Assembly: GCA_000247545.1 (NCBI GenBank)
Contig: CP003316.1
Span: 591,233 to 655,232 of the forward strand
DNA: 64,000 bases
Direction of reading: 5' to 3'
Origin: Pyrobaculum oguniense TE7
GTDB lineage: Archaea; Thermoproteota; Thermoprotei; Thermoproteales; Thermoproteaceae
The position numbers were made by a program, and so were the translations under genes. Shown piece by piece: positions 1-64,000 of this stretch (within the stretch, counting starts at the first letter, position 1; each line of letters starts with the position of its first letter). The notes below the pieces were generated by a model, which was given only the letters and a program-made list of their open reading frames with translations, had not been told where the DNA came from and did not search any database.

Positions 1-2
1 AG

Positions 3-443
3 CACCAGAAGCGGCATGTTAGGCGCAGGGTCAAAGATGTCGTTATTTCGTTGCTGAGGGAGAGGGGTTACGACGCCGGCAAGATCTGGGTGAGGTGCGG
101 GGGGAAGTTGAGGGAGGTGGACTGCGCTGTTCCGCCGAACCCGGACAATGTCCGCGTCGCTATTTTGGTGAGAACCGGCGTCTTCAAGGATCTCGTGAAG
201 AGGTCGAAGGAGTTCAGCTCGGAGTTTGACGAGCTCTCGAAGTGTCTGGCAGGTGCGAGGTTTGTCGCCGTGTACTTGGTCCCCGCTCACGAGAGGCATC
301 GCCTAGACAAGATTAGAGAGGTAATTGTAAAGGAGAGGATGGGCAAGAAGCCCTACGACTTCGTCGCGCTCACCGAGGAGGATTTAGAGACGTTGTTGAA
401 GAAGCTGGCAGAATGGGGTATCCCTCGGCGAGGGGGTAGCTGA
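3..443 (+). CDS. Hypothetical protein, 5' end outside the window
   Basis: The reading frame is open from the first bases of the window into a 130-residue region beginning at TTG 51, so the true start probably lies upstream. The visible part is a small, charged alpha/beta protein with a short CGGK segment, a long KRSKEF-type helix and a basic C-terminus ending in RRGGS. No catalytic motif or known family was recognised. It is followed by a converging gene at 491, so it ends its own transcription unit. That it is a real gene rests on codon-like composition and an uninterrupted frame; the function is unknown. Confidence 0.55.
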   Translation, partial: HQKRHVRRRVKDVVISLLRERGYDAGKIWVRCGGKLREVDCAVPPNPDNVRVAILVRTGVFKDLVKRSKEFSSEFDELSKCLAGARFVAVYLVPAHERHRLDKIREVIVKERMGKKPYDFVALTEEDLETLLKKLAEWGIPRRGGS

Positions 444-490
444 GGTAGCGGCGACTTTGAAATATATTCACAAGGATCCACGGGTATTTC

Positions 491-1378
491 CTAAAAATCG
501 GCCGGCTTAGCTACTTCAAGTTGCTTAAGGAGCCCCTTGACACCTGCAAGTTTCAGCGTTTCGTGTAGCTCGTGGAGCTCCTCTGCCTTTACCACTGCGA
601 TGTGCTCCCTTATCTCGTGGAAGGCTCCTTGCAACGCCTCGTTTAGCAACTTGGCGACTTGTTCCTCGTCTTTAGCCAGCACGTAGACGAGCTTGGAGCC
701 GTAGCGGTCGTAGGCGTGTTTCAGCGCGGCCAAGTCCTTATACACGTCGCCTCCCACGTGCACCTCGGCGACTGCGAACGGCGTTGTCCTCGGCGGCTTG
801 AAAAACGCAACGTCGACTCTAAAATTGTCGATTCGGTACTCCTTTACCGCCCTAAACCCGAGCCATCGCCCAACCTCCACGAGGATGTCTACTAGCTTGT
901 CGTGAGTGCGCATTTCCGCGGCCGCCGACTTGCGCAACTCCGCTTCTACCAACTCGCCGACACCCGGCGGCAAGGGACGTTTTGCGTAGTACAGGGCGTA
1001 GAGACGTAGCCTACTCGGGTCGAGATCCCCAATGCCCAGAAGCCCTTGCAGTTTCTCCTTGATCTTTGCGAATTCCACCTTCCCCATTATCAGCACCTTG
1101 ACGTTGACCACCCACGGATATTTGACGCGGCCTTCCCTCACCTCGTCCGGCCACGTCGGCTTTTTTGATCTCTGCCACTCGCCGGCTACCTCCAGCACCG
1201 CGGTGAAGGATTGGCATAACTCCCTACAGCCCTTCTTCATTATGTACACCACGAGCCTATCTCCCGGCTTTATCAACTTGGCCTCATCGCCGGCGCCTTC
1301 CGGTAGCCCATAGATGCCCCTTTCGACCGTATACCTGAAATTATCCTCGTCGAGCATGGTAAGCCAATAGTCCGGCAT
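491..1378 (-). CDS. EVE-domain protein with C-terminal nuclease-like domain
   Basis: Residues 1 to about 145 look like an EVE (PUA-like) domain: it opens with MPDYWLTML, followed by the LIKPGDRLVVYI strand and the YPWVVNVKVL segment. EVE domains are known to bind modified bases and are often fused to restriction or antiviral modules. Residues 155-295 form a second alpha/beta domain containing FRVDVAFF (D189), then PFAVAEVHVGG (E205, H207), then a helix and the strand KLVYVLA. This resembles a PD-(D/E)XK nuclease fold in which the usual ExK lysine is His; that assignment is inference. The gene is monocistronic and converges with the 5' partial gene. A modified-DNA or RNA sensor or nuclease is the most attractive role, but activity is unproven. 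Confidence 0.7.
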   Translation of the reverse strand: MPDYWLTMLDEDNFRYTVERGIYGLPEGAGDEAKLIKPGDRLVVYIMKKGCRELCQSFTAVLEVAGEWQRSKKPTWPDEVREGRVKYPWVVNVKVLIMGKVEFAKIKEKLQGLLGIGDLDPSRLRLYALYYAKRPLPPGVGELVEAELRKSAAAEMRTHDKLVDILVEVGRWLGFRAVKEYRIDNFRVDVAFFKPPRTTPFAVAEVHVGGDVYKDLAALKHAYDRYGSKLVYVLAKDEEQVAKLLNEALQGAFHEIREHIAVVKAEELHELHETLKLAGVKGLLKQLEVAKPADF

Positions 1379-1553
1379 GTGGATACTAAGCTGAGTAGAT
1401 ATTAGCTTTGCGTTTACCTGCGCCGAAGAGGGACCGACGGCGTGCGATTAAGTAGGTAAAAGCTGTGCCTAGGACGGATCTTGGTCTTTTAGCTGGTTGT
1501 GACGTCTGCGATCTAGTCAGCGGGTCGGTGTATAAGTTTTATATCTGGTAGTC

Positions 1554-2552
1554 GTGGCTTGCGTGTCTGTGCTCTGTACTAGGTGTGGTAGGCGGCCGGC
1601 GCAGTACTTCCGGGCGGTGAGCGGGGAGAGGCTGTGCCTCCGTTGCCTTTTCCAGTCGGTGGAGAGGAAGGTGCTGGAGACGATTAGGAGGGAGCGGCTG
1701 ATCGTGCCGGGGGACTACGTTGCGGTTGCCGTGTCGGGGGGGAAGGACAGCCTCGTCCTTCTCCACATCTTGGGCTCTTTCAAGGAGAGGGGGTTGCTGA
1801 GGAACGTGAAGATGGAGGCGTTTACCGTGAACGAGGGGCACCCGTACAGCTGCTTCTACAGGATGTCGCGGAGGGACTACGTGAGGGAGCTGGCGGCGCG
1901 GTTCGGCATCGAGTACAACGTGTACCACTTCAAGGACTTCTTCGGCGTCACGGCGCTGGAGCTGTCGGAGAGGCTGGCCAAGGCGGGGCACGAGGTGCAT
2001 ATGTGCACCATAGACGGGGTGTTGAGGAGGAGGCTTATGAACGTGGTGGGGAGGAGGAGGGGCTGGACGAAGATCGCCACGGCCCACAACCTCGACGACG
2101 AGGCACAGACAGTCCTCATGAACGTCTTGATGGGCAACCTCTCCCGTTTTGCGTACTACGGGGTTTACGAAGACGCAGAGGAGAAGGACCTAATCCCCAG
2201 GATTAAGCCGATGAAGTATATAAGGGAGGAGGAGGTGGCCCTATACGCCTACTACCACGGCATCCCCCTGATGGAGCTGGAGTGCCCCTACGTCGTGGCG
2301 AACCCGCGGTACGACTTGAAGTTCACCTTGGCGGAGTGGGAGAGGGAGATGCCCAGCGTGAAGTACAACCTAGTGTCCTTCGGCGAGAAGCTGGCGAGAG
2401 CCTTACGGAGCCGGCCAGCCGCCGAGCTGAAGAGGTGTAGGTACTGCGGCGCGGCGTCGGCTAGGGAGGTGTGCCGGGTGTGCGAGCTCTTCGAGAAGGC
2501 GGGCCTTCTAGAGGCCTACCTCGCCAAGGTGTCCCAAGTCCTAAGCTCTTGA
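1554..2552 (+). CDS. ttuA: TtuA/NcsA-type tRNA 2-thiolation enzyme
   Basis: PP-loop ATP pyrophosphatase of the TtuA/Ncs6 family, which adenylates uridine in tRNA and replaces O2 with sulfur. Visible features: N-terminal zinc finger (CTRC, then CLRC), the ATP loop VAVSGGKDSLVLL near residues 57-69, a central CTID segment (C151, D154), the ECPYV cysteine, and a C-terminal zinc finger (CRYCG, CRVCE). Length of 332 aa is normal for the family. The family usually carries CxxC at residues 151-154 as two of three Fe-S cluster ligands; here the second position is Asp. The GTG at 1554 is chosen because an AT-rich TATA-like stretch (1531-1545) lies about one promoter spacing upstream, giving a leaderless transcript. 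It could act on U54 or U34; the sequence does not decide. Confidence 0.88.
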   Translation: MACVSVLCTRCGRRPAQYFRAVSGERLCLRCLFQSVERKVLETIRRERLIVPGDYVAVAVSGGKDSLVLLHILGSFKERGLLRNVKMEAFTVNEGHPYSCFYRMSRRDYVRELAARFGIEYNVYHFKDFFGVTALELSERLAKAGHEVHMCTIDGVLRRRLMNVVGRRRGWTKIATAHNLDDEAQTVLMNVLMGNLSRFAYYGVYEDAEEKDLIPRIKPMKYIREEEVALYAYYHGIPLMELECPYVVANPRYDLKFTLAEWEREMPSVKYNLVSFGEKLARALRSRPAAELKRCRYCGAASAREVCRVCELFEKAGLLEAYLAKVSQVLSS

Positions 2553-2740
2553 GACTCCGCTACGCCGGGCCGACGATTCCCGGGATCTAGCCCGCCCCCT
2601 GTCTAGACCCCTCTTCGTCTCTTCGTCGAGGAGCGGTGGGTGGAGCACTCCTCCTTCTCATATGCGCGGGTTTGTGGATGGCGTCTAGCGGGTGACTTCG
2701 GTTGTTGGAAAAGGTGGGTGTTTAGCCAGGCGGGTCGGGG

Positions 2741-3397
2741 TTAGGATTCAAGTACTAGGCAGGGCCCCTCCTCAGCCAGCTTGGCGCCTGCCCCTACTTC
2801 TGTTGTGAAGACTTCTAGGTACCTCCTGGCTATGGGGTGGGCGAGGTTGCAGAGCCTTGCCCTGAGTCTGCCCTGCTTGACCTCCGCCGCCTCTACTGAT
2901 AGGAGGCCTCTGAGCTGGGCGATGTAGATGGCCTCTTCCAGGGTCACGGGGTCGACGGCGTGGGCTAGTTCTTTTACCGTCTTTGCGTCTCTTTTGGCGA
3001 TTTCCTCGGCGAGTTTCGGGGGGTCGTTTAGGTAGGCCACCAGCTCCTTCTCTAGGGATAGGGCTGGCTTGCCGTTAATGACGTGGGTGATCCACCTGGG
3101 GACGAAGAGAGGGGCGTTCGAGGTCCTGTGCCTCACCTTCTTTACGAATGCGAACATCTGGAGTTGTTTTAGTATTTCTTTGAGCTGGTCGTCGGCCACC
3201 ACGGCGAGGTCGACGATGTAGTGGATGTGCTGCCTACTGCTATCAATGGCGACGTTGATGACGTTGACGTCGTGTTCTGCGAAGATGTTGGAGAGGGTGG
3301 CCAAGATCCCGGGCTGGTCGAAGTTGAGCTCGATTAGGAACTCCCCGAGCTTGGCCCCGGTGCCGTTTGCTATTAGAAATATCTCACGTTTAAGCAT
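2741..3397 (-). CDS. ACT-domain protein
   Basis: Residues about 10-80 form an ACT domain: LGEFLIELNFDQPGILATL, then DVNVINVAID, then the IHYIVDLAVV strand. ACT domains bind amino acids or other small ligands and control enzymes or transcription. The C-terminal 140 residues are mostly helical and unrecognised. The frame extends 13 codons further upstream, but ATG 3397 is preferred because a TATA-like element (TATTTAAA on the plus strand, 3417-3424) sits about 24 bases before it. The gene is separated from both neighbours and likely monocistronic. Role in amino-acid sensing is inferred from the domain only. Confidence 0.75.
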   Translation of the reverse strand: MLKREIFLIANGTGAKLGEFLIELNFDQPGILATLSNIFAEHDVNVINVAIDSSRQHIHYIVDLAVVADDQLKEILKQLQMFAFVKKVRHRTSNAPLFVPRWITHVINGKPALSLEKELVAYLNDPPKLAEEIAKRDAKTVKELAHAVDPVTLEEAIYIAQLRGLLSVEAAEVKQGRLRARLCNLAHPIARRYLEVFTTEVGAGAKLAEEGPCLVLES

Positions 3398-3473
3398 TGA
3401 GGGCAAACACCCAAGGTATTTAAATCTTTTAGACAAATTCTGTGCCGTCTTGTACGGTGGTGGTGTGTGGAAA

Positions 3474-4454
3474 CTACTTTGTAAATCCGAAGCTGGCCAA
3501 GTCTAGGCTCTTCATCGCTTCTAGCACCCTGTCGCCCCTCTCGGTGTAGCTGGCGGCGAAGGCCTCGAAGTGGCCTACCCTCAGCGTCTTCACCACGTTG
3601 CCCGCGGCGTCTACAAAGATGACATATATCTCGTAGGGCGGATCTTCGGCAAAGCTGAGGGGCTGCTTGAGGGAGTACACGTATACCTCGCCGAAGGAGG
3701 CCCTGGCCCTGTACGCCACCCAGAGCGCTGTCTCCCCGAGCTTCTCCCCTATCTTCACCCCCTTGTTTATGAGGAAGGGGGTGTAGGCGAAGATGCAGTC
3801 GGCCCCTCCTGTCTCCAGCTGGGCCCAGGCGCCGTCTAGGTTAGGCGCTACCACCACCCTGGGGGTGTTCTTGAGGGCTATGGGCGTCGTGATGTTAACT
3901 CCCCGCGGCGTCTCGGCGTATCTCACCCCCAACTCCTCGTAGAGTGGGGTTATGTCGGCGGCGCCTTGCTTCTTGAGAAGCCACGCCGCGGCTAGGGCCC
4001 TGTAGCCGATGGGGGCCTTGTGCGGATCGGCTAAGGCCTGCCTCCGGCTCAGCAGATCGGCGACGTCTCTCAGCGGCTTGAGACACGTGATAGACAGGTT
4101 GAACCTCCCTATTACGAATACCTGTCTCGGGTTTGTCCTCTTTATGTCGGGAAGGAGCTCTATATCCACTGAGGCGTAGACGTCCGGCACGTTGCCCTGC
4201 TGTATTAGCCTAAGACCCTCGACGGATCCCACCGAACGGATCCCACCCGGGTCAAGGCCTGCCTTGGACGCCGCGGCCTTGGCTATTGCGATGAGGGTGG
4301 GGGCGACGAACCCGCTCACCGCGCCGCCGGCTGTGGGGGGCTGGGCCGTGGGGGAGGTGGGTCCAGGGGGCGGCGATTCTGGCCTGGGGAGTAGCAAAGC
4401 GGCGGTTGCCGCGATTATTAGCACAGCCGCCGTAATTATAAGTCTAGTTTTCAT
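3474..4454 (-). CDS. wtpA: Molybdate/tungstate ABC transporter substrate-binding protein
   Basis: A membrane-anchored solute-binding protein. Residues 1-22 are a hydrophobic signal or anchor segment, followed by a Pro/Thr-rich linker, as is common in archaeal binding proteins. The mature part has the oxyanion-binding layout of WtpA/ModA: GSVEGLRLI and PDVYASVDIELLP match the conserved AGSV and ADVLASAD regions of that family, and ADCIFAYTPF is the later hinge segment. It is divergent from the permease and ATPase genes at 4559-6000, which complete the transporter. Tungstate is the likely substrate in a hyperthermophile that depends on tungsten enzymes, but molybdate cannot be excluded. Confidence 0.82.
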   Translation of the reverse strand: MKTRLIITAAVLIIAATAALLLPRPESPPPGPTSPTAQPPTAGGAVSGFVAPTLIAIAKAAASKAGLDPGGIRSVGSVEGLRLIQQGNVPDVYASVDIELLPDIKRTNPRQVFVIGRFNLSITCLKPLRDVADLLSRRQALADPHKAPIGYRALAAAWLLKKQGAADITPLYEELGVRYAETPRGVNITTPIALKNTPRVVVAPNLDGAWAQLETGGADCIFAYTPFLINKGVKIGEKLGETALWVAYRARASFGEVYVYSLKQPLSFAEDPPYEIYVIFVDAAGNVVKTLRVGHFEAFAASYTERGDRVLEAMKSLDLASFGFTK

Positions 4455-4558
4455 ACCGTAACTTATCGGCCGATATTAAATGCGTATTTTTTACAAAAAT
4501 CATAACTATCTTAGATGTTTAGAAATATTGCTTTAAATCTTTTCTATTTTATGATGAT

Positions 4559-5347
4559 GTGTTTTGCAACAAGATAAGGTTCTTAAGGCTTTACTTTTGT
4601 GTTTTTGTGGATGCGCTCTTGTTGTTGGCTGTTGGGGCGTCAGGTTTGCTTTTGATGTTGTTGGTGTTTTTGCCTATTTATTTCGTGACGTGGTCTATGC
4701 CTCCCGGCTTTTTAGAGGCTTTTCTGTACACTGCTCTTTTCGGCGCGGCCGCCGCTGCGCTTTCCCTATTGCCGGGCCTGGCGGCTGCGCTGGCGTCGAG
4801 GAGGGGGGGCGTCGTGGGCGTGCTTTCCCAGGTGTTGTACGTACCTGCGGTGGTGCCCCCGACGTCTGTGGGGGTGTTGTTGCTGGCGTCTTTCAACCTG
4901 CCGCGGGCTCTTTGCATAAACGGCGTCGGGGCCTTCTGCGCTTTGAGGGACCTCCCGGCATATGTGGTGAACCAGCCTCTGGGCGTCCTTATCGCCATGA
5001 CGGTGATGGCTCTGCCGGTGTCATACGCGGTTTTCGAGGGGGCGCTGAGGGAGGAGAGGGCTGAGCTCTATTTCCGATCGCTGGGCTTTTCCGGCTTTTC
5101 TCTGCTGTTGATGATTCTGCTGTCTATGCGCCGGGCTGCCCTCACCGCCTTTGTCTTTGCTTGGGTTAGGAGCTTCGGCGAGCTGGGGGTGTTACTCGTA
5201 TTTGCGTCGTATCCCGTAACGGCGTCGATATACATCTACAACGCTTGGCTGACCTACGGTGTCGGGGCCGCCGTGGGGGCTTCCCTGGCCACTGCCCTGG
5301 TGTCGATTGGGGTTGCCTACTTGGCGAGATGGCGTCTCTCAAAGTAG
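4559..5347 (+). CDS. wtpB: Molybdate/tungstate ABC transporter permease
   Basis: A membrane permease with about six hydrophobic segments. The cytoplasmic EAA loop is visible near residues 164-185 (ALREERAELYFRSLGF), the site that docks on the ATPase. It overlaps the downstream ATPase gene by 19 bases and is divergent from the substrate-binding protein. GTG 4559 is chosen because a TTTAAA element (4532-4537) is placed for a leaderless start. Length of 262 aa is normal for ModB/WtpB permeases. Confidence 0.82.
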   Translation: MFCNKIRFLRLYFCVFVDALLLLAVGASGLLLMLLVFLPIYFVTWSMPPGFLEAFLYTALFGAAAAALSLLPGLAAALASRRGGVVGVLSQVLYVPAVVPPTSVGVLLLASFNLPRALCINGVGAFCALRDLPAYVVNQPLGVLIAMTVMALPVSYAVFEGALREERAELYFRSLGFSGFSLLLMILLSMRRAALTAFVFAWVRSFGELGVLLVFASYPVTASIYIYNAWLTYGVGAAVGASLATALVSIGVAYLARWRLSK

Positions 5348-6000
5348 AGGGTCTTAGGGCGAGGAGGGGGAGCTTCACGGTGTTTGTGGAGAGGCTCGAG
5401 GTCAACTCTATCGTGGCTGTCGTGGGGAGGAACGGCTCTGGGAAGACCACCCTCCTAGACGCCGTGGCGGGGTTCATCAAGGCCGAGGGCAGGGTGGAGG
5501 TTTGCGGGGAGGACGTCTCGGCCCTCCCGCCGGAGAGGCGGAGGCTCGCATACGTCCAATCGGTGCCGGTGGACCCGCCGATGAGGGTGGACAAGTTCCT
5601 CATGTACGTGGCGCGGAGGCACGGCACGGTGGGGGAGGTGCACAACGTGGCGGAGGTATTGGGGATAAAGGACTTGTTGAAGAGGAGCGAGGGCCTCTCC
5701 ACTGGCCAGAAGCAACTGGTGAACCTCGCCGCCGCCCTCCTGGCAAGGCCCTGCGCCTTTCTCATGGATGAGCCCACGTCACACCTGGACTGGGTCAACA
5801 AGAAGGCTTTTGACGAAGTGTTGAAGAGGCTTGGGGTGCCGATTCTCTTCGTGACGCACGACCCAGTGGAGGCGCTGTACGTGGCGGATAAGCTGTGCGT
5901 CATGGAGGAGGGCAGGCTCCGTTGCCTCGCCGACAAGCCGCCGCTTGACGTATCAAGGCTCGTGGGGGAGGTGCAAAACTTATTAAGGCTGAACCGGTGA
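5329..6000 (+). CDS. wtpC: Molybdate/tungstate ABC transporter ATPase
   Basis: ABC ATPase with Walker A GRNGSGKTT, Q-loop YVQS, signature LSTGQ (a variant of LSGGQ), Walker B ALLARPCAFLMDEPTSHLD and switch His in FVTHD. At 223 aa it is short: it lacks the C-terminal MOP regulatory domain found on many ModC/WtpC proteins, so the import is probably not feedback-inhibited through this subunit. The start at ATG 5329 lies inside the end of the permease gene, which fits translational coupling. An upstream in-frame extension to 5245 would overlap the permease heavily and is rejected. Confidence 0.85.
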   Translation: MASLKVEGLRARRGSFTVFVERLEVNSIVAVVGRNGSGKTTLLDAVAGFIKAEGRVEVCGEDVSALPPERRRLAYVQSVPVDPPMRVDKFLMYVARRHGTVGEVHNVAEVLGIKDLLKRSEGLSTGQKQLVNLAAALLARPCAFLMDEPTSHLDWVNKKAFDEVLKRLGVPILFVTHDPVEALYVADKLCVMEEGRLRCLADKPPLDVSRLVGEVQNLLRLNR

Positions 6001-6006
6001 GGGACG

Positions 6007-6333
6007 GTGGAGTGCGCAGAGACGGCTGTGGATACTTTTAGGCGGGTCTTCGGCGCGGAGGCGCTGGTCGACGTCTTGGAGGAGGTGGGAGACCGCCTAG
6101 TGGCGCGGTTCTACGGCAACATGTGCTACACATGCGGCGCTGTGGACTACTTCGACGACTTCGCCGGCTTCTACTCCGACTGCGCGGGTGAGGAATGGGG
6201 GGTGGAGGAGTACCGCCAAAACCCCGACGGCTCCTACACCGTGGTTTTTAGGCCCCGGAGGCTGATAAAGGGCAAGAAGAGGCATGTGAAGATTATCCTC
6301 GAAGGCTCTGAGTTTGACCTTGTGGTGGGGTAG
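6007..6333 (+). CDS. Small conserved-looking protein in the wtp operon
   Basis: A 108-residue acidic protein starting at GTG 6007, six bases after the ATPase stop, with a GGTGAG Shine-Dalgarno-like sequence overlapping that stop. It carries a compact cysteine pattern, CYTCG followed by a later YSDC, which could bind a metal or redox group. The position suggests a role linked to oxyanion uptake or cofactor handling. No family was recognised and the function is unknown. Confidence 0.6.
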   Translation: MECAETAVDTFRRVFGAEALVDVLEEVGDRLVARFYGNMCYTCGAVDYFDDFAGFYSDCAGEEWGVEEYRQNPDGSYTVVFRPRRLIKGKKRHVKIILEGSEFDLVVG

Positions 6334-6526
6334 TGACTTTTCCTCCGCCTACTACGGGCTCGGCTTTTTCTGGGACTAGTCCGAGGGGAAGGAGGGCTAT
6401 GATCAACATGGCGAACCCGCCGAATAGCATGTAGCCGAGCCACAATGGGTCGAACCCCACGGCGTTGCCTATCTCGTATTTGAAGATGCCAGCAACCTGG
6501 AGCCTACAGTTATTGCCGCTTTTACC
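6293..6526 (-). pseudogene. Remnant of a membrane protein C-terminus
   Basis: On the minus strand, the frame ending at the TAA at 6293-6295 reads as the end of a membrane protein: FKYEIGNAVGFDPLWLGYM, then a hydrophobic GGFAMLIIALLPLGLVP segment, then a charged tail. The frame is open for 78 codons but has no start codon and is closed upstream by a stop at 6527-6529. Its 3' end overlaps the end of the gene at 6007. This looks like the surviving tail of a deleted membrane gene. The parent family was not recognised. The rest of the gap to 6643 shows nothing convincing. Confidence 0.4.
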
Positions 6527-6643
6527 TCAAGTGAGCTAAACTCATTTAGATTTAGGTGATGAAATGGGTAAGAGAGGTTGGTTATTGCTCCTACAGAAAG
6601 GGATATCAAAACTTATTCTTCTTATACCAGACCTCCGTGTTGT

Positions 6644-6859
6644 CTAAAATACTACTTTCCTGAGCGTGCCTCCTCCCTTACCTGCGTCTTGGTTCCTCGT
6701 CCACTTTGCCACGAACTGCTTGTAGCACTCCCTAGAGCAGAATACCCAGGGTTTGTTGACGCAACACGTCTTCACAACGATGGGCTCCCCAGTTATGATC
6801 TTGCCGCAGTTGCTACACCTTAGGTCGACAGTCCTTGTTATTTTAAGCTCGAACGGCAT
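6644..6859 (-). CDS. Small zinc-ribbon (TRASH-like) protein
   Basis: A 71-residue protein with CSNCG, KTCC and [10 protein letters not shown], a treble-clef arrangement like TRASH/MYM-type metal-binding domains, followed by a basic tail. Its ATG at 6859 lies inside the last codons of thi4 (overlap 17 bases), so both are likely co-transcribed and translated in a coupled way. The pairing may hint at a metal-handling or sulfide-handling helper for thiazole synthesis, since archaeal Thi4 needs iron; that link is inference. Confidence 0.75.
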
Positions 6860-7628
6860 AGACCTCCTCTGTCAGGTCTTTGGCCACTAATTCGGCTACT
6901 TTCCTGCCGGAGAGCATCATTCCTCCGAATATGGGGCCCATCCTCGGGAGGCCGTGAACGGCGGTTACCGCCATGCCAGTAGCGTAGAGCCCCGGCGCCA
7001 CCTTGCCCGTGTATTCCACCACCAGCTTCTCGGAAACCTCTGACCAAGCCGACTTCTCGCCGGGGAGCTGGATGCCCAGCTCCGGCACCTTCCGCGCGGC
7101 CACGGATATCACCTCGGCATCGTGGCCAGTGGCGTCTATAACCGCCTTTGCCATGGTGTAGAGGGGGTCCACGTGCATTCCGGACATCTGGATGGGCGTC
7201 CATATCCACAAGAGCCCCACCACCCTGGGCGGGTCGCCTCTGAAAATAACGTCGTCGACGTGGACGCCGAGTATTATCTTGGCCCCCGCGTCTATTGCCC
7301 CCGCGGCGAGCTTCGCAATCAGCTCAGCGGGGTCGACCGTGTACAGCCCGTCCCCGGCCGGCTGGTACCTCACCTTGAAATCTCTGAGAATGGGCAAGGC
7401 CTCTTCCTGCACCACGATGCTGGGCAACATGTTCCCCCCGGGGCCTATCCCCCCTCCGAAGGAGAAGCGCCTCTCGAAGACCAGCACCTTGAAGCCCTTC
7501 TCGGCTAAGTAGCGCGCCGCGGTGAGCCCCGACGGCCCCGCGCCGACGATGGCGACGTCCACGTCACTGTATTCGTACAGTACTTCAAGGCCCTTCTTGA
7601 TTATGGCCCTGCCTATTTTCAGTTCCAT
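6843..7628 (-). CDS. thi4: Thiamine thiazole synthase Thi4
   Basis: A FAD/NAD-binding enzyme making the thiazole moiety of thiamine from NAD, glycine and sulfide. It shows the dinucleotide motif [20 protein letters not shown] near residues 23-42, [12 protein letters not shown], and the C-terminal [16 protein letters not shown] region. At the position where yeast Thi4 has its sacrificial cysteine, this protein has His152 (SGMHVDPL), the archaeal type that uses free sulfide catalytically. ATG 7628 is used because an AT-rich promoter (7646-7662) precedes it and the N-terminus then matches the family; a longer frame from 7670 is less likely. Confidence 0.9.
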
Positions 7629-7680
7629 AAATGCCAGTATATTTCCATTAATAAGTTTATTTGTCTTCAATAAGTTGTTT

Positions 7681-10080
7681 TTAGCCGATCCAGACGAGGC
7701 CCTCGTCGTCTATCTGCTCGGCGCCGTGGCCAGGCCTCACGTCGAGGACCTTATGCGTATATTTCAAGTCCTTGGCTGCCTGCAGAGCGGCCTCAGGCAC
7801 GTACAGAGCCTTGTCTAGGCTTGCCGCGAGGCTCATGCCTTGTCTGTTCTTATACCGCCACACCGCGCTGTTTATCTTCTTCAACAGCTCGAAGAGCGAG
7901 GCGTCGCCCCGGCTCCACTCCTCTGGTGGGTCTTCTATTGTCTCGTCGTGTATGGACTTGCCGAAGGCCAAGCGCCAGGCCTTGTCCGTGACGAAGGGCA
8001 TAATCGGCGCCAGGAGCTTCATGCTGTACCGCCACACGGCGTAGAGGGTCCAAACGGCGGCTTTCTGCTCCTCCTCGGTGAAGGTGCCATCTCTATTATA
8101 AGCCCTAGACTTGACCAGCTCTATGTAGTGGTCGGCGAAGTCGTGCCATATGAAGTTATAGAGGAGGTGGGCAGGCTCGTACACGTCGAAGTCGGAGTAA
8201 GCCGATATCGCTTTTTTCGCTACGTCGTAAAGTTTTGCCAAAATCGCCATGTCGATAGGCATTAATTGCGGCCTCTCGGCGGGTTCTGGGAAGGAGAGGA
8301 CGAAGCGGGATATATTCCACACCTTGGTGACGAATTCCTTGCCCTCTCTTATGATGTTCTCGTTGTAGCGGTAGTCTGAGCCCAGCCTCCCGGCGGCGGC
8401 GGCCCAGAACCTCACGGAGTCGGCGCCGTACTTCTCCACCGGGGCTAGGAGGTCTATGACGTTGCCCTTCGACTTGTGCATGGCTTCCCCCTTCTCGTCG
8501 AGACCCATGCCGTTTATTCTCACGTACCTAAACGGAATGTTGCCGTGTAGGAGGTAGGCCCTGAGGAGGGAGTAGTAGAGCCACGTCCTGATGATGTCGT
8601 AGCCCTGGGGCCTCATTATGGAGTGTGGGTAGACCTTGGGGAATACGTTGAACTCCTTGGTGTAGCCGGAGGCGTACATCCACGAGATGGAGGAGTCCAT
8701 CCAGGTGTCGAATACGCGGGTGTCGCCCTCGAGCCTGCCGTCTTTGCACGCATCCGTGACCTCGGGCGGCGGCGGGTCTCTCCACGGGACGTAGTACTCG
8801 CCTCCCTTGGGGACTATGGGCATCCTCTCGCCGTTTGGTTTGACGCACCACCATATGGGGATCTCAGTGGCGTAGTACCGCCTCCGCGACACGGGCCAGT
8901 CCAGCTCCAGCGACTTGATCCAGTCGATGAGGACTTGCCTGTACTCGGGGGGCTTAAACTCCATCTTGTTGGCCAGCTCTATGAGCTTGTCCTTGAACTC
9001 TATTTGTTTTATGAACAGCTCCCTGGTGACGATGATCTCCAGCGGCGTCTTGCAACGCCAGCAGACGGGGACGTTGTGCACCAACCTCTCCTGCTTGACA
9101 AGGAGGCCGGCCGCCTTTAAATCTTCTATTATCTTGGCCCTGGCCTCCCTTATTGCCAAGCCGGCGTACTTCCCGGTGTTGATACGGCCCGCCTCGTCTA
9201 CAATTATCCTTATGGGTAGCTTCAGCTCATTGACTATCATGAGGTCTCTCGTGTCGCCGAAGGTGGAGATCATGACCAGCCCAGTCCCGTACTGCGGATT
9301 GGCGGCCCTGTGTGGGAGGATGGGCACCACTTGCCCCTCCGGAGGCACCACGGCGTGGAGGCCCTCAAGCCTCTTGTAGCGCTGGTCGTCTGGGTGGAAG
9401 ATGACTGCCACGGTGGCGGGGAGGAGCTCGGGGCGCGTCGTGGCGATGATTATATCCTCACCGGTTTCCTTCACCTTGAACTTGATGTAGTTTAGGTATG
9501 TCTCCTCCTCCTTGTACTCGATCTCAGGCTCCGCCAGCGCTGTCCTACAGCGGGGGCACCACGGCGTGGGCCTCTCCGCCTCGTAGACGAGGCCCCGGCG
9601 CCACAGCTCTATGAAGGTGCTCTGGGTCATTCTGCGGTACTCGGGGCTGTCCGTGCCGTTGGGCCAGTAGTCGAAGGAGAGCCCCCACCTCCTCAGCGAG
9701 GCCACGAACTCGCCCTCGTACTTATCCAGCTCTTCTTTGCACATCTGGACGAACTTCTCTCTCGGAACTTCGTGGGCCACGATGCCGTACTTCTTCTCTA
9801 TCTGCACCTCTATGGGGAGGCCGTTTCTGTCTGCGTAGAAGGGGAAGACCACGTCGACGCCGCGCATTCTCATAAACCGAGCTATCATGTCGAAGTGGGC
9901 GTAGGAAGCCGTCTGGCCGATGTGGGGCCTGTTGCTGGAGAGGTAGGGAGGCGGCGTGTCGATGACGAAGACCGGCCGCGTTCCGCTTATCTTCGTCTTG
10001 AATCTGCCCTCGCTGTCCCAAATCTTTATAAGTTCTTCTTCCCACCGAATATCCCAACGAGTGGGTAGCCTTTGCGACAC
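7681..10080 (-). CDS. valS: Valyl-tRNA synthetase
   Basis: Class I aminoacyl-tRNA synthetase that charges tRNA-Val. The HIGH motif is PHIG at residues 52-55, the KMSKS-like loop is MHKSKGN near residue 535, a zinc-binding CPRC precedes the editing domain, and [18 protein letters not shown] is typical of ValS. The 799-residue length fits archaeal ValS, which lacks the long bacterial C-terminal coiled coil. GTG 10080 is supported by a TTTAAATA promoter (10100-10108) about 24 bases upstream. It is a single gene, followed by thi4 after 52 bases. Confidence 0.95.
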
Positions 10081-10238
10081 AGCTTGCTATAATGGCTGGG
10101 ATTTAAATATAACCAACCCGGCGTGGTGAGTCTTGTTTCGCAGGTCACCAGGCGCGTCTGGCTGGGAGAGGATAGTAGTAAAAGCGCATAGGCTCCGTGG
10201 CTTGGCGTTAATTTAATATTCGTCGCTTACATTCAGCT

Positions 10239-11252
10239 ATGGCTAGTCTCTTGAGATATGCGGCGTATCGCGTGCTCTTAGCTATACCAACCCTTATTAT
10301 TCTTCTCACAGTTGTATTCTTCATTTTGAGAGTGATCCCAGGAAACCCTATTGTGGCTATGGTGGGTATGAAGGCGCCTCCGGAATATGTAGAACAGCTA
10401 ATAAAGGAGGCCGGCCTCGATAAGCCTCTGCCAGTCCAGTACGTGGAGTATATGGCCCAAGTGTTTACGGGTAACTTGGGGAGGAGCCTGATCTTTGGCA
10501 GGAGGGAGGTTGCCGCCGAGATTATGGACAGGCTCCCCGCCACAGCGGAGCTGGCTGTTTCAGCCTTCATTGTGAGCGTTTTGTTGGGCCACGTTTTCGG
10601 CTTCCTGGCGGCGAGATACGGCGGGAGGGTAGATGCAGGCGCGAGGCTATACGCCATGGTCTCCTATGTGTTGTTTATTCCTTTCATAGGGCTGGCACTA
10701 CAGCTCGTATTCGCCGTGTGGCTTGGCTGGTTCCCCGTAGCTGGGAGAATTACCCCGGGCCTCGAGCCGCCGAGAATTACTGGCATGTACCTGCTAGACT
10801 CCCTTCTGGCGGGGCGCCTAGACTCGTTTATAGACGCCTTGAGCCATATTGTATTACCCTCTGTCACGCTGGGTCTTGTCCTGTCTGGGGTATTTGTGAG
10901 GCTTATCAGGAACAACATGGTTAAGACCCTCGGCGAGGATTTCATATCTGCATATAGGGCTATGGGCTTCAGCGAGAGGGCTGTGTTGTGGAAGGCATAC
11001 CGCGTCGCCATAGTGCCTACCGTTACCATGATGGGGTTGCAGCTGGCGTTGTTGTTGCAAGGCGCCGTGCTAACAGAGACCACCTTCTCGTGGCCCGGGC
11101 TGGGCACCTTGTTGTTAGAACGAATACAATACCTTGACTACACCACTGTGCAAGGCGCCGTCGTCGTGTTTGTGATAATTGTTGTGGTGCTAAATGTGGC
11201 CGCGGATTTGATAAACGCAGTTCTAGATCCCAGAGTTAGGAGGGGGCTATGA
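10239..11252 (+). CDS. Peptide-type ABC transporter permease (DppB-like)
   Basis: A six-helix permease of the dipeptide/oligopeptide family: N-terminal LLRYAAYRVLLAIPTLIIL segment, GLDKPLPVQY periplasmic loop, the EAA loop YRAMGFSERAVLWKAYR and the C-terminal LNVAADLINAVLDPRVR ending typical of DppB. It overlaps the second permease by four bases (ATGA). A TTTAATATT promoter (10210-10218) precedes ATG 10239. Substrate may be peptides or oligosaccharides, as archaeal members often carry sugars. Confidence 0.88.
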   Translation: MASLLRYAAYRVLLAIPTLIILLTVVFFILRVIPGNPIVAMVGMKAPPEYVEQLIKEAGLDKPLPVQYVEYMAQVFTGNLGRSLIFGRREVAAEIMDRLPATAELAVSAFIVSVLLGHVFGFLAARYGGRVDAGARLYAMVSYVLFIPFIGLALQLVFAVWLGWFPVAGRITPGLEPPRITGMYLLDSLLAGRLDSFIDALSHIVLPSVTLGLVLSGVFVRLIRNNMVKTLGEDFISAYRAMGFSERAVLWKAYRVAIVPTVTMMGLQLALLLQGAVLTETTFSWPGLGTLLLERIQYLDYTTVQGAVVVFVIIVVVLNVAADLINAVLDPRVRRGL

Positions 11253-12040
11253 TGCTGAAGGTAGGAATGGCGATCGTCGCCGTCGTGGTGTTGCTATCTT
11301 TGCTGGCCCCCCTAATAGCGCCGTACGACCCCACGAAAAGGGCAGGTCCTCCGCTGTCGCCGCCGAGCGCCCAGTACCTCCTTGGGACAGACAACCTAGG
11401 CCGCGACGTCTGGAGCAGACTCCTCTACGGCGGCCAGGTAATCATCGGCATCTCTCTTCTGGCCACACTCCTCTCGGCGTCAATTGGCTTCTCTCTTGGG
11501 ATGATCTCGGGATACATCGGCGGGAGACTTGACAAGGTCCTCAACATGGTCATGGACAGCATGTACGCCTTCCCCAGCCTCATATTGGCCATCGCCATAG
11601 CCAGCGTGCTGGGCCCCAGCCCGCTCAACGCGGCGCTAGCAATAGGCGTAGTCTACATCCCCACTTATTTCAGGATGGCTCGCAACGAGACGCTTGTGGT
11701 GAAGTCCAGCCTATTCGTAGAGGCGGCAGTTTCTCTGGGAATGCCGCGGAGGAGGATTATATTTAGGCACATACTCCCTAACCTCGTCCCCTCGCTGGTG
11801 GTTGTGGCGACGATAAACATCGCGGATGCGGCGCTCACCGAGTCGGCCCTCGCCTTCTTCGGGTATACGGTAACTCCGCCTACGCCCGATTGGGGCCTCG
11901 ACTTGTCGAGCGCCCGCTCCTACATAATAAACGGCTACTGGTGGCTGTTGGCGCCAGGATTTTTCATAGTATTAACTGCCCTGGGCTTCTCCCTGCTCGG
12001 AGAGGCTCTTGGTGAGAGGATAGGAAAAAGAGGGGATTAA
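11249..12040 (+). CDS. Peptide-type ABC transporter permease (DppC-like)
   Basis: Second permease of the transporter. The N-terminus has LLAPLIAPYDPTKR and LLGTDNLGRDVWSRLLYGGQ, hallmarks of DppC/OppC. The EAA loop is VEAAVSLGMPRRRIIFRHI. It overlaps dppB at its start and overlaps the convergent binding-protein gene by four bases at its end. No ATPase subunits (DppD/DppF) lie nearby, so they must be encoded elsewhere or shared. Confidence 0.88.
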   Translation: MMLKVGMAIVAVVVLLSLLAPLIAPYDPTKRAGPPLSPPSAQYLLGTDNLGRDVWSRLLYGGQVIIGISLLATLLSASIGFSLGMISGYIGGRLDKVLNMVMDSMYAFPSLILAIAIASVLGPSPLNAALAIGVVYIPTYFRMARNETLVVKSSLFVEAAVSLGMPRRRIIFRHILPNLVPSLVVVATINIADAALTESALAFFGYTVTPPTPDWGLDLSSARSYIINGYWWLLAPGFFIVLTALGFSLLGEALGERIGKRGD

Positions 12041-13647
12041 GAAACTCTTATGGTCCAGTATCTAAGTATCATCGTGGGGTCTACTATCACTTGTATATTC
12101 GGCTTTGTGGCTATATACAGCTTGCCCTGTATAAGCGGGATTATAGGCACGTCGTCGGCTAAGAGTAGCTGAGCTTCTTTGTACAGCTGAGCCCTCTTTG
12201 TTTGATCAAGCTCGAGGGCGGCTTTGTCTAAAATATCGTCCATTTTTGGATTGCTGTACCCGTTGCCAAGCCATTTATTAGACCCGCTTCTTAAAAACGG
12301 CGTGGTGTAGTCGTCTGGGTCTAAGTAGTCGGGGTACCAGCCTAGCAACGACACCATCATCGCCCCGCTTCTGAGTTGCTGTACATATGTGGCCCACTCC
12401 GCTGACTTAACGCTAACCGAGATCATGCCTGTGGCCTCCCACTGATCTTTCAACATGGCAGCTAGGTCCTTCTCGGTGTCGCCGTAGTGTGTAGGCGTGT
12501 ACCACAGCTCAATGTTAAGCTTCTTGCTGGGGCTGAAGCCGGCTTGTTGCAGGAGTTGTTTAGCAAGGTCGGTGTTGCAGTCGCCGTATTTCTCCTTAAA
12601 AGAGGGATAGGAAGACCACATTCCATCAGGTACAAGCGTAAACAGCGGCGTTACAGTTCCGTGGAAAACCACGGTTGCGATATCTTTCCTACAAACCGCC
12701 GCGGCGAGGGCGCGTCTGACGTTCACGTCTTTTAGCTCTGGCATGTTCAGGTTGAGGACTATGTATCTAATGAAAGAGCCGGGGACTTCGACAACTTTGT
12801 ACTTGCCGGAGGCTTTTAGGGCCTCCAAGTCGGGCGGATTAAGCGTTCTCCAAGCCATATCTATTTCGCCCCTCTCTAGGGCGAGTCTCAGAGTCGTGGC
12901 GTCTTTGTAAAACCTAATCACCACCTTGGAGACTTGGGGCTTGCCTCCGTAGTAGTAGGGGTTAGCCTCAAGCACTATCTGCTGGTCTCTGACAAAACTC
13001 TTTATACAGTAGGGCCCCGCCCCACCGGCTGTCTGGTCAGAGTCTACCTTGTCAGGTGCGTATTTTGGATGGACTGGGAAATATGGCGGGGTCGCTACGA
13101 GGGCTAAGAAGTACGACACGGGCTTTTTAAGGTAGAAGACAACAGTGGTGTCGTCAGGTGCTTCGACCTTCTCAACAAAATCGGTCACCAACCACGCGGG
13201 GTCGCCGTTTATCTTCATAACGCGTTCAATAGACCTCTTGACGTCTTGCGCCGTAAGCGGGGTGCCATCGCAGAATTTCAAGCCAGACCTCAGCTTAAAT
13301 GTCCAAACCCTGCCCCCCTCCGACGTGGTCCAACTCACCGCAAGGTCGGGCTCAATTTCCGTAGTCCCCGGTTTATACCGTACGAGGCCTGCCATTGTGT
13401 TGTACAAGACCTCCCACGTGAAGAAGTCGTAGGCATTCGCCGGGTCTAAGTCGGTCACCTTATCTGTAACGCCTATGGTGAGAGTGATCTCAGCAGGGGT
13501 CGCGGTGGTCTGAGGCGTGGTTGGTGAAGATGTGGCAGGTGGTGTTGGGGTAGGCGTCTGCGGGGGCGGCTGAGAGGTGAACAAAATGGCAACCAACACT
13601 GCTAGTATTACAACTACCAGCACACCTATTAAAACAGTTCTGTTCAT
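12037..13647 (-). CDS. Peptide-type ABC transporter substrate-binding protein
   Basis: A family 5 solute-binding protein of 536 aa. Residues 1-25 are a signal or anchor helix, followed by a Pro/Thr-rich linker that suggests tethering at the membrane. The mature part begins ITLTIGVTDKVTDLDPANAY and has LRSGLKFCDGTPLTAQDVKR, the usual family signature. It faces the two permease genes tail to tail. A TAAAATATT promoter (13667-13675) supports ATG 13647. The ligand cannot be read from sequence. Confidence 0.87.
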   Translation of the reverse strand: MNRTVLIGVLVVVILAVLVAILFTSQPPPQTPTPTPPATSSPTTPQTTATPAEITLTIGVTDKVTDLDPANAYDFFTWEVLYNTMAGLVRYKPGTTEIEPDLAVSWTTSEGGRVWTFKLRSGLKFCDGTPLTAQDVKRSIERVMKINGDPAWLVTDFVEKVEAPDDTTVVFYLKKPVSYFLALVATPPYFPVHPKYAPDKVDSDQTAGGAGPYCIKSFVRDQQIVLEANPYYYGGKPQVSKVVIRFYKDATTLRLALERGEIDMAWRTLNPPDLEALKASGKYKVVEVPGSFIRYIVLNLNMPELKDVNVRRALAAAVCRKDIATVVFHGTVTPLFTLVPDGMWSSYPSFKEKYGDCNTDLAKQLLQQAGFSPSKKLNIELWYTPTHYGDTEKDLAAMLKDQWEATGMISVSVKSAEWATYVQQLRSGAMMVSLLGWYPDYLDPDDYTTPFLRSGSNKWLGNGYSNPKMDDILDKAALELDQTKRAQLYKEAQLLLADDVPIIPLIQGKLYIATKPNIQVIVDPTMILRYWTIRVS

Positions 13648-13751
13648 GGTCTTTTAAATGAGCTACTTAAAATATTTTGACTCCGATTAGTTGAATAAAC
13701 AAGTTCTTACGTAGAGGACAGACGTTTTCCACGTGACGTATAGAAAGGTGG

Positions 13752-13836
13752 TGCGGGGGGTGGGATTTGAACCCACGCAGGCCTACGCCACAGGGACCTA
13801 AACCCTGCCCCTTTGACCTGGCTCGGGCACCCCCGC
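13752..13836 (-). tRNA. tRNA-Leu (anticodon TAG)
   Basis: Read on the minus strand, the gene begins GCGGGGG and ends CCCCCGC plus discriminator A, so the acceptor stem pairs over seven positions. The anticodon arm is CAGGG-TTTAGGT-CCCTG with anticodon TAG, there is a long variable arm as expected for leucine, and the T arm is GTGGG-TTCAAAT-CCCAC. CCA follows directly in the genome (13749-13751). No intron is present. Confidence 0.95.
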
Positions 13837-13939
13837 TATGTGTTTTAGATAAGTGGGGTTATAAAGTTTCCAGGTCTACTGGGGATAGACTTTGTGGCTT
13901 AGCCACTTGATGTATGTGTAGTAGAGGTGCTGGGGGAGC

Positions 13940-14116
13940 CTAAAGAGGCGGGAGTAGGAGGTTAAGTATCATTAGTGCGGCTATTATTGCCACAGATACA
14001 GCTATTGCGGTCTTTGGACTTAGTTTGATCTTCTCCATTTCGCCTTCTTCGCTGAACTTGATAAGGCCTGCAGCCACGAAGGGGTTTAGCCCTTCGTATT
14101 TCTTTCTGCGAGCCAT
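13940..14116 (-). CDS. Preprotein translocase subunit Sec61beta (archaeal SecG)
   Basis: A 58-residue tail-anchored protein: basic MARRKKYEG start, the FVAAGLIKFSEE segment and one C-terminal membrane helix (AIAVSVAIIAALMILNLLL). This is the archaeal Sec61beta subunit of the protein-conducting channel. ATG 14116 is chosen over an upstream start at 14170 because it matches the family N-terminus and has a TATATAAC element (14136-14143) about 24 bases before it. Confidence 0.85.
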   Translation of the reverse strand: MARRKKYEGLNPFVAAGLIKFSEEGEMEKIKLSPKTAIAVSVAIIAALMILNLLLPPL

Positions 14117-14223
14117 TAGGTTAAGTTGATCCGGTGTATATAACTTTTCAGCCCATGCGAGTTTCCTCAATTCTCGGGCTATCGTGGTTTCATCACTTAT
14201 ATAAGTTGGTGTGTGGTGGTTTT

Positions 14224-14946
14224 ATGTATTGGGTAGCCCTGTTGGCGGGTTTTATTGGCGGCGTGTTGGGCCCCTTAATAGGCGTCGGCGGCGGCGTGAT
14301 CATCGTGCCTACGCTCAACATTTCGGGCGTAGCTTTTCAAGAAGCGGCGGCTGCCAGCCTTTTTTCAATTGTGATTACAGCGATGACCTCTATGTACAAC
14401 TACAGGAGGAGTGTAGATTTTGGTCTCCTATCTAGGTATATGACAATGTCGGCTCTGGCCGCCGTAGTAAGCGCCTTCCTCTCGGTGAAGTATTCAGGTT
14501 CTTGGGTTAAACTGCTATACGGCATATATCTAATCGTGGTAGGGATTGTTATGCTACTCGAAATAAGGCCTAAAAAGCCCGCTCCGGCGCTGGGGTACGC
14601 CTTGGTCCTTTTAGGCGGGTTCGTCTCGTCTCTCTTTGGCGTGGGAGGGGGGACGGTGTTTGTCCCTGCGCTTGTTTTAGTGGCTGGGCTGGATCCTAAG
14701 CTGGCGGCGGCGATGAGCATGGGTATCATACTGCCAACGGCTTTGGCCTCTACGGCCACCTACGCGTGGCTGGGGGCGCTGAATTTCACACTGGCGGTTT
14801 CCATCGCCGTTGGGAGCTTTCTTGGCTCTTACCTATCTAGTAGGTATATTATGCCTAAGCTCAAATCAAGCTCGGTTAGGAAGCTGTTTACCAGCTACGT
14901 GTTCGCTGTAGGTGTATACTATCTTTGGGTCTCTATCGGTGGCTAA
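14224..14946 (+). CDS. TSUP/TauE-SafE family membrane transporter
   Basis: A membrane protein of 240 aa with about eight helices and two repeated motifs, GPLIGVGGGVIIVPTL near residue 17 and SLFGVGGGTVFVPALVL near residue 130, the internal duplication typical of the TauE/SafE (TSUP) sulfite or sulfonate exporter family. ATG 14224 is favoured over an upstream start at 14134 by a CTTATATAAG promoter (14194-14203) placed 26 bases upstream. The exported anion is probably a sulfur compound, by family analogy only. Confidence 0.85.
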   Translation: MYWVALLAGFIGGVLGPLIGVGGGVIIVPTLNISGVAFQEAAAASLFSIVITAMTSMYNYRRSVDFGLLSRYMTMSALAAVVSAFLSVKYSGSWVKLLYGIYLIVVGIVMLLEIRPKKPAPALGYALVLLGGFVSSLFGVGGGTVFVPALVLVAGLDPKLAAAMSMGIILPTALASTATYAWLGALNFTLAVSIAVGSFLGSYLSSRYIMPKLKSSSVRKLFTSYVFAVGVYYLWVSIGG

Positions 14947-15593
14947 GGCGTCACTCTGCCCTGTCCCTGTTTCAAGTTCTCCAGGGCAGTGATTACCCAT
15001 TGTAGCCAGTCTGTATACGTGCGGTCGCGGCCTAGGGTGAAGGGCTCATATACTACGTACGGCGTGTCGTTGCGGAATATGGCCACGTAGATCGGAGGCG
15101 CCGGGGCATCACGGATTCCTGCATATGTGCCGTATGTTGCCGCTATGGTGCGGGCCAGGTTCTTGGCTAGGTCGACCCGTTGCGTCACAGTGGTGCCGTT
15201 TCGAAGTACGCCTCGCAGGTAGTCATCTATAGAAATTGTCCCTTGGTATAGCAACGTGAGGTATGCCTTGGTGGCGTTGTCGTCGGCCCACGGCGCTAGG
15301 TAAACTGTGTAGCCCCGGGCGGCGGTTATTACCTCCCTCAGCACCGTCAAGAGCTCCGGCCTGTTTGTGGCGTTTATCATGTCGCGGTATCCTATTATCA
15401 CCACGCCGAGATTGCCCTCAGAGGCCTTTACGCCTATTGTAGAGGCGTTGGATAAAATGACCTGCCTCAATTCGGGTTTGTCCCAGTAGGGCTTGTGTAT
15501 AGGTTCTTTGGAGTAGACCCCCGCGGCCACTGTGCCGAGGAGGAGGCCGGCGGTTGCGAGTAGAGCTACGGCAAAGATAACCCAGTTGTTCAT
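14943..15593 (-). CDS. Secreted or membrane-anchored hypothetical protein
   Basis: 216 aa with an N-terminal hydrophobic segment (residues 4-25) and an extracytoplasmic domain rich in Asn/Thr with several N-glycosylation sequons. No family was recognised. It converges with the TSUP transporter, overlapping its stop by four bases. A TTTTAAATT promoter (15614-15622) supports ATG 15593. A surface role is inferred from the anchor. Confidence 0.7.
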   Translation of the reverse strand: MNNWVIFAVALLATAGLLLGTVAAGVYSKEPIHKPYWDKPELRQVILSNASTIGVKASEGNLGVVIIGYRDMINATNRPELLTVLREVITAARGYTVYLAPWADDNATKAYLTLLYQGTISIDDYLRGVLRNGTTVTQRVDLAKNLARTIAATYGTYAGIRDAPAPPIYVAIFRNDTPYVVYEPFTLGRDRTYTDWLQWVITALENLKQGQGRVTP

Positions 15594-15667
15594 CGCTTTG
15601 GGGTTACCTGCCCCTTTTAAATTTTTGTAGGTATAAATTTATAAAGAGGCATTCACGGCGCGGCAAC

Positions 15668-16864
15668 GTGGGCATCTCCGCGTGGCTCAGGGGCAACGTC
15701 GGCGCGATGATCATCTCGTGGTTCCTATTTGCCATATCAGGTTCGTTGACAATGCCATATCTTTCCAAGTACCTACATCTCCTCGGCGCTTCGGAGGTAG
15801 AGATAGGGGTTGTCAGGTCGCTTGGCGCCTTAGCCGTTATGCTCACCATCCTGCCAGGCGGCGTCCTCACAGATGTGATTGGGAGGAAGAGGTCCATCAT
15901 TGTGGGCACTTGGGGGATAGCGGTAGTGCAGTTCCTATACGCCGTGGTGACCGACTGGAGACAGTTCGCCGTGGTCTACGTGGTGGACTGGGCTCTCCAT
16001 TTCTACCAACCGGCTCTTACCGCAATACTGCTCGACTCTCTCCCGCCTGAGAAGAGGGGAGCCGGCATGATGCTCACTTCTGTACTGCCACAAGTGCCGT
16101 GGCTTATTCTGCCGCCAGTTGGGGGCTACCTCCTAGACCACTTTGGTCTCTGGGGGATGCGCCTATCTTTCATAATATCTGGGATAATCTCGGTCACAGT
16201 GGCCGTGTTGCGTATGAAGGCGCTTCAAGAGACTATTTCCGTGAAGCCGGTCCCGAGAGAGCAGTTGGTCAGGGAAATTATCAACGCCTATATGTTCTGG
16301 CGCGGTCTGAATGGGATGCCGAGGTTTGTGCTTTATGTGACTCTTCTCGGAGCTGTGCAGTCCTTCTCCTCTGTGGCGATGCAGACGTTTGGCGTGTTGT
16401 ACGCCACCACGGCAGTAGGCGTTGACAACACCGCATGGGGTATTATACAGAGCGCCGCAACTGCCGTAGGCATCGTATTTGGCCTCGTGTTGACGCCTGT
16501 CATAGACAAGGCCCCCAGGACCACGGCTCTTTTCTCAGGGCTCTTGTTAATAGCAGTAGGCTACTTTCTTGTAAGCGCCTGGGCTAGCGCAGTCGCATTG
16601 ACTACAGCAGCCATAATTCTCGGCATAGGTGCAGAGGTGGCCATGTCGATACGAAGGGCAATTGTCGGCGACTACATAACGCCTGAGAATAGGGGAAGAG
16701 TGATGGGCCTGACCCTGGCTCTTGAATACATAGGCTCAATACTAGGCGGAGTGATAGTCGGCTACGTCTACTCAGTCTCTCCCCGTCTCTCCTTTGCCGT
16801 TTCGGGCTTTTTAATAGCGCTGTGGGCTGCGCCGCTGGTAAAGACGGTGCTAAGAGGGTTGTGA
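15668..16864 (+). CDS. Major facilitator superfamily transporter
   Basis: A 398-residue protein with about twelve hydrophobic segments. The conserved MFS loop between helices 2 and 3 is visible as GGVLTDVIGRKRSIIV, and a matching half-repeat appears after the central loop. A start at GTG 15668 follows a TTTATAAAG promoter (15638-15646). The substrate is unknown; sugar or drug export are both possible. Confidence 0.85.
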   Translation: MGISAWLRGNVGAMIISWFLFAISGSLTMPYLSKYLHLLGASEVEIGVVRSLGALAVMLTILPGGVLTDVIGRKRSIIVGTWGIAVVQFLYAVVTDWRQFAVVYVVDWALHFYQPALTAILLDSLPPEKRGAGMMLTSVLPQVPWLILPPVGGYLLDHFGLWGMRLSFIISGIISVTVAVLRMKALQETISVKPVPREQLVREIINAYMFWRGLNGMPRFVLYVTLLGAVQSFSSVAMQTFGVLYATTAVGVDNTAWGIIQSAATAVGIVFGLVLTPVIDKAPRTTALFSGLLLIAVGYFLVSAWASAVALTTAAIILGIGAEVAMSIRRAIVGDYITPENRGRVMGLTLALEYIGSILGGVIVGYVYSVSPRLSFAVSGFLIALWAAPLVKTVLRGL

Positions 16865-17278
16865 TCAGCTCTTTACTATAAGGACGTCTACGGGCGACTC
16901 CTGGACAACTCTTGAAGAGACGCTCCCCATTAGAATGCGCCTAATTGTCGAAAGGCCCCTGGCTCCTACTACTATCAGCGAAGCCCCCACATCCTTGGCG
17001 AATTTCACAATCTCGTGAGCGGGATCCCCCTCTAGGACTTTCCCCTCCGCCCCAGGGCCGGCAATGGAGAGCGCTTCTTGAATTAGTTGCTTGGCTTTCT
17101 CCCTGAGACTTTCTAACACACTGGGCGAGGCGAACATGTCGGATAGGCTGAGGACTGCCGTGTCTATTACGTGAACAACATAGATTTTGGACCCAAACTT
17201 CTCGCTTATTGTTTTAGCTTTTTCTAAAGCACGTTTTGCCTGAGGTGATCCATCATAACCTACAACAATTTTTTCCAT
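16865..17278 (-). CDS. Universal stress protein (UspA family)
   Basis: A single Usp domain of 137 aa: MEKIVVGYDGSPQAKRAL at the N-terminus and the ATP-binding motif VGARGLSTIRRILMGSVS near the C-terminus, so nucleotide binding is expected. It directly follows the CBS-domain gene on the same strand, but a TTTATATG element (17298-17305) suggests its own promoter. It ends one base after the MFS gene on the other strand. Confidence 0.92.
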   Translation of the reverse strand: MEKIVVGYDGSPQAKRALEKAKTISEKFGSKIYVVHVIDTAVLSLSDMFASPSVLESLREKAKQLIQEALSIAGPGAEGKVLEGDPAHEIVKFAKDVGASLIVVGARGLSTIRRILMGSVSSRVVQESPVDVLIVKS

Positions 17279-17306
17279 AAATAAAAAAACTTTTTGGTTT
17301 ATATGT

Positions 17307-17735
17307 TTAATCAGCAGATGGCCTATGCTCCTCGGGTTCGCCGTACTCGATCAAACTCCTCAACACAGACTCCTCCCCTACGAGATCTCTTATTGAAATA
17401 ACGCCGTAGAGCTTACCGCCGCGTGTCACAACCACGTGTCTAATATTGTGCTGGCGCATAATTCTTGCAACAGTCCAAACAGGCTCGCTCCCCTCAACTG
17501 TTATGACAGGTGAGGTCATAATTTCCTTCACGGGCCTGTTCAAGTCTACGTTGTTGGCCACGGCTTTTACAATATCTCTTTCGGAAACTACACCTACGGC
17601 GTAGTCGGGTTGGTTTTTGTCTACTATTACAACAAGTCCAATTTTTCTCTCTGCCATAATTTTAGCAACGTCTTTAATCCTAGCGTCAGGCGTAGCGGTT
17701 ATTGGCGGCTTGCGTGCTACCACTTCTGCTTTCAT
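17307..17735 (-). CDS. CBS-domain pair protein
   Basis: 142 aa holding two CBS motifs in tandem (residues about 10-65 and 75-130): ITATPDARIKDVAKIMAERK and a second beginning TSPVITVEGSEPVW, each ending in a GVVSERDIVK or GVISIRDLVG strand. Such stand-alone pairs bind adenine nucleotides and act as energy sensors. It may work with the neighbouring UspA protein, which also binds adenosine nucleotides. Confidence 0.92.
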   Translation of the reverse strand: MKAEVVARKPPITATPDARIKDVAKIMAERKIGLVVIVDKNQPDYAVGVVSERDIVKAVANNVDLNRPVKEIMTSPVITVEGSEPVWTVARIMRQHNIRHVVVTRGGKLYGVISIRDLVGEESVLRSLIEYGEPEEHRPSAD

Positions 17736-17958
17736 GGCTTGCCAGGTTTAAACGAGATTAATAAAATTTTTATTCATTATAAATAATTTTTAATATGACA
17801 CATTATCGAAATTAAAAAACTAGTTCACACATTATAATTTTCAAGATTTGAAACACGAAAATAATAATAAGATCATAAAAAACTACTGGGCATCTATCCT
17901 GTATGTCGGGCTTCTCTATTTAGCAGAAAACTTAAAAAATCCCTACATGGGTAAAGCG
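17736..17958 (+). other. AT-rich intergenic region
   Basis: About 220 bases with markedly lower GC than the surroundings and runs such as ATAAAATTTTTATT. It holds the CBS-gene promoter (near 17755-17770) and a CTTAAAAAA box (17929-17937) placed for tRNA-Ala transcription. No gene was found. An origin role was considered, but no origin recognition repeats were seen. Confidence 0.5.
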
Positions 17959-18030
17959 GGGCCGGTAGTCTAGCGGAAGGATGCCCGCCTTGCACGCGGG
18001 TGATCCCGGGTTCGAATCCCGGCCGGTCCA
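17959..18030 (+). tRNA. tRNA-Ala (anticodon TGC)
   Basis: Acceptor GGGCCGG pairs with CCGGTCC (one G-U pair), discriminator A; anticodon arm CCCGC-CTTGCAC-GCGGG with anticodon TGC; T arm CCGGG-TTCGAAT-CCCGG. No intron, and CCA is not encoded. Confidence 0.96.
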
Positions 18031-18034
18031 CTTA

Positions 18035-18607
18035 TTACAACCACGCCGGTGCTGTTTCCTCTTCACTGGGTTTAACCATCACCAGACCGCGCCGAGTTTT
18101 CACGGAGTGGTGAGTGGTTCTCATTAATTCGAACAGTATATTACCTAGGTGGTTAAGGATTAGGATCGCCTCCTTTCCCTCCTCCAGCGCGGCGACGCGC
18201 CTCTCTACCCAGCGGACCCATACCCTGGCCGTGTTTACAGTCGCGCAACACAGATCCGCGCAGTAGAGCCAGCCGAGTGGCGAGTCCGGAAGCATGGGCA
18301 AGGTGCATTTAAGCGCCTTCTTTAGCATGTATATACTCTTTCCGTAGTAGTAGTCTTCGCCAGTGGAGAGGTAAAGGCCTAGGTTGAACAAGGCCCAGTA
18401 CGCCCTTTTTAGGCACTTTGCCTGTTTTTCGCAGGTGACCACTGCTTGGTTAATATGGCCTAATGCGGCTTCCAAGGCGCCGAAGACCTTGATTATGCCT
18501 GACGCCTTCGACACGCACATCTGGCGCCCTTTCCACAAGACCTCGGTATCGCCTAAATCGCCTGGGCAAGAACCTGTAACAACGCAGGGCTTAGCTAAAG
18601 TCGGCAC
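18035..18607 (-). CDS. Cysteine-rich helical hypothetical protein
   Basis: 190 aa, mainly helical, with nine or so cysteines including LYCADLCCATV. A stretch around residues 60-105 (ALFNLGLYLSTGEDYYYGKS) recalls TPR or HEPN-like helical pairs seen in Pyrobaculum repeat families, but no signature is clear. GTG 18607 is favoured by a TTATTTAAAATT promoter (18624-18635). That promoter lies inside the 3' end of the upstream gene. It ends just downstream of tRNA-Ala on the other strand. Function unknown. Confidence 0.6.
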   Translation of the reverse strand: MPTLAKPCVVTGSCPGDLGDTEVLWKGRQMCVSKASGIIKVFGALEAALGHINQAVVTCEKQAKCLKRAYWALFNLGLYLSTGEDYYYGKSIYMLKKALKCTLPMLPDSPLGWLYCADLCCATVNTARVWVRWVERRVAALEEGKEAILILNHLGNILFELMRTTHHSVKTRRGLVMVKPSEEETAPAWL

Positions 18608-18622
18608 ATATCTAGCAACGCC

Positions 18623-18841
18623 TTATTTAAAATTTATACTTGTAAAAACAGATAGAGGAGACGTCTTCACAGCCTTCCACACAACCTCCTTGATGTCTTC
18701 TGTTATTGCGATGTTTATAGAATTGCCTTCAATAGTTGCTTTTACCGGCTTGCCCATGGCTTTTAATTCTCCTAAGATTCGCCTGTAGACTTGTTCAGTT
18801 ATATAGGGATTTGATACAGATATCGAGATCCACCTCTCCAT
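18623..18841 (-). CDS. Small Pcc1-like protein
   Basis: 72 aa with beta-alpha-alpha-beta-beta-alpha pattern: RWISISVSNP, a YITEQVYRRILGEL helix, KATIEGNSINIAIT strands and a last helix ending FTSINF. This pattern and the short length resemble Pcc1, the dimerising KEOPS subunit that works with Kae1 (encoded here at 46362), but the similarity is weak and needs a profile search. ATG 18841 is preferred: TATTTATATA (18861-18870) lies 26 bases upstream and GGAGGT precedes the ATG. An ATG at 18859 is possible. Confidence 0.5.
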   Translation of the reverse strand: MERWISISVSNPYITEQVYRRILGELKAMGKPVKATIEGNSINIAITEDIKEVVWKAVKTSPLSVFTSINFK

Positions 18842-18974
18842 ATATACCTCCTTGCTCATGTATATAAATATTTCGCCGCTCTGTGGGGCTGGGTTGTGTA
18901 ATAGGCTTGGAGAAGTGGTGCACAGCCAGAGATGGGAAAAAGCTTAAAAAACTCAAGATGAGTATTGGGCGGTT

Positions 18975-19047
18975 AGCCCGGTGGTCTAGCGGCCAAGGAT
19001 GCGGGGCTTTGGACCCCGTGGCCCGGGTTCGAATCCCGGCCGGGCTA
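18975..19047 (+). tRNA. tRNA-Gln (anticodon TTG)
   Basis: Acceptor AGCCCGG pairs with CCGGGCT, discriminator A; anticodon arm CGGGG-CTTTGGA-CCCCG with anticodon TTG; T arm CCGGG-TTCGAAT-CCCGG. No intron or encoded CCA. A CTTAAAAAA promoter lies at 18941-18949. Confidence 0.95.
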
Positions 19048-19212
19048 CTTCTTTGAAATGTCGTATGCACGTATCTGAGTCCATCACCCAACTTCTCTGG
19101 TGGCCTATTTGTAGGTTTTTGCGGAGGATTAGCAATGCTGAGAGGCTATTTATATAATGTTCTATTATTATAGTTGGGCGAAGATTTATATAGGTAAGTC
19201 AGAGTTGTTTGA

Positions 19213-20364
19213 ATGCGGAGGGGGACGGTGGCGGTTAGGGGTTATAAAAATCTTGACCAGTTGGGGTCTGTGCAGCCGCCGATATACTTGGCTGCCTTGT
19301 TTAGAATGGAGGGAGAGGCTAGGAAGTCGGATCGTGGGTTTGACTTGAAGTACAGCCGAGAGGAGAACCCCACTCTCCGACCGCTGGAGGAGGTAGTTGC
19401 GAGGCTTGAGGGCGGCGTAGATGCTCTGGCTTTTAACAGCGGAATGGCGGCGCTTTCTACTGTGTTTTTCTCGTTGCTGTCGGCAGACACCTCTGTTTTG
19501 GTACCAATGGAGGCGTACGGCGCCACGCTTAGGCTTCTCAGTTCACTTGAGAAATTCGGTGTGAGGCTCAGGAGGGCGTATCCAGACACCGAGGACTACA
19601 TCGAGATGTTGAAGGCGTCTAGGCCTAGTGTTGCGTTTTTTGAAACTATTACAAACCCCATGCTCAGGGTGCTTGACGGCCCCGAGATCGTGAAGACGGC
19701 CAAGGACTTGGGCGCCTCCGTGGTGGTGGACAACACCTTTGCTACCCCGATTTTAACCACGCCGCTGTCATACGGTGCAGACGTTGTGGTACACTCAACG
19801 ACTAAGTACATAGCTGGTCACAACGACGTGGTGGGGGGTGTCGCCGTCGTGTCAAGCCAGAGTCTGCTAGAGGAATTGTGGATCTGGAGGGCTATGCTCG
19901 GCGGCATTATGCAACCCTTCGAGGCTTATCTAACCCTGAGGGGGGTGAAGACTTTGTTTGTCAGGTTTGAGAAGCAGTGCAGTAACGCAATGGCGGTGGC
20001 GCAGTTTCTCGAGGGGCACGGCAAGGTGGCTGAGGTGTTCTACCCCGGTTTGCCCAGCCACCCGCACCACTCCGTTGCCAAGAAGCTATTTGGCGACAAG
20101 TTCGGCGCCGTAGTCTCTTTTCGCATTAAAGGCGGTAGGGACGCCGTGCTGAAGTTTTTCAAGTCTTTGAGACTTATAATACCTGGGCCGAGTCTTGGGG
20201 GGGTTGAGAGCATAGCTACTTACCCCGTCGCCAGCGCCGCCTCGCCTATTCCAGAAGAGGATAGGAAAGTGTTAGGAATTACTGAAGACCTTGTGAGGCT
20301 CTCTGTGGGTCTGGAAGACGTGGAGGATCTAATAGAAGATCTCGACAGGGCGCTTAATAGCTAG
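19213..20364 (+). CDS. PLP-dependent Cys/Met-metabolism enzyme (cystathionine gamma-synthase family)
   Basis: A 383-residue enzyme of the trans-sulfuration family. The Schiff-base lysine is K198 in HSTTKYIAGHND, the phosphate-binding segment is ALAFNSGMAALSTV, and the C-terminal SLGGVESIATYP region is characteristic. It could be a cystathionine gamma-synthase, gamma-lyase or O-acylhomoserine sulfhydrylase; the sequence alone does not separate these. ATG 19213 is supported by GATTTATATAGG (19185-19196). It is monocistronic. Confidence 0.88.
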   Translation: MRRGTVAVRGYKNLDQLGSVQPPIYLAALFRMEGEARKSDRGFDLKYSREENPTLRPLEEVVARLEGGVDALAFNSGMAALSTVFFSLLSADTSVLVPMEAYGATLRLLSSLEKFGVRLRRAYPDTEDYIEMLKASRPSVAFFETITNPMLRVLDGPEIVKTAKDLGASVVVDNTFATPILTTPLSYGADVVVHSTTKYIAGHNDVVGGVAVVSSQSLLEELWIWRAMLGGIMQPFEAYLTLRGVKTLFVRFEKQCSNAMAVAQFLEGHGKVAEVFYPGLPSHPHHSVAKKLFGDKFGAVVSFRIKGGRDAVLKFFKSLRLIIPGPSLGGVESIATYPVASAASPIPEEDRKVLGITEDLVRLSVGLEDVEDLIEDLDRALNS

Positions 20365-20508
20365 TTTTCAACACTCTGGGCAGTTTTTATAAAGCGGCGT
20401 TGTTGCAAGGCGCTAGTCTCAGCGCTTCAAAGAGCTTGGTCATTCACCGTTAAAACTGTGCGCTTTTGTTTATTCTAGGAATTTAAAAACACGGAGTTGT
20501 GTTTTTAC

Positions 20509-22359
20509 ATGAGTGTTCCTAGTAAATACAAGGGGAGGCCCATTGAGGAGCTCATTTCTGCGGGGTATTACGATCCTGAGACCCGCTCTGTAAGGGCAAT
20601 AAAGGGGTACGACTTCCATGTCTGGAGTAAAGATTGGCAGATAGAAGGAGTTCTGAGAATGTTGTTCCACGTCTTAGATCCTGAGGTCGCAAAAGATCCC
20701 AAAAATCTCATAGTATACGGCGGGAGCGGCAAAGCCGCGAGGAGCTGGGATGATTTCGAGGCTATTGTAGACACTCTGATATCTATGGATAGGGAGGATA
20801 CTTTGGTAATACAATCAGGCCAGCCTGTGGCTGTGTTTAAAACCGATTTGCGTGCCCCACGTGTTTTGATGAGTAACGCCGTTTTAGTGCCTAAGTGGGC
20901 TGATTGGAAGTATTTCTGGGAGCTGGAGGCGCGGGGGCTTATCTCGTATCACCAAATGACCGCGGGGTGTTGGGCCTATATCGGGACACAAGGGATCCTA
21001 CAGGGGACTTACGAGACTATTGGCTTTGCTGCTGAGAGACACTTCAGCGGCACTCTTGAGGGTAGGCTAGTAGTAAGCGCCGGGCTTGGAGAAATGGGCG
21101 GGGCCCAGCCTCTGGCAATTAAAATGCTAGGTGGCGTCGCGCTGATAGCCGATGTGGATCGTAGGATGATCGAGAGGAGGATAGCGACGGGCTATTTAGA
21201 TACTTGGACTGACAATGTGGACAAAGCCATTGACATGGCTTTAAGAGCCAAGGAGAAGCGCGAGGCGATTAGCATCGGCGTGTTGGCAAATGCCGTTGAT
21301 TTACATGAGAAGCTTGTAAAGGAACAGATAGTGCCCGATCTTGTCACTGATCAGACACCTGCCCACGATCCCCTCGCCTATGTGCCTGCAGGCCTCACTG
21401 TGGAGGAGGCCGAGAGGCTTAGGAAATTAGACCCTGATAGATACGTACAACTCTCTAAGCGATCTATGGCGAGGCATGTGGAGCTTTTGCTAACTCACCT
21501 AATGCGCGGCGCCGTGGTTTTTGAATACGGGAATAACCTCAGGAAACAAGCCTACGACGCGGGGGTTGAGCAGGCATTTAAAATACCGGGGCAGATGGAG
21601 TATCTAAGACCTATGTTTGAAGAAGGGAGGGGGCCATTTAGATGGACGAGCCTTGTGGGGGAGCCAAAAGATATCTACAAGCTCGACGATGTGATTCTTA
21701 CCGTCTACAGCAGGAACTGGAGACTTGTGAGGTGGATTCAAAACGCCAAGAAGTATGTCAAGTTCCAGGGGATGCCCGCAAGAGTGGTTTACCTAGGGTA
21801 TGGGGAACGCGCAGAATTTGGGAAAATCGTAAGCGAGATGGTTAGGAGAGGCGAGTTATCTGGCCCAATTTGGTTTGGTAGAGACCACTTAGACACTGGT
21901 TCTGTGGCTTCCCCGTTTAGAGAAACTGAGGGGATGCTGGACGGTAGCGACGCCGTAGGAGATTGGCCTGTGCTAAACTACGCTCTTAACACCGCGGTGG
22001 GAGCTACTTGGACGTGCTTCCACCACGGAGGCGGCGTTGGGATTGGCTATTCTCTTCACTGTGGATTTGGCATGGTGGTCGATGGTACACAGCTGGCGGA
22101 GGAGAAGGCCTTGAGGGTGTTCACAGTGGATCCCGGGATTGGAGTCGTGAGGCACGCCCATGCGGGGTATCCAAGAGCCTTAAAAACTGCTCTTACGAAA
22201 GGGGTTAGAATTCCGATACATAAGAGGCTAGAAGAAAAATCGTTGCGAGTAGTTGAAGAAGCTTGGCGCGAGGGGAGAATAAGCGAATACACCTACAAGA
22301 GGGTAAAGGAGGAGTGGAAGGAATACGAGGAGGTTAAGAAAAACTTAGAGAAACCGTAG
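20509..22359 (+). CDS. hutU: Urocanate hydratase
   Basis: Second enzyme of histidine degradation, converting urocanate to imidazolonepropionate with bound NAD. The urocanase signature is visible as WFGRDHLDTGSVASPFRET, the NAD site as SAGLGEMGGAQPL, and the conserved CFHHGGGVGIGYSLHCG loop is present. The 616-residue length is somewhat longer than the usual 550-560. ATG 20509 follows an AATTTAAAAAC promoter (20480-20490). It faces hutI tail to tail, overlapping by 15 bases, and completes the hut set with hutGHI. Confidence 0.93.
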   Translation: MSVPSKYKGRPIEELISAGYYDPETRSVRAIKGYDFHVWSKDWQIEGVLRMLFHVLDPEVAKDPKNLIVYGGSGKAARSWDDFEAIVDTLISMDREDTLVIQSGQPVAVFKTDLRAPRVLMSNAVLVPKWADWKYFWELEARGLISYHQMTAGCWAYIGTQGILQGTYETIGFAAERHFSGTLEGRLVVSAGLGEMGGAQPLAIKMLGGVALIADVDRRMIERRIATGYLDTWTDNVDKAIDMALRAKEKREAISIGVLANAVDLHEKLVKEQIVPDLVTDQTPAHDPLAYVPAGLTVEEAERLRKLDPDRYVQLSKRSMARHVELLLTHLMRGAVVFEYGNNLRKQAYDAGVEQAFKIPGQMEYLRPMFEEGRGPFRWTSLVGEPKDIYKLDDVILTVYSRNWRLVRWIQNAKKYVKFQGMPARVVYLGYGERAEFGKIVSEMVRRGELSGPIWFGRDHLDTGSVASPFRETEGMLDGSDAVGDWPVLNYALNTAVGATWTCFHHGGGVGIGYSLHCGFGMVVDGTQLAEEKALRVFTVDPGIGVVRHAHAGYPRALKTALTKGVRIPIHKRLEEKSLRVVEEAWREGRISEYTYKRVKEEWKEYEEVKKNLEKP

Positions 22360-23532
22360 TGGCTCTCCTCTTTTCAGTACAAGCTTCGCCTTATTTCTGC
22401 CAATTTCATACGCGAGCCAGTGGTAGTTTGGTACATCCCATATTACCAGGTCCGCAATTTTGCCCGGCTGGATAATCCCCCTGTCTGTAAGACGTAGGCT
22501 GTAGGCGGCGTTAGCCGTAGCGGCGATCAGCGCCTCTAAGGGGGTGAGCCCCAGGAGATATACTGCGAGTTCTATTGCCGTTTGCATGTTTAGAGACCAA
22601 CTGTTAGGGCTAAAGTCGGTTCCTATAGCTATGGGAACTCTAAGTCGTCTCATCTCATCAACGGGCGGTTTTTTAGACGTTCTGAGTGTAAGAATAGTAA
22701 CCGGTAGCAGAGTCGCCACTGTTCCGGATTTTGCGATTTTTCTTACATTCTCAGGCGGCGTATTTAGGAGATGGTCGGCTGAGTCTATAGGCAATTCTTC
22801 TACCAAGTCGCTACATCCTATGTACTCAAGCTCGTCTGCATGTAGCCTAAGCTTGTAGCCGGCCTCGGCGGCCTTCTTCAAAATAGTTCTTGTCTCCTCG
22901 ACATTAAACGCTATGGAGTCGCAGAAGACGTCTACATATGTTGTGCCAGCATACGGAATGGCCTTAAGCACTTCTTTTACATAATTTTCTCTTCCTGCCG
23001 GCGGCGGGATGTGTACTAGAAATGTTGTGACTACGTCTATGGGGCTTTTCACGCTCTTTAAAATTCTGGCTAGTCTCAATTCTTGATCTATGTCTAGCCC
23101 ATACCCAGTTTTTACCTCAACTGTTGTTGTGCCGAAAGATGTAGCTATTTGAATTCTTTTCTGTAGGATATTCAACAGCTCTTGGTCGCTTGTCTCTTTC
23201 GTATATTTCACGGTTTTGTATATGCCGCCGCCTTTTCTCGTTATTTCTTCGTACGACTCGCCCTGTAGCTTTCTTTCAAGCTCGTCTTCTCGCGAACCTG
23301 CAAAAAGTAGGTGCGTATGTGGGTCCACTAGGCCTGGCGTTATGAGATTGTCGCCGAAATCCCAAATATTGGCATGTGGGTGTCTTCGTTTTATTTCTTC
23401 CCACGTGCCGACGTCTATTATCACGCCGTCTCTAATCACGACAGCGGCGTCGTTAATTACGGCGACTTCGTCGCTGTATCTCCAAGGCATGTTTAAAGCA
23501 GTTACAAGTTGCTTCGCCCTTATTATGACCAT
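22345..23532 (-). CDS. hutI: Imidazolonepropionase
   Basis: Third step of histidine degradation: hydrolysis of imidazolonepropionate to formiminoglutamate. A metal-dependent amidohydrolase with the HxH motif in LVDPHTHLLFAGSREDELE, the LRLHADEL segment and GTDFSPNSWSLNMQTAIELA. Length of 395 aa is normal. It overlaps hutH by ten bases and is the last gene of a hutG-hutH-hutI operon. Confidence 0.93.
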   Translation of the reverse strand: MVIIRAKQLVTALNMPWRYSDEVAVINDAAVVIRDGVIIDVGTWEEIKRRHPHANIWDFGDNLITPGLVDPHTHLLFAGSREDELERKLQGESYEEITRKGGGIYKTVKYTKETSDQELLNILQKRIQIATSFGTTTVEVKTGYGLDIDQELRLARILKSVKSPIDVVTTFLVHIPPPAGRENYVKEVLKAIPYAGTTYVDVFCDSIAFNVEETRTILKKAAEAGYKLRLHADELEYIGCSDLVEELPIDSADHLLNTPPENVRKIAKSGTVATLLPVTILTLRTSKKPPVDEMRRLRVPIAIGTDFSPNSWSLNMQTAIELAVYLLGLTPLEALIAATANAAYSLRLTDRGIIQPGKIADLVIWDVPNYHWLAYEIGRNKAKLVLKRGEPLRFL

Positions 23533-24926
23533 ATTGCCGAGACGGCTTTTATCCGATCGCTAGGAATAGTTGATTTCTTGACCAAATCTGAAATTGTACT
23601 GTATATTTTTTCTATGTGTAGTTGGCAGTCTGTACAATCGGTTGCATCATGTGTAACTACTGAATGTATAGATAATATGTCTATAAGTAATCTTATTATT
23701 TCATGGATTCTTATTGCGGCGCCAAGGCTCATAGAATTTACGTCTTCTTGGAATCCGCTAGTGGGTATATTTTGTACTGAATAAGGCGTTGCGAGAGTTC
23801 TAATTTTTGCTACAAGCGATGCGGCTGTGTAATGGTAAATCATATCGCCTACGCTTCCTGGCTCCTTGACGAGAAACTCAGGTTTGCCCGTAATATCACT
23901 CCTTAGGAGCTGTGCTATTTGTCTTTCGAGTAAATTTGCCCAAATTGCCAAAGCGGTTGCAAGCGAATCAGCCGCCATGGCCACGTATTGGCCGTGGAAA
24001 TGGCAAGTAGGAACGGGGCCACGATCTGTAAAAATGGGGTTGTCGCTAGGGGAGTTTATCTCATTTTCCACAACCTCTCTGGCCCATTTCAAGACGTCGT
24101 AGAGAGGGCCTAGGACCTGGGGTATACATCGAACGGAGTATGGGTCATGTAATCTCTTTCCCGGCGTCGCGTATTGGATAGCCTCGGCGATTTTCTTCAT
24201 ACCGTAGTGTCTTTTTACTTGGGTTTCTGGGAGAAGCGCCTTATAATTTGCCCTGACTGCGTGAAGATATAAAGGCAGATATGCTAGGTATTTACCTAAC
24301 AAGTTTTCCACCTTAGCAATTGCCAATGCCAAAACAGCTGTTGAGAAGGAGGTTCCGTTAATAAGCGCCAGCGCGTCTCGCGGGTCGAGAAGCAGGGGCT
24401 CTAGTCCCTCTTTTCTCAAAGCTTCCTCTGCAGGCACAATCTCGCCTTTGTATTCAACATACCCCTCTCCTAGCAGTGCTAATGCTATGTGAGATAGGGG
24501 GGCCAAGTCGCCGCTTGCCCCTACGCTTCCGTACATAGGCACTACCGGCGTGATGTCTCTATTCAATAATTCTGCTAACATCTCAACTACGGCCGGCTTA
24601 ACGCCGCTGTAGCCAAGGGCTAGCTGATGGGCCCTAATTAACAAGGCGGCTCTCACCCATTCTCGGGGAGACCGGTCGCCTACCCCTACAGCATGTTCAA
24701 TAATCATCCTACTACCTTGCGCGACCGTTTTGACTTTTACCAATTCCCCAAGTCCTGTGGTAACTCCGTATATTTCAACGCCTTTTTGCAAAGCTTCTAG
24801 ATAGGCGTTGTGCGCCTGTTCAATTTTTCGGCGCGTATCACCAGGTATTACTACCGGTGCTCCGAAGGTAGCTACTTTAACAATATCGATAAGTGTTAGC
24901 TTTTTTCCAAGCTCTACCGGCTCCAT
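23523..24926 (-). CDS. hutH: Histidine ammonia-lyase
   Basis: First step of histidine degradation: deamination of histidine to urocanate. The Ala-Ser-Gly triad that forms the MIO cofactor is at residues 137-139 in YGSVGASGDLAPLSH. Other family segments present are YGVTTGLGEL, SPSDNPIF and the GLQE-like SGFQEDVNSM. Length 467 aa is slightly shorter than the usual 500. Base composition is more AT-rich than most of the window, in keeping with possible acquisition by transfer. Confidence 0.93.
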   Translation of the reverse strand: MEPVELGKKLTLIDIVKVATFGAPVVIPGDTRRKIEQAHNAYLEALQKGVEIYGVTTGLGELVKVKTVAQGSRMIIEHAVGVGDRSPREWVRAALLIRAHQLALGYSGVKPAVVEMLAELLNRDITPVVPMYGSVGASGDLAPLSHIALALLGEGYVEYKGEIVPAEEALRKEGLEPLLLDPRDALALINGTSFSTAVLALAIAKVENLLGKYLAYLPLYLHAVRANYKALLPETQVKRHYGMKKIAEAIQYATPGKRLHDPYSVRCIPQVLGPLYDVLKWAREVVENEINSPSDNPIFTDRGPVPTCHFHGQYVAMAADSLATALAIWANLLERQIAQLLRSDITGKPEFLVKEPGSVGDMIYHYTAASLVAKIRTLATPYSVQNIPTSGFQEDVNSMSLGAAIRIHEIIRLLIDILSIHSVVTHDATDCTDCQLHIEKIYSTISDLVKKSTIPSDRIKAVSAIWS

Positions 24927-25768
24927 ATGGACGTATACAACAATACGGCAGCTAAGTTGGAGGTGATGTCGCCAACGTCGTAAGGAGGCGAAACCTCAAC
25001 TGTATCTACTGCGATGGGTCTTAGCGCTTTGCTGAGATGTGATACCAGTATTAAGACTTCTCTAGAAGTTAACCCGCCGGGGCTTGGGGCGTTGACGCCA
25101 GGCGCAAAAGCGGGATCGACAACGTCTATGTCTATGCTCAGATAAGCTTTGTAATTTTTATGCTGTTGGTAAACTCTATCGGCGACCTCCTCTAAGCCGA
25201 GTTTGTGTACCTGTTCAATAGTGTAATACTCAATTCCCATCTTATCGGCTAGGGAAAACATGTACGAGGGGTTTGACCACTCTCTTATTCCAATTACCGT
25301 GATGGGGATATCGCCCCCTGATTCCTTTACTAATCGCGTAGCCATGCCGCTGGTAAGACCTTCAGAAACTGTTCTAAGATCAAAATGGGCGTCGAGGACT
25401 ACGTAGCTGATTTTTCTCCCTTCTGATAAGCCGCGATAAACATAGGGCGTTACAGAGTGGTCTCCTCCGGCGACGAGAATTTGTTGCCGATCTTTTAGAG
25501 ATCTAAAGGTTTTCTCTACTCTCTGCCAAGTCTCTGCTGGATCGCCTATAACCACATCTACATCTCCTAGGTCTTCTACATCGACGCGTTTAGGAAGGTT
25601 GCAAAAAGCTGTTCTGATTTTTGCCGGACCTAAGCGGGCGCCGGGTCTCCCAGCCACGGCGCCATCCCATGGAATACCTACAAATACAACCGAGGAAGAG
25701 GCAGAATTGTCGCACATCCTTATGTCATGTGGGTCTTTTAACAGCCTGCTTTTCTTTGTAAGATACAC
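24914..25768 (-). CDS. hutG: Formiminoglutamase-type arginase-family hydrolase
   Basis: Binuclear-metal ureohydrolase: the metal ligands are seen in AGGDHSVTPY, LDAHFDLR and SIDIDVVDPAFAPGV. In the hut context it most likely hydrolyses formiminoglutamate to glutamate and formamide; agmatinase is the alternative by family. It is the first gene of the hutGHI operon; a TTATAAATAG element on the minus strand (25787-25796) places a leaderless start at GTG 25768. The next 160 bases contain no convincing gene. Confidence 0.87.
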   Translation of the reverse strand: MYLTKKSRLLKDPHDIRMCDNSASSSVVFVGIPWDGAVAGRPGARLGPAKIRTAFCNLPKRVDVEDLGDVDVVIGDPAETWQRVEKTFRSLKDRQQILVAGGDHSVTPYVYRGLSEGRKISYVVLDAHFDLRTVSEGLTSGMATRLVKESGGDIPITVIGIREWSNPSYMFSLADKMGIEYYTIEQVHKLGLEEVADRVYQQHKNYKAYLSIDIDVVDPAFAPGVNAPSPGGLTSREVLILVSHLSKALRPIAVDTVEVSPPYDVGDITSNLAAVLLYTSIWSR

Positions 25769-25931
25769 GCTTATGGGATTTTTACTATTTATAACTATAT
25801 AGCTTGACTCCGCTTATTACGCCCCAACATGGATGTTTTTGTTATCGGCGGGTCTGAGATATTAGTCCCGTGGTCTTAATCTCTATACTATCAGAAATCT
25901 GCATCGCGGTGTACGTTGCGCGTTGAGAAAG

Positions 25932-26234
25932 TTATTTCACGTAGAGGAAACCATCAGCGGTGGTACCTATAACCAATTTCCCCTCCGTCTTATAAATTAC
26001 TTGTATTTTTTGTATTGGAATTTGAAGGCCACATGAGAAGTATACAAAGTAAGTGTCGTTGCTGATTCTAAACCTACCATATACTATAATCTCCGACCCT
26101 GGATTCTCGAGGACAAGTCTCGTTGCCTGGCAAACCGCAGGGGTGGAGACGTATGGGAATATTAGGAGAAAAAGCGTGAGAACAAGTGTTGAAAAGACGG
26201 TAATTGCCACTATTTGGAGTAGGTCGTCTGTCAT
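25932..26234 (-). CDS. Small membrane-anchored protein of the pilus island
   Basis: 100 aa with one N-terminal membrane helix (residues 8-30) and a small, beta-rich external domain containing one YFSCG cysteine. The N-terminus MTDDLLQIVAITVF resembles pilin-like helices but has no clear prepilin cleavage site. It overlaps the upstream gene by four bases and is the last gene of the island. Minor pilin or assembly helper is a guess from context. Confidence 0.6.
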   Translation of the reverse strand: MTDDLLQIVAITVFSTLVLTLFLLIFPYVSTPAVCQATRLVLENPGSEIIVYGRFRISNDTYFVYFSCGLQIPIQKIQVIYKTEGKLVIGTTADGFLYVK

Positions 26235-26497
26235 GGCTTAAATCTGCAACTTAGAGCCAGTACTCTGTATGAAAGACCCGGAGGGGCATCAATAACGCCT
26301 TTTACGGCGCAGGCCACAAGACTGGTGATGCGATAAATTGCTAATGCGTCACCGCCTTCGGCATATCTAAATGTCTCAGGCCAGTAGACGAAGACGGAGG
26401 AGAGGTCTGGCTTGTTCACCTCCACCGGCTTTGCGAACAACATGACGGCTACGGCGAAGCCGAACAAGACGGGGATTAAGGCCAGCTCCAGCCTCAT
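26231..26497 (-). CDS. Small membrane-anchored protein of the pilus island
   Basis: 88 aa starting at ATG 26497, which lies about 27 bases after the shared island promoter box (26520-26529). Residues 1-22 are hydrophobic (MRLELALIPVLFGFAVAVML); the rest is a short external domain with two cysteines. A longer frame from 26551 would overlap the upstream gene and ignore the promoter. Function unknown; it forms a two-gene unit with the gene at 25932. Confidence 0.6.
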   Translation of the reverse strand: MRLELALIPVLFGFAVAVMLFAKPVEVNKPDLSSVFVYWPETFRYAEGGDALAIYRITSLVACAVKGVIDAPPGLSYRVLALSCRFKP

Positions 26498-26519
26498 GGA
26501 AATTAAATAGGGGGAGGGG

Positions 26520-26529
26520 GAAAAATTTT
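26520..26529 (-). promoter_or_regulatory. Island promoter box
   Basis: Plus strand GAAAAATTTT, centred 27-28 bases upstream of ATG 26497. It is one of seven related boxes in the island. Confidence 0.5.
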
Positions 26530-26544
26530 GAAAAAAGAGGGGTT

Positions 26545-27036
26545 TCAACAATCCACAAGCACCGCCCTAATTACAAAGCCGTAGTCCCCCTCCACCACCT
26601 CGGCGCGGAGGTCAGTGCCGCCTCTGCACAGCGCCACGTAGTGAGTAATCTTAGACCCCTCCACATACGGAAGCACGTAGGAGCAACCGGTGGCGTGGAC
26701 GGTGTTGTTAGCCGCCGTGTACGTCTTGTTTAGGAGCGCTTGCGGTATCTGTGGCGGGCAGTTGTTCCCCACTCCCAAGGCGTATAGGGGCAAGAAGACG
26801 CCGGGCTTGTCCGTCAGCACGTAGGGATGCGCCGCATCGCCTCTGGCGTAGTAGACCCTATACGCAATAATCGAAACCGGATTAGGCGCCTTAGCCGGCT
26901 TACCGGCGGCTATTGCTTCAGCTACGTTTTTCGTGTAGGGGTCGGCATGTTGTATTGTGCCGAAGACGGCTAAGGCCACGGCTATCGTAGCTAGGACAGT
27001 TGCGACGACTACGAGCAACGCCCTCAACGTCAGCAT
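26545..27036 (-). CDS. Pilin-like membrane-anchored protein
   Basis: 163 aa. It begins MLTLRALLVVVATVLATIAV, an N-terminal helix with a basic residue just before it, similar to archaeal pilin-like proteins, although no consensus KG/RG processing site is present. The external domain holds four or five cysteines, two sequons (NKT, NNT) and ends in VLVDC. It overlaps the end of the giant secreted-protein gene by seven bases, so it is co-expressed with it and may be its anchor or a minor pilin. Confidence 0.62.
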   Translation of the reverse strand: MLTLRALLVVVATVLATIAVALAVFGTIQHADPYTKNVAEAIAAGKPAKAPNPVSIIAYRVYYARGDAAHPYVLTDKPGVFLPLYALGVGNNCPPQIPQALLNKTYTAANNTVHATGCSYVLPYVEGSKITHYVALCRGGTDLRAEVVEGDYGFVIRAVLVDC

Positions 27037-29954
27037 GTTCCCACAATTTGCAACTCGCTTCTAGCGCCTTTGCGATATCCCACGCCGTCGGCCCACGTCT
27101 TGAATAACAGCTTATCCGCAGGCCTCCAGAGAGTTATGGCATCGCCTAACCTCGCCTTTACGCCCTGCGAGACAAGCGGCAAGACGCGGACCGGGTCCCA
27201 GGGGAACACTCTAGAGGCGTTTACCAGCACGCACCTCACGGGGAAGAGCACGTCTCCAACCACCTCCCCCACCTTGACCCACTTCCCATCCCGTTGTAGA
27301 TAAAACGCGAAGCCGACCACTGGGCCGTCTGCCGTGATCTTTACAAGTCCTCTGGCCCAGTCCACCACCTCGAAGATGGGGCGGGAGTAGGCGTCTTCAA
27401 CCTTCACGACGCCCCAAAGCTGGATAAAGCCCCAGAAGTCTCCCGAAACCGTCAGCTGGGAGGTGTCGGCCCAGACATCTCTGCCGTACTGCGTCTTGGC
27501 GGCTATCCGCGTTGATGTGCAGGTAAATGGGTACTGCCTCCCGCCCTCCCCAAGGCCGTACAGCCCGTGGAAATACGGCGCGCCGTTTAAGAAGAAGGAG
27601 ACGGTTTGGACCAGCCCAGGAGACGTCAACACGTCCGGAGCCGGGGTGGTGGTGTTCACCACAAGAGACACGTCGTCGGATATCACAAAGGCCCCCTCAT
27701 ACCGCGTGTTGTTAATTTCCACCACAATCTTAATGGGCCCAGCCCAGCCAAGCGGCGTCACGTATATGGCGCGGCCTCCAAGCGGTAGAGACTCGCACGG
27801 GCCTAGGGGGCGGTAGCTAATCCACCAGCCGGGGCCCGCGAAGACGCTGTCGAGAGGCCTCCACTCCCTGGAAATCTCGGCGAGTAGGTAGTCCGAGACC
27901 TCGCGGCGTGTTCCGTCAGGCTGGACCACGTAGCCCATCTCTACGTAAATCTTCACGTCGGCGTAGGCCGGCTTGCCCAGCCAGGTGAACATGAAAGAGT
28001 AGCCAGCCCCCGGCAAGGCCAAGTCGGGGGTGGGCGGCTGGGCGGGGCCCCACAGCTCCGCAACAACCCGTAGGCATACAGCCCCTCTACACGCGGTGGT
28101 GGGGATGAGGGAGATGAGAAACGGCCCTGGGTCTGTGACTATTGTGGAGGCGCCCAGCGGCGTGGCGTCGGCGAAGCCCGGCGCCGCGGAGACATCAAGT
28201 ACGTCTTGCAGACCCTCAGGCGCCCACGCAGGCCCCGCCGCGGCGTGGTAGAGCTTATCTGCCGTGTAAGGACTCCGGGTGGTCTTCTTATACTGCTCGT
28301 GGCCGTACATCTCGTAGACGAGAGACGCGGCGTGGGGCGGAGACAGCGTGACGGAGCCCTCTATATCCCAATCCCCCGTCTGTGGGTTAAAGGCCCAAGA
28401 CCTAATCCGGTACGCGTGCCAGAAGTACAGGACGGGGTCCCCCCACAGCAACTTCATCACGTCGCCGGCACCGCCTAGAAACCAGTTGTGAATACCCAAG
28501 AAGTCGACGAGGACGATTTTGTTCATCGGCCAGCCCCTTCCCTGCGGGCCGACTCTCGAATACCCCACCCACGTGCCGTTTACCTTGGTGTACACGTGCT
28601 GGGCGTATACGCAACGGTATACGGGGCTGGGCCACTGGCTACAGGGATAGGGGTGGGAGTACCAAGCCGTCTCGATCCTCGGCGTAGTGGGATCAATGCC
28701 CATAGCAACAGAGGCCGGGTTTATGCCCTTAGGAGGCTCGCTATACGCCGAGTCTATGGAGAAGACGAGCTTCTTCCTCTTGCCAAGCTCTTCGTAGTCC
28801 ATGTAATTGCCGTCTGAGTCCACAGCCCTAAGCGATGTGGGGTAGGAGGCAACCCACGCCCTCCTGCCCTCTATGTCTAGTAGCCACAAAACCGTCACGT
28901 CGGCGCGGATGATTGAGCCGTAGGGCGCCTTTATCCTCACTTCGCGGCCTATTAAGTCGGCCAAAGCCACGTACGGCCTTAGCCAAAACGGCGTCTTGTA
29001 TGCAATGGAGGCGAGGGTGAACTCCCAAGTCCACTGATCGCCTCTCCACGTGGCGTTACCAGCCGTGCTGATCAAGAACGAATCGGGCGGACTTGCAAGA
29101 GACCGCCAGTCCTGGGTCGGTAGCTTGACGATGCGGGAGATGTACAGCGGGACGGGCCTGGGGGGCTTATAGACTATCTCCCCCCAGTCCGCCGGCTCTC
29201 CAATAGCGCGTATGTTGACGCTTCTCAGAAAGGAGCCGCCGCCTAGGTCAGTAGTTAGGGATGTGGTGCCGGAATAGGCCCAAGGATTCGGCATCTTCAC
29301 GACCACCCCGTATGCGGAGTACTCCCCTCCGGCCGGCACGCCGTTGACCATTAGGGCATTCCACCAGCCGGGCCCAGAGGCTGTGGCTGTGTTTTCCTTG
29401 CTGTACGGCACACAGACTGGGTAGCAGTAGTCGGTGAAGGGGCAGTAGTAGTAGACGTCGCTACACACCGGAGAGTAGTAGTGTTGCGGAGGCACCGCCA
29501 CCCTCAGCACGCGGCTGTCGGCGTAAGACGGCCTATCCCTCGGCACGGTGAAGGTAAAGGTGGTTGTTCTCGTGGACGGCTCCTCTTCCACCTTGTAGAA
29601 GTAGTAGATGTAGCCATATGTGTCGTTGCACTTGTAGCGACCGAGCACCCAAGAGCCGTCGAAGTGGCTCACCTTTACTGTATACACGAGGTCTCTGTCC
29701 CAAAGAGCGCTTTGGGCGCTCGACGCGAGCCTCACCTCTGAGCGGTTGGCAAAGGCGCGGCTCCAAATGTAGACTCTGGGGTCGTTCATGCCGCCTAGTT
29801 GTAACACCTCGCCCCAGTAAGGCGCGAGAGCGCCGAAGCTGAATGAGATAACCGCGTCTGCGTACTGGGCGTAGTCCACCTCGCCAACGCGCTCACAGCC
29901 GACTCCGCCCAGCGCAAGGGCAACAGTTAGGAGCAGGAGCGGGAGGAGCCTCAT
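27030..29954 (-). CDS. 974-residue secreted surface protein
   Basis: Residues 1-19 are a clean signal peptide (MRLLPLLLLTVALALGGVG) followed by Cys, a lipobox-like junction. The mature protein is rich in Tyr, Trp and Pro with many beta-strand-like stretches and cysteines, and ends without a membrane anchor. No enzyme motif was recognised. This looks like a large adhesin or tip protein for the surface structure encoded beside it. ATG 29954 is chosen over the upstream start at 30068 because the signal peptide then begins the protein and a GATAAACCTT box lies at 29977-29986. Length and composition suggest an extracellular role; the specific function is unknown. Confidence 0.7.
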   Translation of the reverse strand: MRLLPLLLLTVALALGGVGCERVGEVDYAQYADAVISFSFGALAPYWGEVLQLGGMNDPRVYIWSRAFANRSEVRLASSAQSALWDRDLVYTVKVSHFDGSWVLGRYKCNDTYGYIYYFYKVEEEPSTRTTTFTFTVPRDRPSYADSRVLRVAVPPQHYYSPVCSDVYYYCPFTDYCYPVCVPYSKENTATASGPGWWNALMVNGVPAGGEYSAYGVVVKMPNPWAYSGTTSLTTDLGGGSFLRSVNIRAIGEPADWGEIVYKPPRPVPLYISRIVKLPTQDWRSLASPPDSFLISTAGNATWRGDQWTWEFTLASIAYKTPFWLRPYVALADLIGREVRIKAPYGSIIRADVTVLWLLDIEGRRAWVASYPTSLRAVDSDGNYMDYEELGKRKKLVFSIDSAYSEPPKGINPASVAMGIDPTTPRIETAWYSHPYPCSQWPSPVYRCVYAQHVYTKVNGTWVGYSRVGPQGRGWPMNKIVLVDFLGIHNWFLGGAGDVMKLLWGDPVLYFWHAYRIRSWAFNPQTGDWDIEGSVTLSPPHAASLVYEMYGHEQYKKTTRSPYTADKLYHAAAGPAWAPEGLQDVLDVSAAPGFADATPLGASTIVTDPGPFLISLIPTTACRGAVCLRVVAELWGPAQPPTPDLALPGAGYSFMFTWLGKPAYADVKIYVEMGYVVQPDGTRREVSDYLLAEISREWRPLDSVFAGPGWWISYRPLGPCESLPLGGRAIYVTPLGWAGPIKIVVEINNTRYEGAFVISDDVSLVVNTTTPAPDVLTSPGLVQTVSFFLNGAPYFHGLYGLGEGGRQYPFTCTSTRIAAKTQYGRDVWADTSQLTVSGDFWGFIQLWGVVKVEDAYSRPIFEVVDWARGLVKITADGPVVGFAFYLQRDGKWVKVGEVVGDVLFPVRCVLVNASRVFPWDPVRVLPLVSQGVKARLGDAITLWRPADKLLFKTWADGVGYRKGARSELQIVGTC

Positions 29955-29976
29955 GAACGCCGGGAGGTGTAAGAGG

Positions 29977-29986
29977 GATAAACCTT
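29977..29986 (-). promoter_or_regulatory. Island promoter box
   Basis: Plus strand GATAAACCTT, centred 27-28 bases upstream of ATG 29954. Identical to the box at 32084. Confidence 0.55.
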
Positions 29987-30771
29987 CAACTCGGCGAGGG
30001 CGGTTGCGGGGGGTTCGGAGGGCTGATATCCGCCGGCTCGCTGTGCGTATATGCCGACAGCTCTTCATCCCAACAACTAAGGGGCAGAGCCAGGGGGTAG
30101 TCCACCACGTATATCCCCACCGCCTCTACAGGCGCCGAGACGTACAGCGTATAGGCGCCGTCTGGCCTCCTCACCAGCGCCCACTCGGCCTTGGCCAGCT
30201 CCACGAAGGCGAATTCCGGGTAGCCGTAGTACCGCAAGCCGTAGTAGGGGTCGCCTAGGAGAAATACGGGCGGCTCCCCCCGGCTCTTGTACAAGCCGTA
30301 GTAGTACTGGAGCATCACCGTCAAGTTGCGCGGAATTAAGGCGTAGACCTCTAGCCAAGGCATCAGCTGTGGGAGAGCCACATCCACTACGTACAGCACT
30401 GCCGGACTACCTGAACTAAAGACAGCCGGCCTACACTCCCTAAGCCCCAGGTATACGGCATATTTGAGGTTGCGCTCGGCCTTTTCGCCCTTGTAGGCGT
30501 AGGGGAGGTAGAGGGGGAAGTAGACCACCCCCAGCTGGCCGTCGACAGCCGGCTTATACGTCTTCACCACGTACGTCACGTTCACCCCCTCGTTGAAGGC
30601 TGTGAGGTTGTCGGTGACGAGCCACGGGCGGTAGGCGTATAAAACCCTCTTGGCGTTGTAGAGCTGGTCGGCGATGTTAACCGAGGCAAAGCTGGGCGCG
30701 TGCAATGCGGCGTACATCACCACAAACGAGACCAGGGCCAGGGCTATTAGGCCGTATGTAACAGACCACAT
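29986..30771 (-). CDS. Membrane-anchored surface protein, pilin-like N-terminus
   Basis: 261 aa with a single N-terminal helix (MWSVTYGLIALALVSFVVMY) and a Tyr-rich external domain with NLT and NVT sequons; it ends in a Pro/Ser-rich tail. It begins one base after the preceding stop, so the three genes 32061 to 29986 form one unit. No family was recognised. Minor pilin or pilus-associated protein is inferred from position. Confidence 0.6.
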   Translation of the reverse strand: MWSVTYGLIALALVSFVVMYAALHAPSFASVNIADQLYNAKRVLYAYRPWLVTDNLTAFNEGVNVTYVVKTYKPAVDGQLGVVYFPLYLPYAYKGEKAERNLKYAVYLGLRECRPAVFSSGSPAVLYVVDVALPQLMPWLEVYALIPRNLTVMLQYYYGLYKSRGEPPVFLLGDPYYGLRYYGYPEFAFVELAKAEWALVRRPDGAYTLYVSAPVEAVGIYVVDYPLALPLSCWDEELSAYTHSEPADISPPNPPQPPSPS

Positions 30772-30772
30772 A

Positions 30773-31570
30773 TCAACTACACAAGTAGAAGTAGACGTCG
30801 GCGCCTTGGCCCCAATCGATCGCCCATGTGTCGAGCACGTATACAGTCAGGCGTAGATTCCCCACGCTTGCAGAAAAGCCGTATTGTGCAACATATCCGT
30901 TTCCGGTAAACGATACCTTGTTCCCATCCTGCTCGACGTTAAGGTCGCTCACGCTACCCGAGGAGTACTTCTCCACGCTTGCAGGCGCGGCTGGGCTACA
31001 AGTGACGCCGGGGGCCTCTCGTACGAGTTGCCCCGTGGCTTGGTCGATCCACAAGGTGGCGTATCCGGGGCTTGAGCTACTACAGAAGTCAGCACTTGTG
31101 GAGCCCCATGTCACATGGACGTTGTTGCGGCAACTATGGGGGTAGCCGTGGTGGTACGTGATTTCTAGCTTGAGGAACTCGGCGGGGTGCAGGGGAGGAG
31201 GAGTATACGACACGGCGTAGCTAACCCCCACTATGGGCTCCTCACCGGCGCACGAGACGTAGGCAATCCCCCCAACCACCCAGAGGTACATAGGCCGCGG
31301 GTGGCAAGAAGCGGCGTAGCCCGGCCTAAGCGGCCTCCCGTCCATATACGCCCAGCCGTACCTCGCCAATTGCCTCTCCCCCAGCTGAATCGCGGCGTAG
31401 TTGCCGTACTGGACAATTGAGTACGGCCCCGCTAGCTTAAAGGCGCAGTCCGAACACGCCGGCACAGGCGATATACCCTCTTGTACAGGAAACAACGCGG
31501 CGATAAACACGGCGGCGATCATTGCCAGGCCGGCGAATATCAAGATGTCGCGTAGGGCGATCATGGACAC
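30773..31570 (-). CDS. Pilin-like membrane-anchored protein
   Basis: 265 aa. The N-terminus MSMIALRDILIFAGLAMIAA has a basic residue followed by a hydrophobic helix, as in processed pilin-like proteins, but lacks the canonical glycine. The external domain contains cysteine pairs (CSDC, and CSS near the middle) and is Ser/Tyr/Pro-rich. The start lies inside the end of the upstream gene (10-base overlap); ATG 31564 is an alternative. Function unknown, likely structural. Confidence 0.62.
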   Translation of the reverse strand: MSMIALRDILIFAGLAMIAAVFIAALFPVQEGISPVPACSDCAFKLAGPYSIVQYGNYAAIQLGERQLARYGWAYMDGRPLRPGYAASCHPRPMYLWVVGGIAYVSCAGEEPIVGVSYAVSYTPPPLHPAEFLKLEITYHHGYPHSCRNNVHVTWGSTSADFCSSSSPGYATLWIDQATGQLVREAPGVTCSPAAPASVEKYSSGSVSDLNVEQDGNKVSFTGNGYVAQYGFSASVGNLRLTVYVLDTWAIDWGQGADVYFYLCS

Positions 31571-32061
31571 CTGTACTGCACAAGCAACCAGCGGCCCCTA
31601 GACGTAACGCCGATGGGGGTGCACCCGCCAACATCCCTCGGCTCATAGGGGGGCGGGCACCACAAGCCGTTGTAGGGGTCTGGGCCGATGCGGACGGGGT
31701 AGGGGACGTACTTCTGGCAACGGTATCCTCCTGGATACACCTCAAACACAGCGACGAGGCGGCCTGGGATGCCGGCCGCTTGCCTAAACGCCTCCGCGTC
31801 GCTACCCTCGTACTCCACGGCGTAGATGTGGACGCGGCCGTTGGCGTCGGTGTCGTTGTAGACGTAGATCTTGCGGTGGGGGACGTCCTTCGAGGGGGCG
31901 GCGGGCGCCTCCACTATCTTGGACTGGGGGAAAGGCGCCATGACCGCCAGCGCGAACATTACGAGGGCGGCTGTGGCTAAGGCGAAGACAGCAGCCGCCA
32001 CCACGTCCTCCACTCCGCGTAGCCTCAACGCCCTGGCCCCGCCTTGCGGGGGACTCGCCAT
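31561..32061 (-). CDS. Type IV pilin-like protein
   Basis: 166 aa. The leader ends in RALRLRG at residues 10-16, a class III (prepilin) signal, followed by a hydrophobic helix (VVAAAVFALATAALVMFALA). Glu is at +2 rather than +5. The external domain contains four cysteines and a YVPYPVRIGPDPYNG stretch. It opens a three-gene unit and has a GATAAACCTT promoter box at 32084-32093. A minor or accessory pilin is likely. Confidence 0.7.
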   Translation of the reverse strand: MASPPQGGARALRLRGVEDVVAAAVFALATAALVMFALAVMAPFPQSKIVEAPAAPSKDVPHRKIYVYNDTDANGRVHIYAVEYEGSDAEAFRQAAGIPGRLVAVFEVYPGGYRCQKYVPYPVRIGPDPYNGLWCPPPYEPRDVGGCTPIGVTSRGRWLLVQYRCP

Positions 32062-32083
32062 AAGCGCACCTCCTCCCTAAGCG

Positions 32084-32093
32084 GATAAACCTT
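32084..32093 (-). promoter_or_regulatory. Island promoter box in the divergent regulator/pilin region
   Basis: Plus strand GATAAACCTT, centred 27-28 bases upstream of ATG 32061. It nearly abuts a TTTAGATTTA element (32092-32101) that is placed to start the divergent regulator gene at 32125. Confidence 0.55.
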
Positions 32094-32124
32094 TAGATTT
32101 AGTCACTAGCAATAAGCCCCAGAC

Positions 32125-32370
32125 ATGCCCAGGAGGGGTGGCGAGAAGATGGTGTTGATCTCTATGCATCTGCCGCAGAAGATGCTCCAGCAGATAGAGG
32201 AGCTAGTGAGAAGCGACCTCTACCCCAACAGAAGCGAGCTAATCCGCTCGGCGATACGCGAGCTGTTGTTAAAACACAAAACTGGCGCAACACAGAAAGA
32301 AAAGCCGAAAGAGGGGGCCGAGGCGGAGGCCAAAGAGGAGGACCTCCCCCTCCTTAGGGGGGGGGGGTGA
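32125..32370 (+). CDS. Ribbon-helix-helix (CopG-type) transcription regulator
   Basis: 81 aa. Residues 10-45 form a ribbon-helix-helix fold: the strand VLISMHLPQ, helix KMLQQIEELVRS, then YPNRSELIRSAIRELLLKH. The tail is Lys/Glu-rich. It is the only plus-strand gene of the island and lies back to back with a pilin-like gene, so it is a candidate regulator of the island and of itself. Its last codons fall in a run of 11 G (32357-32367) directly before TGA; slippage there would alter the C-terminus. Confidence 0.85.
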   Translation: MPRRGGEKMVLISMHLPQKMLQQIEELVRSDLYPNRSELIRSAIRELLLKHKTGATQKEKPKEGAEAEAKEEDLPLLRGGG

Positions 32371-32379
32371 AAAAAAGAC

Positions 32380-32396
32380 ATTTCTTTTTCTTTCTT
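32380..32396 (+). terminator. T-rich terminator of the regulator gene
   Basis: A pyrimidine tract (ATTTCTTTTTCTTTCTT) starts ten bases after the regulator stop, as expected for archaeal intrinsic termination, and reaches the stop codon of the convergent gene. Confidence 0.4.
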
Positions 32397-33372
32397 ACTC
32401 TTCAGCCCTCTTCCTCCGGTAGACGAACAAGGCAACTAGGACCCCTCCCAGCGCCAACAACAGTATCGACAAGGCGTTGAAGCCGCCGCCTTCTTCTTCG
32501 GTTGCTTGTAGCTGGAGCTGGGAGAGCTGCAGTTGCAACTGCTCCACCTTGGAGGCCCAGGTCTTGTTAAGCGCTTGGACCTTCTCTCTCAAGGCGTTTG
32601 CCTCCGCCCTCGCGGCCTCCAGCTGTCTTCTTAACGCATCGGCTTCGTTCTTGGCGGCCTGTAAGGCAGATAGCAGAGACTGAATCTGGGCGTCTCTGGC
32701 GCGCAACGCGTCTTCGAGCGCCTTGCGTTGCCTCTCCAGCTCCGCGATTTTTGCAGAGAGCTGAGCCACGGCCGACTCAAGCGCCGTCTTGTTCTGCGAG
32801 AGCGTCTGTAGCTGTTTCTTCAAGTCGGAGAGCTGGGCGTAGAGCCTCCCCAGCTCCATTACTAGGGAGTAGTTGTGCTGGGGGATTTGGAACACCGATT
32901 TGGTGGCGGGGTCGTAGTACCAGCCGGCTGGCGCCACGTTGTGGAACACGCCGATTGGGGTTTGCACAGTGGCGTTGGTGGCGTTTACGAGCTCAACTGG
33001 GCCGACGTAGGCGGAGAACCTCAGCAGTAGCCACCTCAGCGGCATCCACATGGTGCCGTTTCCGCAATAGACGTCGGCAGCCCACAACACTGTGTAATCG
33101 TCTATTTGCGCGGCGTTTTTCACGTCCACAGCCACGTATCTACAAAGGGAGTAGAGGTATTGCATCACGGCGTTGTGCTCCTCCGGCGTGCCGAGGAAGA
33201 GGAGGCCTTCTTGCTTGACGTACACAGTCTCACCGCCTAGATACGCGGCGAAGTGGGTGGCGTTGACAGGGCTGGCCGGAATTATAAGCGCGCCGGGGGG
33301 GTACCAAGATACCCACTGCCCAGCCGCCGAGGCCGCCAACACTGCTAGCGCTAATGTTACAAGCCTGTACAT
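32395..33372 (-). CDS. Coiled-coil surface protein with C-terminal membrane anchor
   Basis: 325 aa. Signal peptide at residues 1-18 (MYRLVTLALAVLAASAAG), an external globular domain to about 165 with NAT/NTS-like sequons, a long Leu/Gln/Ala-rich coiled coil (about 170-290), a membrane helix (about 300-318) and a basic RRKRAEE tail inside. This architecture is that of a stalk protein standing off the membrane, and could connect or space the pilus and the S-layer. It has its own promoter box at 33396-33405. No family name is supported. Confidence 0.68.
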   Translation of the reverse strand: MYRLVTLALAVLAASAAGQWVSWYPPGALIIPASPVNATHFAAYLGGETVYVKQEGLLFLGTPEEHNAVMQYLYSLCRYVAVDVKNAAQIDDYTVLWAADVYCGNGTMWMPLRWLLLRFSAYVGPVELVNATNATVQTPIGVFHNVAPAGWYYDPATKSVFQIPQHNYSLVMELGRLYAQLSDLKKQLQTLSQNKTALESAVAQLSAKIAELERQRKALEDALRARDAQIQSLLSALQAAKNEADALRRQLEAARAEANALREKVQALNKTWASKVEQLQLQLSQLQLQATEEEGGGFNALSILLLALGGVLVALFVYRRKRAEE

Positions 33373-33395
33373 GAAAACGGGGTGAGGGAGATGAG

Positions 33396-33405
33396 GAAAA
33401 ATCTT
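33396..33405 (-). promoter_or_regulatory. Island promoter box
   Basis: Plus strand GAAAAATCTT, centred 28-29 bases upstream of ATG 33372. Same sequence as boxes at 33931 and 35790. Confidence 0.55.
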
Positions 33406-33422
33406 GGGGTTTGAAAAACGGC

Positions 33423-33908
33423 TTACGAGATGCCTATTGTGACTACGCCCTTGGCGATTTGGACAGCCTTTCTCGTATTGCCGTCTATGGCGTATATAAC
33501 ATACGTATACTGCTGGCCTGGGCTAAGCGAGGCAGTGAACCTACAGCTTATAGACTGCCCCGCAACTAGCGCCGGGTTTATGTTGTATCTGGGCACTCCG
33601 CTTGCAGGCGATGCGGTGACGGTAGGAGGCGCTACACAGCCTTGTGATTGTGTAGATACTGTCGTAGATGGGTTGACGATGCGTAGCTCTATACCCTCTA
33701 GCTTGCCGTTCAGCACCTCCACAGTCACGTCGAAGCCTCCCCTATCCGCTGTCACAATTGCGTTGACCCTAAGCGCTTCCGACACGGACTTGCCCATCCC
33801 CTGGAACACCATCACCCCTATCACGCCGACTATTATAAACGCTGCCGCTACTAGTAGCGCCTCTATCGTGGTCATGCCCCTAAGCCTTAGGCTTTTGGGT
33901 TTGGGCAT
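33423..33908 (-). CDS. Type IV pilin (major pilin candidate)
   Basis: 161 aa. The N-terminus MPKPKSLRLRG is a class III leader with cleavage expected after Gly11. The mature protein starts MTTIE, placing Glu at +5 as in canonical type IV pilins, and continues with a hydrophobic assembly helix (ALLVAAAFIIVGVIGVMVF). The C-terminal domain is beta-rich with two cysteines and Ser/Thr-rich loops. It has its own promoter box (33931-33940), as expected for the most abundant subunit. It lies just downstream of the TadC-like platform gene. Confidence 0.82.
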   Translation of the reverse strand: MPKPKSLRLRGMTTIEALLVAAAFIIVGVIGVMVFQGMGKSVSEALRVNAIVTADRGGFDVTVEVLNGKLEGIELRIVNPSTTVSTQSQGCVAPPTVTASPASGVPRYNINPALVAGQSISCRFTASLSPGQQYTYVIYAIDGNTRKAVQIAKGVVTIGIS

Positions 33909-33930
33909 GAAACAGCCGTGAAGAGGGGCG

Positions 33931-33940
33931 GAAAAATCTT
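33931..33940 (-). promoter_or_regulatory. Island promoter box (pilin)
   Basis: Plus strand GAAAAATCTT, centred 27-28 bases upstream of pilin ATG 33908. Confidence 0.6.
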
Positions 33941-35138
33941 AAAGAAGGAAGGCTAGCAACGCGTATTGCAAAGAGGCGCCGGCCGCGCCTCCAAGAGCGG
34001 CGGATTTGTGCAGGCCCATGGGCATGAGGAAGACGGTTATGAAGCTGGCCGTCACCAGGGCTAGCATAGTGGAGACAACCGACCTAACCTCCTCGTAGGG
34101 CGGCGGGGAGAAGAATGGGTTTACTGCTTGGGCATCTTCAAGCGCCTTCACCGCCGTCGATACGGAGTGGGCCAGTATGAACACGGCGGCGATGAACAGG
34201 GCGAACACGGCCATGGACATCTTCACCATTTTCCTCACTGCGTGGGCCTCGATATCCACAAGGGACTGTATGTACTCCACGGCCTTAACCGCAGTGGCGC
34301 CGCCGGCCTCAGTAATGGCGCGGAACATGGACTTGGCTAGTACAAAATACTTCGACGGTATGAAGTAGCCGTACGCTGCCTTCATGGCGGTTTTGTACTT
34401 CCCCACGAGGCGGCCTAGGATGACATCTGGCGGAGCGCCCTCCTTCAACATGGCCGCTGCAGACCTAAGCATCGGCGGCACCTCCCTCGCAATGGAGAAC
34501 CACCACAGCCTATCCTTGGCGTAGAGCCAAGCCCAAGTAACTACTCCAAATACGGCGAAGGCCTCCAAGGGGCGGCCCAGCAAAGCCATGGCCACTCCGC
34601 CAAACAAGCCGATGGGGAGCGACCACTCATACGTCCTCCACAAGTTGAGATCCCTCGGCATGTTGACGTAGGCCACCGCGCCGATGCCCGCCACTGTGGC
34701 TAGCAGGATGGCGTATAACAACGCCGGGTCAATGCTCATGACCCCGATGGCCCATATGAAGAGTAGAAACAGCGGCGTCAGAAAGAGAGCGCCCAGCGCC
34801 GACGTTATGGACTCATAGGTCTTAGCCCTAGCCTCGGCCCTAGCCGTGGCCACGGCCTTCATGGATTCGAGAAAGGAGTGGACCAGCACGTTTCTGTCCA
34901 CGCCGGCCTCCTCCTGGGCTAGGGCGTAGCCGAATAACCTCACCGCCTCTTCCTTGTCCTCTATAAAGTAGGAGGAGGGCGTGGGCATAAGAGAGGCGAC
35001 GAAGAGGCGGCGCGACTCCGCCTCATTGAGTTCGGCCGTGTTTATCGAGGCGAACTTCAGCGCCTCGTTGCCAGAGGCTACGCCGAGGTACGTGGCGAAG
35101 ACTGGGGCAGTTGTCAGGTAGTACTCCTCCCTACGCAT
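33939..35138 (-). CDS. TadC/FlaJ-like type IV pilus platform membrane protein
   Basis: 399 aa polytopic membrane protein with two groups of helices (about 115-170 and 305-399) separated by cytoplasmic helical segments: the layout of TadC/GspF/ArlJ platform proteins. Segments such as REVPPMLRSAAAMLKEGAPP are typical of the type II secretion F domain. It would hold the secretion ATPase encoded at 35805 and extract pilins from the membrane. ATG 35138 is used; a TTG two codons upstream is less likely, since a GAAAAAGCTA box lies at 35160-35169. Confidence 0.8.
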   Translation of the reverse strand: MRREEYYLTTAPVFATYLGVASGNEALKFASINTAELNEAESRRLFVASLMPTPSSYFIEDKEEAVRLFGYALAQEEAGVDRNVLVHSFLESMKAVATARAEARAKTYESITSALGALFLTPLFLLFIWAIGVMSIDPALLYAILLATVAGIGAVAYVNMPRDLNLWRTYEWSLPIGLFGGVAMALLGRPLEAFAVFGVVTWAWLYAKDRLWWFSIAREVPPMLRSAAAMLKEGAPPDVILGRLVGKYKTAMKAAYGYFIPSKYFVLAKSMFRAITEAGGATAVKAVEYIQSLVDIEAHAVRKMVKMSMAVFALFIAAVFILAHSVSTAVKALEDAQAVNPFFSPPPYEEVRSVVSTMLALVTASFITVFLMPMGLHKSAALGGAAGASLQYALLAFLL

Positions 35139-35159
35139 GGCCAAGAGAAGGGGCGGGTG

Positions 35160-35169
35160 GAAAAAGCTA
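35160..35169 (-). promoter_or_regulatory. Island promoter box, variant
   Basis: Plus strand GAAAAAGCTA, centred 26-27 bases upstream of ATG 35138. It departs from the consensus in the last four bases. Confidence 0.4.
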
Positions 35170-35496
35170 GAATAGGTTTCTGAGCACTTCGCGGATGTGC
35201 TCCAGCTTGCCGGCCTTCTCCACGGCCTCTGGCAACTCCCTCACGGCTTGTTGTACAGAGGCGCCGGAGGCAACGCGCCGGATGACGTAGTCCACGGCCA
35301 TCTTGAGGAATTTTGACAAGTCGAGAGCCCTCGCGACTATGCGCCAGTCCTCGGCCTCAAGCCACACGCCGTGCCTCGCCAGCTTCAACACGGCCTTTCG
35401 AAAGGCCTTGGGCTTTACGCCGAGCTCCTTTGCCATCTCGGCTATCCACCTCTCTGTGGCTTCTGTAAGCGTGGGCTTAGGCTTGGCGCTGAGCAT
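35167..35496 (-). CDS. Helical hypothetical protein of the pilus island
   Basis: 109 aa, soluble and almost entirely helical, with a short Lys/Pro-rich start and segments WIAEMAKELGVKPKAFRKAV and AVDYVIRRVASGASVQQAV. The start lies inside the upstream gene's end (20-base overlap), so the two small proteins are translationally coupled. It sits between the secretion ATPase and the platform genes, suggesting a cytoplasmic adaptor. No family recognised. Confidence 0.6.
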   Translation of the reverse strand: MLSAKPKPTLTEATERWIAEMAKELGVKPKAFRKAVLKLARHGVWLEAEDWRIVARALDLSKFLKMAVDYVIRRVASGASVQQAVRELPEAVEKAGKLEHIREVLRNLF

Positions 35497-35767
35497 TGAG
35501 AAGCACCAAGGCCAGCTTCACCACTGGGTCGTCCTCCCTAGCCTTTATGACCTCTACCAACACGTCGCTGGGGATACAGCCCACCACCTTAGACAACGTC
35601 TCCGGCGGCATCGACACAAGCGCCTTGGCTAATAACATTTGCCAATTTTCCTGCGCAGCCTCAAGTTTCGGCATTTCCTCCATCAAGGAGGCCGACGGGG
35701 AGGGAGCTAAAATATGTTCAGGCTCCTCAGCTATGGCCTTTAATCCACCCTTCTTGACCCTAAGCAT
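35477..35767 (-). CDS. Helical hypothetical protein of the pilus island
   Basis: 96 aa. Basic MLRVKKGG start, then a Pro/Ser-rich stretch and two helices (AQENWQMLLAKALVSMPPET, then PSDVLVEVIKAREDDPVVKL). ATG 35767 is chosen since a GAAAAATCTT promoter box (35790-35799) lies upstream; the frame is open to 35857 but that extension overlaps the ATPase gene. Cytoplasmic partner of the secretion ATPase is a guess from position. Confidence 0.55.
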   Translation of the reverse strand: MLRVKKGGLKAIAEEPEHILAPSPSASLMEEMPKLEAAQENWQMLLAKALVSMPPETLSKVVGCIPSDVLVEVIKAREDDPVVKLALVLLNAQRQA

Positions 35768-35789
35768 GGGTGAAGGATGGGGTGAGGGT

Positions 35790-35799
35790 GAAAAATCTT
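35790..35799 (-). promoter_or_regulatory. Island promoter box
   Basis: Plus strand GAAAAATCTT, centred 27-28 bases upstream of ATG 35767. Confidence 0.55.
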
Positions 35800-35804
35800 G
35801 AATT

Positions 35805-37334
35805 TTAGGAATAACCGAATTGCCTAGCCTCGTCCTCAACCGCGGTCTTGAAGTCAAGTCTCTCTAGCCACAACGTTTCTAAAATTACTCGCCTGGCGGA
35901 GGCCGGGTCTTCGGTCTCCGCGGCCTTGGCTAAAGTCTCCACTCTGAGCATAAGCTCTTTTCTCAGCTCTACGCCGTACATCTCTCTAACGTAGGCGTCT
36001 AGTTTGGGGGTAAGGTCAGCCGGCTCTGTAATTCTCACTTCGCGACCTTCTGTAACAATCGCCTTTACCTCCTTGACGTAGCGCGTTGACCCAATTGCGG
36101 AGAGCTGTATTACCAACGTTCCGTCAAGCCCCTCGGGTGGCGCCTCTGCTTCTGTTATGCGGAGCAAGGCGTCTTTGACGGTGTCGGCGTGCATGGTGGT
36201 AAGCGCCCCGTGGCCCGTCAGCTTGTAGTTGACTAACGTACGGAGCTCTTGCGGCGTCCTGGCCTCGGCCAGCGCCACCACGGTGTGCATTGTTCCGTAG
36301 CGGAGGGCTTGGTCGAGGGCGGCCCAGAGCTTCTCCTCCGACGGGACAGAGAGGTGCAACAGCTGGCCCTCTAGAGGCGCCCAGATCTCCCGGGCGCCGC
36401 GCTCTACTACCACCACTTGGAACCACGGCGGAGTCATGTACAGCAGTTGGTTCAGCTGGGTGGTCTTGCCTGTGCCCATGGCGCCGGAGAACACCACACT
36501 GCCCCTAGTCTCCAGCACCAGAGACGCTAATGCCAGCACCTCCAGCCCCTCAGGAGAATGCCTAACGCCTACGGCGGCGGGCTCCACCGTAGCTTTGGTT
36601 ACGTATGGCTTTAACAACGACTTAGAGGGCTTGGGGTATGCGGAAACCTTTCTAATATTGACGTTGTACTCCAGCAAGTCGGCGGCTATCCTCGCCTTGT
36701 ACACAGGGTCTTCCCGGGTGAGCATGGGGCGGTCCATGGTCAGAGACGGCAGTAGTTGCTTGACGACGATATACATGAGGGGCTCCGGTATGACGATGTT
36801 TGTGGGAAGCCGTAGCTCATTTCTAACCGCAACAACGCGCCTGTAGCGGCCCAGCTCCACGGTCTGGAACCGGATGTACTCCAGTTGCTCCTTGAGGCTC
36901 TTGGGGACGTAGGTGTACTTCGCCGCAGGCGCAGTGGGCTGGGGTATTACGATCTCCGTGAGAAGGGGGTCCCGCATGAGCGCCTCCAGCGCCCCGTAGC
37001 CTGAGTATTCGCGGGCGCCGGACCACCGGTCGAGGAGGTAGTGCACCGTGTCGCGGTAGTCCTTGTAGAGGCGCCAGATGGTTCTATCCCTCAGCCCCTC
37101 GGCCACGGACTTTATGACTTTGGGGTACTCCCTCTCGTCGGGGGGTATCCCGCCTCTGTACATGACGAGTAAAAGCGTTGTCTGGAGGTCGTCCGGTAGC
37201 TCCGGGTCTATCACCACGTACATGAGGTCCTCGGTTATGCAGACGTCTGTCCTAACGCCCTTGTCCACAATTACGCCTTCTTTTTTCAGCCAACAGCGGG
37301 AGCGTAGGGCGTTGTCGGCGTGGGCGTAGATCAT
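35805..37334 (-). CDS. Type II/IV secretion-family ATPase (TadA/VirB11/GspE-like)
   Basis: 509 aa. The C-terminal motor has Walker A GAMGTGKTT (residues 284-292), the Asp-box region VVVVERGAREIW (E311), a Walker B-like VVALAEART (E357) and the His box TTMHADT (H382). The N-terminal half is the usual variable domain of archaeal secretion ATPases. It should power pilus assembly through the TadC-like platform. It overlaps the ParA-like gene by four bases (ATGA) and ends the first operon of the island. Confidence 0.87.
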   Translation of the reverse strand: MIYAHADNALRSRCWLKKEGVIVDKGVRTDVCITEDLMYVVIDPELPDDLQTTLLLVMYRGGIPPDEREYPKVIKSVAEGLRDRTIWRLYKDYRDTVHYLLDRWSGAREYSGYGALEALMRDPLLTEIVIPQPTAPAAKYTYVPKSLKEQLEYIRFQTVELGRYRRVVAVRNELRLPTNIVIPEPLMYIVVKQLLPSLTMDRPMLTREDPVYKARIAADLLEYNVNIRKVSAYPKPSKSLLKPYVTKATVEPAAVGVRHSPEGLEVLALASLVLETRGSVVFSGAMGTGKTTQLNQLLYMTPPWFQVVVVERGAREIWAPLEGQLLHLSVPSEEKLWAALDQALRYGTMHTVVALAEARTPQELRTLVNYKLTGHGALTTMHADTVKDALLRITEAEAPPEGLDGTLVIQLSAIGSTRYVKEVKAIVTEGREVRITEPADLTPKLDAYVREMYGVELRKELMLRVETLAKAAETEDPASARRVILETLWLERLDFKTAVEDEARQFGYS

Positions 37335-38035
37335 GCCGTCTTGATTCGCGTTATGATCTGGTCTATTGATTTTTTGTTTTCCCGTTCTCTTAATAGATCG
37401 TTGGCGATTGCCTCCCCGTAGTACTCCCTTATCTTAACCCGCCTAATAGTCACTGGCGCTATCTTTTTCGCCATCTTCAACTCGTCTTTCTCTAGCATAT
37501 TCACTACTGCAAGGGATGAGTAGGTGAGGTACCGCCTATACTGCTCAGACTTGATGTCTGAGATGCGCGATATCAGCCTCCTATCCGCCACGAAGATGTT
37601 GTAGGCGCCCATATGCTGGAGCTTGGCCAATATCTCAGTTCTCAAGGCGGCCGGCGTGTCCAAAATTACCACATCAACAGGTATTCTTAGTTTGGCCACG
37701 AATTTTGGAAAGAACTCAACCCATTCCAGTAAAGCTTCAGAGAAGCCGCTGACGGCGTCTTCACCCTCTCGCTGGTAGATCTCGTATGCCTCGTATCCCG
37801 GCATGACGTATAACATGGGATTCACTCTGTGCAGGTAGGGGGCCGTCCCTTTCAGGAAAGGCGCAAGCCAGCCGGGCTTCCTCGGAGCCCTAAACAACTG
37901 GGAGAGATCCGCCTTCTCCCAATCCATGTCTACAAGAAGAGCCATGCCCTTCTCCACGCCCAGCGCCGACGAGATAGTCGTCTTCCCAACGCCTCCATCA
38001 AGCGACGAAATTACAACGATTTTCAGAGCCCTCAT
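37331..38035 (-). CDS. ParA/MinD-type ATPase (TadZ/CpaE-like)
   Basis: 234 aa. Deviant Walker A LDGGVGKTT at residues 12-20, in which the usual first lysine of KGGxGKT is Asp13; switch region LLVDMDWEKADLSQLF; Walker B VDVVILDTPAAL. MinD-type ATPases of this kind (TadZ, CpaE) position Tad pili at defined sites in bacteria. Loss of the signature lysine, which normally senses nucleotide across the dimer, suggests altered ATP use. It overlaps both neighbours by four bases. Confidence 0.82.
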   Translation of the reverse strand: MRALKIVVISSLDGGVGKTTISSALGVEKGMALLVDMDWEKADLSQLFRAPRKPGWLAPFLKGTAPYLHRVNPMLYVMPGYEAYEIYQREGEDAVSGFSEALLEWVEFFPKFVAKLRIPVDVVILDTPAALRTEILAKLQHMGAYNIFVADRRLISRISDIKSEQYRRYLTYSSLAVVNMLEKDELKMAKKIAPVTIRRVKIREYYGEAIANDLLRERENKKSIDQIITRIKTA

Positions 38036-38331
38036 AACAACTCTGACAATCTCTCGTAGATGTAGCGCGTCGCCGCAATTTTTATGACATGGCTATCCGC
38101 CACTTTTCCAACCTCTTTTTCTATCCATTTCAAGACGTAAGACGCGGTCTTAATATCAGAAAGGTCAGAAAGCCTAAGCAACGACGGCCTGAGCCTTACT
38201 CCACGTCCCTTTATATTTAACAAAACAAGCTTAGCTGCAATGCAGATATCCTTATACATATTATAGAATTCCCGGTTCTCGCATTTCCTAGTCACGAGGT
38301 TAACAAGTGAAAGAGTTTTTCCATCAATCAT
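38032..38331 (-). CDS. Small helical hypothetical protein in the pilus operon
   Basis: 99 aa, basic and helical, with KDICIAAKLVLLNIKGRGVR near the middle and a C-terminal helix ending RLSELL. It overlaps the upstream gene by eight bases and the ParA-like gene by four, so it is part of the same operon. No family recognised. Confidence 0.58.
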   Translation of the reverse strand: MIDGKTLSLVNLVTRKCENREFYNMYKDICIAAKLVLLNIKGRGVRLRPSLLRLSDLSDIKTASYVLKWIEKEVGKVADSHVIKIAATRYIYERLSELL

Positions 38332-38920
38332 AGCATTCCTTCAACTTCTCGGGGTTCTCGACTACCTTTTTAAGAACCTCGACATAGAAAGGATCCCTCT
38401 CGACTAGGTCTGAAAGGACTCGCAATACTTCTCCCAATACCCACTCACTTCTCGACACGGCGGCCCGGCTCCTTTCACTTTTCTCCAGCTCTCTATTCTC
38501 GAGCCTTTTTACCACGACCTCGGGTTCTTCGCAGACTACAGGATACTCGTCACACAGACCCGCGAAGCGTAGCACCTCGGGATTGATCTGAAAAACTGGG
38601 ATTTTGTCCACGGCTGTGGCGTATTCAACCAACGCTCTGACCGCCGCCCTCACCTCTGATCTGTTGAATTCCTTCACAAATGTAGCTACGGGACATCCGA
38701 CGTTGTGTGGCTTGACCCGGCCGTATACTACTGCGAAGTCTCCTGCAACTGCGGCAATGTAGATCACGACGAGTCTCTCACCCCCGCACTGGCGGGTCAG
38801 CAAGGAGGGGTCCGAGAGATATTCTTCCTTAAGCAAATAGACCCCCTTTGGCGGATAGCCCCAATACATCTCCCATCCAGCCCCCAGTCTGTTTCTGACC
38901 TGTTCCAATACCGCCGACAT
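38324..38920 (-). CDS. Hypothetical protein in the pilus operon
   Basis: 198 aa with a compact alpha/beta N-terminal part (strands VVIYIAAVAGDFAVVYGRV) and a C-terminal helical part ending in FYVEVLKKVVENP. ATG 38920 comes four bases after the stop of the gene before it; an upstream start at 38968 would overlap that gene. It does not match any family known to me. Soluble, so probably a cytoplasmic component or regulator. Confidence 0.58.
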   Translation of the reverse strand: MSAVLEQVRNRLGAGWEMYWGYPPKGVYLLKEEYLSDPSLLTRQCGGERLVVIYIAAVAGDFAVVYGRVKPHNVGCPVATFVKEFNRSEVRAAVRALVEYATAVDKIPVFQINPEVLRFAGLCDEYPVVCEEPEVVVKRLENRELEKSERSRAAVSRSEWVLGEVLRVLSDLVERDPFYVEVLKKVVENPEKLKECYD

Positions 38921-38924
38921 AGCC

Positions 38925-39608
38925 CTAGGACGACTCGTACAAAAGTTCGGCGCCGCCTTTTTTTGCACAACCCGGCGACCCGCACAAAGGCCCCGTTCTG
39001 CCTAACATTAAGTCGATATGGGCCATGCGTCCTGTGTCAAGCCAGTAGAGCCATTCGGCAAGGTGGCGGTGGTACCTATCTCTCCACTTGCTCCACGCCA
39101 CCCATACATAACCCTTCTCCCTTCCAAGTTCCCTAAGCCACGGAGGGAAGGCGCGTCTGAATACTTCAAGCGGCCTCCTCCTCGGCACTGTGGTGACCCA
39201 GTGGAAGATGGAAGATGCCCTATAACGCCAAATATACATGCGCCGCTTGTCCAGCACAGTTAAGAGAAAACAAGGCGACACTTGCAACCTCACGTCTATA
39301 TACCCGCCTTGCGCTAATGGCGGCCAGCGGGCTCTCCACCGAGGCTCGACATATCCGCTTTCTATATAAAGAAGCCACTCCTCTTTAAAACGCCCTCCCA
39401 CGCTTAACCCCCTAAGCCCTAGGTGAAAAGCCTCGGGATTTTCTAATGCGAAGCTTACAAGTTCGCCAACATCATGGACTAGGTGGCCAAACCTTCTGAG
39501 CAATTCGTCCACCATCTCTTCGCCGAGAAGTAGCGCCCAGTCCGCGGGATCCGCGTGAAGGAATATACATGGGTCCACCTTGGGCTTATACACATTTAGG
39601 TATACCAA
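38925..39608 (-). CDS. Hypothetical protein, first gene of the pilus operon
   Basis: 227 aa, rich in Trp and Arg, with FHWVTTVPRRRPLEVFRRAF and VAWSKWRDRYHRHLAEWLYW. There is no signal peptide or membrane helix. The start is uncertain: TTG 39608 is the longest, GTG 39593 is possible; a TTTAAAAA box lies at 39610-39617. It leads a tightly overlapping run of five genes ending with the secretion ATPase. Function unknown. Confidence 0.55.
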   Translation of the reverse strand: MVYLNVYKPKVDPCIFLHADPADWALLLGEEMVDELLRRFGHLVHDVGELVSFALENPEAFHLGLRGLSVGGRFKEEWLLYIESGYVEPRWRARWPPLAQGGYIDVRLQVSPCFLLTVLDKRRMYIWRYRASSIFHWVTTVPRRRPLEVFRRAFPPWLRELGREKGYVWVAWSKWRDRYHRHLAEWLYWLDTGRMAHIDLMLGRTGPLCGSPGCAKKGGAELLYESS

Positions 39609-39838
39609 TTTAAAAACACATTAAGAGTACGCTGTGAGTTTAATGCTAGTCCAGTGGAGTAGGTGAACTGGATAGGTCTCACTCAGTTAAATACGACACG
39701 CGAGAGGTGCTCGTCAACTCAAGTCATAATAGAGATATCGGCGTGGTGATTATCCGCCGCATAGCACTAGAAGCGGGAGATATGGCGGACAATGAACTAT
39801 TGGCAAATTTGTTTTAATATACCCCAGTCTGTTTGGGC
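39609..39838 (+). other. Intergenic region between pilus island and TrkA-like gene
   Basis: Holds the divergent promoters: TTTAAAAA (39610-39617) for the island and TTTTAATATA (39812-39821) for the gene at 39839. A plus-strand frame from about 39647 to the TAA at 39815-39817 is open for more than 50 codons, with a GTG at 39707 and MADNELLANLF at its end, so a small protein or a gene remnant is possible but weakly supported. Confidence 0.3.
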
Positions 39839-40468
39839 GTGGCAAGAGAGGCCCTGGTGCTAGATAGCAACGATGAAATGACACGGCAACTCGTCTCAGT
39901 TTTGGCAGAGAACGGATACGTGGTGCGAGTCATCACAACAAAGCAGAGGGCTAAGCTATTTGAAAAGTCTCCGGTATACATACATCTAATTGATGAAAAC
40001 TATGACAAGATTATCCGTGAAATTGACTTCTCCCACATAGAAATCGCTGTTTTTGCATCGCCAAATGATATGTTGAATTTAACATTGGCAAAGGCGGCAA
40101 GATCTCAGGGGGTGCCTATGGTGATTATCACGGCCAGGGGCAGCGCCATTATTAAAGAAGCCGAGGAGGCGGGTGTCCAAATAATTGTGCCATACCACTG
40201 TGTAATTTCGAGGCTGTTGAGGATGCTGAACTTGAAATTTACCAAGATTTACCCGCTGAGGGGGGAGATATCGATGCTCGAAATGCTTGTAACTTCCGAC
40301 TCCCACCTACTGGGTCGTACAATTCGTGACGTTGAGGAGGAGATCGGCGGTAGAGTAGCTGTGATACGAGAAGATCAGATAATTACGGCCGGCGAGGCGG
40401 AGATACAAGAAGGCGACTACGTAATCGCAATAGGCTACCAGACAGATTTGCAGAAAATTACCGAATAG
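39839..40468 (+). CDS. TrkA-like potassium-channel regulatory protein (RCK domains)
   Basis: 209 aa: an RCK-N/TrkA-N Rossmann-like domain (residues 1-120) and an RCK-C domain (about 135-209; LVTSDSHLLGRTI, EIQEGDYVIAIG). Such proteins bind nucleotides and gate K+ channels. The usual GxGxxG loop is replaced by LDSNDEMT, so NAD binding may be altered or lost. GTG 39839 is preferred over TTG 39833 by the TTTTAATATA promoter. It converges with the MscS-like channel gene, overlapping by 11 bases; both concern ion balance. Confidence 0.82.
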   Translation: MAREALVLDSNDEMTRQLVSVLAENGYVVRVITTKQRAKLFEKSPVYIHLIDENYDKIIREIDFSHIEIAVFASPNDMLNLTLAKAARSQGVPMVIITARGSAIIKEAEEAGVQIIVPYHCVISRLLRMLNLKFTKIYPLRGEISMLEMLVTSDSHLLGRTIRDVEEEIGGRVAVIREDQIITAGEAEIQEGDYVIAIGYQTDLQKITE

Positions 40469-41171
40469 ATTGGTGCGCAATCTCGGCGTATATTCTGTCG
40501 AGAATTGCGTATTTCAGCTCATCTTCCTGTCTTGGATCTTTAAGAACCCCCCTCACTACTAAAACCACGCCTTTGACTCCTATTTTCTCCACATCAAGGT
40601 TAAATTTCTCAAGCCCATAGTCCTCCGCCACCTGGCCTACTATATCCCGCACTTTTCTCAAATCTTGTCGATGAGGGATGAAGAGCCTGACCCTCACCTC
40701 GTGGCCCTCCGGCGCTTTAATCCTCCTAAAAGGTGTTCGAAGAAAGTAGGTGTATGGTATGTAGACATACTCTCTTCTAGGGTCTCTCAAAACAACATAG
40801 GTGTCCTCAAGTGCGGTTATGTAGCCTTTCATCTTGTTAAACTCAACGTAGTCACCTACGTGTAGATCCATTACGCGGGTGATAAAAAGCCCCGTGAGAT
40901 ACTCCTCTAAAATCTTCCTTGTGCCCACAAGTATCACACCCACCGAAAGGATGAATAAGGCAAATATGAAGTAGAAAAGGTAGTGCAACTGGACCTGGGG
41001 CGACACAATGGCGAATAATAGTGAAATTGAGAATAATAACGCCAAAAATTCTATAAGGTATCTCTGTTCTATATTGAGAATTTTTCTAAAAATCCGCCTA
41101 GTTAGGTAAATCAGCAAGACAAAAGATGCTACAGCCCCTACTACCCCAGCTAAAATGGATATGTAATCCAT
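40458..41171 (-). CDS. MscS-like mechanosensitive channel
   Basis: 237 aa with three N-terminal helices, a short amphipathic segment (LEEYLTGLFITRVMDLHVGD), the beta domain VEFNKMKGYITALEDTYVVL and a C-terminal alpha/beta domain, as in small MscS channels that release solutes on osmotic downshock. A CTTATAAAAA promoter (41191-41200) supports ATG 41171. Confidence 0.85.
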   Translation of the reverse strand: MDYISILAGVVGAVASFVLLIYLTRRIFRKILNIEQRYLIEFLALLFSISLLFAIVSPQVQLHYLFYFIFALFILSVGVILVGTRKILEEYLTGLFITRVMDLHVGDYVEFNKMKGYITALEDTYVVLRDPRREYVYIPYTYFLRTPFRRIKAPEGHEVRVRLFIPHRQDLRKVRDIVGQVAEDYGLEKFNLDVEKIGVKGVVLVVRGVLKDPRQEDELKYAILDRIYAEIAHQSIR

Positions 41172-41200
41172 AGAGATTATTTACTACCTCCTTATAAAAA

Positions 41201-43639
41201 TCAGTACTTAGAGCCGCCAAAGACCTTCTTTAATATGTCGTAAAACTCCTCTCCCTCGTCCTTTTTATAAAGCGCATAGTATATTGCGTCAAGCCTTTCT
41301 CTAAGAAGCTTCATCTCAGCAGACGCCACAATCACCCGCGTCTGCAACACCGCGTCGGGGTTTACCGAAATGCTGTCGATACCAGCCCTTACGAGGAACT
41401 CCACCAGTTGGGGATAAACGGAGGGTCCTTGGCCGCATATAGATACTGTCCGCCCCAGCTTATGCGCCCTTCTTATAATGTCGTAGATAGCCTTCAGAAC
41501 GGGGGCTTCTCTCTCGTCGAAATACTTTGGGTTTATCCTCACGAGGAAGTCGTTATCCCTATCCACGCCTAGAACCAGCTGGGTTAAGTCATTGGAACCT
41601 ATGGAAAATCCGTCGAAATACTCCGCAAATTCCTCCACCATAAGTGAAATAGACGGCACCTCAGCCATTGCCCAGACCTTGAAGTCTCTATCGCGGCGGA
41701 GCCCCTCCTCTTCGAGAAGCTTTGCGAACTCCTCGGCCTCCCACACAGTCCTAACAAACGGGGCCATAACCCATACGTTTGTCAAACCCATTTCGTCCCT
41801 CACCTTCCTAATAGCCTTTAGCTCAAGTCTAAACGCCCTCTTATATTGTGGCGAGATATAACGTGATACGCCGCGCCAGCCCAGCATTGGGTTTCTCTCC
41901 TCGGGCTCGAACTGCTCCCCACCCTTTAAGCCCCTGTACTCGTTGCTCTTGAAATCGCTGAATCTCACAACCACCGGCCGCGGGTAAATAGCAGAGGCGA
42001 CTCGTGCGATTCCCTCGGCCATTTTCGACACGAACTTCTCCTCCTGGCCCATCGAGAGCAAATAAAGCGGGTGCTCCCCCACCCAGCTCGAGATTACGAA
42101 CTCAATCCTCATTAACCCAATGCCGTCGAAGGGCAGATCTTTGTACTCATCTATTTTCTCAGGCTCGCCGAGGTTCATGTACACCTTCGTGCCTGTGGGA
42201 ATCGAGCGGTATATGTGCAGAATAATCTCCTTTGGAGGCGCCGCGGCAACCTCAACGGCCTTTGCCTCCTCCCTCTTAGCCACGGCGCCGAGCGTCACCA
42301 CGCCCTTGCTCCCATCCACAGTGTACACCACGCCGTCTTTCAAGACAGAAGTGGCGTTGCCCGTGCCCACAACGGCAGGAATACCAAGCTCTCTGCTCAC
42401 TATAGCTGCGTGGGAGGTCCTACCACCCTCGTCTGTAACAATCGCGGCGGCAATCCTCATATAGGGCACCCAATCTGGATCAGTCATTTTTGTAACAAGG
42501 ATATCCCCCCTCTTCAGCTTCCTCTTGGCATCTTCCAGAGTTAGACACACCTTAGCCTCCCCCACAGCCACCCCAGGACTCGCCGGGATGCCGCGCACCA
42601 CCACAGTCCCCACAGCCACCTCCTCCTTAGGCTTCGCCGCCTCCTTGGCCTCCTCCCTACGGCTCCACACCGTTTCAGGCCTCACCTGCACGATAAACAA
42701 GTTCTTCGGGTACTCCATGTCGGCGTCCACCGAAAATTCTACATCTACAGGATAACCGTAGTACTCCTCTAGCTTTATCGCCATCTTGGCTAACTCCACA
42801 ACCTCCTCGTCGGTTAGAGAGGGCTTACTCGCCAAATCCGGCGGAAGTTCCTTCTCCTTAACCAAGCCAGCTTCATCCCGAACCACCGCCACCTTCTTTA
42901 CTGAGATACGCCTTTCCACTATTTTAAGCGTCTTCTTGTCTACCACAAACTCATCCGGCGTCACGATCCCCTTTACTACCCCCTCCCCCAGGCCCCAGCT
43001 CGCCTCAATTACCACCTTAGACCTATCGCCGTTTGTCGGGTCGAGGGTGAAAATAACGCCAGCACTTCTCGCATTAACTAGCTTCTGAACAACAACAGCC
43101 ATGAGGCTCTTCTCGTGCGGTATCCCCATCCTATCCCTGTAATACAACGCCCGTGCCGTGTATAGCGAGCTCCAAACCTTTTTAGTGTAATGTATCACGT
43201 TCTCCACGCCTCTTACGTTGAGATATGTATCCTGTTGCCCAGCAAACGACGCCTCGGGGATATCCTCAGCTGTTGCGGAGCTCCTCACAGCCACCGCCAC
43301 ATTGGGGACTCCTGTAATCTCAATGAGCTTTTTATAAGAGTCCACAATATCCTGCTCCAAGTCAGAAGGGAGGGGGGAGTTTTCAATAAGATTTCTAATT
43401 GAAATACTTGCCTTTTCGTACTCATCTGGGTCACCCCTAACGATAAACTCAGAGAGAATCTCCTTTATTTTCTCTCTTAGACCTGTGCTGTTGAGAAAGT
43501 GCTGAAACGCCTCAGTGGTAATTACAAAACCCGGCGGGACCTGGACCAACCTAGCTACCTCCCCCAAATTCGCCCCCTTGCCCCCCGCGATAAGAATGTC
43601 CTTCTTCCCTATTTCATTTAGCCATCTAATGAATCGCAT
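41201..43639 (-). CDS. ppsA: Phosphoenolpyruvate synthase
   Basis: 812 aa. The N-terminal ATP-grasp domain (AGGKGANLGEVA; VAVRSSATAEDIPEASFAGQ) is followed by the phosphohistidine domain with catalytic His410 in DEGGRTSHAAIVSRELGIP, and the C-terminal PEP/pyruvate-binding TIM barrel (LMRIEFV; FSIGSNDLTQLVLGVDRD; VSICGQGPS). It converts pyruvate and ATP to PEP, AMP and phosphate for gluconeogenesis, or runs in reverse. A TTATATAAG promoter (43660-43668) lies upstream. Monocistronic. Confidence 0.95.
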   Translation of the reverse strand: MRFIRWLNEIGKKDILIAGGKGANLGEVARLVQVPPGFVITTEAFQHFLNSTGLREKIKEILSEFIVRGDPDEYEKASISIRNLIENSPLPSDLEQDIVDSYKKLIEITGVPNVAVAVRSSATAEDIPEASFAGQQDTYLNVRGVENVIHYTKKVWSSLYTARALYYRDRMGIPHEKSLMAVVVQKLVNARSAGVIFTLDPTNGDRSKVVIEASWGLGEGVVKGIVTPDEFVVDKKTLKIVERRISVKKVAVVRDEAGLVKEKELPPDLASKPSLTDEEVVELAKMAIKLEEYYGYPVDVEFSVDADMEYPKNLFIVQVRPETVWSRREEAKEAAKPKEEVAVGTVVVRGIPASPGVAVGEAKVCLTLEDAKRKLKRGDILVTKMTDPDWVPYMRIAAAIVTDEGGRTSHAAIVSRELGIPAVVGTGNATSVLKDGVVYTVDGSKGVVTLGAVAKREEAKAVEVAAAPPKEIILHIYRSIPTGTKVYMNLGEPEKIDEYKDLPFDGIGLMRIEFVISSWVGEHPLYLLSMGQEEKFVSKMAEGIARVASAIYPRPVVVRFSDFKSNEYRGLKGGEQFEPEERNPMLGWRGVSRYISPQYKRAFRLELKAIRKVRDEMGLTNVWVMAPFVRTVWEAEEFAKLLEEEGLRRDRDFKVWAMAEVPSISLMVEEFAEYFDGFSIGSNDLTQLVLGVDRDNDFLVRINPKYFDEREAPVLKAIYDIIRRAHKLGRTVSICGQGPSVYPQLVEFLVRAGIDSISVNPDAVLQTRVIVASAEMKLLRERLDAIYYALYKKDEGEEFYDILKKVFGGSKY

Positions 43640-43759
43640 ACAGGAGGGGTGTACCTAGGTTATATAAGTATAACTCAGTATATAGATGAAAATAGTATAA
43701 TTATAATAATCAACAACGTAAACTAATGGATCGCAACTTGGGCAAAGTAGATTATTCAA

Positions 43760-44452
43760 CTAGACTATTTTTAAACGAAGTGAGGATAAACCCTTGTATT
43801 TGTTGAATACAGACCTAAACACTGCCCTAGAGCGGGGCGGCCTTGTTGAAGAAATCACGCGGATAAGTCTGCGACCGCAGTAGATACAACGTCGCAGACT
43901 TCCGCTGTACATAAGGTAGTCGACTCCACAGTTAATACACCGGCCGATCTCAGGAAGGCGGCTAACCTCAGCCAGCTCAATACCAACCCACCCGCCAGTC
44001 ACGACTATGCCATCGGCATAAGGCACAAATACGTGAGCCTTGTCAAAGCTGGTTGCCACGAGGACGTCAAAAGGCCTGCCAGCCCTCTCGGCAACTCCCC
44101 TCACCGCGTTGACAAGCTCAGCCACGTCGCTTGTCGAGAAAACTACAAACTTCGCCCCTTCCTTGTATTCGCCCCAGGCATGGCTCAGCTCTTCTAAGAC
44201 GCCGTCGGCCCCTCCGGCAAAAGCCGCGTCTACCCCCTCCTCCCCCAGAGAATTGCTAACATACACCTTAGCCCCCATAAGTTTCACATATCTTACAGTA
44301 GTCGCGATCGATATTAGCTTCGCCACCCCCGGGTCGCAGTCGCCGAAAGGTTCGCCTAGGGCAATTGGCACCCCGTCAACGGGAGAGGTGGAGCACCTCC
44401 AAGAACCTGCAAACACGGCGACAGGAGGGCCTTTGACATATGCAAGCCTCAT
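43760..44452 (-). CDS. Hypothetical protein with C-terminal zinc ribbon
   Basis: 230 aa. The body alternates strands and helices like a TIM-barrel or Rossmann fold (KLISIATTVRYVKLMGAKVY, DVLVATSFDKAHVFVPYADG). Residues about 180-205 form a zinc ribbon with two CxxC pairs (CINC, CIYC). ATG 44452 is chosen from a TTTTAAAG box (44473-44480) upstream; the frame runs on to 44683 across the divergent gene, which is not credible. It is divergent from the B12-binding radical SAM gene and may serve the same RNA- or protein-modification process. Function unknown. Confidence 0.65.
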   Translation of the reverse strand: MRLAYVKGPPVAVFAGSWRCSTSPVDGVPIALGEPFGDCDPGVAKLISIATTVRYVKLMGAKVYVSNSLGEEGVDAAFAGGADGVLEELSHAWGEYKEGAKFVVFSTSDVAELVNAVRGVAERAGRPFDVLVATSFDKAHVFVPYADGIVVTGGWVGIELAEVSRLPEIGRCINCGVDYLMYSGSLRRCIYCGRRLIRVISSTRPPRSRAVFRSVFNKYKGLSSLRLKIV

Positions 44453-44517
44453 GTCAGCCACGGTAAAAGGTGTTTTAAAGCCGTGTGGCTTTTTAATAAC
44501 AACCCCTCCACATCTAC

Positions 44518-45750
44518 GTGATTCTGCTTGCAAGACTCTTCGAGGGGCCCAATAACGGGATGGCATACGCCGTGGCGCCTGTTGAGGATAAGTACAGAAT
44601 AGTGCCCACAAGAGACCCTCTTCGGGACGCCGCTGAGCTAGCCAGTAAGGGGGAGAAGGTGCTGGTGTTGTACAGCCTCTCAACGCCTCTCTTTATAGAG
44701 TACTGGAAGGAGGTGGCCTCCGTCGCCTCGCGGTATCCCACAGTCGTAGGAGGGCCCCACGCCGTCGGAGACCCCGTCACTCTTCTCAAGCTTGGAGTGA
44801 AATATGTAGTTGTAGGCGACGGGGAGGTTGCGCTACCAGCCATAATTCAGAGAGAAGAGGAAGGAGGCGGGACACCGCCAAATACCATGGTGGTAGAAAA
44901 CGGGAAGATAAGGGCAGGCCGGAGGGTTTACGTAGAACTGATGTACAAGACCTACAGCGAGAGTCTGGGCATCTATCCTCCAATAGAGATTACGAGGTCG
45001 TGTGCCTACCGCTGTGCGTTTTGCCAGACGTGGGGCCACGGCCCAGTTAGGCACAGGCCACTACACAACATTGCGGAAATTGTAAAGGTGTATGTGAAGA
45101 GGGGGATAAGCGAGATTAGGTTCGTAGCGCCTGTGGGCTTCCTCTACGGCTCAACCGACGGCAAGACGCCTAATATAGACGCGTTGACTTCTTTACTTAG
45201 AACAGTGAGGGAGCTGGGAGGCGCCCCCTATCTCGGGAGCTTCCCATCGGAGACGAGACCTGAGACTGTCACCCCCGACGTGCTCAAGGCGGTTAGGCCG
45301 TACGTTGCAAACAGACGCATATCTATTGGGTTGCAGACAGCCTCCGAAAAATTACTAAAGGCCGTGAAAAGGGGCCACGACGTCGCGGTGGTGGAGGAGG
45401 CTGTGAAGAATGCGCGCGTATTTGGCTTCAAGCCAGTAGTCGACGTCATCGCGGGGCTACCCGGCGAGGATGAAGACGATGTGGAGGCCACCGTGAGGGA
45501 AATGGAGAAACTGGTCAAGATGGGCGCTTACATACGTATGCACTTCTACATCCCCCTCCCGGGCACCCCCTTGTGGGGACGTCGGCCGCAACCACCTCAC
45601 AGATTGTATTTCGACTTCGTGAAGAAATACAAAAGAAGAGTGGAGGGATACTTCGAAGAGCAGATAAAGCTCTCGCAGAAAATCTACCAAACCTACGAAG
45701 AAATCGCCTCCTACCTCTCCCTGACGACGTCCAGCTCCACCGCGAGTTGA
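44518..45750 (+). CDS. B12-binding-type radical SAM protein
   Basis: 410 aa. The N-terminal part (1-110) has the layout of a B12-binding domain (YPTVVGGPHAVGDPVTLLKL, then VVVGDGEVALP), without an obvious DxHxxG. The radical SAM core carries C162, C166 and C169 in SCAYRCAFCQTW, followed by ISIGLQTASEKLL and VDVIAGLPGEDEDD. Archaeal members of this type have unassigned methylase or sulfur-transfer roles. A TTTTTAATAAC promoter (44489-44499) supports GTG 44518. Confidence 0.82.
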   Translation: MILLARLFEGPNNGMAYAVAPVEDKYRIVPTRDPLRDAAELASKGEKVLVLYSLSTPLFIEYWKEVASVASRYPTVVGGPHAVGDPVTLLKLGVKYVVVGDGEVALPAIIQREEEGGGTPPNTMVVENGKIRAGRRVYVELMYKTYSESLGIYPPIEITRSCAYRCAFCQTWGHGPVRHRPLHNIAEIVKVYVKRGISEIRFVAPVGFLYGSTDGKTPNIDALTSLLRTVRELGGAPYLGSFPSETRPETVTPDVLKAVRPYVANRRISIGLQTASEKLLKAVKRGHDVAVVEEAVKNARVFGFKPVVDVIAGLPGEDEDDVEATVREMEKLVKMGAYIRMHFYIPLPGTPLWGRRPQPPHRLYFDFVKKYKRRVEGYFEEQIKLSQKIYQTYEEIASYLSLTTSSSTAS

Positions 45751-46016
45751 AGATACCACATAGCTATGCGTCTTGCTAAAAGCCACACAGCAACGCCAGC
45801 TGGGGCGCCTACAACTTCCTCAGCCACGTCTGGGCGGATCTTATCCCTAACAGCATCGGCCAAGCGCTCCACAACAACCTCGGCGGGAACTCCGGACATC
45901 GCCTCAATTTCTCTGAAAACGTAAGCAGTGGGGAATATGCTATCCGCCAACTGGCTGAGACCCAGCTCCTCAAGCCTTCTGATATATGCAACTACTAAGT
46001 CGTCCACTACACTCAT
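45711..46016 (-). CDS. Small helical hypothetical protein
   Basis: 101 aa, acidic and helical, no membrane segment. Its ATG at 46016 shares a base with the TGA of the upstream gene, so the two are translated together. The 3' end overlaps the radical SAM gene on the other strand by 40 bases. No family recognised. Confidence 0.6.
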   Translation of the reverse strand: MSVVDDLVVAYIRRLEELGLSQLADSIFPTAYVFREIEAMSGVPAEVVVERLADAVRDKIRPDVAEEVVGAPAGVAVWLLARRIAMWYLQLAVELDVVRER

Positions 46017-46339
46017 CAATACTGGGAATATTGATAACTCTCGTGGTACTGCCTCCACGCAGACTCTCTCTGATTCTCCCGCAATTCCTTCAGCCCAATT
46101 TCCAACAGCTTCGCGCCGATGAGGCCAATGGCGAGGAGGATAATCCCCCTCACGGCGTTTACGCCCAGCACGTAGGGGTCGGGCACGCCGGTTATATTAG
46201 CGGAACCCACCAACGGCAACGAGGCCCGGAGGGTTGTCTTAGGCACCTCGGCCGTGTACAACAAAAAGGCGTTTACCACGGCAAAGGCCAATAAAGCCGC
46301 CCCAGCCCCCAGGAGCACCCAAGGAACTATGAACTTCAT
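46016..46339 (-). CDS. Small two-helix membrane protein
   Basis: 107 aa with two membrane helices (about 4-27 and 60-82), a short outside loop with an NIT sequon between them, and a charged, Gln/Tyr-rich cytoplasmic tail. An AATTTTTATC promoter (46357-46366) supports ATG 46339. It forms a pair with the gene at 45711. Function unknown. Confidence 0.62.
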   Translation of the reverse strand: MKFIVPWVLLGAGAALLAFAVVNAFLLYTAEVPKTTLRASLPLVGSANITGVPDPYVLGVNAVRGIILLAIGLIGAKLLEIGLKELRENQRESAWRQYHESYQYSQY

Positions 46340-46361
46340 GGGCCTCTTCTATCAGGAATTT

Positions 46362-47360
46362 TTATCTGTTGCACAGATCCCAGAACCACGGTACATCCAC
46401 GGCGTCGAGGCGCCACCTCTGCCTCACGAAGCTCTCCTCCGGCGTTGTGTAGACGCCGCGCTTGTATGCGTAATAACCAGTTAGGGCTATCATAGCCCCG
46501 TTATCGCCGGCATATTCGTCAGGCACTACCTTAACCTCGGCCCCGTGGTAGGCCCCTACTTGGCTGAGAATTTCCCTTAGCCTCCTACTCCTCGCCACGC
46601 CTCCTGCCACCACCAACTCGCTCTTCCTGGTAAACGCAAGCGCCCGCTCGGTGACCTCTGCCAACATGTAGTAGGCTACCTCCACCAGCGATTTGCAGAT
46701 CACAGAAAGAGGAACTCCCTCTTTGAGCAACTTCAACGCGTAGGTGGTCAGCCCGGCATATGACATATCCTGTCCCACAATGGGCATTGGGAACTCCACA
46801 AGCCTATCTGCAGATTCTCCACACCTCTCCACGGCGGGCACGCCGGGGAAGCCCAGTCCCGCCTCTCTGGCAAACATGTCAATGGCGTTGCCGATGGCCA
46901 CATCAAGAGTCTCGCCAAAAACTCTGTACCGCCTGTCGGAGTAGCCGGCAATTACGGTATGCCCCCCAGATATCAGCACCACGAGAGGATCGCACGACTT
47001 AGTCGCGTATCTTGCAATTTCGATGTGGGCAATTCCGTGGTGCACTGGCACAATAGGCACGCCGAGCTTTATGGCAATAGCCCTTGCCAACACCGCGCCC
47101 ACCCTCAACGCTGGGCCCAGCCCAGGCCCAGCCGCATAGGCAACGACGTCGACGTCGGAGAGACTTACGCCGTGCCTATCAAGCAAGTGGCTGAGAAGTT
47201 GCGGCGCCATCTGGGAGTGGTGGTCCGCCGCCTCCCGGGGGTGAATCCCCAACCCAGACGGAGGCACGTACGTTTTCCCAACTTGTCCTAAGACATCTCC
47301 ATCTCTGACTAATCCCAAGCTGATGGTATGCGCCGTGGACTCAATCCCGAGGACGAGCAC
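46362..47360 (-). CDS. kae1: tRNA threonylcarbamoyladenosine biosynthesis protein Kae1
   Basis: 332 aa ASKHA-fold enzyme, the catalytic KEOPS subunit that makes t6A37 in tRNA. It begins VLGIESTAHTISLGLV; the metal-binding histidines are in VHHGIAHIE (H108, H112); the nucleotide segment SGGHTVIAGY and the C-terminal DNGAMIALTG are present. Bud32 is not fused here. GTG 47360 overlaps the TAG of rps27ae by one base; the rps24e-rps27ae-kae1 order is common in archaea. Confidence 0.94.
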   Translation of the reverse strand: MLVLGIESTAHTISLGLVRDGDVLGQVGKTYVPPSGLGIHPREAADHHSQMAPQLLSHLLDRHGVSLSDVDVVAYAAGPGLGPALRVGAVLARAIAIKLGVPIVPVHHGIAHIEIARYATKSCDPLVVLISGGHTVIAGYSDRRYRVFGETLDVAIGNAIDMFAREAGLGFPGVPAVERCGESADRLVEFPMPIVGQDMSYAGLTTYALKLLKEGVPLSVICKSLVEVAYYMLAEVTERALAFTRKSELVVAGGVARSRRLREILSQVGAYHGAEVKVVPDEYAGDNGAMIALTGYYAYKRGVYTTPEESFVRQRWRLDAVDVPWFWDLCNR

Positions 47361-47557
47361 TATCTAAGAAACTGGGTGTACCCGCACTTGCCGCAGTGCC
47401 ACCTAGGCACAGGCTCTTTGTGATACGCCATCACAGATCCGCACTTGGGACAAAACTTATTCTTAAAGCGAAACACGCCTTTCTGGAGGTCAAGCTCGTA
47501 CCAAGTTGCGGCGCGGGGCAACTTCTTTTCCTTTTCGGCCGGCGCCTTCTTAGACAT
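47360..47557 (-). CDS. rps27ae: 30S ribosomal protein S27ae
   Basis: 65 aa with a zinc ribbon (CPKCGS and CGKCG) after a basic start; the [18 protein letters not shown] region is typical of the family. It lies two bases after rps24e and overlaps kae1 by one base. Confidence 0.94.
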
Positions 47558-47559
47558 GG

Positions 47560-47925
47560 CTACCTCTTCCTCTTTCTCTTCTTCTCTCTACGTTCACTCC
47601 TCTTCTTCCTCACCTCCTCGAGCAGCTTCTTACCCTCTTCGCCGAGATTTCTCGCATGTATGTAGAGCGGCTCTATAATCCTTGCCATTTTGCCATCGCT
47701 GTAGACGTGAACCTCCGCCACGGACTTCCCAATGCCGTACTCGGTCTTGATCTTCCTAATAAAAACACTTGAAACATCTACCCCGAGTTGTTTTGCCACC
47801 CATTCTCTCACATCTTTTCGGGTGGGGGTAGGCGCCTTTTGGTGTGAAATCTCTACCAAAACCTCACGTCTGGCCAATAATTTATTTTCCCTGATCGCCG
47901 AAATATTAAACGACTCAGCCGACAC
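47560..47925 (-). CDS. rps24e: 30S ribosomal protein S24e
   Basis: 121 aa from GTG 47925, with [39 protein letters not shown] and a very basic C-terminal helix, as in S24e. The frame is open for 66 more codons upstream, but that part has no family counterpart, and a TTTTTTAAC promoter (47944-47952) precedes GTG 47925. First gene of the rps24e-rps27ae-kae1 operon. Confidence 0.9.
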
Positions 47926-48222
47926 GGCCCGGACAAAGAGATAGTTAAAAAATTTTACGCCATGACGCCTATACGTCAGCCGCGCGTAGCGGGAGGCGAG
48001 GCGCGATGAAGTGCCGTAGTTGTGGGCGGCGAAGAGGTTTTCCGAGTTCATCTCTCCCCCCTCTTCTTCCTCTCTGGTCGCTACTACGTAGTCTTGTGTG
48101 TAAACAAAACGCCAATATGACACATCTCTAAGCTTGAACTTCTATTTAAAACCACCACAATGCCGAAGACTCTTAGCGTAGGCACAAGCTTGAACAACAA
48201 ACCCCTCTCTAGTTAATCAGAT
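47926..48222 (-). other. Intergenic region upstream of rps24e
   Basis: Holds the rps24e promoter. On the minus strand the rps24e frame stays open to 48123 and would encode a basic, Tyr/Arg-rich peptide; no family match and no own promoter were seen. It could be a remnant or a small unrecognised gene. Nothing else found. Confidence 0.3.
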
Positions 48223-49281
48223 TAATTGTAGAGATCAAGCAGACACAAGGAGTAACTGCCGGCCCCCGCCCCGGGCAGGGCGGGGCGGCCCTACGGCAAC
48301 GGTCTGAGGCCGGTGACGCCCCGGCCGAGGGCTGGCGACCCTCAGGACGCGGCCCGACCCGCGCGGCCGATGAGCCGCGGGCCCTGTGCCCCCCGGGTTA
48401 TTACGGGCTGTAGGACGCCGCCCTTTCAAATGGCGTCCATGGTTATGAACGTGGCCATGACGAATAGCACTTTGCCCCACTCCACCCTTGCCAAGACCTC
48501 CCTGGGAGAGGATGCAAGGAAGTATAACAAAGAGGCGGCGACGAAGGGGATTAGGCCTATGTTGTGGACATGGAGCTGGCCAGAGAGGGCGGCTAAGTCG
48601 TTGACTATGTGCGCGGCCACTGAGGCTGTGAGCATAGTCGCCGAGAAGGCGGCGCCTCGTCTAGTAATGTATTCAGAGGGGTGCGTTGCATATCAAGTCG
48701 TTTTTTATGCCGAAGATTTTGAATAGGAGGAGTGGTGTTAGGACTAGGTTTATAAGCGTGGGCGCTGCGAGGCAAGTGAGGAAAGTTGTGAGGGGGCCTT
48801 CATGCCTGACTCCACGGCTATTAGCATATTCTGCGGGTTGCCAATGGGAGTCGTCACAGAGCCTATCGTCTAGGAGTATGCCAATGGGGGGAACATGTGC
48901 CGCGGCTCTACACCTGCGGCCCTTGCGATGGCCGCCGCTATGGGAGGCCCCATTAAGGCCACGGTGTCGTTGACAGCCAGAGCTGACAAGACGCGGAATA
49001 GGAGGGAGGAGACGACATATATAGACCTTCTAGTCTTAAACAGAGCGACAAGCCATGGGCGATGGCGTTTAGCAAGCCGCTGGACTCGGCCAGGTCCACT
49101 ATGGAAGACATCCCTACAACCTTGGCCACATCGTCTACTGTTATGGGGCCAAAGAAAACTGCGAAAAGGAGGCTAAAGACATCAGCGACTACGTGGGCAA
49201 CTGAGGGTAAAGCGGCCTGGCGGCCGTGCCGCCCGCGACAATAATCATAAGCGCCGCCGCTAGGACCGAATCTAGGCTCAA
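48223..49281 (-). pseudogene. Decayed paralogue of the ion transporter at 62161
   Basis: Read on the minus strand from TTG 49281, the region matches the intact transporter piece by piece: ARPLYPQLPT, then ALAVNDTVALMGPP, GNPQNMLIAVESGM, HNIGLIPFVAASLLYF and SPREVLARVEWGKV. It is broken by many lesions: Trp codons changed to TAG (49189-49191) and TGA (48426-48428), several frameshifts, and deletion of the last ~100 codons. Element A (48257-48397) is inserted where the intact gene reads PLIS...PSYS, with a short transporter remnant (SYS...LLDL) continuing beyond it. A promoter-like TTAAATTT (49300-49307) is still present. Confidence 0.88.
48257..48397 (-). mobile_element. GC-rich hairpin element A (IS605-end-like)
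   Basis: About 140 bases of extreme GC content able to fold into consecutive hairpins: CCCGCCC/GGGCGGG, GAGGG/CCCTC with a seven-base loop, and CCCGC..GGC/GCC..GCGGG. It is related over its length to element B (51109-51282), keeping stems while sequences differ. It sits inside a pseudogene, so it arrived by insertion; no target duplication is seen. Strand is given as the likely sense strand by analogy with IS200/IS605 right ends, where a strong hairpin closes the element. No transposase is encoded. Confidence 0.55.
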
Positions 49282-49355
49282 GGGGGGCTATAAAGAGGCG
49301 TTAAATTTCCAACGCGCCGATGTGAAATTTTTAATGCCTTGGCCTAGTGGGAGGC

Positions 49356-49853
49356 ATGTGTCTAGAGGGGTTCTCCAGGGTGGCGAGGGGGGAGGGCACG
49401 TTGGAGGGGCGGGAGATCTTAGAGGCTATTAAAAGGACTGCGGAAAGGCAGGTGCCGAGATGTGCCGTGTTGGCGTGTTCAGATTCTAGAGTCTCGCCGG
49501 AGTTGCTCACTTTGTCAAACATTGGAGAGATGTTTGTAGTGAGGGTGGCTGGCAACGTGGTAACTGACGTGGTTTACGACTCTTTGCAATTTGCCGTTTC
49601 TGCCCTCGGCGTGAGGAAGATATACGTAATTGGTCATAAGAAATGCGGCGCTGTTATGTTAGCAGTCCAGGGCGGGTCCCCGCCGTCCTTAGCTTCGCAG
49701 TTGCAAGAGGCTGTTAAAAGGGCGCGTGGAGATCCCCGTGGGGCGGAGATTGAGAATATACGAATATCATGTGAAAAGCTGAGGCCCTTGGGCGTAGAGG
49801 TAGAGGGGTGGTATTACGACATAGATGAAGTGAGGTTGGAAAGAGTGTGTTAG
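49356..49853 (+). CDS. Beta-class carbonic anhydrase
   Basis: 165 aa, the size of archaeal Cab-type enzymes. Zinc ligands C41, H94 and C97 (ACSDSRVSP; YVIGHKKCGAV) and the D43-R45 dyad are intact, so activity (CO2 hydration) is expected. It is the only gene in the decayed block with no visible lesion. ATG 49356 is favoured over GTG 49347 by an AAATTTTTAA promoter (49325-49334). It lies on the strand of the tdk and rps30e pseudogenes, occupying the position of the permease/trmO genes in the intact block. Confidence 0.9.
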   Translation: MCLEGFSRVARGEGTLEGREILEAIKRTAERQVPRCAVLACSDSRVSPELLTLSNIGEMFVVRVAGNVVTDVVYDSLQFAVSALGVRKIYVIGHKKCGAVMLAVQGGSPPSLASQLQEAVKRARGDPRGAEIENIRISCEKLRPLGVEVEGWYYDIDEVRLERVC

Positions 49854-49886
49854 GGCATCACATATCAGTGATGTGTTTTATACCTC

Positions 49887-50052
49887 ATGCCGTCACACGA
49901 GTCGCTGACTGAGGCTGGCAAGGTTAGGAACTAGACTCCTAAGATACCTGCCAAGCCAAGGAAAAACGCGGCGCCGAGGAGGAAAAATCTAGAAATATAA
50001 CAGGAAAAAGATATTGTACGCCTCTACACAGACGGCGTCGGTAGAGGCATAG
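49887..50052 (+). pseudogene. Decayed rps30e copy
   Basis: Begins MPSHESLTEAGKVRN, then an in-frame TAG at codon 16 (49932-49934) where the intact gene has Gln, then [12 protein letters not shown] later stop and a frameshift follow; the shifted frame ends in GTAGAGGCATAG, as in the intact rps30e at 61511. Clearly a second, dead copy of the ribosomal protein S30e gene. Confidence 0.9.
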
Positions 50053-50098
50053 CTCTTTCTCTATCCGCCGGATTTTTAACTCGAATAGTTGGTTTTGC

Positions 50099-50644
50099 GT
50101 GCTCATTGTGGGGCCCATGTTAGCCGGGGAGACAACCGAGCTTATTAGGAGGGTGTAGAGGCAGGTCATAGCTGGGAGCAGGGCTATAGTCTTCAAGCCT
50201 TCTATTGATGTGAGATATGGCAAAGAGGTGGTGGCTACTCACAACGGGCTGAGGTTTGGCGCATATGTCGTGCTGCCGGATGAGAGGGGGTGGGCTACGT
50301 GGAGAAGCTCTGCGCTGAGTACGATGTAGTTGCTGTGGACGAGGTGTAGCTCTCCCCGCCATGCTGGCGGAGGTATTGCACTGGGTGGCTAACAGCCAAT
50401 TAGTCATTGCGGCTGGGCTCAATCTCGACTTTGGGGCGAGACGTTTGAAACTACTGCGAGGCTGATGGCCCACGCAGACAGAGAGGTGTCGCTTACAGCA
50501 ACGTGTAAAATCTGCGGCAGGCCGGCTACGAGGACGCAGAGGCTTGTGGAGGGGAGGCCGGCGCCTAGGGACAGCTTGTGGACTTTAGTATGCGGATCGG
50601 AGGCTTACGATGCTCTCAGTAGGAGGCACCGCGTAGCGCCCTAG
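50099..50644 (+). pseudogene. Decayed thymidine kinase copy
   Basis: Matches the intact tdk at 59791 along its length: GPMLAGETTELIRRV at the start, FKPSIDVRYGK, CKICGRPATRTQRLV and a final SRRHR-like end. The Walker A lysine is changed to Glu (GPMLAGET), codon 20 is a TAG (50156-50158), and frameshifts follow in the middle. It is convergent with the regulator at 50672, as the intact pair is. Confidence 0.92.
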
Positions 50645-50671
50645 ACCTCGCCGCGGCCGTATCTACTTACT

Positions 50672-51112
50672 TCACCACTTTTTTAACGCCCTCCTCAGCC
50701 TCCTTACAGTTGCGGAGGGGGGTATGCCGAGGATTGAAGCCACTTCTTTTACAGCCACTTCCATACTGTCGTCGAAGAGGCCCAGTTCATACGCCAGTTC
50801 TAAAAGCCTCTGTTGCTCGTCGGTGAGCGTGGGCTCTTTTATAAACTTCCCCCTGCCCAGCATCCTGGGATGGAGCCCAAGGACGTAGAGCCCTCGTGGT
50901 ATTCTGACCCGCTGATAGGGAGTGGCTTGAAATTTCTGCCTTGTCTTTTCATATCCGCCCCCGGCTACCACTGCGCCGTATCTAGCCGTGACCTCACGCG
51001 CCTCGTATTTCACAGTAGTCAAGTCGCCCATGACGGCCCAGCCCATGTTTACGCCCACTATCTCATCAACGTTAAGTACCAAACAAAGTTGAGACGTGAA
51101 GTCCTCATACAA
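50672..51112 (-). CDS. HTH regulator-like protein, paralogue of 59297, possibly defective
   Basis: About 146 aa. The C-terminal part (LTDEQQRLLELAYELGLFD, then SILGIPPSATVRRLRRALKK) is a bacterioopsin-activator-type HTH, colinear with the gene at 59297 and clearly diverged from it. The N-terminus is uncertain: TTG 51112 opens the frame, but ATG 51108 in another frame gives a better match to the first residues of the paralogue and then hits a stop, so a frameshift is likely. Reading further upstream runs into element B and is not a real N-terminus. Confidence 0.55.
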   Translation of the reverse strand: MYEDFTSQLCLVLNVDEIVGVNMGWAVMGDLTTVKYEAREVTARYGAVVAGGGYEKTRQKFQATPYQRVRIPRGLYVLGLHPRMLGRGKFIKEPTLTDEQQRLLELAYELGLFDDSMEVAVKEVASILGIPPSATVRRLRRALKKW

Positions 51113-51282
51113 CCCCCGCCCCGCCTCGGGCCAGGCGGGGTGGCCCATACACGCGGGCCTAAGGCCGGGGAAATCCGCCGTCGGCGGGAGTACCCGGCCG
51201 AGGGGGCTTCCAAGCCTCTGGGCGCGGCCCCGCTCCGGGAGCCGAGAGGCGACCCGGAGCCCCATGACCCCGGGACGCCCGG
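51109..51282 (-). mobile_element. GC-rich hairpin element B (IS605-end-like)
   Basis: About 165-175 bases, same orientation as element A and alignable to it: shared CCCCCGCCCCG, AGGCGGGGTGGCCC, CTAAGGCCGG, CCCGGCCGAGGG and GCGGCCC blocks, with an extra CCGCCGTCGGCGG hairpin. Stems include CCCCGCCT/AGGCGGGG and GCTCCGGG/CCCGGAGC, both near perfect. It abuts the start of the regulator gene at 51108-51112 and so has displaced or replaced that gene's promoter. It ends close to the stop of the PsiE-like gene. Confidence 0.55.
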
Positions 51283-51299
51283 AGAGTAGAAAGGGGGTG

Positions 51300-51737
51300 C
51301 TACCTCCGGCGCCTCTCCCCAGCAATCGCTCTCCTCTGCAAGTAGTCTATATAACCGACTACTAAGGTCGCAAGAACCAGCGCTATCGCCTTCTCTATCT
51401 TGAAGTCCGCATTCACCGGGGCGACGTATATGAACAGCTCTCTGGCAAGAGCCACAAGAGCCACGTCGATGATCTTGTACACGACGATTCTCCTCTGTTC
51501 TACATAAGTAATAAAGGTGTCTATTAACTCGACGAACACCACCACTAGGAACACGTCGGAGAGAGCGTCGTAAATAGCCCTCGATAATTCACTGAAATTA
51601 TACAAAGAAGCGGTAAAGAGGTAGTAGAGGCGGTAGAAGACAAGGTACATCGAAACGCCCAAGAGGACTAAGGTGATGAAAATAACGGTGAGGTAGATCA
51701 AATACTCACCTTGGCGAAGAGCCTTATCTAGAGGCAT
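51300..51737 (-). CDS. PsiE-like membrane protein
   Basis: 145 aa with four membrane helices and a conserved-looking charged region DVFLVVVFVELIDTFITYVE, as in the PsiE (phosphate-starvation-inducible E) family, whose biochemical role is unknown. ATG 51737 has an AT-rich promoter (51755-51768). It is divergent from the radical SAM gene at 51795. Confidence 0.78.
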   Translation of the reverse strand: MPLDKALRQGEYLIYLTVIFITLVLLGVSMYLVFYRLYYLFTASLYNFSELSRAIYDALSDVFLVVVFVELIDTFITYVEQRRIVVYKIIDVALVALARELFIYVAPVNADFKIEKAIALVLATLVVGYIDYLQRRAIAGERRRR

Positions 51738-51794
51738 GGCGTCGTGTAACTACCCATTAAAATACCATTAATAGTACAAACCACCTCTAAAGCT

Positions 51795-53234
51795 GTGAGG
51801 AAAGTGGCGTACAAAAAGAACGCGATGAAAATCGCCCTGTTGTACCCCTCCACCTATTCAGTTGCCATGTCGTCTTCAATATACCACGTCTTGTATTTCA
51901 AGCTACAAGACGCCGGTTTCTACGTAGAGAGGTTCACCGCCGACCGCGGGCCCCGCGGCGTGGAAGATGGCACTCCGCTTAGCCACTTTGACCACATCCT
52001 CGCCACTGTGCACTACGAGCTGGATTACATCAACCTAGTGAAGATGCTCATAGACGCCGGCATCCCGCCGGAGGCTGGTAGAAGGAAAAAGCCCAAGCTG
52101 ATAATCGGCGGCCCCCCCGTGACGGCTAATCCAGAGCCGCTTGCAGAGTTTGCAGACGCCTTGGCGCTGGGAGAACTGGAAGCCCTCTGGGAGCCGCTTC
52201 TCGCCTACCTCTCCACAGGTGAGGAGGCCGAGGGGCTCTACTACCCCGCGCGGGGGGCGCAGCCGGTGTCGATTGCATACACGCCGGACGTCAGTGAAGT
52301 GGACTACAGGAGGCTACCCGAGCCTGAGGCCGCATTCAGTATTTCAATAGAGGCGGCGAGGGGCTGCCCCTTCTCCTGTTTATTCTGCATGGAGAGCTAC
52401 ATAACTAAGCCATACCGCCCCAGAGACTGGATAACCGTCGTGAACGAGGCGGAGAGGCTATACAAGAAGTTCGGCGTTAGGCCGTCGCTTGTGGCACTCA
52501 CCGCGAACTCACATCCACATTTCAAGGAGATACTCCGCGCGGCGGTTGAGAGGGGGCTGCCGCTTTCTCTCCCCTCTCTCAGAGCCGAGTTGCTAGACGA
52601 CGAGGCTCTGGAGCTCATAGCTAGACTTGGGCAGAGAACCTTGACAATCGCCCCGGAGGCTAGCGAGAGGCTGAGGAAGGCGCTTGGCAAAAACTTCACA
52701 AACCAAGACGTCATAAGAGTTGCAAAGAAGGCGTCGCAGCTGGGGCTCAAGGTCAAGCTCTACCTAATGGTAGGGTTGCCCTGCGAGAAAGAGAGCGACC
52801 TCAAAGAGGTGGTGGAGCTCGCTAAACAAGTTAAGCGGGTCGGGGCCTACCTATATCTCAGCGTAAATCCATTTGTCCCAAAACCACAGACGCCCCTCCA
52901 GTACCACCCCATGGCCCCTCTTGGCTACTTGAGAAAAAGCCTAAACGAAATTAGGAAGGCGCCTCACGACGAGTACTCGCAATACGACGCAACCCTAGCG
53001 GCAATCCAGGCAGCGATCTCGCTAGGGGGCCGCGAGGTGTCACGCCATATAGAGGCGTCCGCAAATAACCCCAGTCCCTTGGGTTATTGGAAGAGCTTAC
53101 TGAGAAGAGGAGAGCTGGACTACGTCTTCAAGCCGCGGGAACACCCCCTCCCCTGGGAGCACGTGCGGGGCTTCTATCAGCCCGGGGAGCTTAGAAAGAG
53201 GTACGAGAAATTCCTAGAAGAGACCTGTGCCTAG
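51795..53234 (+). CDS. B12-binding-type radical SAM protein
   Basis: 479 aa. The N-terminal region (10-130) resembles a B12-binding domain (IALLYPSTYSVAMSSSIYHV, LIIGGPPVTANPEPL). The radical SAM cluster cysteines are C191, C195 and C198 (RGCPFSCLFCMES); LTIAPEASERLRKALGK and LYLMVGLPCEKESDLKEVV follow as in MiaB/Elp3-like cores. No C-terminal TRAM domain is seen. Probably a methylthio- or methyl-transferring enzyme of unknown substrate. The stop overlaps the convergent CPBP gene by 21 bases. Confidence 0.82.
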   Translation: MRKVAYKKNAMKIALLYPSTYSVAMSSSIYHVLYFKLQDAGFYVERFTADRGPRGVEDGTPLSHFDHILATVHYELDYINLVKMLIDAGIPPEAGRRKKPKLIIGGPPVTANPEPLAEFADALALGELEALWEPLLAYLSTGEEAEGLYYPARGAQPVSIAYTPDVSEVDYRRLPEPEAAFSISIEAARGCPFSCLFCMESYITKPYRPRDWITVVNEAERLYKKFGVRPSLVALTANSHPHFKEILRAAVERGLPLSLPSLRAELLDDEALELIARLGQRTLTIAPEASERLRKALGKNFTNQDVIRVAKKASQLGLKVKLYLMVGLPCEKESDLKEVVELAKQVKRVGAYLYLSVNPFVPKPQTPLQYHPMAPLGYLRKSLNEIRKAPHDEYSQYDATLAAIQAAISLGGREVSRHIEASANNPSPLGYWKSLLRRGELDYVFKPREHPLPWEHVRGFYQPGELRKRYEKFLEETCA

Positions 53235-53723
53235 ATAGAGCCAAAGGGCGTTGTTAAACGCATGGAGAGCTGCCGAGGCTGGGTAGCCCCCGCCCAAATA
53301 CGCAAGAGCCAGCGCCAAGCCGTACAGAGAGGCGAGGAGCGGATTCTGTGGGTGGAGAACTCCAAATATAAAAACGGCGAAAACCCAGCCAAGGGGGGGC
53401 GGCAACCTGGACATAGGCAGAGCTCTAAAGACCACCTCCTCCGCAAGGGGGGCTAGGACCACCACCTCCCACCACGCCTTGTCAGTTTTCTGAGGCCCAA
53501 TTGAGATGTAATCCAGGACAAAGGCCGTTGCGTAGACCAGGAGGGCGTAGACGACGTATTTAGGCGCCTTCCTCAGCCACAATATACGCCCCCTCAACGC
53601 CAAAGCCGAAGCAATCACGAAAAAATATCCCCAAGGTCTGGGGGCCCAGACAAGCACTACGAGCAAGGCCAGCAGCACTCCCGCGTCTACTAGCTGAAAG
53701 TCGCCGTTGGGTTTATTACTCAT
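53214..53723 (-). CDS. CPBP-family intramembrane metalloprotease
   Basis: 169 aa, several membrane helices. The three conserved motifs are present: EEVVFRA (EExxxR), FGVLHPQ and HAFNN, which form the metal site in Rce1/CPBP proteases. ATG 53723 is chosen because a TATTTATC promoter (53745-53752) lies 25 bases upstream, inside the divergent gene. The start codon overlaps that of the CorA-like gene on the other strand (CATG, 53721-53724). Confidence 0.82.
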   Translation of the reverse strand: MSNKPNGDFQLVDAGVLLALLVVLVWAPRPWGYFFVIASALALRGRILWLRKAPKYVVYALLVYATAFVLDYISIGPQKTDKAWWEVVVLAPLAEEVVFRALPMSRLPPPLGWVFAVFIFGVLHPQNPLLASLYGLALALAYLGGGYPASAALHAFNNALWLYLGTGLF

Positions 53724-54366
53724 GCGTGTATACGACTTTGTGGAGTATTTATCAGAACATATACAAATCCCCTTGGTACATATAAAAAACGGCGATATTG
53801 TCGAAGAGAAAATAGACATAGTAGTCGATAAGGAGGGCAGAGTAATACAAGGCCCCTACCCATCAGTACAAGATGCCTACCACAAAGCTCTCGAATCGCT
53901 GTCAAATGCATTAGGAGAAGTTGAGAACGTTCTAGACGCCCTAGAGTATAGGCTAGAAATGGAAGAACCCGTAAAGCCCGGCGAGATATACGCCGCATCC
54001 TACATGGCCCACGCGCTTTACTACTACGCCGCCTATTTATACCAGCTCGGCAGAGAGCTTGGGGCGAGGGGCATGGCGCCCCCTCGGCTACTCAGTTATG
54101 CAAGGGCGTTGAGAAGAAAGGCGTTGTTCATACGGCGGTACGCCCGCGACGTTAGGCTATTACACGCCACGGTGGTACAACTCTCCTTGGACGCCTCAAT
54201 GAAAAGGCTTACGTGGCTTGGGACAGTTGCCCTGCCAGCTATTGTAATCACCGGCTTCTACGGCATGAACCTAGACTGGCTACCCCTCGCCGACAACCCG
54301 CCAGCTGTCTTTCTCATACTCGCCTCAGCAGTAGCCGCCTTTGCCTACATTCTCAACAAGATTTAA
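53722..54366 (+). CDS. CorA-like divalent cation transporter
   Basis: 214 aa, short for the family. The N-terminal part is a reduced cytoplasmic funnel (helices LESLSNALGEVENVLDALE and RARALRR-type arginine-rich helix); the C-terminus has two membrane helices with the signature YGMN (GFYGMNLDWLP) between them, the selectivity loop for Mg2+ or Co2+. ATG 53722 shares bases with the divergent CPBP start; an upstream TTG at 53707 is an alternative. The promoter was not identified with confidence. Confidence 0.8.
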   Translation: MRVYDFVEYLSEHIQIPLVHIKNGDIVEEKIDIVVDKEGRVIQGPYPSVQDAYHKALESLSNALGEVENVLDALEYRLEMEEPVKPGEIYAASYMAHALYYYAAYLYQLGRELGARGMAPPRLLSYARALRRKALFIRRYARDVRLLHATVVQLSLDASMKRLTWLGTVALPAIVITGFYGMNLDWLPLADNPPAVFLILASAVAAFAYILNKI

Positions 54367-54390
54367 ATAAAGTACTGGGGAGAAGAAGGC

Positions 54391-55260
54391 ATGTTGCTCT
54401 TGCCAAATATCGACCCCCTAGTTGAGCCATCGGAGGCTGTGGAGGCGATTAGACAGGCCTTTTTCAAGGAGGCTAAGTTTCTGCCAAGGCAGGCGTTGAC
54501 CGTAGGCGACGTTTGGTTCGCGCCGATGGTGGGGTACATGGCCGAGGTGGGCATCGCAGTGAAGCTCGTCGGGATATACCCCAGAGCCGAGCCCAAAGTC
54601 AAGGCATTGGTTCTCGTCTTTGACCAAGTGACTGGTTCGCCCATAGCTTTGATAAACGGCACCCAGCTAACAGCCTGGAGGACAGCCGCCGCCAGCGGCG
54701 TCGCCGCCGTTGCCATGGGGGTAGAGCCGAGAGAGGTGGGGGTAATCGGGGCGGGCGTCCAGGCGGAGCACCACGTAAAGGTATTCAAAAGGCTCTACCC
54801 GTCGGCTAGGTTCAAAATATACCACCCCTCCACGGAGAAGGCCGAAGCGGTTGCCAAGAAGCTCGGCGCCAGCTCGGCTTCTCTGGACGAGGTATTGAAA
54901 AGCGACTTAGTAATAGCCGCCACCACCTCGACATCGCCTGTGGTCCGAGGAAGAGAGCTGAGGGCAGGGTCAGCTGTCATATCAATAGGGGCGCCTCGGC
55001 CCGTTAGGGAACTCGACGACGAAGTGAAAAAAAGAGCTGGATGCATGCTAGTCGACAACCCCCACGCCGTGGAGGAGACAGAAGACGTTGGCGACAGATG
55101 GGTCTACATAGGAGACTATCTCAAGGGGTCGTCTTGCAAATTCGGAGAGATCAAAGTCTACAAGTCAGTGGGGAACCCCTTGTACGACGCGGCCTTTGCT
55201 CACTACGTAGTTGAAAAAGCAAAGTCGATGGGGATAGGCGTAGAGGTGCAGTGGGACTAG
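54391..55260 (+). CDS. Ornithine cyclodeaminase/mu-crystallin family dehydrogenase
   Basis: 289 aa. NAD(P)-binding motif VGVIGAGVQAEHHVKVF near residues 112-128, catalytic-region NGTQLTAWRTAAASGVAA, and SIGAPRPVRELDDE. Members act as ornithine cyclodeaminase, alanine dehydrogenase or ketimine reductase; archaeal forms are often alanine dehydrogenases. A GATTTAAATAAAG promoter (54359-54371) supports ATG 54391. It overlaps the XPB gene by ten bases. Confidence 0.87.
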   Translation: MLLLPNIDPLVEPSEAVEAIRQAFFKEAKFLPRQALTVGDVWFAPMVGYMAEVGIAVKLVGIYPRAEPKVKALVLVFDQVTGSPIALINGTQLTAWRTAAASGVAAVAMGVEPREVGVIGAGVQAEHHVKVFKRLYPSARFKIYHPSTEKAEAVAKKLGASSASLDEVLKSDLVIAATTSTSPVVRGRELRAGSAVISIGAPRPVRELDDEVKKRAGCMLVDNPHAVEETEDVGDRWVYIGDYLKGSSCKFGEIKVYKSVGNPLYDAAFAHYVVEKAKSMGIGVEVQWD

Positions 55261-56606
55261 TTATTACCTGGGACAGGGGGACTATTCTACTAGAGGGCGA
55301 GGTCCCCAACGAGATTAAGACGCTATCTTTTATCAAATTCGACTCAAGAGTCGGAAAGTACAGAGCCCTGGCGATATACTACCCGCGGCTATTGGCCGTG
55401 GCGAAGTCGCTTGGCCAAGAGGTGGAGGACAGGGTTTGGGGCCTCCAGTGCGGCGAAGTGAGGCCGGCCTCTGAGGTGAAGCTTAGGGCCTACCAAGAAG
55501 AGGCGCTGAGGGCGTGGATGAGGACTAAGAGGGGCGTCGTAGTGATGCCCACAGGCTCGGGCAAAACTCACGTGGCAATAGCCGCAATAGCCCAGCTTAA
55601 AGAGCCGGCGCTTGTGGTAGTGCCTACGGTAGAGCTAGTGCAACAGTGGCACGCCAAGCTTAGGCACTACTTCCCCGGAAGGGTGGGGGTGTGGTACGGA
55701 GAGGAGAAGAGGGAGAGTTGCATTACAGTAATCACCTACGACTCGGCCTACACTGCCGTGGAGGCTATCGGCAATAGGTACAAGTTGCTGGTATTCGACG
55801 AGGTGCACCACCTACCTTCCCAATCCTACCGGCAAATAGCTGAGCTAAGCCCAGCGCCGCACCGACTCGGCCTAACCGCCACGCCGGAGAGGGCAGATGG
55901 GCTACACGTAGACCTAGACTGGCTCGTTGGCCCAGTAGTTTACCGGATTACCGCCTCTGAAATAAGAGGAGTCTGGACGGCCGACTACGAGATTGAGATT
56001 ATAAAAGTAAGGCTTAGGGAAAACGAGGCGAAGTTATACAAAGAGCTCGAAGCCAAATACCTCGCTTATTTGAGAAAGAAAGGCCTCAAGTTCAGATCCC
56101 CCTCCGATTTCCAAAAACTCGTAATACTATCAGGCCGCGATCCCCGCGCCAAGGAGGCGCTGGACGCTTGGCATGAGATGAGGCGCCTCGTACTGGAGAC
56201 AGAGGCGAAGGTAGACGCCGTCGGGGAAATACTGAGTAGGCATAGAGGATCAAAAATACTCATATTTACCGAATACACATCGCTGGCAAGGTCGGTCTCG
56301 GAGAGGTATTTGATCCCGCTGATTACCCACGACATGTCCCCCTACGAGAGGGAGCAGATTATGGCCATGTTCAGAAGAGGCGAGGTAAAAGCCATCGTCA
56401 CAGGCAAAGTATTAGACGAGGGGGTTGACGTGCCCGATGTTGACGTCGTGGTAATTCTGGGGGGCACCTCCAGCGCTAGGCAATTCATTCAGCGGATGGG
56501 TAGGGCGCTTAGGCTTAAGCCCCACAAGGCCAAGATATATGAAGTGGTCACCGCCAGCACTAGGGAGGTCCACACAGCACGTAGGCGGAAGAAGGGGGTT
56601 TCGTGA
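55251..56606 (+). CDS. xpb: XPB-type DNA helicase
   Basis: 451 aa SF2 helicase. An N-terminal damage-recognition domain (1-75), Walker A MPTGSGKTH (K105), the DEVH box (183-186), TATPERADG carrying the RED motif, a thumb-like insertion, and the second RecA domain with IQRMGRALR. Archaeal XPB opens DNA at lesions for nucleotide-excision repair. GTG 55251 lies inside the upstream gene; the stop overlaps bax1 by four bases. Confidence 0.93.
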   Translation: MGLVITWDRGTILLEGEVPNEIKTLSFIKFDSRVGKYRALAIYYPRLLAVAKSLGQEVEDRVWGLQCGEVRPASEVKLRAYQEEALRAWMRTKRGVVVMPTGSGKTHVAIAAIAQLKEPALVVVPTVELVQQWHAKLRHYFPGRVGVWYGEEKRESCITVITYDSAYTAVEAIGNRYKLLVFDEVHHLPSQSYRQIAELSPAPHRLGLTATPERADGLHVDLDWLVGPVVYRITASEIRGVWTADYEIEIIKVRLRENEAKLYKELEAKYLAYLRKKGLKFRSPSDFQKLVILSGRDPRAKEALDAWHEMRRLVLETEAKVDAVGEILSRHRGSKILIFTEYTSLARSVSERYLIPLITHDMSPYEREQIMAMFRRGEVKAIVTGKVLDEGVDVPDVDVVVILGGTSSARQFIQRMGRALRLKPHKAKIYEVVTASTREVHTARRRKKGVS

Positions 56607-57739
56607 TACCAATAGACTACCTCCGAGTGGCGAAGAGGGGAAGGGAGGTAAAGCCAAAGTACCTACGCGACGAGAGGGCGGCGGCAGAGGTGATCCAGGT
56701 TGCCAAGTCCGCTAAGACAGTTGGGCAGTTTAGAAAGGCGGCTGAGGCGACGAGCCCCGACAAAAAGCTCTCAAGAGGGTTGGCGCATCTACTAGAGCGG
56801 CATATGGAGTTGGAGAAACTCGATGCCAAGCTAGTCGCCAGGGTGAGGATGGAGGTTTTCAAAACAGCATCGCAAAGAGGCTACCCCCTAACGCCTGAAG
56901 AGAGGGAAGAAATTTTCCGCCTCGTAGCGTCAAGGCTGGGTCTAGGCGTTGACGAGGTGAAGAAGTTATTCCTAAAGGCCTACGAAGAGAATAGGGAAAT
57001 CGTAAAGCTCCCAGACATCGGACCCGATGACTTGACAAGACTTTACAACCTGGCGCTTATACAGGCACTTCTTTTCAAGTCGCTATACATAAAGGCCAAG
57101 CTCCCCAACTCGCCTACTCACATCAAGAGCTTGATAAGAGCCGTCAAGGGCTACCGCCTAATGTATATTGCTGAGGCCAGAGGCCAATTCCTTGAGTTCA
57201 CTTTTGACGGCCCCGTATCCGCTCTGCGGCAGACCGAGAGATACGGCACAAGACTCGCCAAGCTTGTTCCGTACATCACCTCTGCCGATCAGTGGGAGAT
57301 AGAGGCGGAGGTGAAGATCGGGGAAAGGAAGTACCACTTCAAAGAAAGCTGGAAGTCCGCGCCGCCCCTTCCCAAGACGCCTATTGGGGCAGAGGAGTTT
57401 GACAGCTCAATAGAACAGGAGTTTTACAGACAGGTTTCGAGGCTCTGCAAAGTGGAGAGGGAGCCCGAGGCTATTGTGGTAGACGGGAGGATATACATCC
57501 CCGACTTCAAAATAGGCGACCTATACGTGGAGATAGTCGGCTTCTGGACGCCGGACTACCTCAAACGAAAATACGAGAAGGTGGTGAAGGCCGGGAAGCC
57601 CATCTTAGTCCTCGTGGCGGAGGAGTTAGCAATGGCCACTTGGAAGGAGCTTATGCCAAACGTAGTGATTTTTAAAGGGAGGCCGAGGCTAAGCGACGTG
57701 TATAAGTACATAAAGCCTTACTGCTTTGCCAGGCGTTAG
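56603..57739 (+). CDS. bax1: Bax1 nuclease, XPB partner
   Basis: 378 aa of the DUF790 type. The C-terminal nuclease-like part has VDGRIYIPDFKIGDLYVEI followed by GFWTPDYLKRKYEKV, a PD-(D/E)XK-like core, after a helical N-terminal region. Bax1 is known to bind archaeal XPB and cut DNA at bubbles, so the pair acts as a helicase-nuclease repair unit. GTG 56603 overlaps the XPB stop (GTGA). It ends four bases into the convergent radical SAM gene. Confidence 0.92.
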   Translation: MIPIDYLRVAKRGREVKPKYLRDERAAAEVIQVAKSAKTVGQFRKAAEATSPDKKLSRGLAHLLERHMELEKLDAKLVARVRMEVFKTASQRGYPLTPEEREEIFRLVASRLGLGVDEVKKLFLKAYEENREIVKLPDIGPDDLTRLYNLALIQALLFKSLYIKAKLPNSPTHIKSLIRAVKGYRLMYIAEARGQFLEFTFDGPVSALRQTERYGTRLAKLVPYITSADQWEIEAEVKIGERKYHFKESWKSAPPLPKTPIGAEEFDSSIEQEFYRQVSRLCKVEREPEAIVVDGRIYIPDFKIGDLYVEIVGFWTPDYLKRKYEKVVKAGKPILVLVAEELAMATWKELMPNVVIFKGRPRLSDVYKYIKPYCFARR

Positions 57740-58830
57740 TAGTAGTCGCCCAGCAACCACCAGTTGCCGATAGACACCTCCACGAGGCCGTTCTCCCTCG
57801 CTATCTTTACGGCAGTCTCCGCGTGTCGTATAGATGTGGGCGGGAGGTCCCTCAACATATAATCGGGATGAAACGCCAAGAACCTAGTGGGGATTTCCGG
57901 CTCTATACGGGCAATGAACTTGGTCAATAGGTCGACCTCCACCTCGTCTACGTAGCCCGGCACAAGCAAAATAGAGGCGACAACAAGCGGGACCTCAGAC
58001 CTTTCCCTAAACCTCCTCGCGGCTACCTTGAAATTGCGGAGGGCGATGTCCACTTCGCCGTCTGTCAACGCCTTGTAGACGCTGGGGGTGAACGCCTTTA
58101 GGTCAAACTTAACGATGCCCCCAGTCTTCAGCGACACCTCAACAACCTTGTCCAGCAGATGGGGGGCAAGCTGGCCGCTTGTCTCCCAGCACACCCTCAC
58201 CCCCTTTTCGGTAGCCTTCTTCGCCACGAGAAGCGCGTGGATAGTCTGCGCCGCAGGATCCCCGCCGAAAAAACATATACAGGTAACTCTATTATCCATG
58301 GCCTCTTCCAGCTCCTTAACAGACACCAACTTAGGCCTAGAGGGGTACTCCCTGTGTTGCCAATTTTGGCAGAACAAACAGTCTAGGCCACAGCCTCCGT
58401 AAAAAACGGCGAGGTTGTAATAGCCGTACTCCCCCCACGGCGACTTGGCATAGCGGGGATAACCCCTCCCAGTAGACGCGGGGCAGACCCAGTCCGCGAC
58501 GCAGTTTGTGGGGATGGGGTCGTAGTAGTATGACAATACGCCTAGGTTGACATCGCCGCCTGGCCTCACGAGCCGCCCCCCTATGTTCTTCACCAAGCCG
58601 CAGTACCCAACCCCTCCTTCCGGTATGGCGCACCCCCTGCCACATATGCCGCACGGGACGCCACTGCTTGGGACATCGCCGGGGAGCTTAAAACGGGCCC
58701 TACTCGCAAGATGCGTTCTGCGCGCTATTGCCAAGGCCTCCCGCGGCCTCCGCCTAAGGCAGTCCACACAGACCCCTAGGTAGCTAGAAATGGTGGCTGA
58801 GCTCTTGCCACAGAGCTTACAAAAACCCAC
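57736..58830 (-). CDS. Radical SAM activating-enzyme-like protein
   Basis: 364 aa of the PflA-like/AmmeMemoRadiSam-type family. An N-terminal zinc-ribbon (CKLCG, CVDC) and CGICGRGC precede the radical SAM motif GGCGLDCLFCQNWQ (CxxxCxxC). FFGGDPAAQ and RVCWETSG are typical of glycyl-radical-activase-like proteins. The family often works with AMMECR1 and Memo proteins in an unresolved modification; neither is near here. A GATAAACTTT promoter (58853-58862) supports GTG 58830. Confidence 0.87.
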   Translation of the reverse strand: MGFCKLCGKSSATISSYLGVCVDCLRRRPREALAIARRTHLASRARFKLPGDVPSSGVPCGICGRGCAIPEGGVGYCGLVKNIGGRLVRPGGDVNLGVLSYYYDPIPTNCVADWVCPASTGRGYPRYAKSPWGEYGYYNLAVFYGGCGLDCLFCQNWQHREYPSRPKLVSVKELEEAMDNRVTCICFFGGDPAAQTIHALLVAKKATEKGVRVCWETSGQLAPHLLDKVVEVSLKTGGIVKFDLKAFTPSVYKALTDGEVDIALRNFKVAARRFRERSEVPLVVASILLVPGYVDEVEVDLLTKFIARIEPEIPTRFLAFHPDYMLRDLPPTSIRHAETAVKIARENGLVEVSIGNWWLLGDYY

Positions 58831-58865
58831 AGAAAAAAGAGCTGGGTATGAGATAAACTTTCTCC

Positions 58866-59192
58866 CTAAACAGGTGGGGCGGTGATGCCGTATTTAGTCT
58901 TCCACTCCTCAAAGGCTTTCTGCTCGTCAGGCGACAGGGCTTTGCCGAACCTGTACCAGCCCTTCTTTGTCTTGAATTCAGCGGGGGCCTCGCTTACCTT
59001 GTAAATACACTTTACAGGACACACCGCGACGCAGCTGAAGTCGTCTTTACACATCTCCCAAATTAGCCTTGCTTTACCATTCTCGTCCAGCTCAAGCGCT
59101 TGGTAGGGACAAGCAGCTACACATGCGCCACAGCTTATACAAGTATCTTGGTCTATCAACACTCTTTGATACTTTACTAACTCCTGGGCCAT
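58866..59192 (-). CDS. Dicluster ferredoxin
   Basis: 108 aa. The first cluster motif CISCGACVAACPYQAL is standard CxxCxxCxxxCP. The second, CKDDFSCVAVCPVKCI, has widened spacing between its first two cysteines, as in several archaeal ferredoxins. The C-terminal 45 residues are a charged helical tail. ATG 59192 has a GTATAAATTC promoter (59214-59223). An electron carrier for central metabolism. Confidence 0.9.
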   Translation of the reverse strand: MAQELVKYQRVLIDQDTCISCGACVAACPYQALELDENGKARLIWEMCKDDFSCVAVCPVKCIYKVSEAPAEFKTKKGWYRFGKALSPDEQKAFEEWKTKYGITAPPV

Positions 59193-59296
59193 GTATCTCA
59201 CGTTAAAGCCGGGGTATAAATTCGCTCACGTAAATTAATAACTCTTACGACTGTGTAAAATGTTAACGTATTTATCTTCTACACCACCTGAGGCCG

Positions 59297-59794
59297 ATGG
59301 CTCTGAGAGTCACTATTTCATTTCGATACGACGGTTCTCCAATATGCGGAGATGTGATCGGGATGAACCTCGGCCACTTGGTTCTGGCAGACGAACAACT
59401 CTCCAAGGTGGAGTGTGACATATGTCAAATAATACAGAGCTACGGCGCAGTCATAGCAGGGGGGAGAATATGCGGAGGAAAAGCAACGTTTATGGTAATC
59501 GCCAGTACGTACCAGCTGGCGAGGATTCTGAAGGAGTTGCACGACCGCGGCCTACAGCCGAGGGTGGTGGGTAGGGCTAAATACATCAAGGAGCCTGAGC
59601 TCACCGAGGACCAGCTTAAGTTACTAGACTTGGCTTACCGCATGGGCTTTTTCGACGAGAGCCGTAAAATCTCGCTGAAAGACCTCGCCTCAATGGTGGG
59701 AGTCTCCCCTTCTGCCGCGGACAGAAGGCTACGGCGGGCGCTAAGGAAGCTGGTGGAGCACTACCTCAGCAAGTATGGAAAAGGCGAATACTAG
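59297..59794 (+). CDS. HTH (bacterioopsin-activator type) regulator
   Basis: 165 aa: an N-terminal sensor-like alpha/beta domain (to about 100) with an ICQIIQSYGAV segment and cysteines at 17, 40 and 59, then an HTH_10-type domain (LTEDQLKLLDLAYRMGFFD; SMVGVSPSAADRRLRRALRK). It converges with tdk (overlap four bases). GTATTTATC (59270-59278) is placed for ATG 59297. A diverged copy with the same neighbour lies at 50672. Target genes are unknown. Confidence 0.82.
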   Translation: MALRVTISFRYDGSPICGDVIGMNLGHLVLADEQLSKVECDICQIIQSYGAVIAGGRICGGKATFMVIASTYQLARILKELHDRGLQPRVVGRAKYIKEPELTEDQLKLLDLAYRMGFFDESRKISLKDLASMVGVSPSAADRRLRRALRKLVEHYLSKYGKGEY

Positions 59795-60348
59795 GCAGGC
59801 CTCACATAGTGGCGCCTGCACCGGGCCTCGTACGAATCTCCGCCGCCTACTAGAATCCTCGGGCTGTTCTTGGGCGCTGGCGCTCCGTTTATAAGCCTCT
59901 GAGTCCTCGTAGCCGGCCTGCCGCACACCTTGCAGACAGCCGTTAGTGAGATGACTTTATCTGCAAAGGCCATTGCCCTCATAGTAGTCTCAAAGGGCTC
60001 TCCACGAAAGTCAAGGTTAAGACCTGCGGCTATCACCACACGCCCGTCTGCAAGCTCATTTAACACATCGGCGAGGCGCGGGGGGAAGAACTGAACCTCA
60101 TCCACCGCCACGACATCGTAATCGAGTCCCAGCTTGCCGATTGTCTCCACGCCAACCTCGTCTGGCGGTACTACGTAGGCCCCAAATTTTAGGCCGTTGT
60201 GGGCGGCCACCTTTGAGCTGTCGTACCTAGCGTCTATGGACGGTTTGAATACTATAGCCCTCTTGCCTGCGATGACGTATCTCTCCACTCTCCTAATAAG
60301 CTCAGTGGTCTTACCAGCGAACATCGGCCCTACAATTACTACGAGCAC
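59791..60348 (-). CDS. tdk: Thymidine kinase
   Basis: 185 aa type II thymidine kinase: Walker A GPMFAGKTTE, AVDEVQFF (catalytic Glu), and the zinc site CKVCGRPATRTQR. It salvages thymidine to dTMP. GTG 60348 has a TTTTAATAAAA promoter (60363-60373). A pseudogene copy lies at 50099. Confidence 0.94.
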   Translation of the reverse strand: MLVVIVGPMFAGKTTELIRRVERYVIAGKRAIVFKPSIDARYDSSKVAAHNGLKFGAYVVPPDEVGVETIGKLGLDYDVVAVDEVQFFPPRLADVLNELADGRVVIAAGLNLDFRGEPFETTMRAMAFADKVISLTAVCKVCGRPATRTQRLINGAPAPKNSPRILVGGGDSYEARCRRHYVRPA

Positions 60349-60364
60349 AGCTTAATTGCTTCTT

Positions 60365-61507
60365 TTAATAAAAGACCAATAGATAATAAGCCGCCGCCAA
60401 AACCACCAATACCGCCGCTGCCTTAGCCAAAAGTCTGTAGACCAAGACAATGTCGGAGCCGTAGTACTCCCTTGTCAAGACAAGGCAGGAGTGGGCTGGG
60501 CTCAACATTACGCCGAGGAACCCGCCGGCAAAGGCCAAGGCTAGGGCTGGCCCGTGGATAAATGGCGCAACTGGGGGAAAGGCCAGAGCGGCGAAGGTGA
60601 ACTCAACACCGGTGGCTAGCCCAATAGCAAACGGTATTGCGAACACAGCCAAGGCGACGTAGTTGCCCAGAAGTCTCGCAAGCTCAGCGCTTAGGCCGCT
60701 TATTTCTATGTACTTAGCAAACACGAGAGAAAACACGATAATAGCCACAATACGGCCGTTGAGGGCGTATTTAAGCGAGCCCACCACCAAGGCACGCGGC
60801 GTTTTTTTCACAGCTATGTACGCTGCATAGACCAGCGCCACGGCGAGGGGAAGGGGGATGAGGTACGACAAGACAGCCACGGCGGCGAGGGGCCAGAGGA
60901 CAACCAAGTCCCTGGCACTTCCCCGAGAGTCCACGCCCTTCACCAGGGGCAGGGCGACGACTAGGCCGGCTACAACGGCGAAAAGCGTCGCTGGCCAAGA
61001 CCACTCCACAACCTGCCACACGGATACAGACAAGACGGCGGCTGTTATCAACACGCCCTGGAAAAGCGGCCAAACCGGGATCCAGATGTGGCGGAAGAAG
61101 TAGTTAATAAACGTCTTTTCGTGGCTCCTCAGCCCCATCTCGTTGTAGAGGGGGTCTGACACCACCGCGCTTATATACGCGCCTCCCGGCATGGGCAATA
61201 GGCCAATAGCCGCCGGTATGGCGAAGGCCGCCGCCCTCGGTCCCATGGACATAAGTCCCGACGCTATTTGCTGTCCCTCCTCCTTGAGGAGAAAGCCAAG
61301 CGCCATGGCGAAGACAAGAGAGGCCAAGACGTAGGCCATAGGCCAGTTAAAAGCAGAGAGCGTTGCGTAGAAAAACCTCTCAACCCCTAAAGCGAAGAAA
61401 CCGTAGCCAAGTGCCCCAATAACCAGCGAATATGCGACGTCAAGTTTTCTGGACAGGGTAGCGGCGATTATGAAAAGTACCGAAATAAGGAAAATTACAA
61501 GCGTCAA
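60365..61507 (-). CDS. DUF401-type membrane permease
   Basis: 380 aa with about ten membrane helices and AIGLLPMPGGAYISAVV, the loop typical of DUF401/gluconate-permease-like archaeal proteins; LSPAHSCLVLTREYY is another family-like segment. It begins at TTG 61507, three bases after the rps30e stop, so it is likely transcribed with it. No counterpart is left in the decayed block at 48-51 kb. Substrate unknown. Confidence 0.82.
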   Translation of the reverse strand: MTLVIFLISVLFIIAATLSRKLDVAYSLVIGALGYGFFALGVERFFYATLSAFNWPMAYVLASLVFAMALGFLLKEEGQQIASGLMSMGPRAAAFAIPAAIGLLPMPGGAYISAVVSDPLYNEMGLRSHEKTFINYFFRHIWIPVWPLFQGVLITAAVLSVSVWQVVEWSWPATLFAVVAGLVVALPLVKGVDSRGSARDLVVLWPLAAVAVLSYLIPLPLAVALVYAAYIAVKKTPRALVVGSLKYALNGRIVAIIVFSLVFAKYIEISGLSAELARLLGNYVALAVFAIPFAIGLATGVEFTFAALAFPPVAPFIHGPALALAFAGGFLGVMLSPAHSCLVLTREYYGSDIVLVYRLLAKAAAVLVVLAAAYYLLVFY

Positions 61508-61510
61508 AGG

Positions 61511-61675
61511 CTATGCCTCTGTTGCTGAGGCTTGTGAAGAGGCGTATAAGATCTTTCTCTTGTAGTTCCTTAGATTTCTCCTCCTTGGAGTTAGATTCTT
61601 CTTGGGCTTAGCCGGTATTTTCGGTGTCTGGTTCCTTACCTTGCCTGCCTTTGTCAGCGATCCATGTGACGGCAT
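61511..61675 (-). CDS. rps30e: 30S ribosomal protein S30e
   Basis: 54 aa: [20 protein letters not shown], then [20 protein letters not shown], ending SATEA. The start-to-end match with archaeal S30e (the FUBI-free form) is clear. ATG 61675 lies about 26 bases after a TTTATAAAC element (61695-61703). It leads a two-gene unit with the DUF401 permease. Confidence 0.93.
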
Positions 61676-61703
61676 GTGTCAAAAACTTCACCACTTTATA
61701 AAC

Positions 61704-62123
61704 TTAATCAGCCCACCACGGTGCAACTGCGCCGCCGGGGCACCTCTTGGGGGTAAACCCCTTTATGTCGAGGACAGGCGTGCCGTTGAATAGGTCGACA
61801 CCCTCTACGTATAGCGTCCTTCCCTCCCGCTTTACCAGCTTCACCACGGTAATGCCGATTGGGTTCGGCCGGTCTGGGCTATCTGTGGCAAACACGCCGA
61901 CCTCAGGGGCGTGTGCAACCCTCTTCGGTCTCACCACAAGGGGGCGCCCGCGGAATTTGTGCAGAAAAGCCACTACGACGACGTGGCTAAACTCTTCAAT
62001 TCCCCTAAGGCCTTCCTCGTACTGCGGCAATACCTCAATTACCGCGTCCACGGCCCTCTTGGCCTTAACTTCCTCGTCGGTGTACCAGTGCCTAACATAT
62101 CCAATCGGCTCAAAGCAAGACAT
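61704..62123 (-). CDS. trmO: TrmO/TsaA-type tRNA methyltransferase
   Basis: 139 aa of the UPF0066/TsaA/TrmO family, which N6-methylates t6A37 in tRNA using SAM. The conserved DSPDRPNPIGITVV motif and VEGVDLFNGTPVLDIKG are present. This links to Kae1 (46362), which makes the t6A substrate. ATG 62123 is chosen for the TATATATAA promoter (62141-62149) upstream; longer starts would cross the divergent transporter gene. Confidence 0.85.
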   Translation of the reverse strand: MSCFEPIGYVRHWYTDEEVKAKRAVDAVIEVLPQYEEGLRGIEEFSHVVVVAFLHKFRGRPLVVRPKRVAHAPEVGVFATDSPDRPNPIGITVVKLVKREGRTLYVEGVDLFNGTPVLDIKGFTPKRCPGGAVAPWWAD

Positions 62124-62130
62124 AGACGCT

Positions 62131-62152
62131 CTTATATACCCTATATATAAAG
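62131..62152. promoter_or_regulatory. Divergent double promoter trmO / transporter
   Basis: Two TATA boxes face away across 37 bases: CTTATATACC (62131-62140) is 26 bases before the transporter ATG 62161, and TATATATAA (62141-62149) is about 24 bases before trmO ATG 62123. Each box lies within the initiation region of the other gene, so the two promoters should compete. Confidence 0.6.
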
Positions 62153-62160
62153 ATCCCCCC

Positions 62161-63429
62161 ATGTCGCCAGACGCCGTCTTGTCCCTACTGCTAATCGCCC
62201 TCCTCGTCGGCGGCATGTTGGCCAGGCCGCTGTACCCCAAGCTACCCACGTGGTCTCTTATGTCCCTCGCCGCTTTTATAGCGGTGTTTTTTGGGCCCCT
62301 GGGCGTAGACGACGTGCCGCGGATTGTAAACTTCGAGGTGCTGCTCTTCCTAATAGGCATGTTCTCCATAGTCGCCTTGGCCGAGTCAAGCGGGTTGTTG
62401 GGCGCCTTCGCCTACTGGTTCGTCTCGCTACTCAGATCAAGGCTGTCCATATTTGTCGGGAGCTCGTTGCTCTTCGGCCTCCTCTCGGCCATAGCAGTAA
62501 ACGACACAGTGGCCCTCATGGGCCCCCCTCTCGCCGCCGCAGTGGCTAGAGCCGCGGGTATTGAGTACAGGCACATGTTCCTCCTCCTGGCCTTCTCGCT
62601 GACCATAGGCTCCGTGATGACGCCCATAGGCAACCCCCAGAACATGCTAATCGCAGTGGAGTCCGGCATGGCTACGCCGTTTATCACCTTCCTCCGCCAC
62701 CTCGCCATCCCCACGCTGATAAACCTCGTGGCCACCCCCCTCCTCTTGTTTAAGCTATTCGGCATAAAGAACGAGAAAGTGCGCTACGTCGCTGTGGCGC
62801 GGGAGCACATAAGGAACAGACGCGACGCCGCGGTGGCCGCGGTGGTGTTGTTAGGCACCGTAGCCGCAATACTGGCCAACGACCTCGCCGCGCTCACGGG
62901 GCACCCCCACATCAAGAACATCGGCTTCATCCCCTTCGTCGCCGCCTCTCTGCTCTACTTCTTCGCCACCTCGCCCAGGGAGGTTCTGGCCAAGGTCGAA
63001 TGGGGCACAATCATCTTCTTTACCGCGATGTTTATTACAATGGCTACTATCTGGCAAGGAGGCGTGTTGCAACCCCTCATCTCCGCCTTGCTCCCCAGCT
63101 ACTCCGGCTCTGTCCTGGATCTTTTGGCCATCACGGCCTTGTCCATAGCGCTGAGCCAAGTTCTGAGCAACGTGCCTTTTGTTAGCTTGTTCTCCACGTA
63201 TCTCCACGAGCTGGAGGTCGCTGACCCCAAGGCTTGGGTCGCCCTCGCCATGGCCTCCACAATTGCCGGCAATCTCACCCTCCTAGGCGCCGCCTCAAAT
63301 ATCATAATCCTGGAGGTGCTCGAAACCAGGTTCGGCGCCACCATAACCTTCCTCCAATTCCTGAAATACGGCGCCTTAGTAACTGCCCTAAACCTCGCCG
63401 TCTACCTCCCGTTCCTTATACTTGCATGA
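62161..63429 (+). CDS. ArsB/NhaD-type ion transporter
   Basis: 422 aa with about eleven membrane helices. The two inverted-repeat signatures of the IT superfamily are visible: SAIAVNDTVALMGPPLAAA and SQVLSNVPFVSLFSTYL, together with GSVMTPIGNPQNMLIA and AGNLTLLGAASNIIILE. Members carry arsenite, sodium or carboxylates; which one applies here cannot be said. A pseudogene copy lies at 48223-49281. An in-frame extension upstream to 61747 would cover trmO and is rejected. Confidence 0.85.
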   Translation: MSPDAVLSLLLIALLVGGMLARPLYPKLPTWSLMSLAAFIAVFFGPLGVDDVPRIVNFEVLLFLIGMFSIVALAESSGLLGAFAYWFVSLLRSRLSIFVGSSLLFGLLSAIAVNDTVALMGPPLAAAVARAAGIEYRHMFLLLAFSLTIGSVMTPIGNPQNMLIAVESGMATPFITFLRHLAIPTLINLVATPLLLFKLFGIKNEKVRYVAVAREHIRNRRDAAVAAVVLLGTVAAILANDLAALTGHPHIKNIGFIPFVAASLLYFFATSPREVLAKVEWGTIIFFTAMFITMATIWQGGVLQPLISALLPSYSGSVLDLLAITALSIALSQVLSNVPFVSLFSTYLHELEVADPKAWVALAMASTIAGNLTLLGAASNIIILEVLETRFGATITFLQFLKYGALVTALNLAVYLPFLILA

Positions 63430-63521
63430 CGCTCCCAACCCGGGAGAGAGACCCGCAACATAGGGGACGGCTCACATGAGGCGTTTGAAATTGTGGGTTT
63501 GCCCCTCCGGTTGATGAGAAG

Positions 63522-64000
63522 TCAGAGGTCTAGAAGCGCTTTTTTAACCTCGGCTAAGAAGGCCAATGCCTCCCTCACGTCCTTCTGCAACCTGCGCATG
63601 AAGGCGGTGCCCACGACTACGCCGTCTGCGCCGGCCCTCACCAGCTTCGCCGCCTTGGCCGGGCTGTCCACGGCGAATCCCGCCACGATGTAGACGTCGG
63701 GGGCCAGCTCCCTCATGATCTTCACGTTGCGCTCCACGTATACCGGTAGCTCTATGCCCGTGGCGGCGTATAGGCCGATGTAAATGAAATCAGGCTGGGA
63801 GGCGGCCAGTCTCTTCGCCAAGGCGTAGGGGAACTTGCTAGGGAGGAAGAACACGGGGGCAAGGCCATTCTCCCGCGTCAGCTTGAGGTAGATATCGAGC
63901 TCCTCGGGGAAGTCTATGAGCAAGTCCGGCAGTAGCACCCCCCTCGCCCCCAGCGAGGCGGCCCTCTCAAAAAGGTCTGCGGGTCGGCCGCGGGCATCTT
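63522..64000 (-). CDS. trpA: Tryptophan synthase alpha subunit, 5' part outside window
   Basis: The last 159 residues of TrpA are visible on the minus strand: ASLGARGVLLPDLLIDFPEE, APVFFLPSKFP, IYIGLYAATGIELP and AGFAVDSPAKAAKLVRAGAD with DGVVVGTAF near the end, the phosphate-binding loop region of the TIM barrel. It cleaves indole-3-glycerol phosphate to indole. The gene continues beyond base 64000. Confidence 0.88.
   Translation of the reverse strand, partial: DARGRPADLFERAASLGARGVLLPDLLIDFPEELDIYLKLTRENGLAPVFFLPSKFPYALAKRLAASQPDFIYIGLYAATGIELPVYVERNVKIMRELAPDVYIVAGFAVDSPAKAAKLVRAGADGVVVGTAFMRRLQKDVREALAFLAEVKKALLDL

Follow-up and report, generated by a model that had tools for sequence, protein, structure and literature searches.

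A probable subclade 4G type IV pilus locus in Pyrobaculum oguniense and a cytosolic module that recurs at Ted loci

The pili of the Thermoproteales are the most diverse in the Archaea, and the fact that they are there suggests that important sides of hyperthermophile biology have yet to be discovered (PMC4858521). Among them, Makarova et al. (2016, PMC4858521) catalogued from genomes the subclade 4G pili, which are confined to Pyrobaculum and Thermoproteus. Besides a PilA-type pilin, a FleN/MinD ATPase and a diverged ATPase and TadC, these have two small helical proteins and two large ones. Profile similarity has been reported between TadZ of the bacterial Tad pili and arCOG05608 (Denise et al. 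2019, PMC6668835). Also found in the Thermoproteales is the DNA-exchange system Ted, which resembles type IV secretion and has a VirB2-like pilin (Beltran et al. 2023, PMC9905601).

The window analysed here, a stretch of 64,000 nucleotides from the genome of Pyrobaculum oguniense TE7, contains an island of 17 genes, all placed on the minus strand between 25932 and 39608 by a check of open reading frames and strand. Its products are a pilin with Glu at +5, a secretion ATPase, a membrane protein resembling a platform, six small membrane-anchored proteins (a-f), a coiled-coil protein and a secreted protein of 974 aa; in addition there are five small cytosolic proteins (k, j, i, h126 and h109) and a MinD of divergent sequence. 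From the first gene of the operon onwards, with arrows marking the cleavage point of pilin leaders, these are:

k227, 38925-39608, minus strand: cytosolic protein of unknown fold; first operon gene, TTG start
j214, 38324-38920, minus strand: cytosolic protein of unknown fold
i99, 38032-38331, minus strand: small helical protein with Cys
FleN/MinD-type ATPase, 37331-38035, minus strand: fits Makarova's arCOG05608 by description; signature Lys changed to Asp
Type IV pilus assembly ATPase, 35805-37334, minus strand: fits Makarova's arCOG05609 by description
h126, 35477-35767, minus strand: small helical cytosolic protein; conserved part, Met start at 35767
h109, 35167-35496, minus strand: small helical cytosolic protein
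TadC-like membrane platform, 33939-35138, minus strand: fits Makarova's arCOG05611 by description
Major pilin, 33423-33908, minus strand: class III signal ...RLRG↓MTTIE; invariant Cys pair
CC325, 32395-33372, minus strand: signal peptide, coiled coil and C-terminal membrane anchor
f166, 31561-32061, minus strand: minor pilin-like; retains the leader RLRG↓VED
e265, 30773-31564, minus strand: minor pilin-like; first ~124 aa conserved, C-terminal domain variable
d261, 29986-30771, minus strand: minor pilin-like; begins at mature residue 1, against MKG↓QWS in the Thermoproteus type
BIG974, 27030-29954, minus strand: secreted, Cys-rich, with an N-terminal signal peptide
c163, 26545-27036, minus strand: minor pilin-like; RG↓ leader retained in genomes G015 and G016
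b106, 26231-26497, minus strand: small membrane-anchored protein; Met start at 26497
a100, 25932-26234, minus strand: minor pilin-like, leaderless; in-frame stop two codons upstream

The first-pass annotation had described a one-strand, pilus-type gene set, and its open reading frames do lie at the place and on the strand it gave; the four further membrane-anchored or pilin-like proteins that it counted are present but number six, and five cytosolic helpers are to be added to them. The island is not a chance assembly, because seven other Pyrobaculum genomes carry all 17 genes in the same order, an eighth carries them all except the coiled-coil gene, which is undetectable there, and the genes are under purifying selection, with dN/dS values of 0.07-0.69 that are below 1 wherever dS is finite (14 genes, those other than k, j and i). 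The core of the island is kept in three Thermoproteus-type genomes, and nearly all complete Pyrobaculum/Thermoproteus genomes examined carry the locus. At the thresholds used, the ATPase found no full-length match outside Pyrobaculum/Thermoproteus among 81 genomes of the class, and the MinD none among 45 genomes of the order. Because the genes flanking the window island are common to other Pyrobaculum islands, the window island appears to be a vertically inherited, resident copy. One genuine case of decay was encountered, in genome G014, where an insertion splits the pilus ATPase; with order intact across the genus and dN/dS below 1 in the tested genes, it is scarcely credible that the island as such is silent or decaying.

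Among the island proteins, the assembly ATPase alone passes a Pfam cut-off (PF00437, 38.3 bits against 24.9), and no NCBIfam model passes for the ten proteins searched. The Walker A motif and His box of this ATPase are conserved, and its best solved relatives, identified by PDB profile matches, are the archaeal GspE-type 2oap (E 2.6e-12) and FlaI (1.7e-8). The platform protein has about five hydrophobic segments and adjoins the ATPase and pilin in other islands as well, but it matches no Pfam platform family, gives no profile match to the other platform genes of the genome and has no detectable relative outside the group. Its designation as TadC-like, already made at first pass, is a tentative one drawn from position, transmembrane helices and the apparent fit to arCOG05611. 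The major pilin reads ...RLRG↓MTTIEALL, conforming to a signal R/K-G↓xTTxE followed by a hydrophobic helix and then a beta domain, and the canonical +5 Glu reported earlier is kept in every Pyrobaculum copy. Its best fold and profile matches are the Natrinema type IV pilins 8gi2 and 9myg; in the fold comparison, made with an AF2 model (pLDDT 71), Natrinema PilA2 and PilA1 ranked at the top, although their TM-scores were low, near 0.3. Fibronectin domains retrieved by a phmmer search of the pilin against the PDB were judged to reflect chance beta-domain similarity. The absence of a prepilin peptidase from the island is no anomaly, because elsewhere in the genome a 196-aa membrane protein shows a weak A24 match (E 1.5e-4; 23.3 bits, below the 26.5-bit cut-off) and is a candidate for this enzyme.

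In Pyrobaculum, some of the minor pilins start at what would be the N-terminus of a cleaved pilin, while f, d, a and c each have an M(K/R)G↓ or RG↓ leader in at least one Thermoproteus-type genome; the counterpart of a100 in G014, for example, reads MKG↓VEEL. CC325 shares 39-80% identity with its paralog and with its counterparts in seven Pyrobaculum islands; in genome G010 no counterpart was detected. The 974-aa secreted protein noted at first pass is confirmed, the start at 29954 being chosen over a 1012-aa open reading frame for the signal peptide it yields, which resembles that of the orthologs. BIG974 shares 31-42% identity with its counterparts in eight other Pyrobaculum and 19-24% with that in G016; profile searches gave no family or PDB match, and a structure model from three sequences reached a pLDDT of 33. 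That it might be an adhesin or tip protein is a guess.

The deviant ParA-like ATPase recognized from the outset is indeed deviant: its Walker A motif reads SLDGGVGKTT in place of KGGVGKT, 15 orthologs have the Asp without exception, and the protein as a whole is nonetheless nearest to archaeal MinD. A MinD relative without the signature lysine would offer a clear test of switches that work without the usual dimer chemistry. The MinD/FleN gene adjoins the ATPase in 15 of 15 islands, that of G014 being counted by its split N-terminal half. Around it, k227 is 49-69% identical across nine other Pyrobaculum islands, with diverged relatives upstream of MinD in a second P. oguniense island (island 2), in G013 and upstream of Ted; j214, for which Met 38920 was preferred to the listed start at 38968, avoiding overlap with k, is 38-57% identical in nine Pyrobaculum islands and has a relative adjoining Ted in G012; i99 is 47-55% identical in eight Pyrobaculum islands, and i-type genes (i2a-d) occur in island 2 and adjoining Ted; and h109, also present upstream of Ted, is 36-95% identical over 14 loci.

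The island is probably an unusually complex, Pyrobaculum/Thermoproteus-specific type IV pilus of subclade 4G in a resident chromosomal copy, the arCOGs being matched by description. Also present in it are the two small helical proteins, the large signal-peptide protein, the C-terminally membrane-anchored protein and the conserved cysteines of that subclade; the 4D system, recognizable by its TFIIB neighbour, is a separate locus of the P. oguniense genome. The island is therefore a known but uncharacterised kind, rather than a new machine, and the earlier emphasis on unfamiliar components was half right, as the gene set fits the catalogued 4G pili. The accompanying proposal of a distinct surface appendage with its own adhesin is well supported as regards an appendage with a candidate adhesin, whereas secretion, though possible, is not the favoured role. 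To our knowledge, no 4G filament has been studied, no fibre has been assigned to this locus and no filament is made of the pilin encoded at 33423-33908.

From these parts we infer a filament, adhesion and roles for the helper proteins. A prepilin peptidase encoded outside the island would trim the major pilin, whose subunits the ATPase and TadC-like platform would push out of the membrane; the six minor pilins, some without a cleavable leader, may start or cap the fibre, and an adhesin and a surface collar, located at its tip or base, might be provided by BIG974 and the anchored coiled-coil protein. In the cytosol, k, j, i, h126 and h109 would join the Lys-less MinD in a base module by which the machine is positioned or switched.

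Alternatively, the island might encode a machine akin to type II secretion, with no long fibre but a short pseudopilus that exports the 974-aa protein or other proteins. In keeping with this are several minor pilins, an ATPase nearest the archaeal GspE-type 2oap and the presence of one large secreted protein among the operon products, but the pilin has the full archaeal type IV pilin layout, BIG974 is supplied with a Sec-type signal of its own and archaeal cells lack an outer membrane that would have to be crossed; we regard such a machine as unlikely. Acquisition of a bacterial-type Tad pilus by an archaeon is far less probable. A MinD-like ATPase does adjoin the ATPase and TadC-like gene, and TadZ resembles arCOG05608 (PMC6668835); yet there is a single platform gene, the pilin is long with a beta domain, and no TadB/TadC pair, Flp pilin, secretin RcpA or TadV is found among the operon open reading frames; the original label of a Tad-like island was a loose one. 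Among the genomes searched (81 of the class for the ATPase, 45 of the order for the MinD), the system is found in Thermoproteaceae only, and Denise et al. derive Tad from archaeal pili and not the reverse (PMC6668835).

A connection with DNA exchange is suggested by the recurrence of the module k-j-i-MinD-h126-h109 directly upstream of the Ted genes, including that for the VirB4-like TedB. At distances of 1.0-2.3 kb from TedB stand seven MinD genes that are not accompanied by a pilus ATPase (chance ~0.002 per gene), and six of them have h126 and h109 adjoining. Two pilus islands even continue straight into Ted: P. oguniense island 2 is followed after 1.1 kb by VirC1-TedB-HerA-RadA-TedC-TedA at ~509-519 kb, the TedC there being a relative of 8dft (E 3e-9), and contig C15 of genome G007 runs CC-f-e-d-BIG-c-b-a and then VirC1-TedB. 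Since the same base module stands at Ted loci, the 4G pilus would be expected to bring cells into contact, which in some lineages would serve DNA exchange. In the Sulfolobales, the cell contacts for DNA transfer are made by a type IV pilus, Ups, which acts with the Ced importer. It is enticing to speculate that the 4G pilus is mainly a contact organelle of DNA exchange and the Thermoproteales counterpart of Ups, the shared module acting as a dock, at one and the same site, for the pilus or for the Ted importer. The placement of the ATPase-less MinD genes and the two continuous islands speak for this tentative reading, but no full TedB was found in seven genomes that all carry the pilus (G001, G004, G005, G006, G010, G015 and G016), and the window island has no TedB, TedC or TedA beside it, the nearest intact TedB, the only one of the genome, being ~117 kb away. 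As most pilus-bearing genomes are without TedB, a DNA-transfer role of the window copy is hypothetical.

A compound proposal, more speculative still, holds that the 4G pilus and the Ted importer might be two outputs of one base module; that composite pilus-Ted elements spread among Thermoproteaceae; that the window island is a resident pilus whose central tract was exchanged with an incoming copy; that the pilus makes DNA-exchange contacts; and that some minor pilins need no prepilin processing. As no tRNAs, exact flanking direct repeats or (by eye) integrase were found round 485-535 kb, mobility of this region is argued from its absence from P. arsenaticum (PMC3558965, Table 5), from the presence of more than one Ted copy and from the unusual position in G013; none of the published P. 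oguniense inversions has pilus islands at its ends. The sharing of the module with Ted looks new; in the literature consulted, no earlier description was found of it, of the loss of the MinD lysine or of the leaderless minor pilins. If the base module is truly common to Ted, it ties surface pili to DNA exchange in a testable way, in organisms from which Ups and Ced are said to be absent, and the two machines would have six parts in common, all of them proteins with no known function.

Of the described systems, the 4G pili share most with the island: a diverged ATPase and a putative TadC, a PilA-type pilin, a FleN/MinD ATPase, several minor pilins, a signal-peptide protein, a C-terminally anchored protein, two small helical proteins and conserved cysteines. 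The published account of 4G (PMC4858521) is without k, j and i, which the island has, and is silent on the module shared with Ted, the MinD lysine loss and the leaderless minor pilins. The type IV pilus of P. arsenaticum (Par_PilA, PDB 6W8U; PMC7347861), an archaeal pilus of a near-identical species, resembles the island in the Cys pair of its pilin and in an N-terminal helix followed by a beta domain; its pilin is nevertheless a different one, and the window pilin gave no PDB match to Par_PilA. The bacterial Tad pili likewise unite an ATPase, a TadC-like protein and a ParA/MinD-type protein, from which the island differs in its one platform gene, its other pilin and the lack of a secretin and TadV. 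The Ups pili may serve as a functional model for a pilus that makes DNA-exchange contacts; their gene set is simple. As for Ted, none of its genes lies near the window island, but the Ted loci of Pyrobaculum have the island's own k/j/i-MinD-h126-h109 module directly upstream of VirC1-TedB.

On the minus strand of the window, ORF reading places 17 mostly abutting or overlapping genes, the widest gap (about 330 bases) lying between f166 and CC325:

From 39608 downward, minus strand: k227, j214, i99 (small cytosolic proteins), MinD, ATPase, h126, h109 (small cytosolic proteins), TadC-like protein, PIL (major pilin)
Continuing down to 25932, minus strand: CC325 (coiled coil), f166, e265, d261 (minor pilin-like), BIG974 (974-aa secreted protein), c163 (minor pilin-like), b106 (small, membrane-anchored), a100 (minor pilin-like)

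Only the ATPase among these proteins clears the Pfam cut-off, and Pfam matches to MinD are weak. By tblastn of each gene against the corresponding place in other genomes, all 17 are present with conserved order in seven further Pyrobaculum genomes (G001-G006, G009), bearing out the first-pass proposal of a one-strand pilus-type island; an eighth (G010) has 16/17, CC325 alone being undetected. Three Thermoproteus-type genomes carry a more divergent, partly reordered core of MinD, ATPase, h109, TadC-like protein and pilin, with several minor pilins. ATPase identity is high across Pyrobaculum (71-85%), and exposed proteins show low identity (e.g. BIG974, 31-42%). For the 14 genes from MinD to a100, compared with a second island of the same chromosome (island 2), G001 or G003, dN/dS is below 1 wherever dS is finite. 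Other Pyrobaculum and Thermoproteus-type genomes share part of the flanking genes, so the window copy looks old and vertically inherited. The flanking genes at 22345-25768 resemble, by eye, histidine degradation genes (imidazolonepropionase-, histidine ammonia-lyase- and arginase/formiminoglutamase-type) and are kept beside the island in G003. Elsewhere, the pilus ATPase gene of G014 is cut in two by an insert of about 7 kb (L050:10540-17920) containing TnpB-like and HD-domain-like ORFs, both named by eye.

The closest relatives of PIL, both by its predicted model (pLDDT 71) and by profile search, are Natrinema type IV pilins, the TM-scores being low (about 0.3). Leaders of the minor pilin-like proteins vary: Thermoproteus-type f and d begin MKG↓Q or MRG↓Q, a in G014 begins MKG↓VEEL, and RG↓ leaders are found on c in both G015 and G016. 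In Pyrobaculum, the N-termini of a, d and mostly f (MIEE, MWS, MED) coincide exactly with those expected after cleavage. A longer a100 start is ruled out by stop codons that most copies have in frame two codons ahead of it; d and f usually have no (K/R)G site in the upstream frame, and P. oguniense f retains its leader (RLRG↓VED). In e265 (window:30773-31564), the first ~124 residues are conserved and the C-terminal domain is missing in several genomes, suggesting an exchangeable tip module.

Island 2 is followed by genes of Ted, the archaeal DNA-exchange system:

G000:C1, 494.7-507.6 kb: island 2

It falls inside a stretch (485-530 kb) that P. arsenaticum is listed as lacking (PMC3558965). 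Compared with the window copy, per-gene dS and sliding identity show it to be mosaic: dS is 0.15-0.8 from ATPase to c163 (ATPase 0.41, c163 0.15), whereas MinD (1.38) and a100 (saturated) are far more diverged. The same strand continues, about 1.1 kb past its a100, with ParA/VirC1-like, TedB (VirB4-like), HerA-like, SWIM, RadA-like, TedC-like and TedA-like genes, the TedC-like protein being related to the solved pilin 8dft (E 3e-9). Across G000:C1:485000-535000 (L037, L053, L112), ORFs of 3604 and 876 aa follow the Ted set, and neither an integrase nor a tRNA was found.

The association recurs. In G007, contig C66 stops within CC325 and C15 starts within it, running f-e-d-BIG-c-b-a, an h126 relative, VirC1 and TedB; we infer that the two adjoin. 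Directly upstream of VirC1-TedB, the Ted loci of both G003 and G009 have MinD, in most cases together with i-type, h126 and h109 genes; the order is that of the pilus island, but ATPase, platform and pilin genes are absent. Relatives of k, j or i also occur near TedB in G012, G002 and others. Of the MinD family genes counted, fifteen adjoin a pilus ATPase and another seven are 1.0-2.3 kb away from TedB. Outside both groups are a Thermoproteus-type gene of G013 and, in G004, a short fragment; the truncated C7 gene probably continues in a fragment at G009:C4. The MinD tree unites five Ted copies in a single clade (100/100), nested with Pyrobaculum pilus copies. G003 has three TedB copies and G009 five, most with MinD-h126-h109 directly upstream (L087, L088, L090-L095), giving the appearance of a multi-copy element, not of one domesticated system. 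Full TedB is missing from seven pilus-bearing genomes, and the pilus therefore works without Ted; a role of the window copy in DNA exchange is a hypothesis. No published description of the shared module was found in the literature searched, which took in only some of the subscription journals.

G013, the MAG Thermoproteus sp. UBA157, has Thermoproteus-type island neighbours and its own MinD, yet its ATPase falls within the Pyrobaculum clade (100/100) and one MinD groups with island 2 (91/97). Its island was thus likely acquired horizontally, with the caveat that G013 is a MAG. At L038 (G013:C4), a Pyrobaculum-type island adjoins an orphan Thermoproteus-type MinD-h126-h109 remnant; the original copy was likely replaced through horizontal transfer.

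A separate system of G000 corresponds to the published 4D system, which has a TFIIB neighbour (PMC4858521):

L061:4577-8536 (G000:C1, 2392.6-2396.5 kb): 4D pilus-like ATPase, membrane partner and TFIIB-like gene

A divergent candidate prepilin peptidase lies a few genes away. The window island itself agrees point by point, its TadC-like platform as a candidate, with subclade 4G, a set of type IV pili that Makarova et al. 2016 (PMC4858521) described from the Pyrobaculum-Thermoproteus group: diverged ATPase and TadC, PilA-type pilin, FleN/MinD ATPase, one C-terminally membrane-anchored protein, one large protein with a signal peptide, a varied set of small minor pilins, two small, helical proteins of the cytosol, and conserved cysteines. 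Full-length ATPase matches (E 1e-20, 81 genomes of the class) and MinD matches (E 1e-10, 45 genomes of the order) were confined to Pyrobaculum/Thermoproteus. The island is a real, conserved and uncharacterised type IV pilus island, its kind having been listed in 2016, and the first description of its components as unfamiliar holds only in part. What merits further work is its link to Ted and the lysine-less MinD. The latter, annotated initially as a deviant ParA-like ATPase, is indeed one: all 15 orthologs carry S(L/V)DGGVGKTT, with an invariant Asp replacing the ParA/MinD signature lysine, and the closest solved structures are archaeal MinD (1g3q, 1ion). The reported similarity of bacterial TadZ to arCOG05608 (Denise et al. 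2019, PMC6668835) agrees with the earlier suggestion of a Tad-like system. The pilin of the solved P. arsenaticum pilus differs from PIL.
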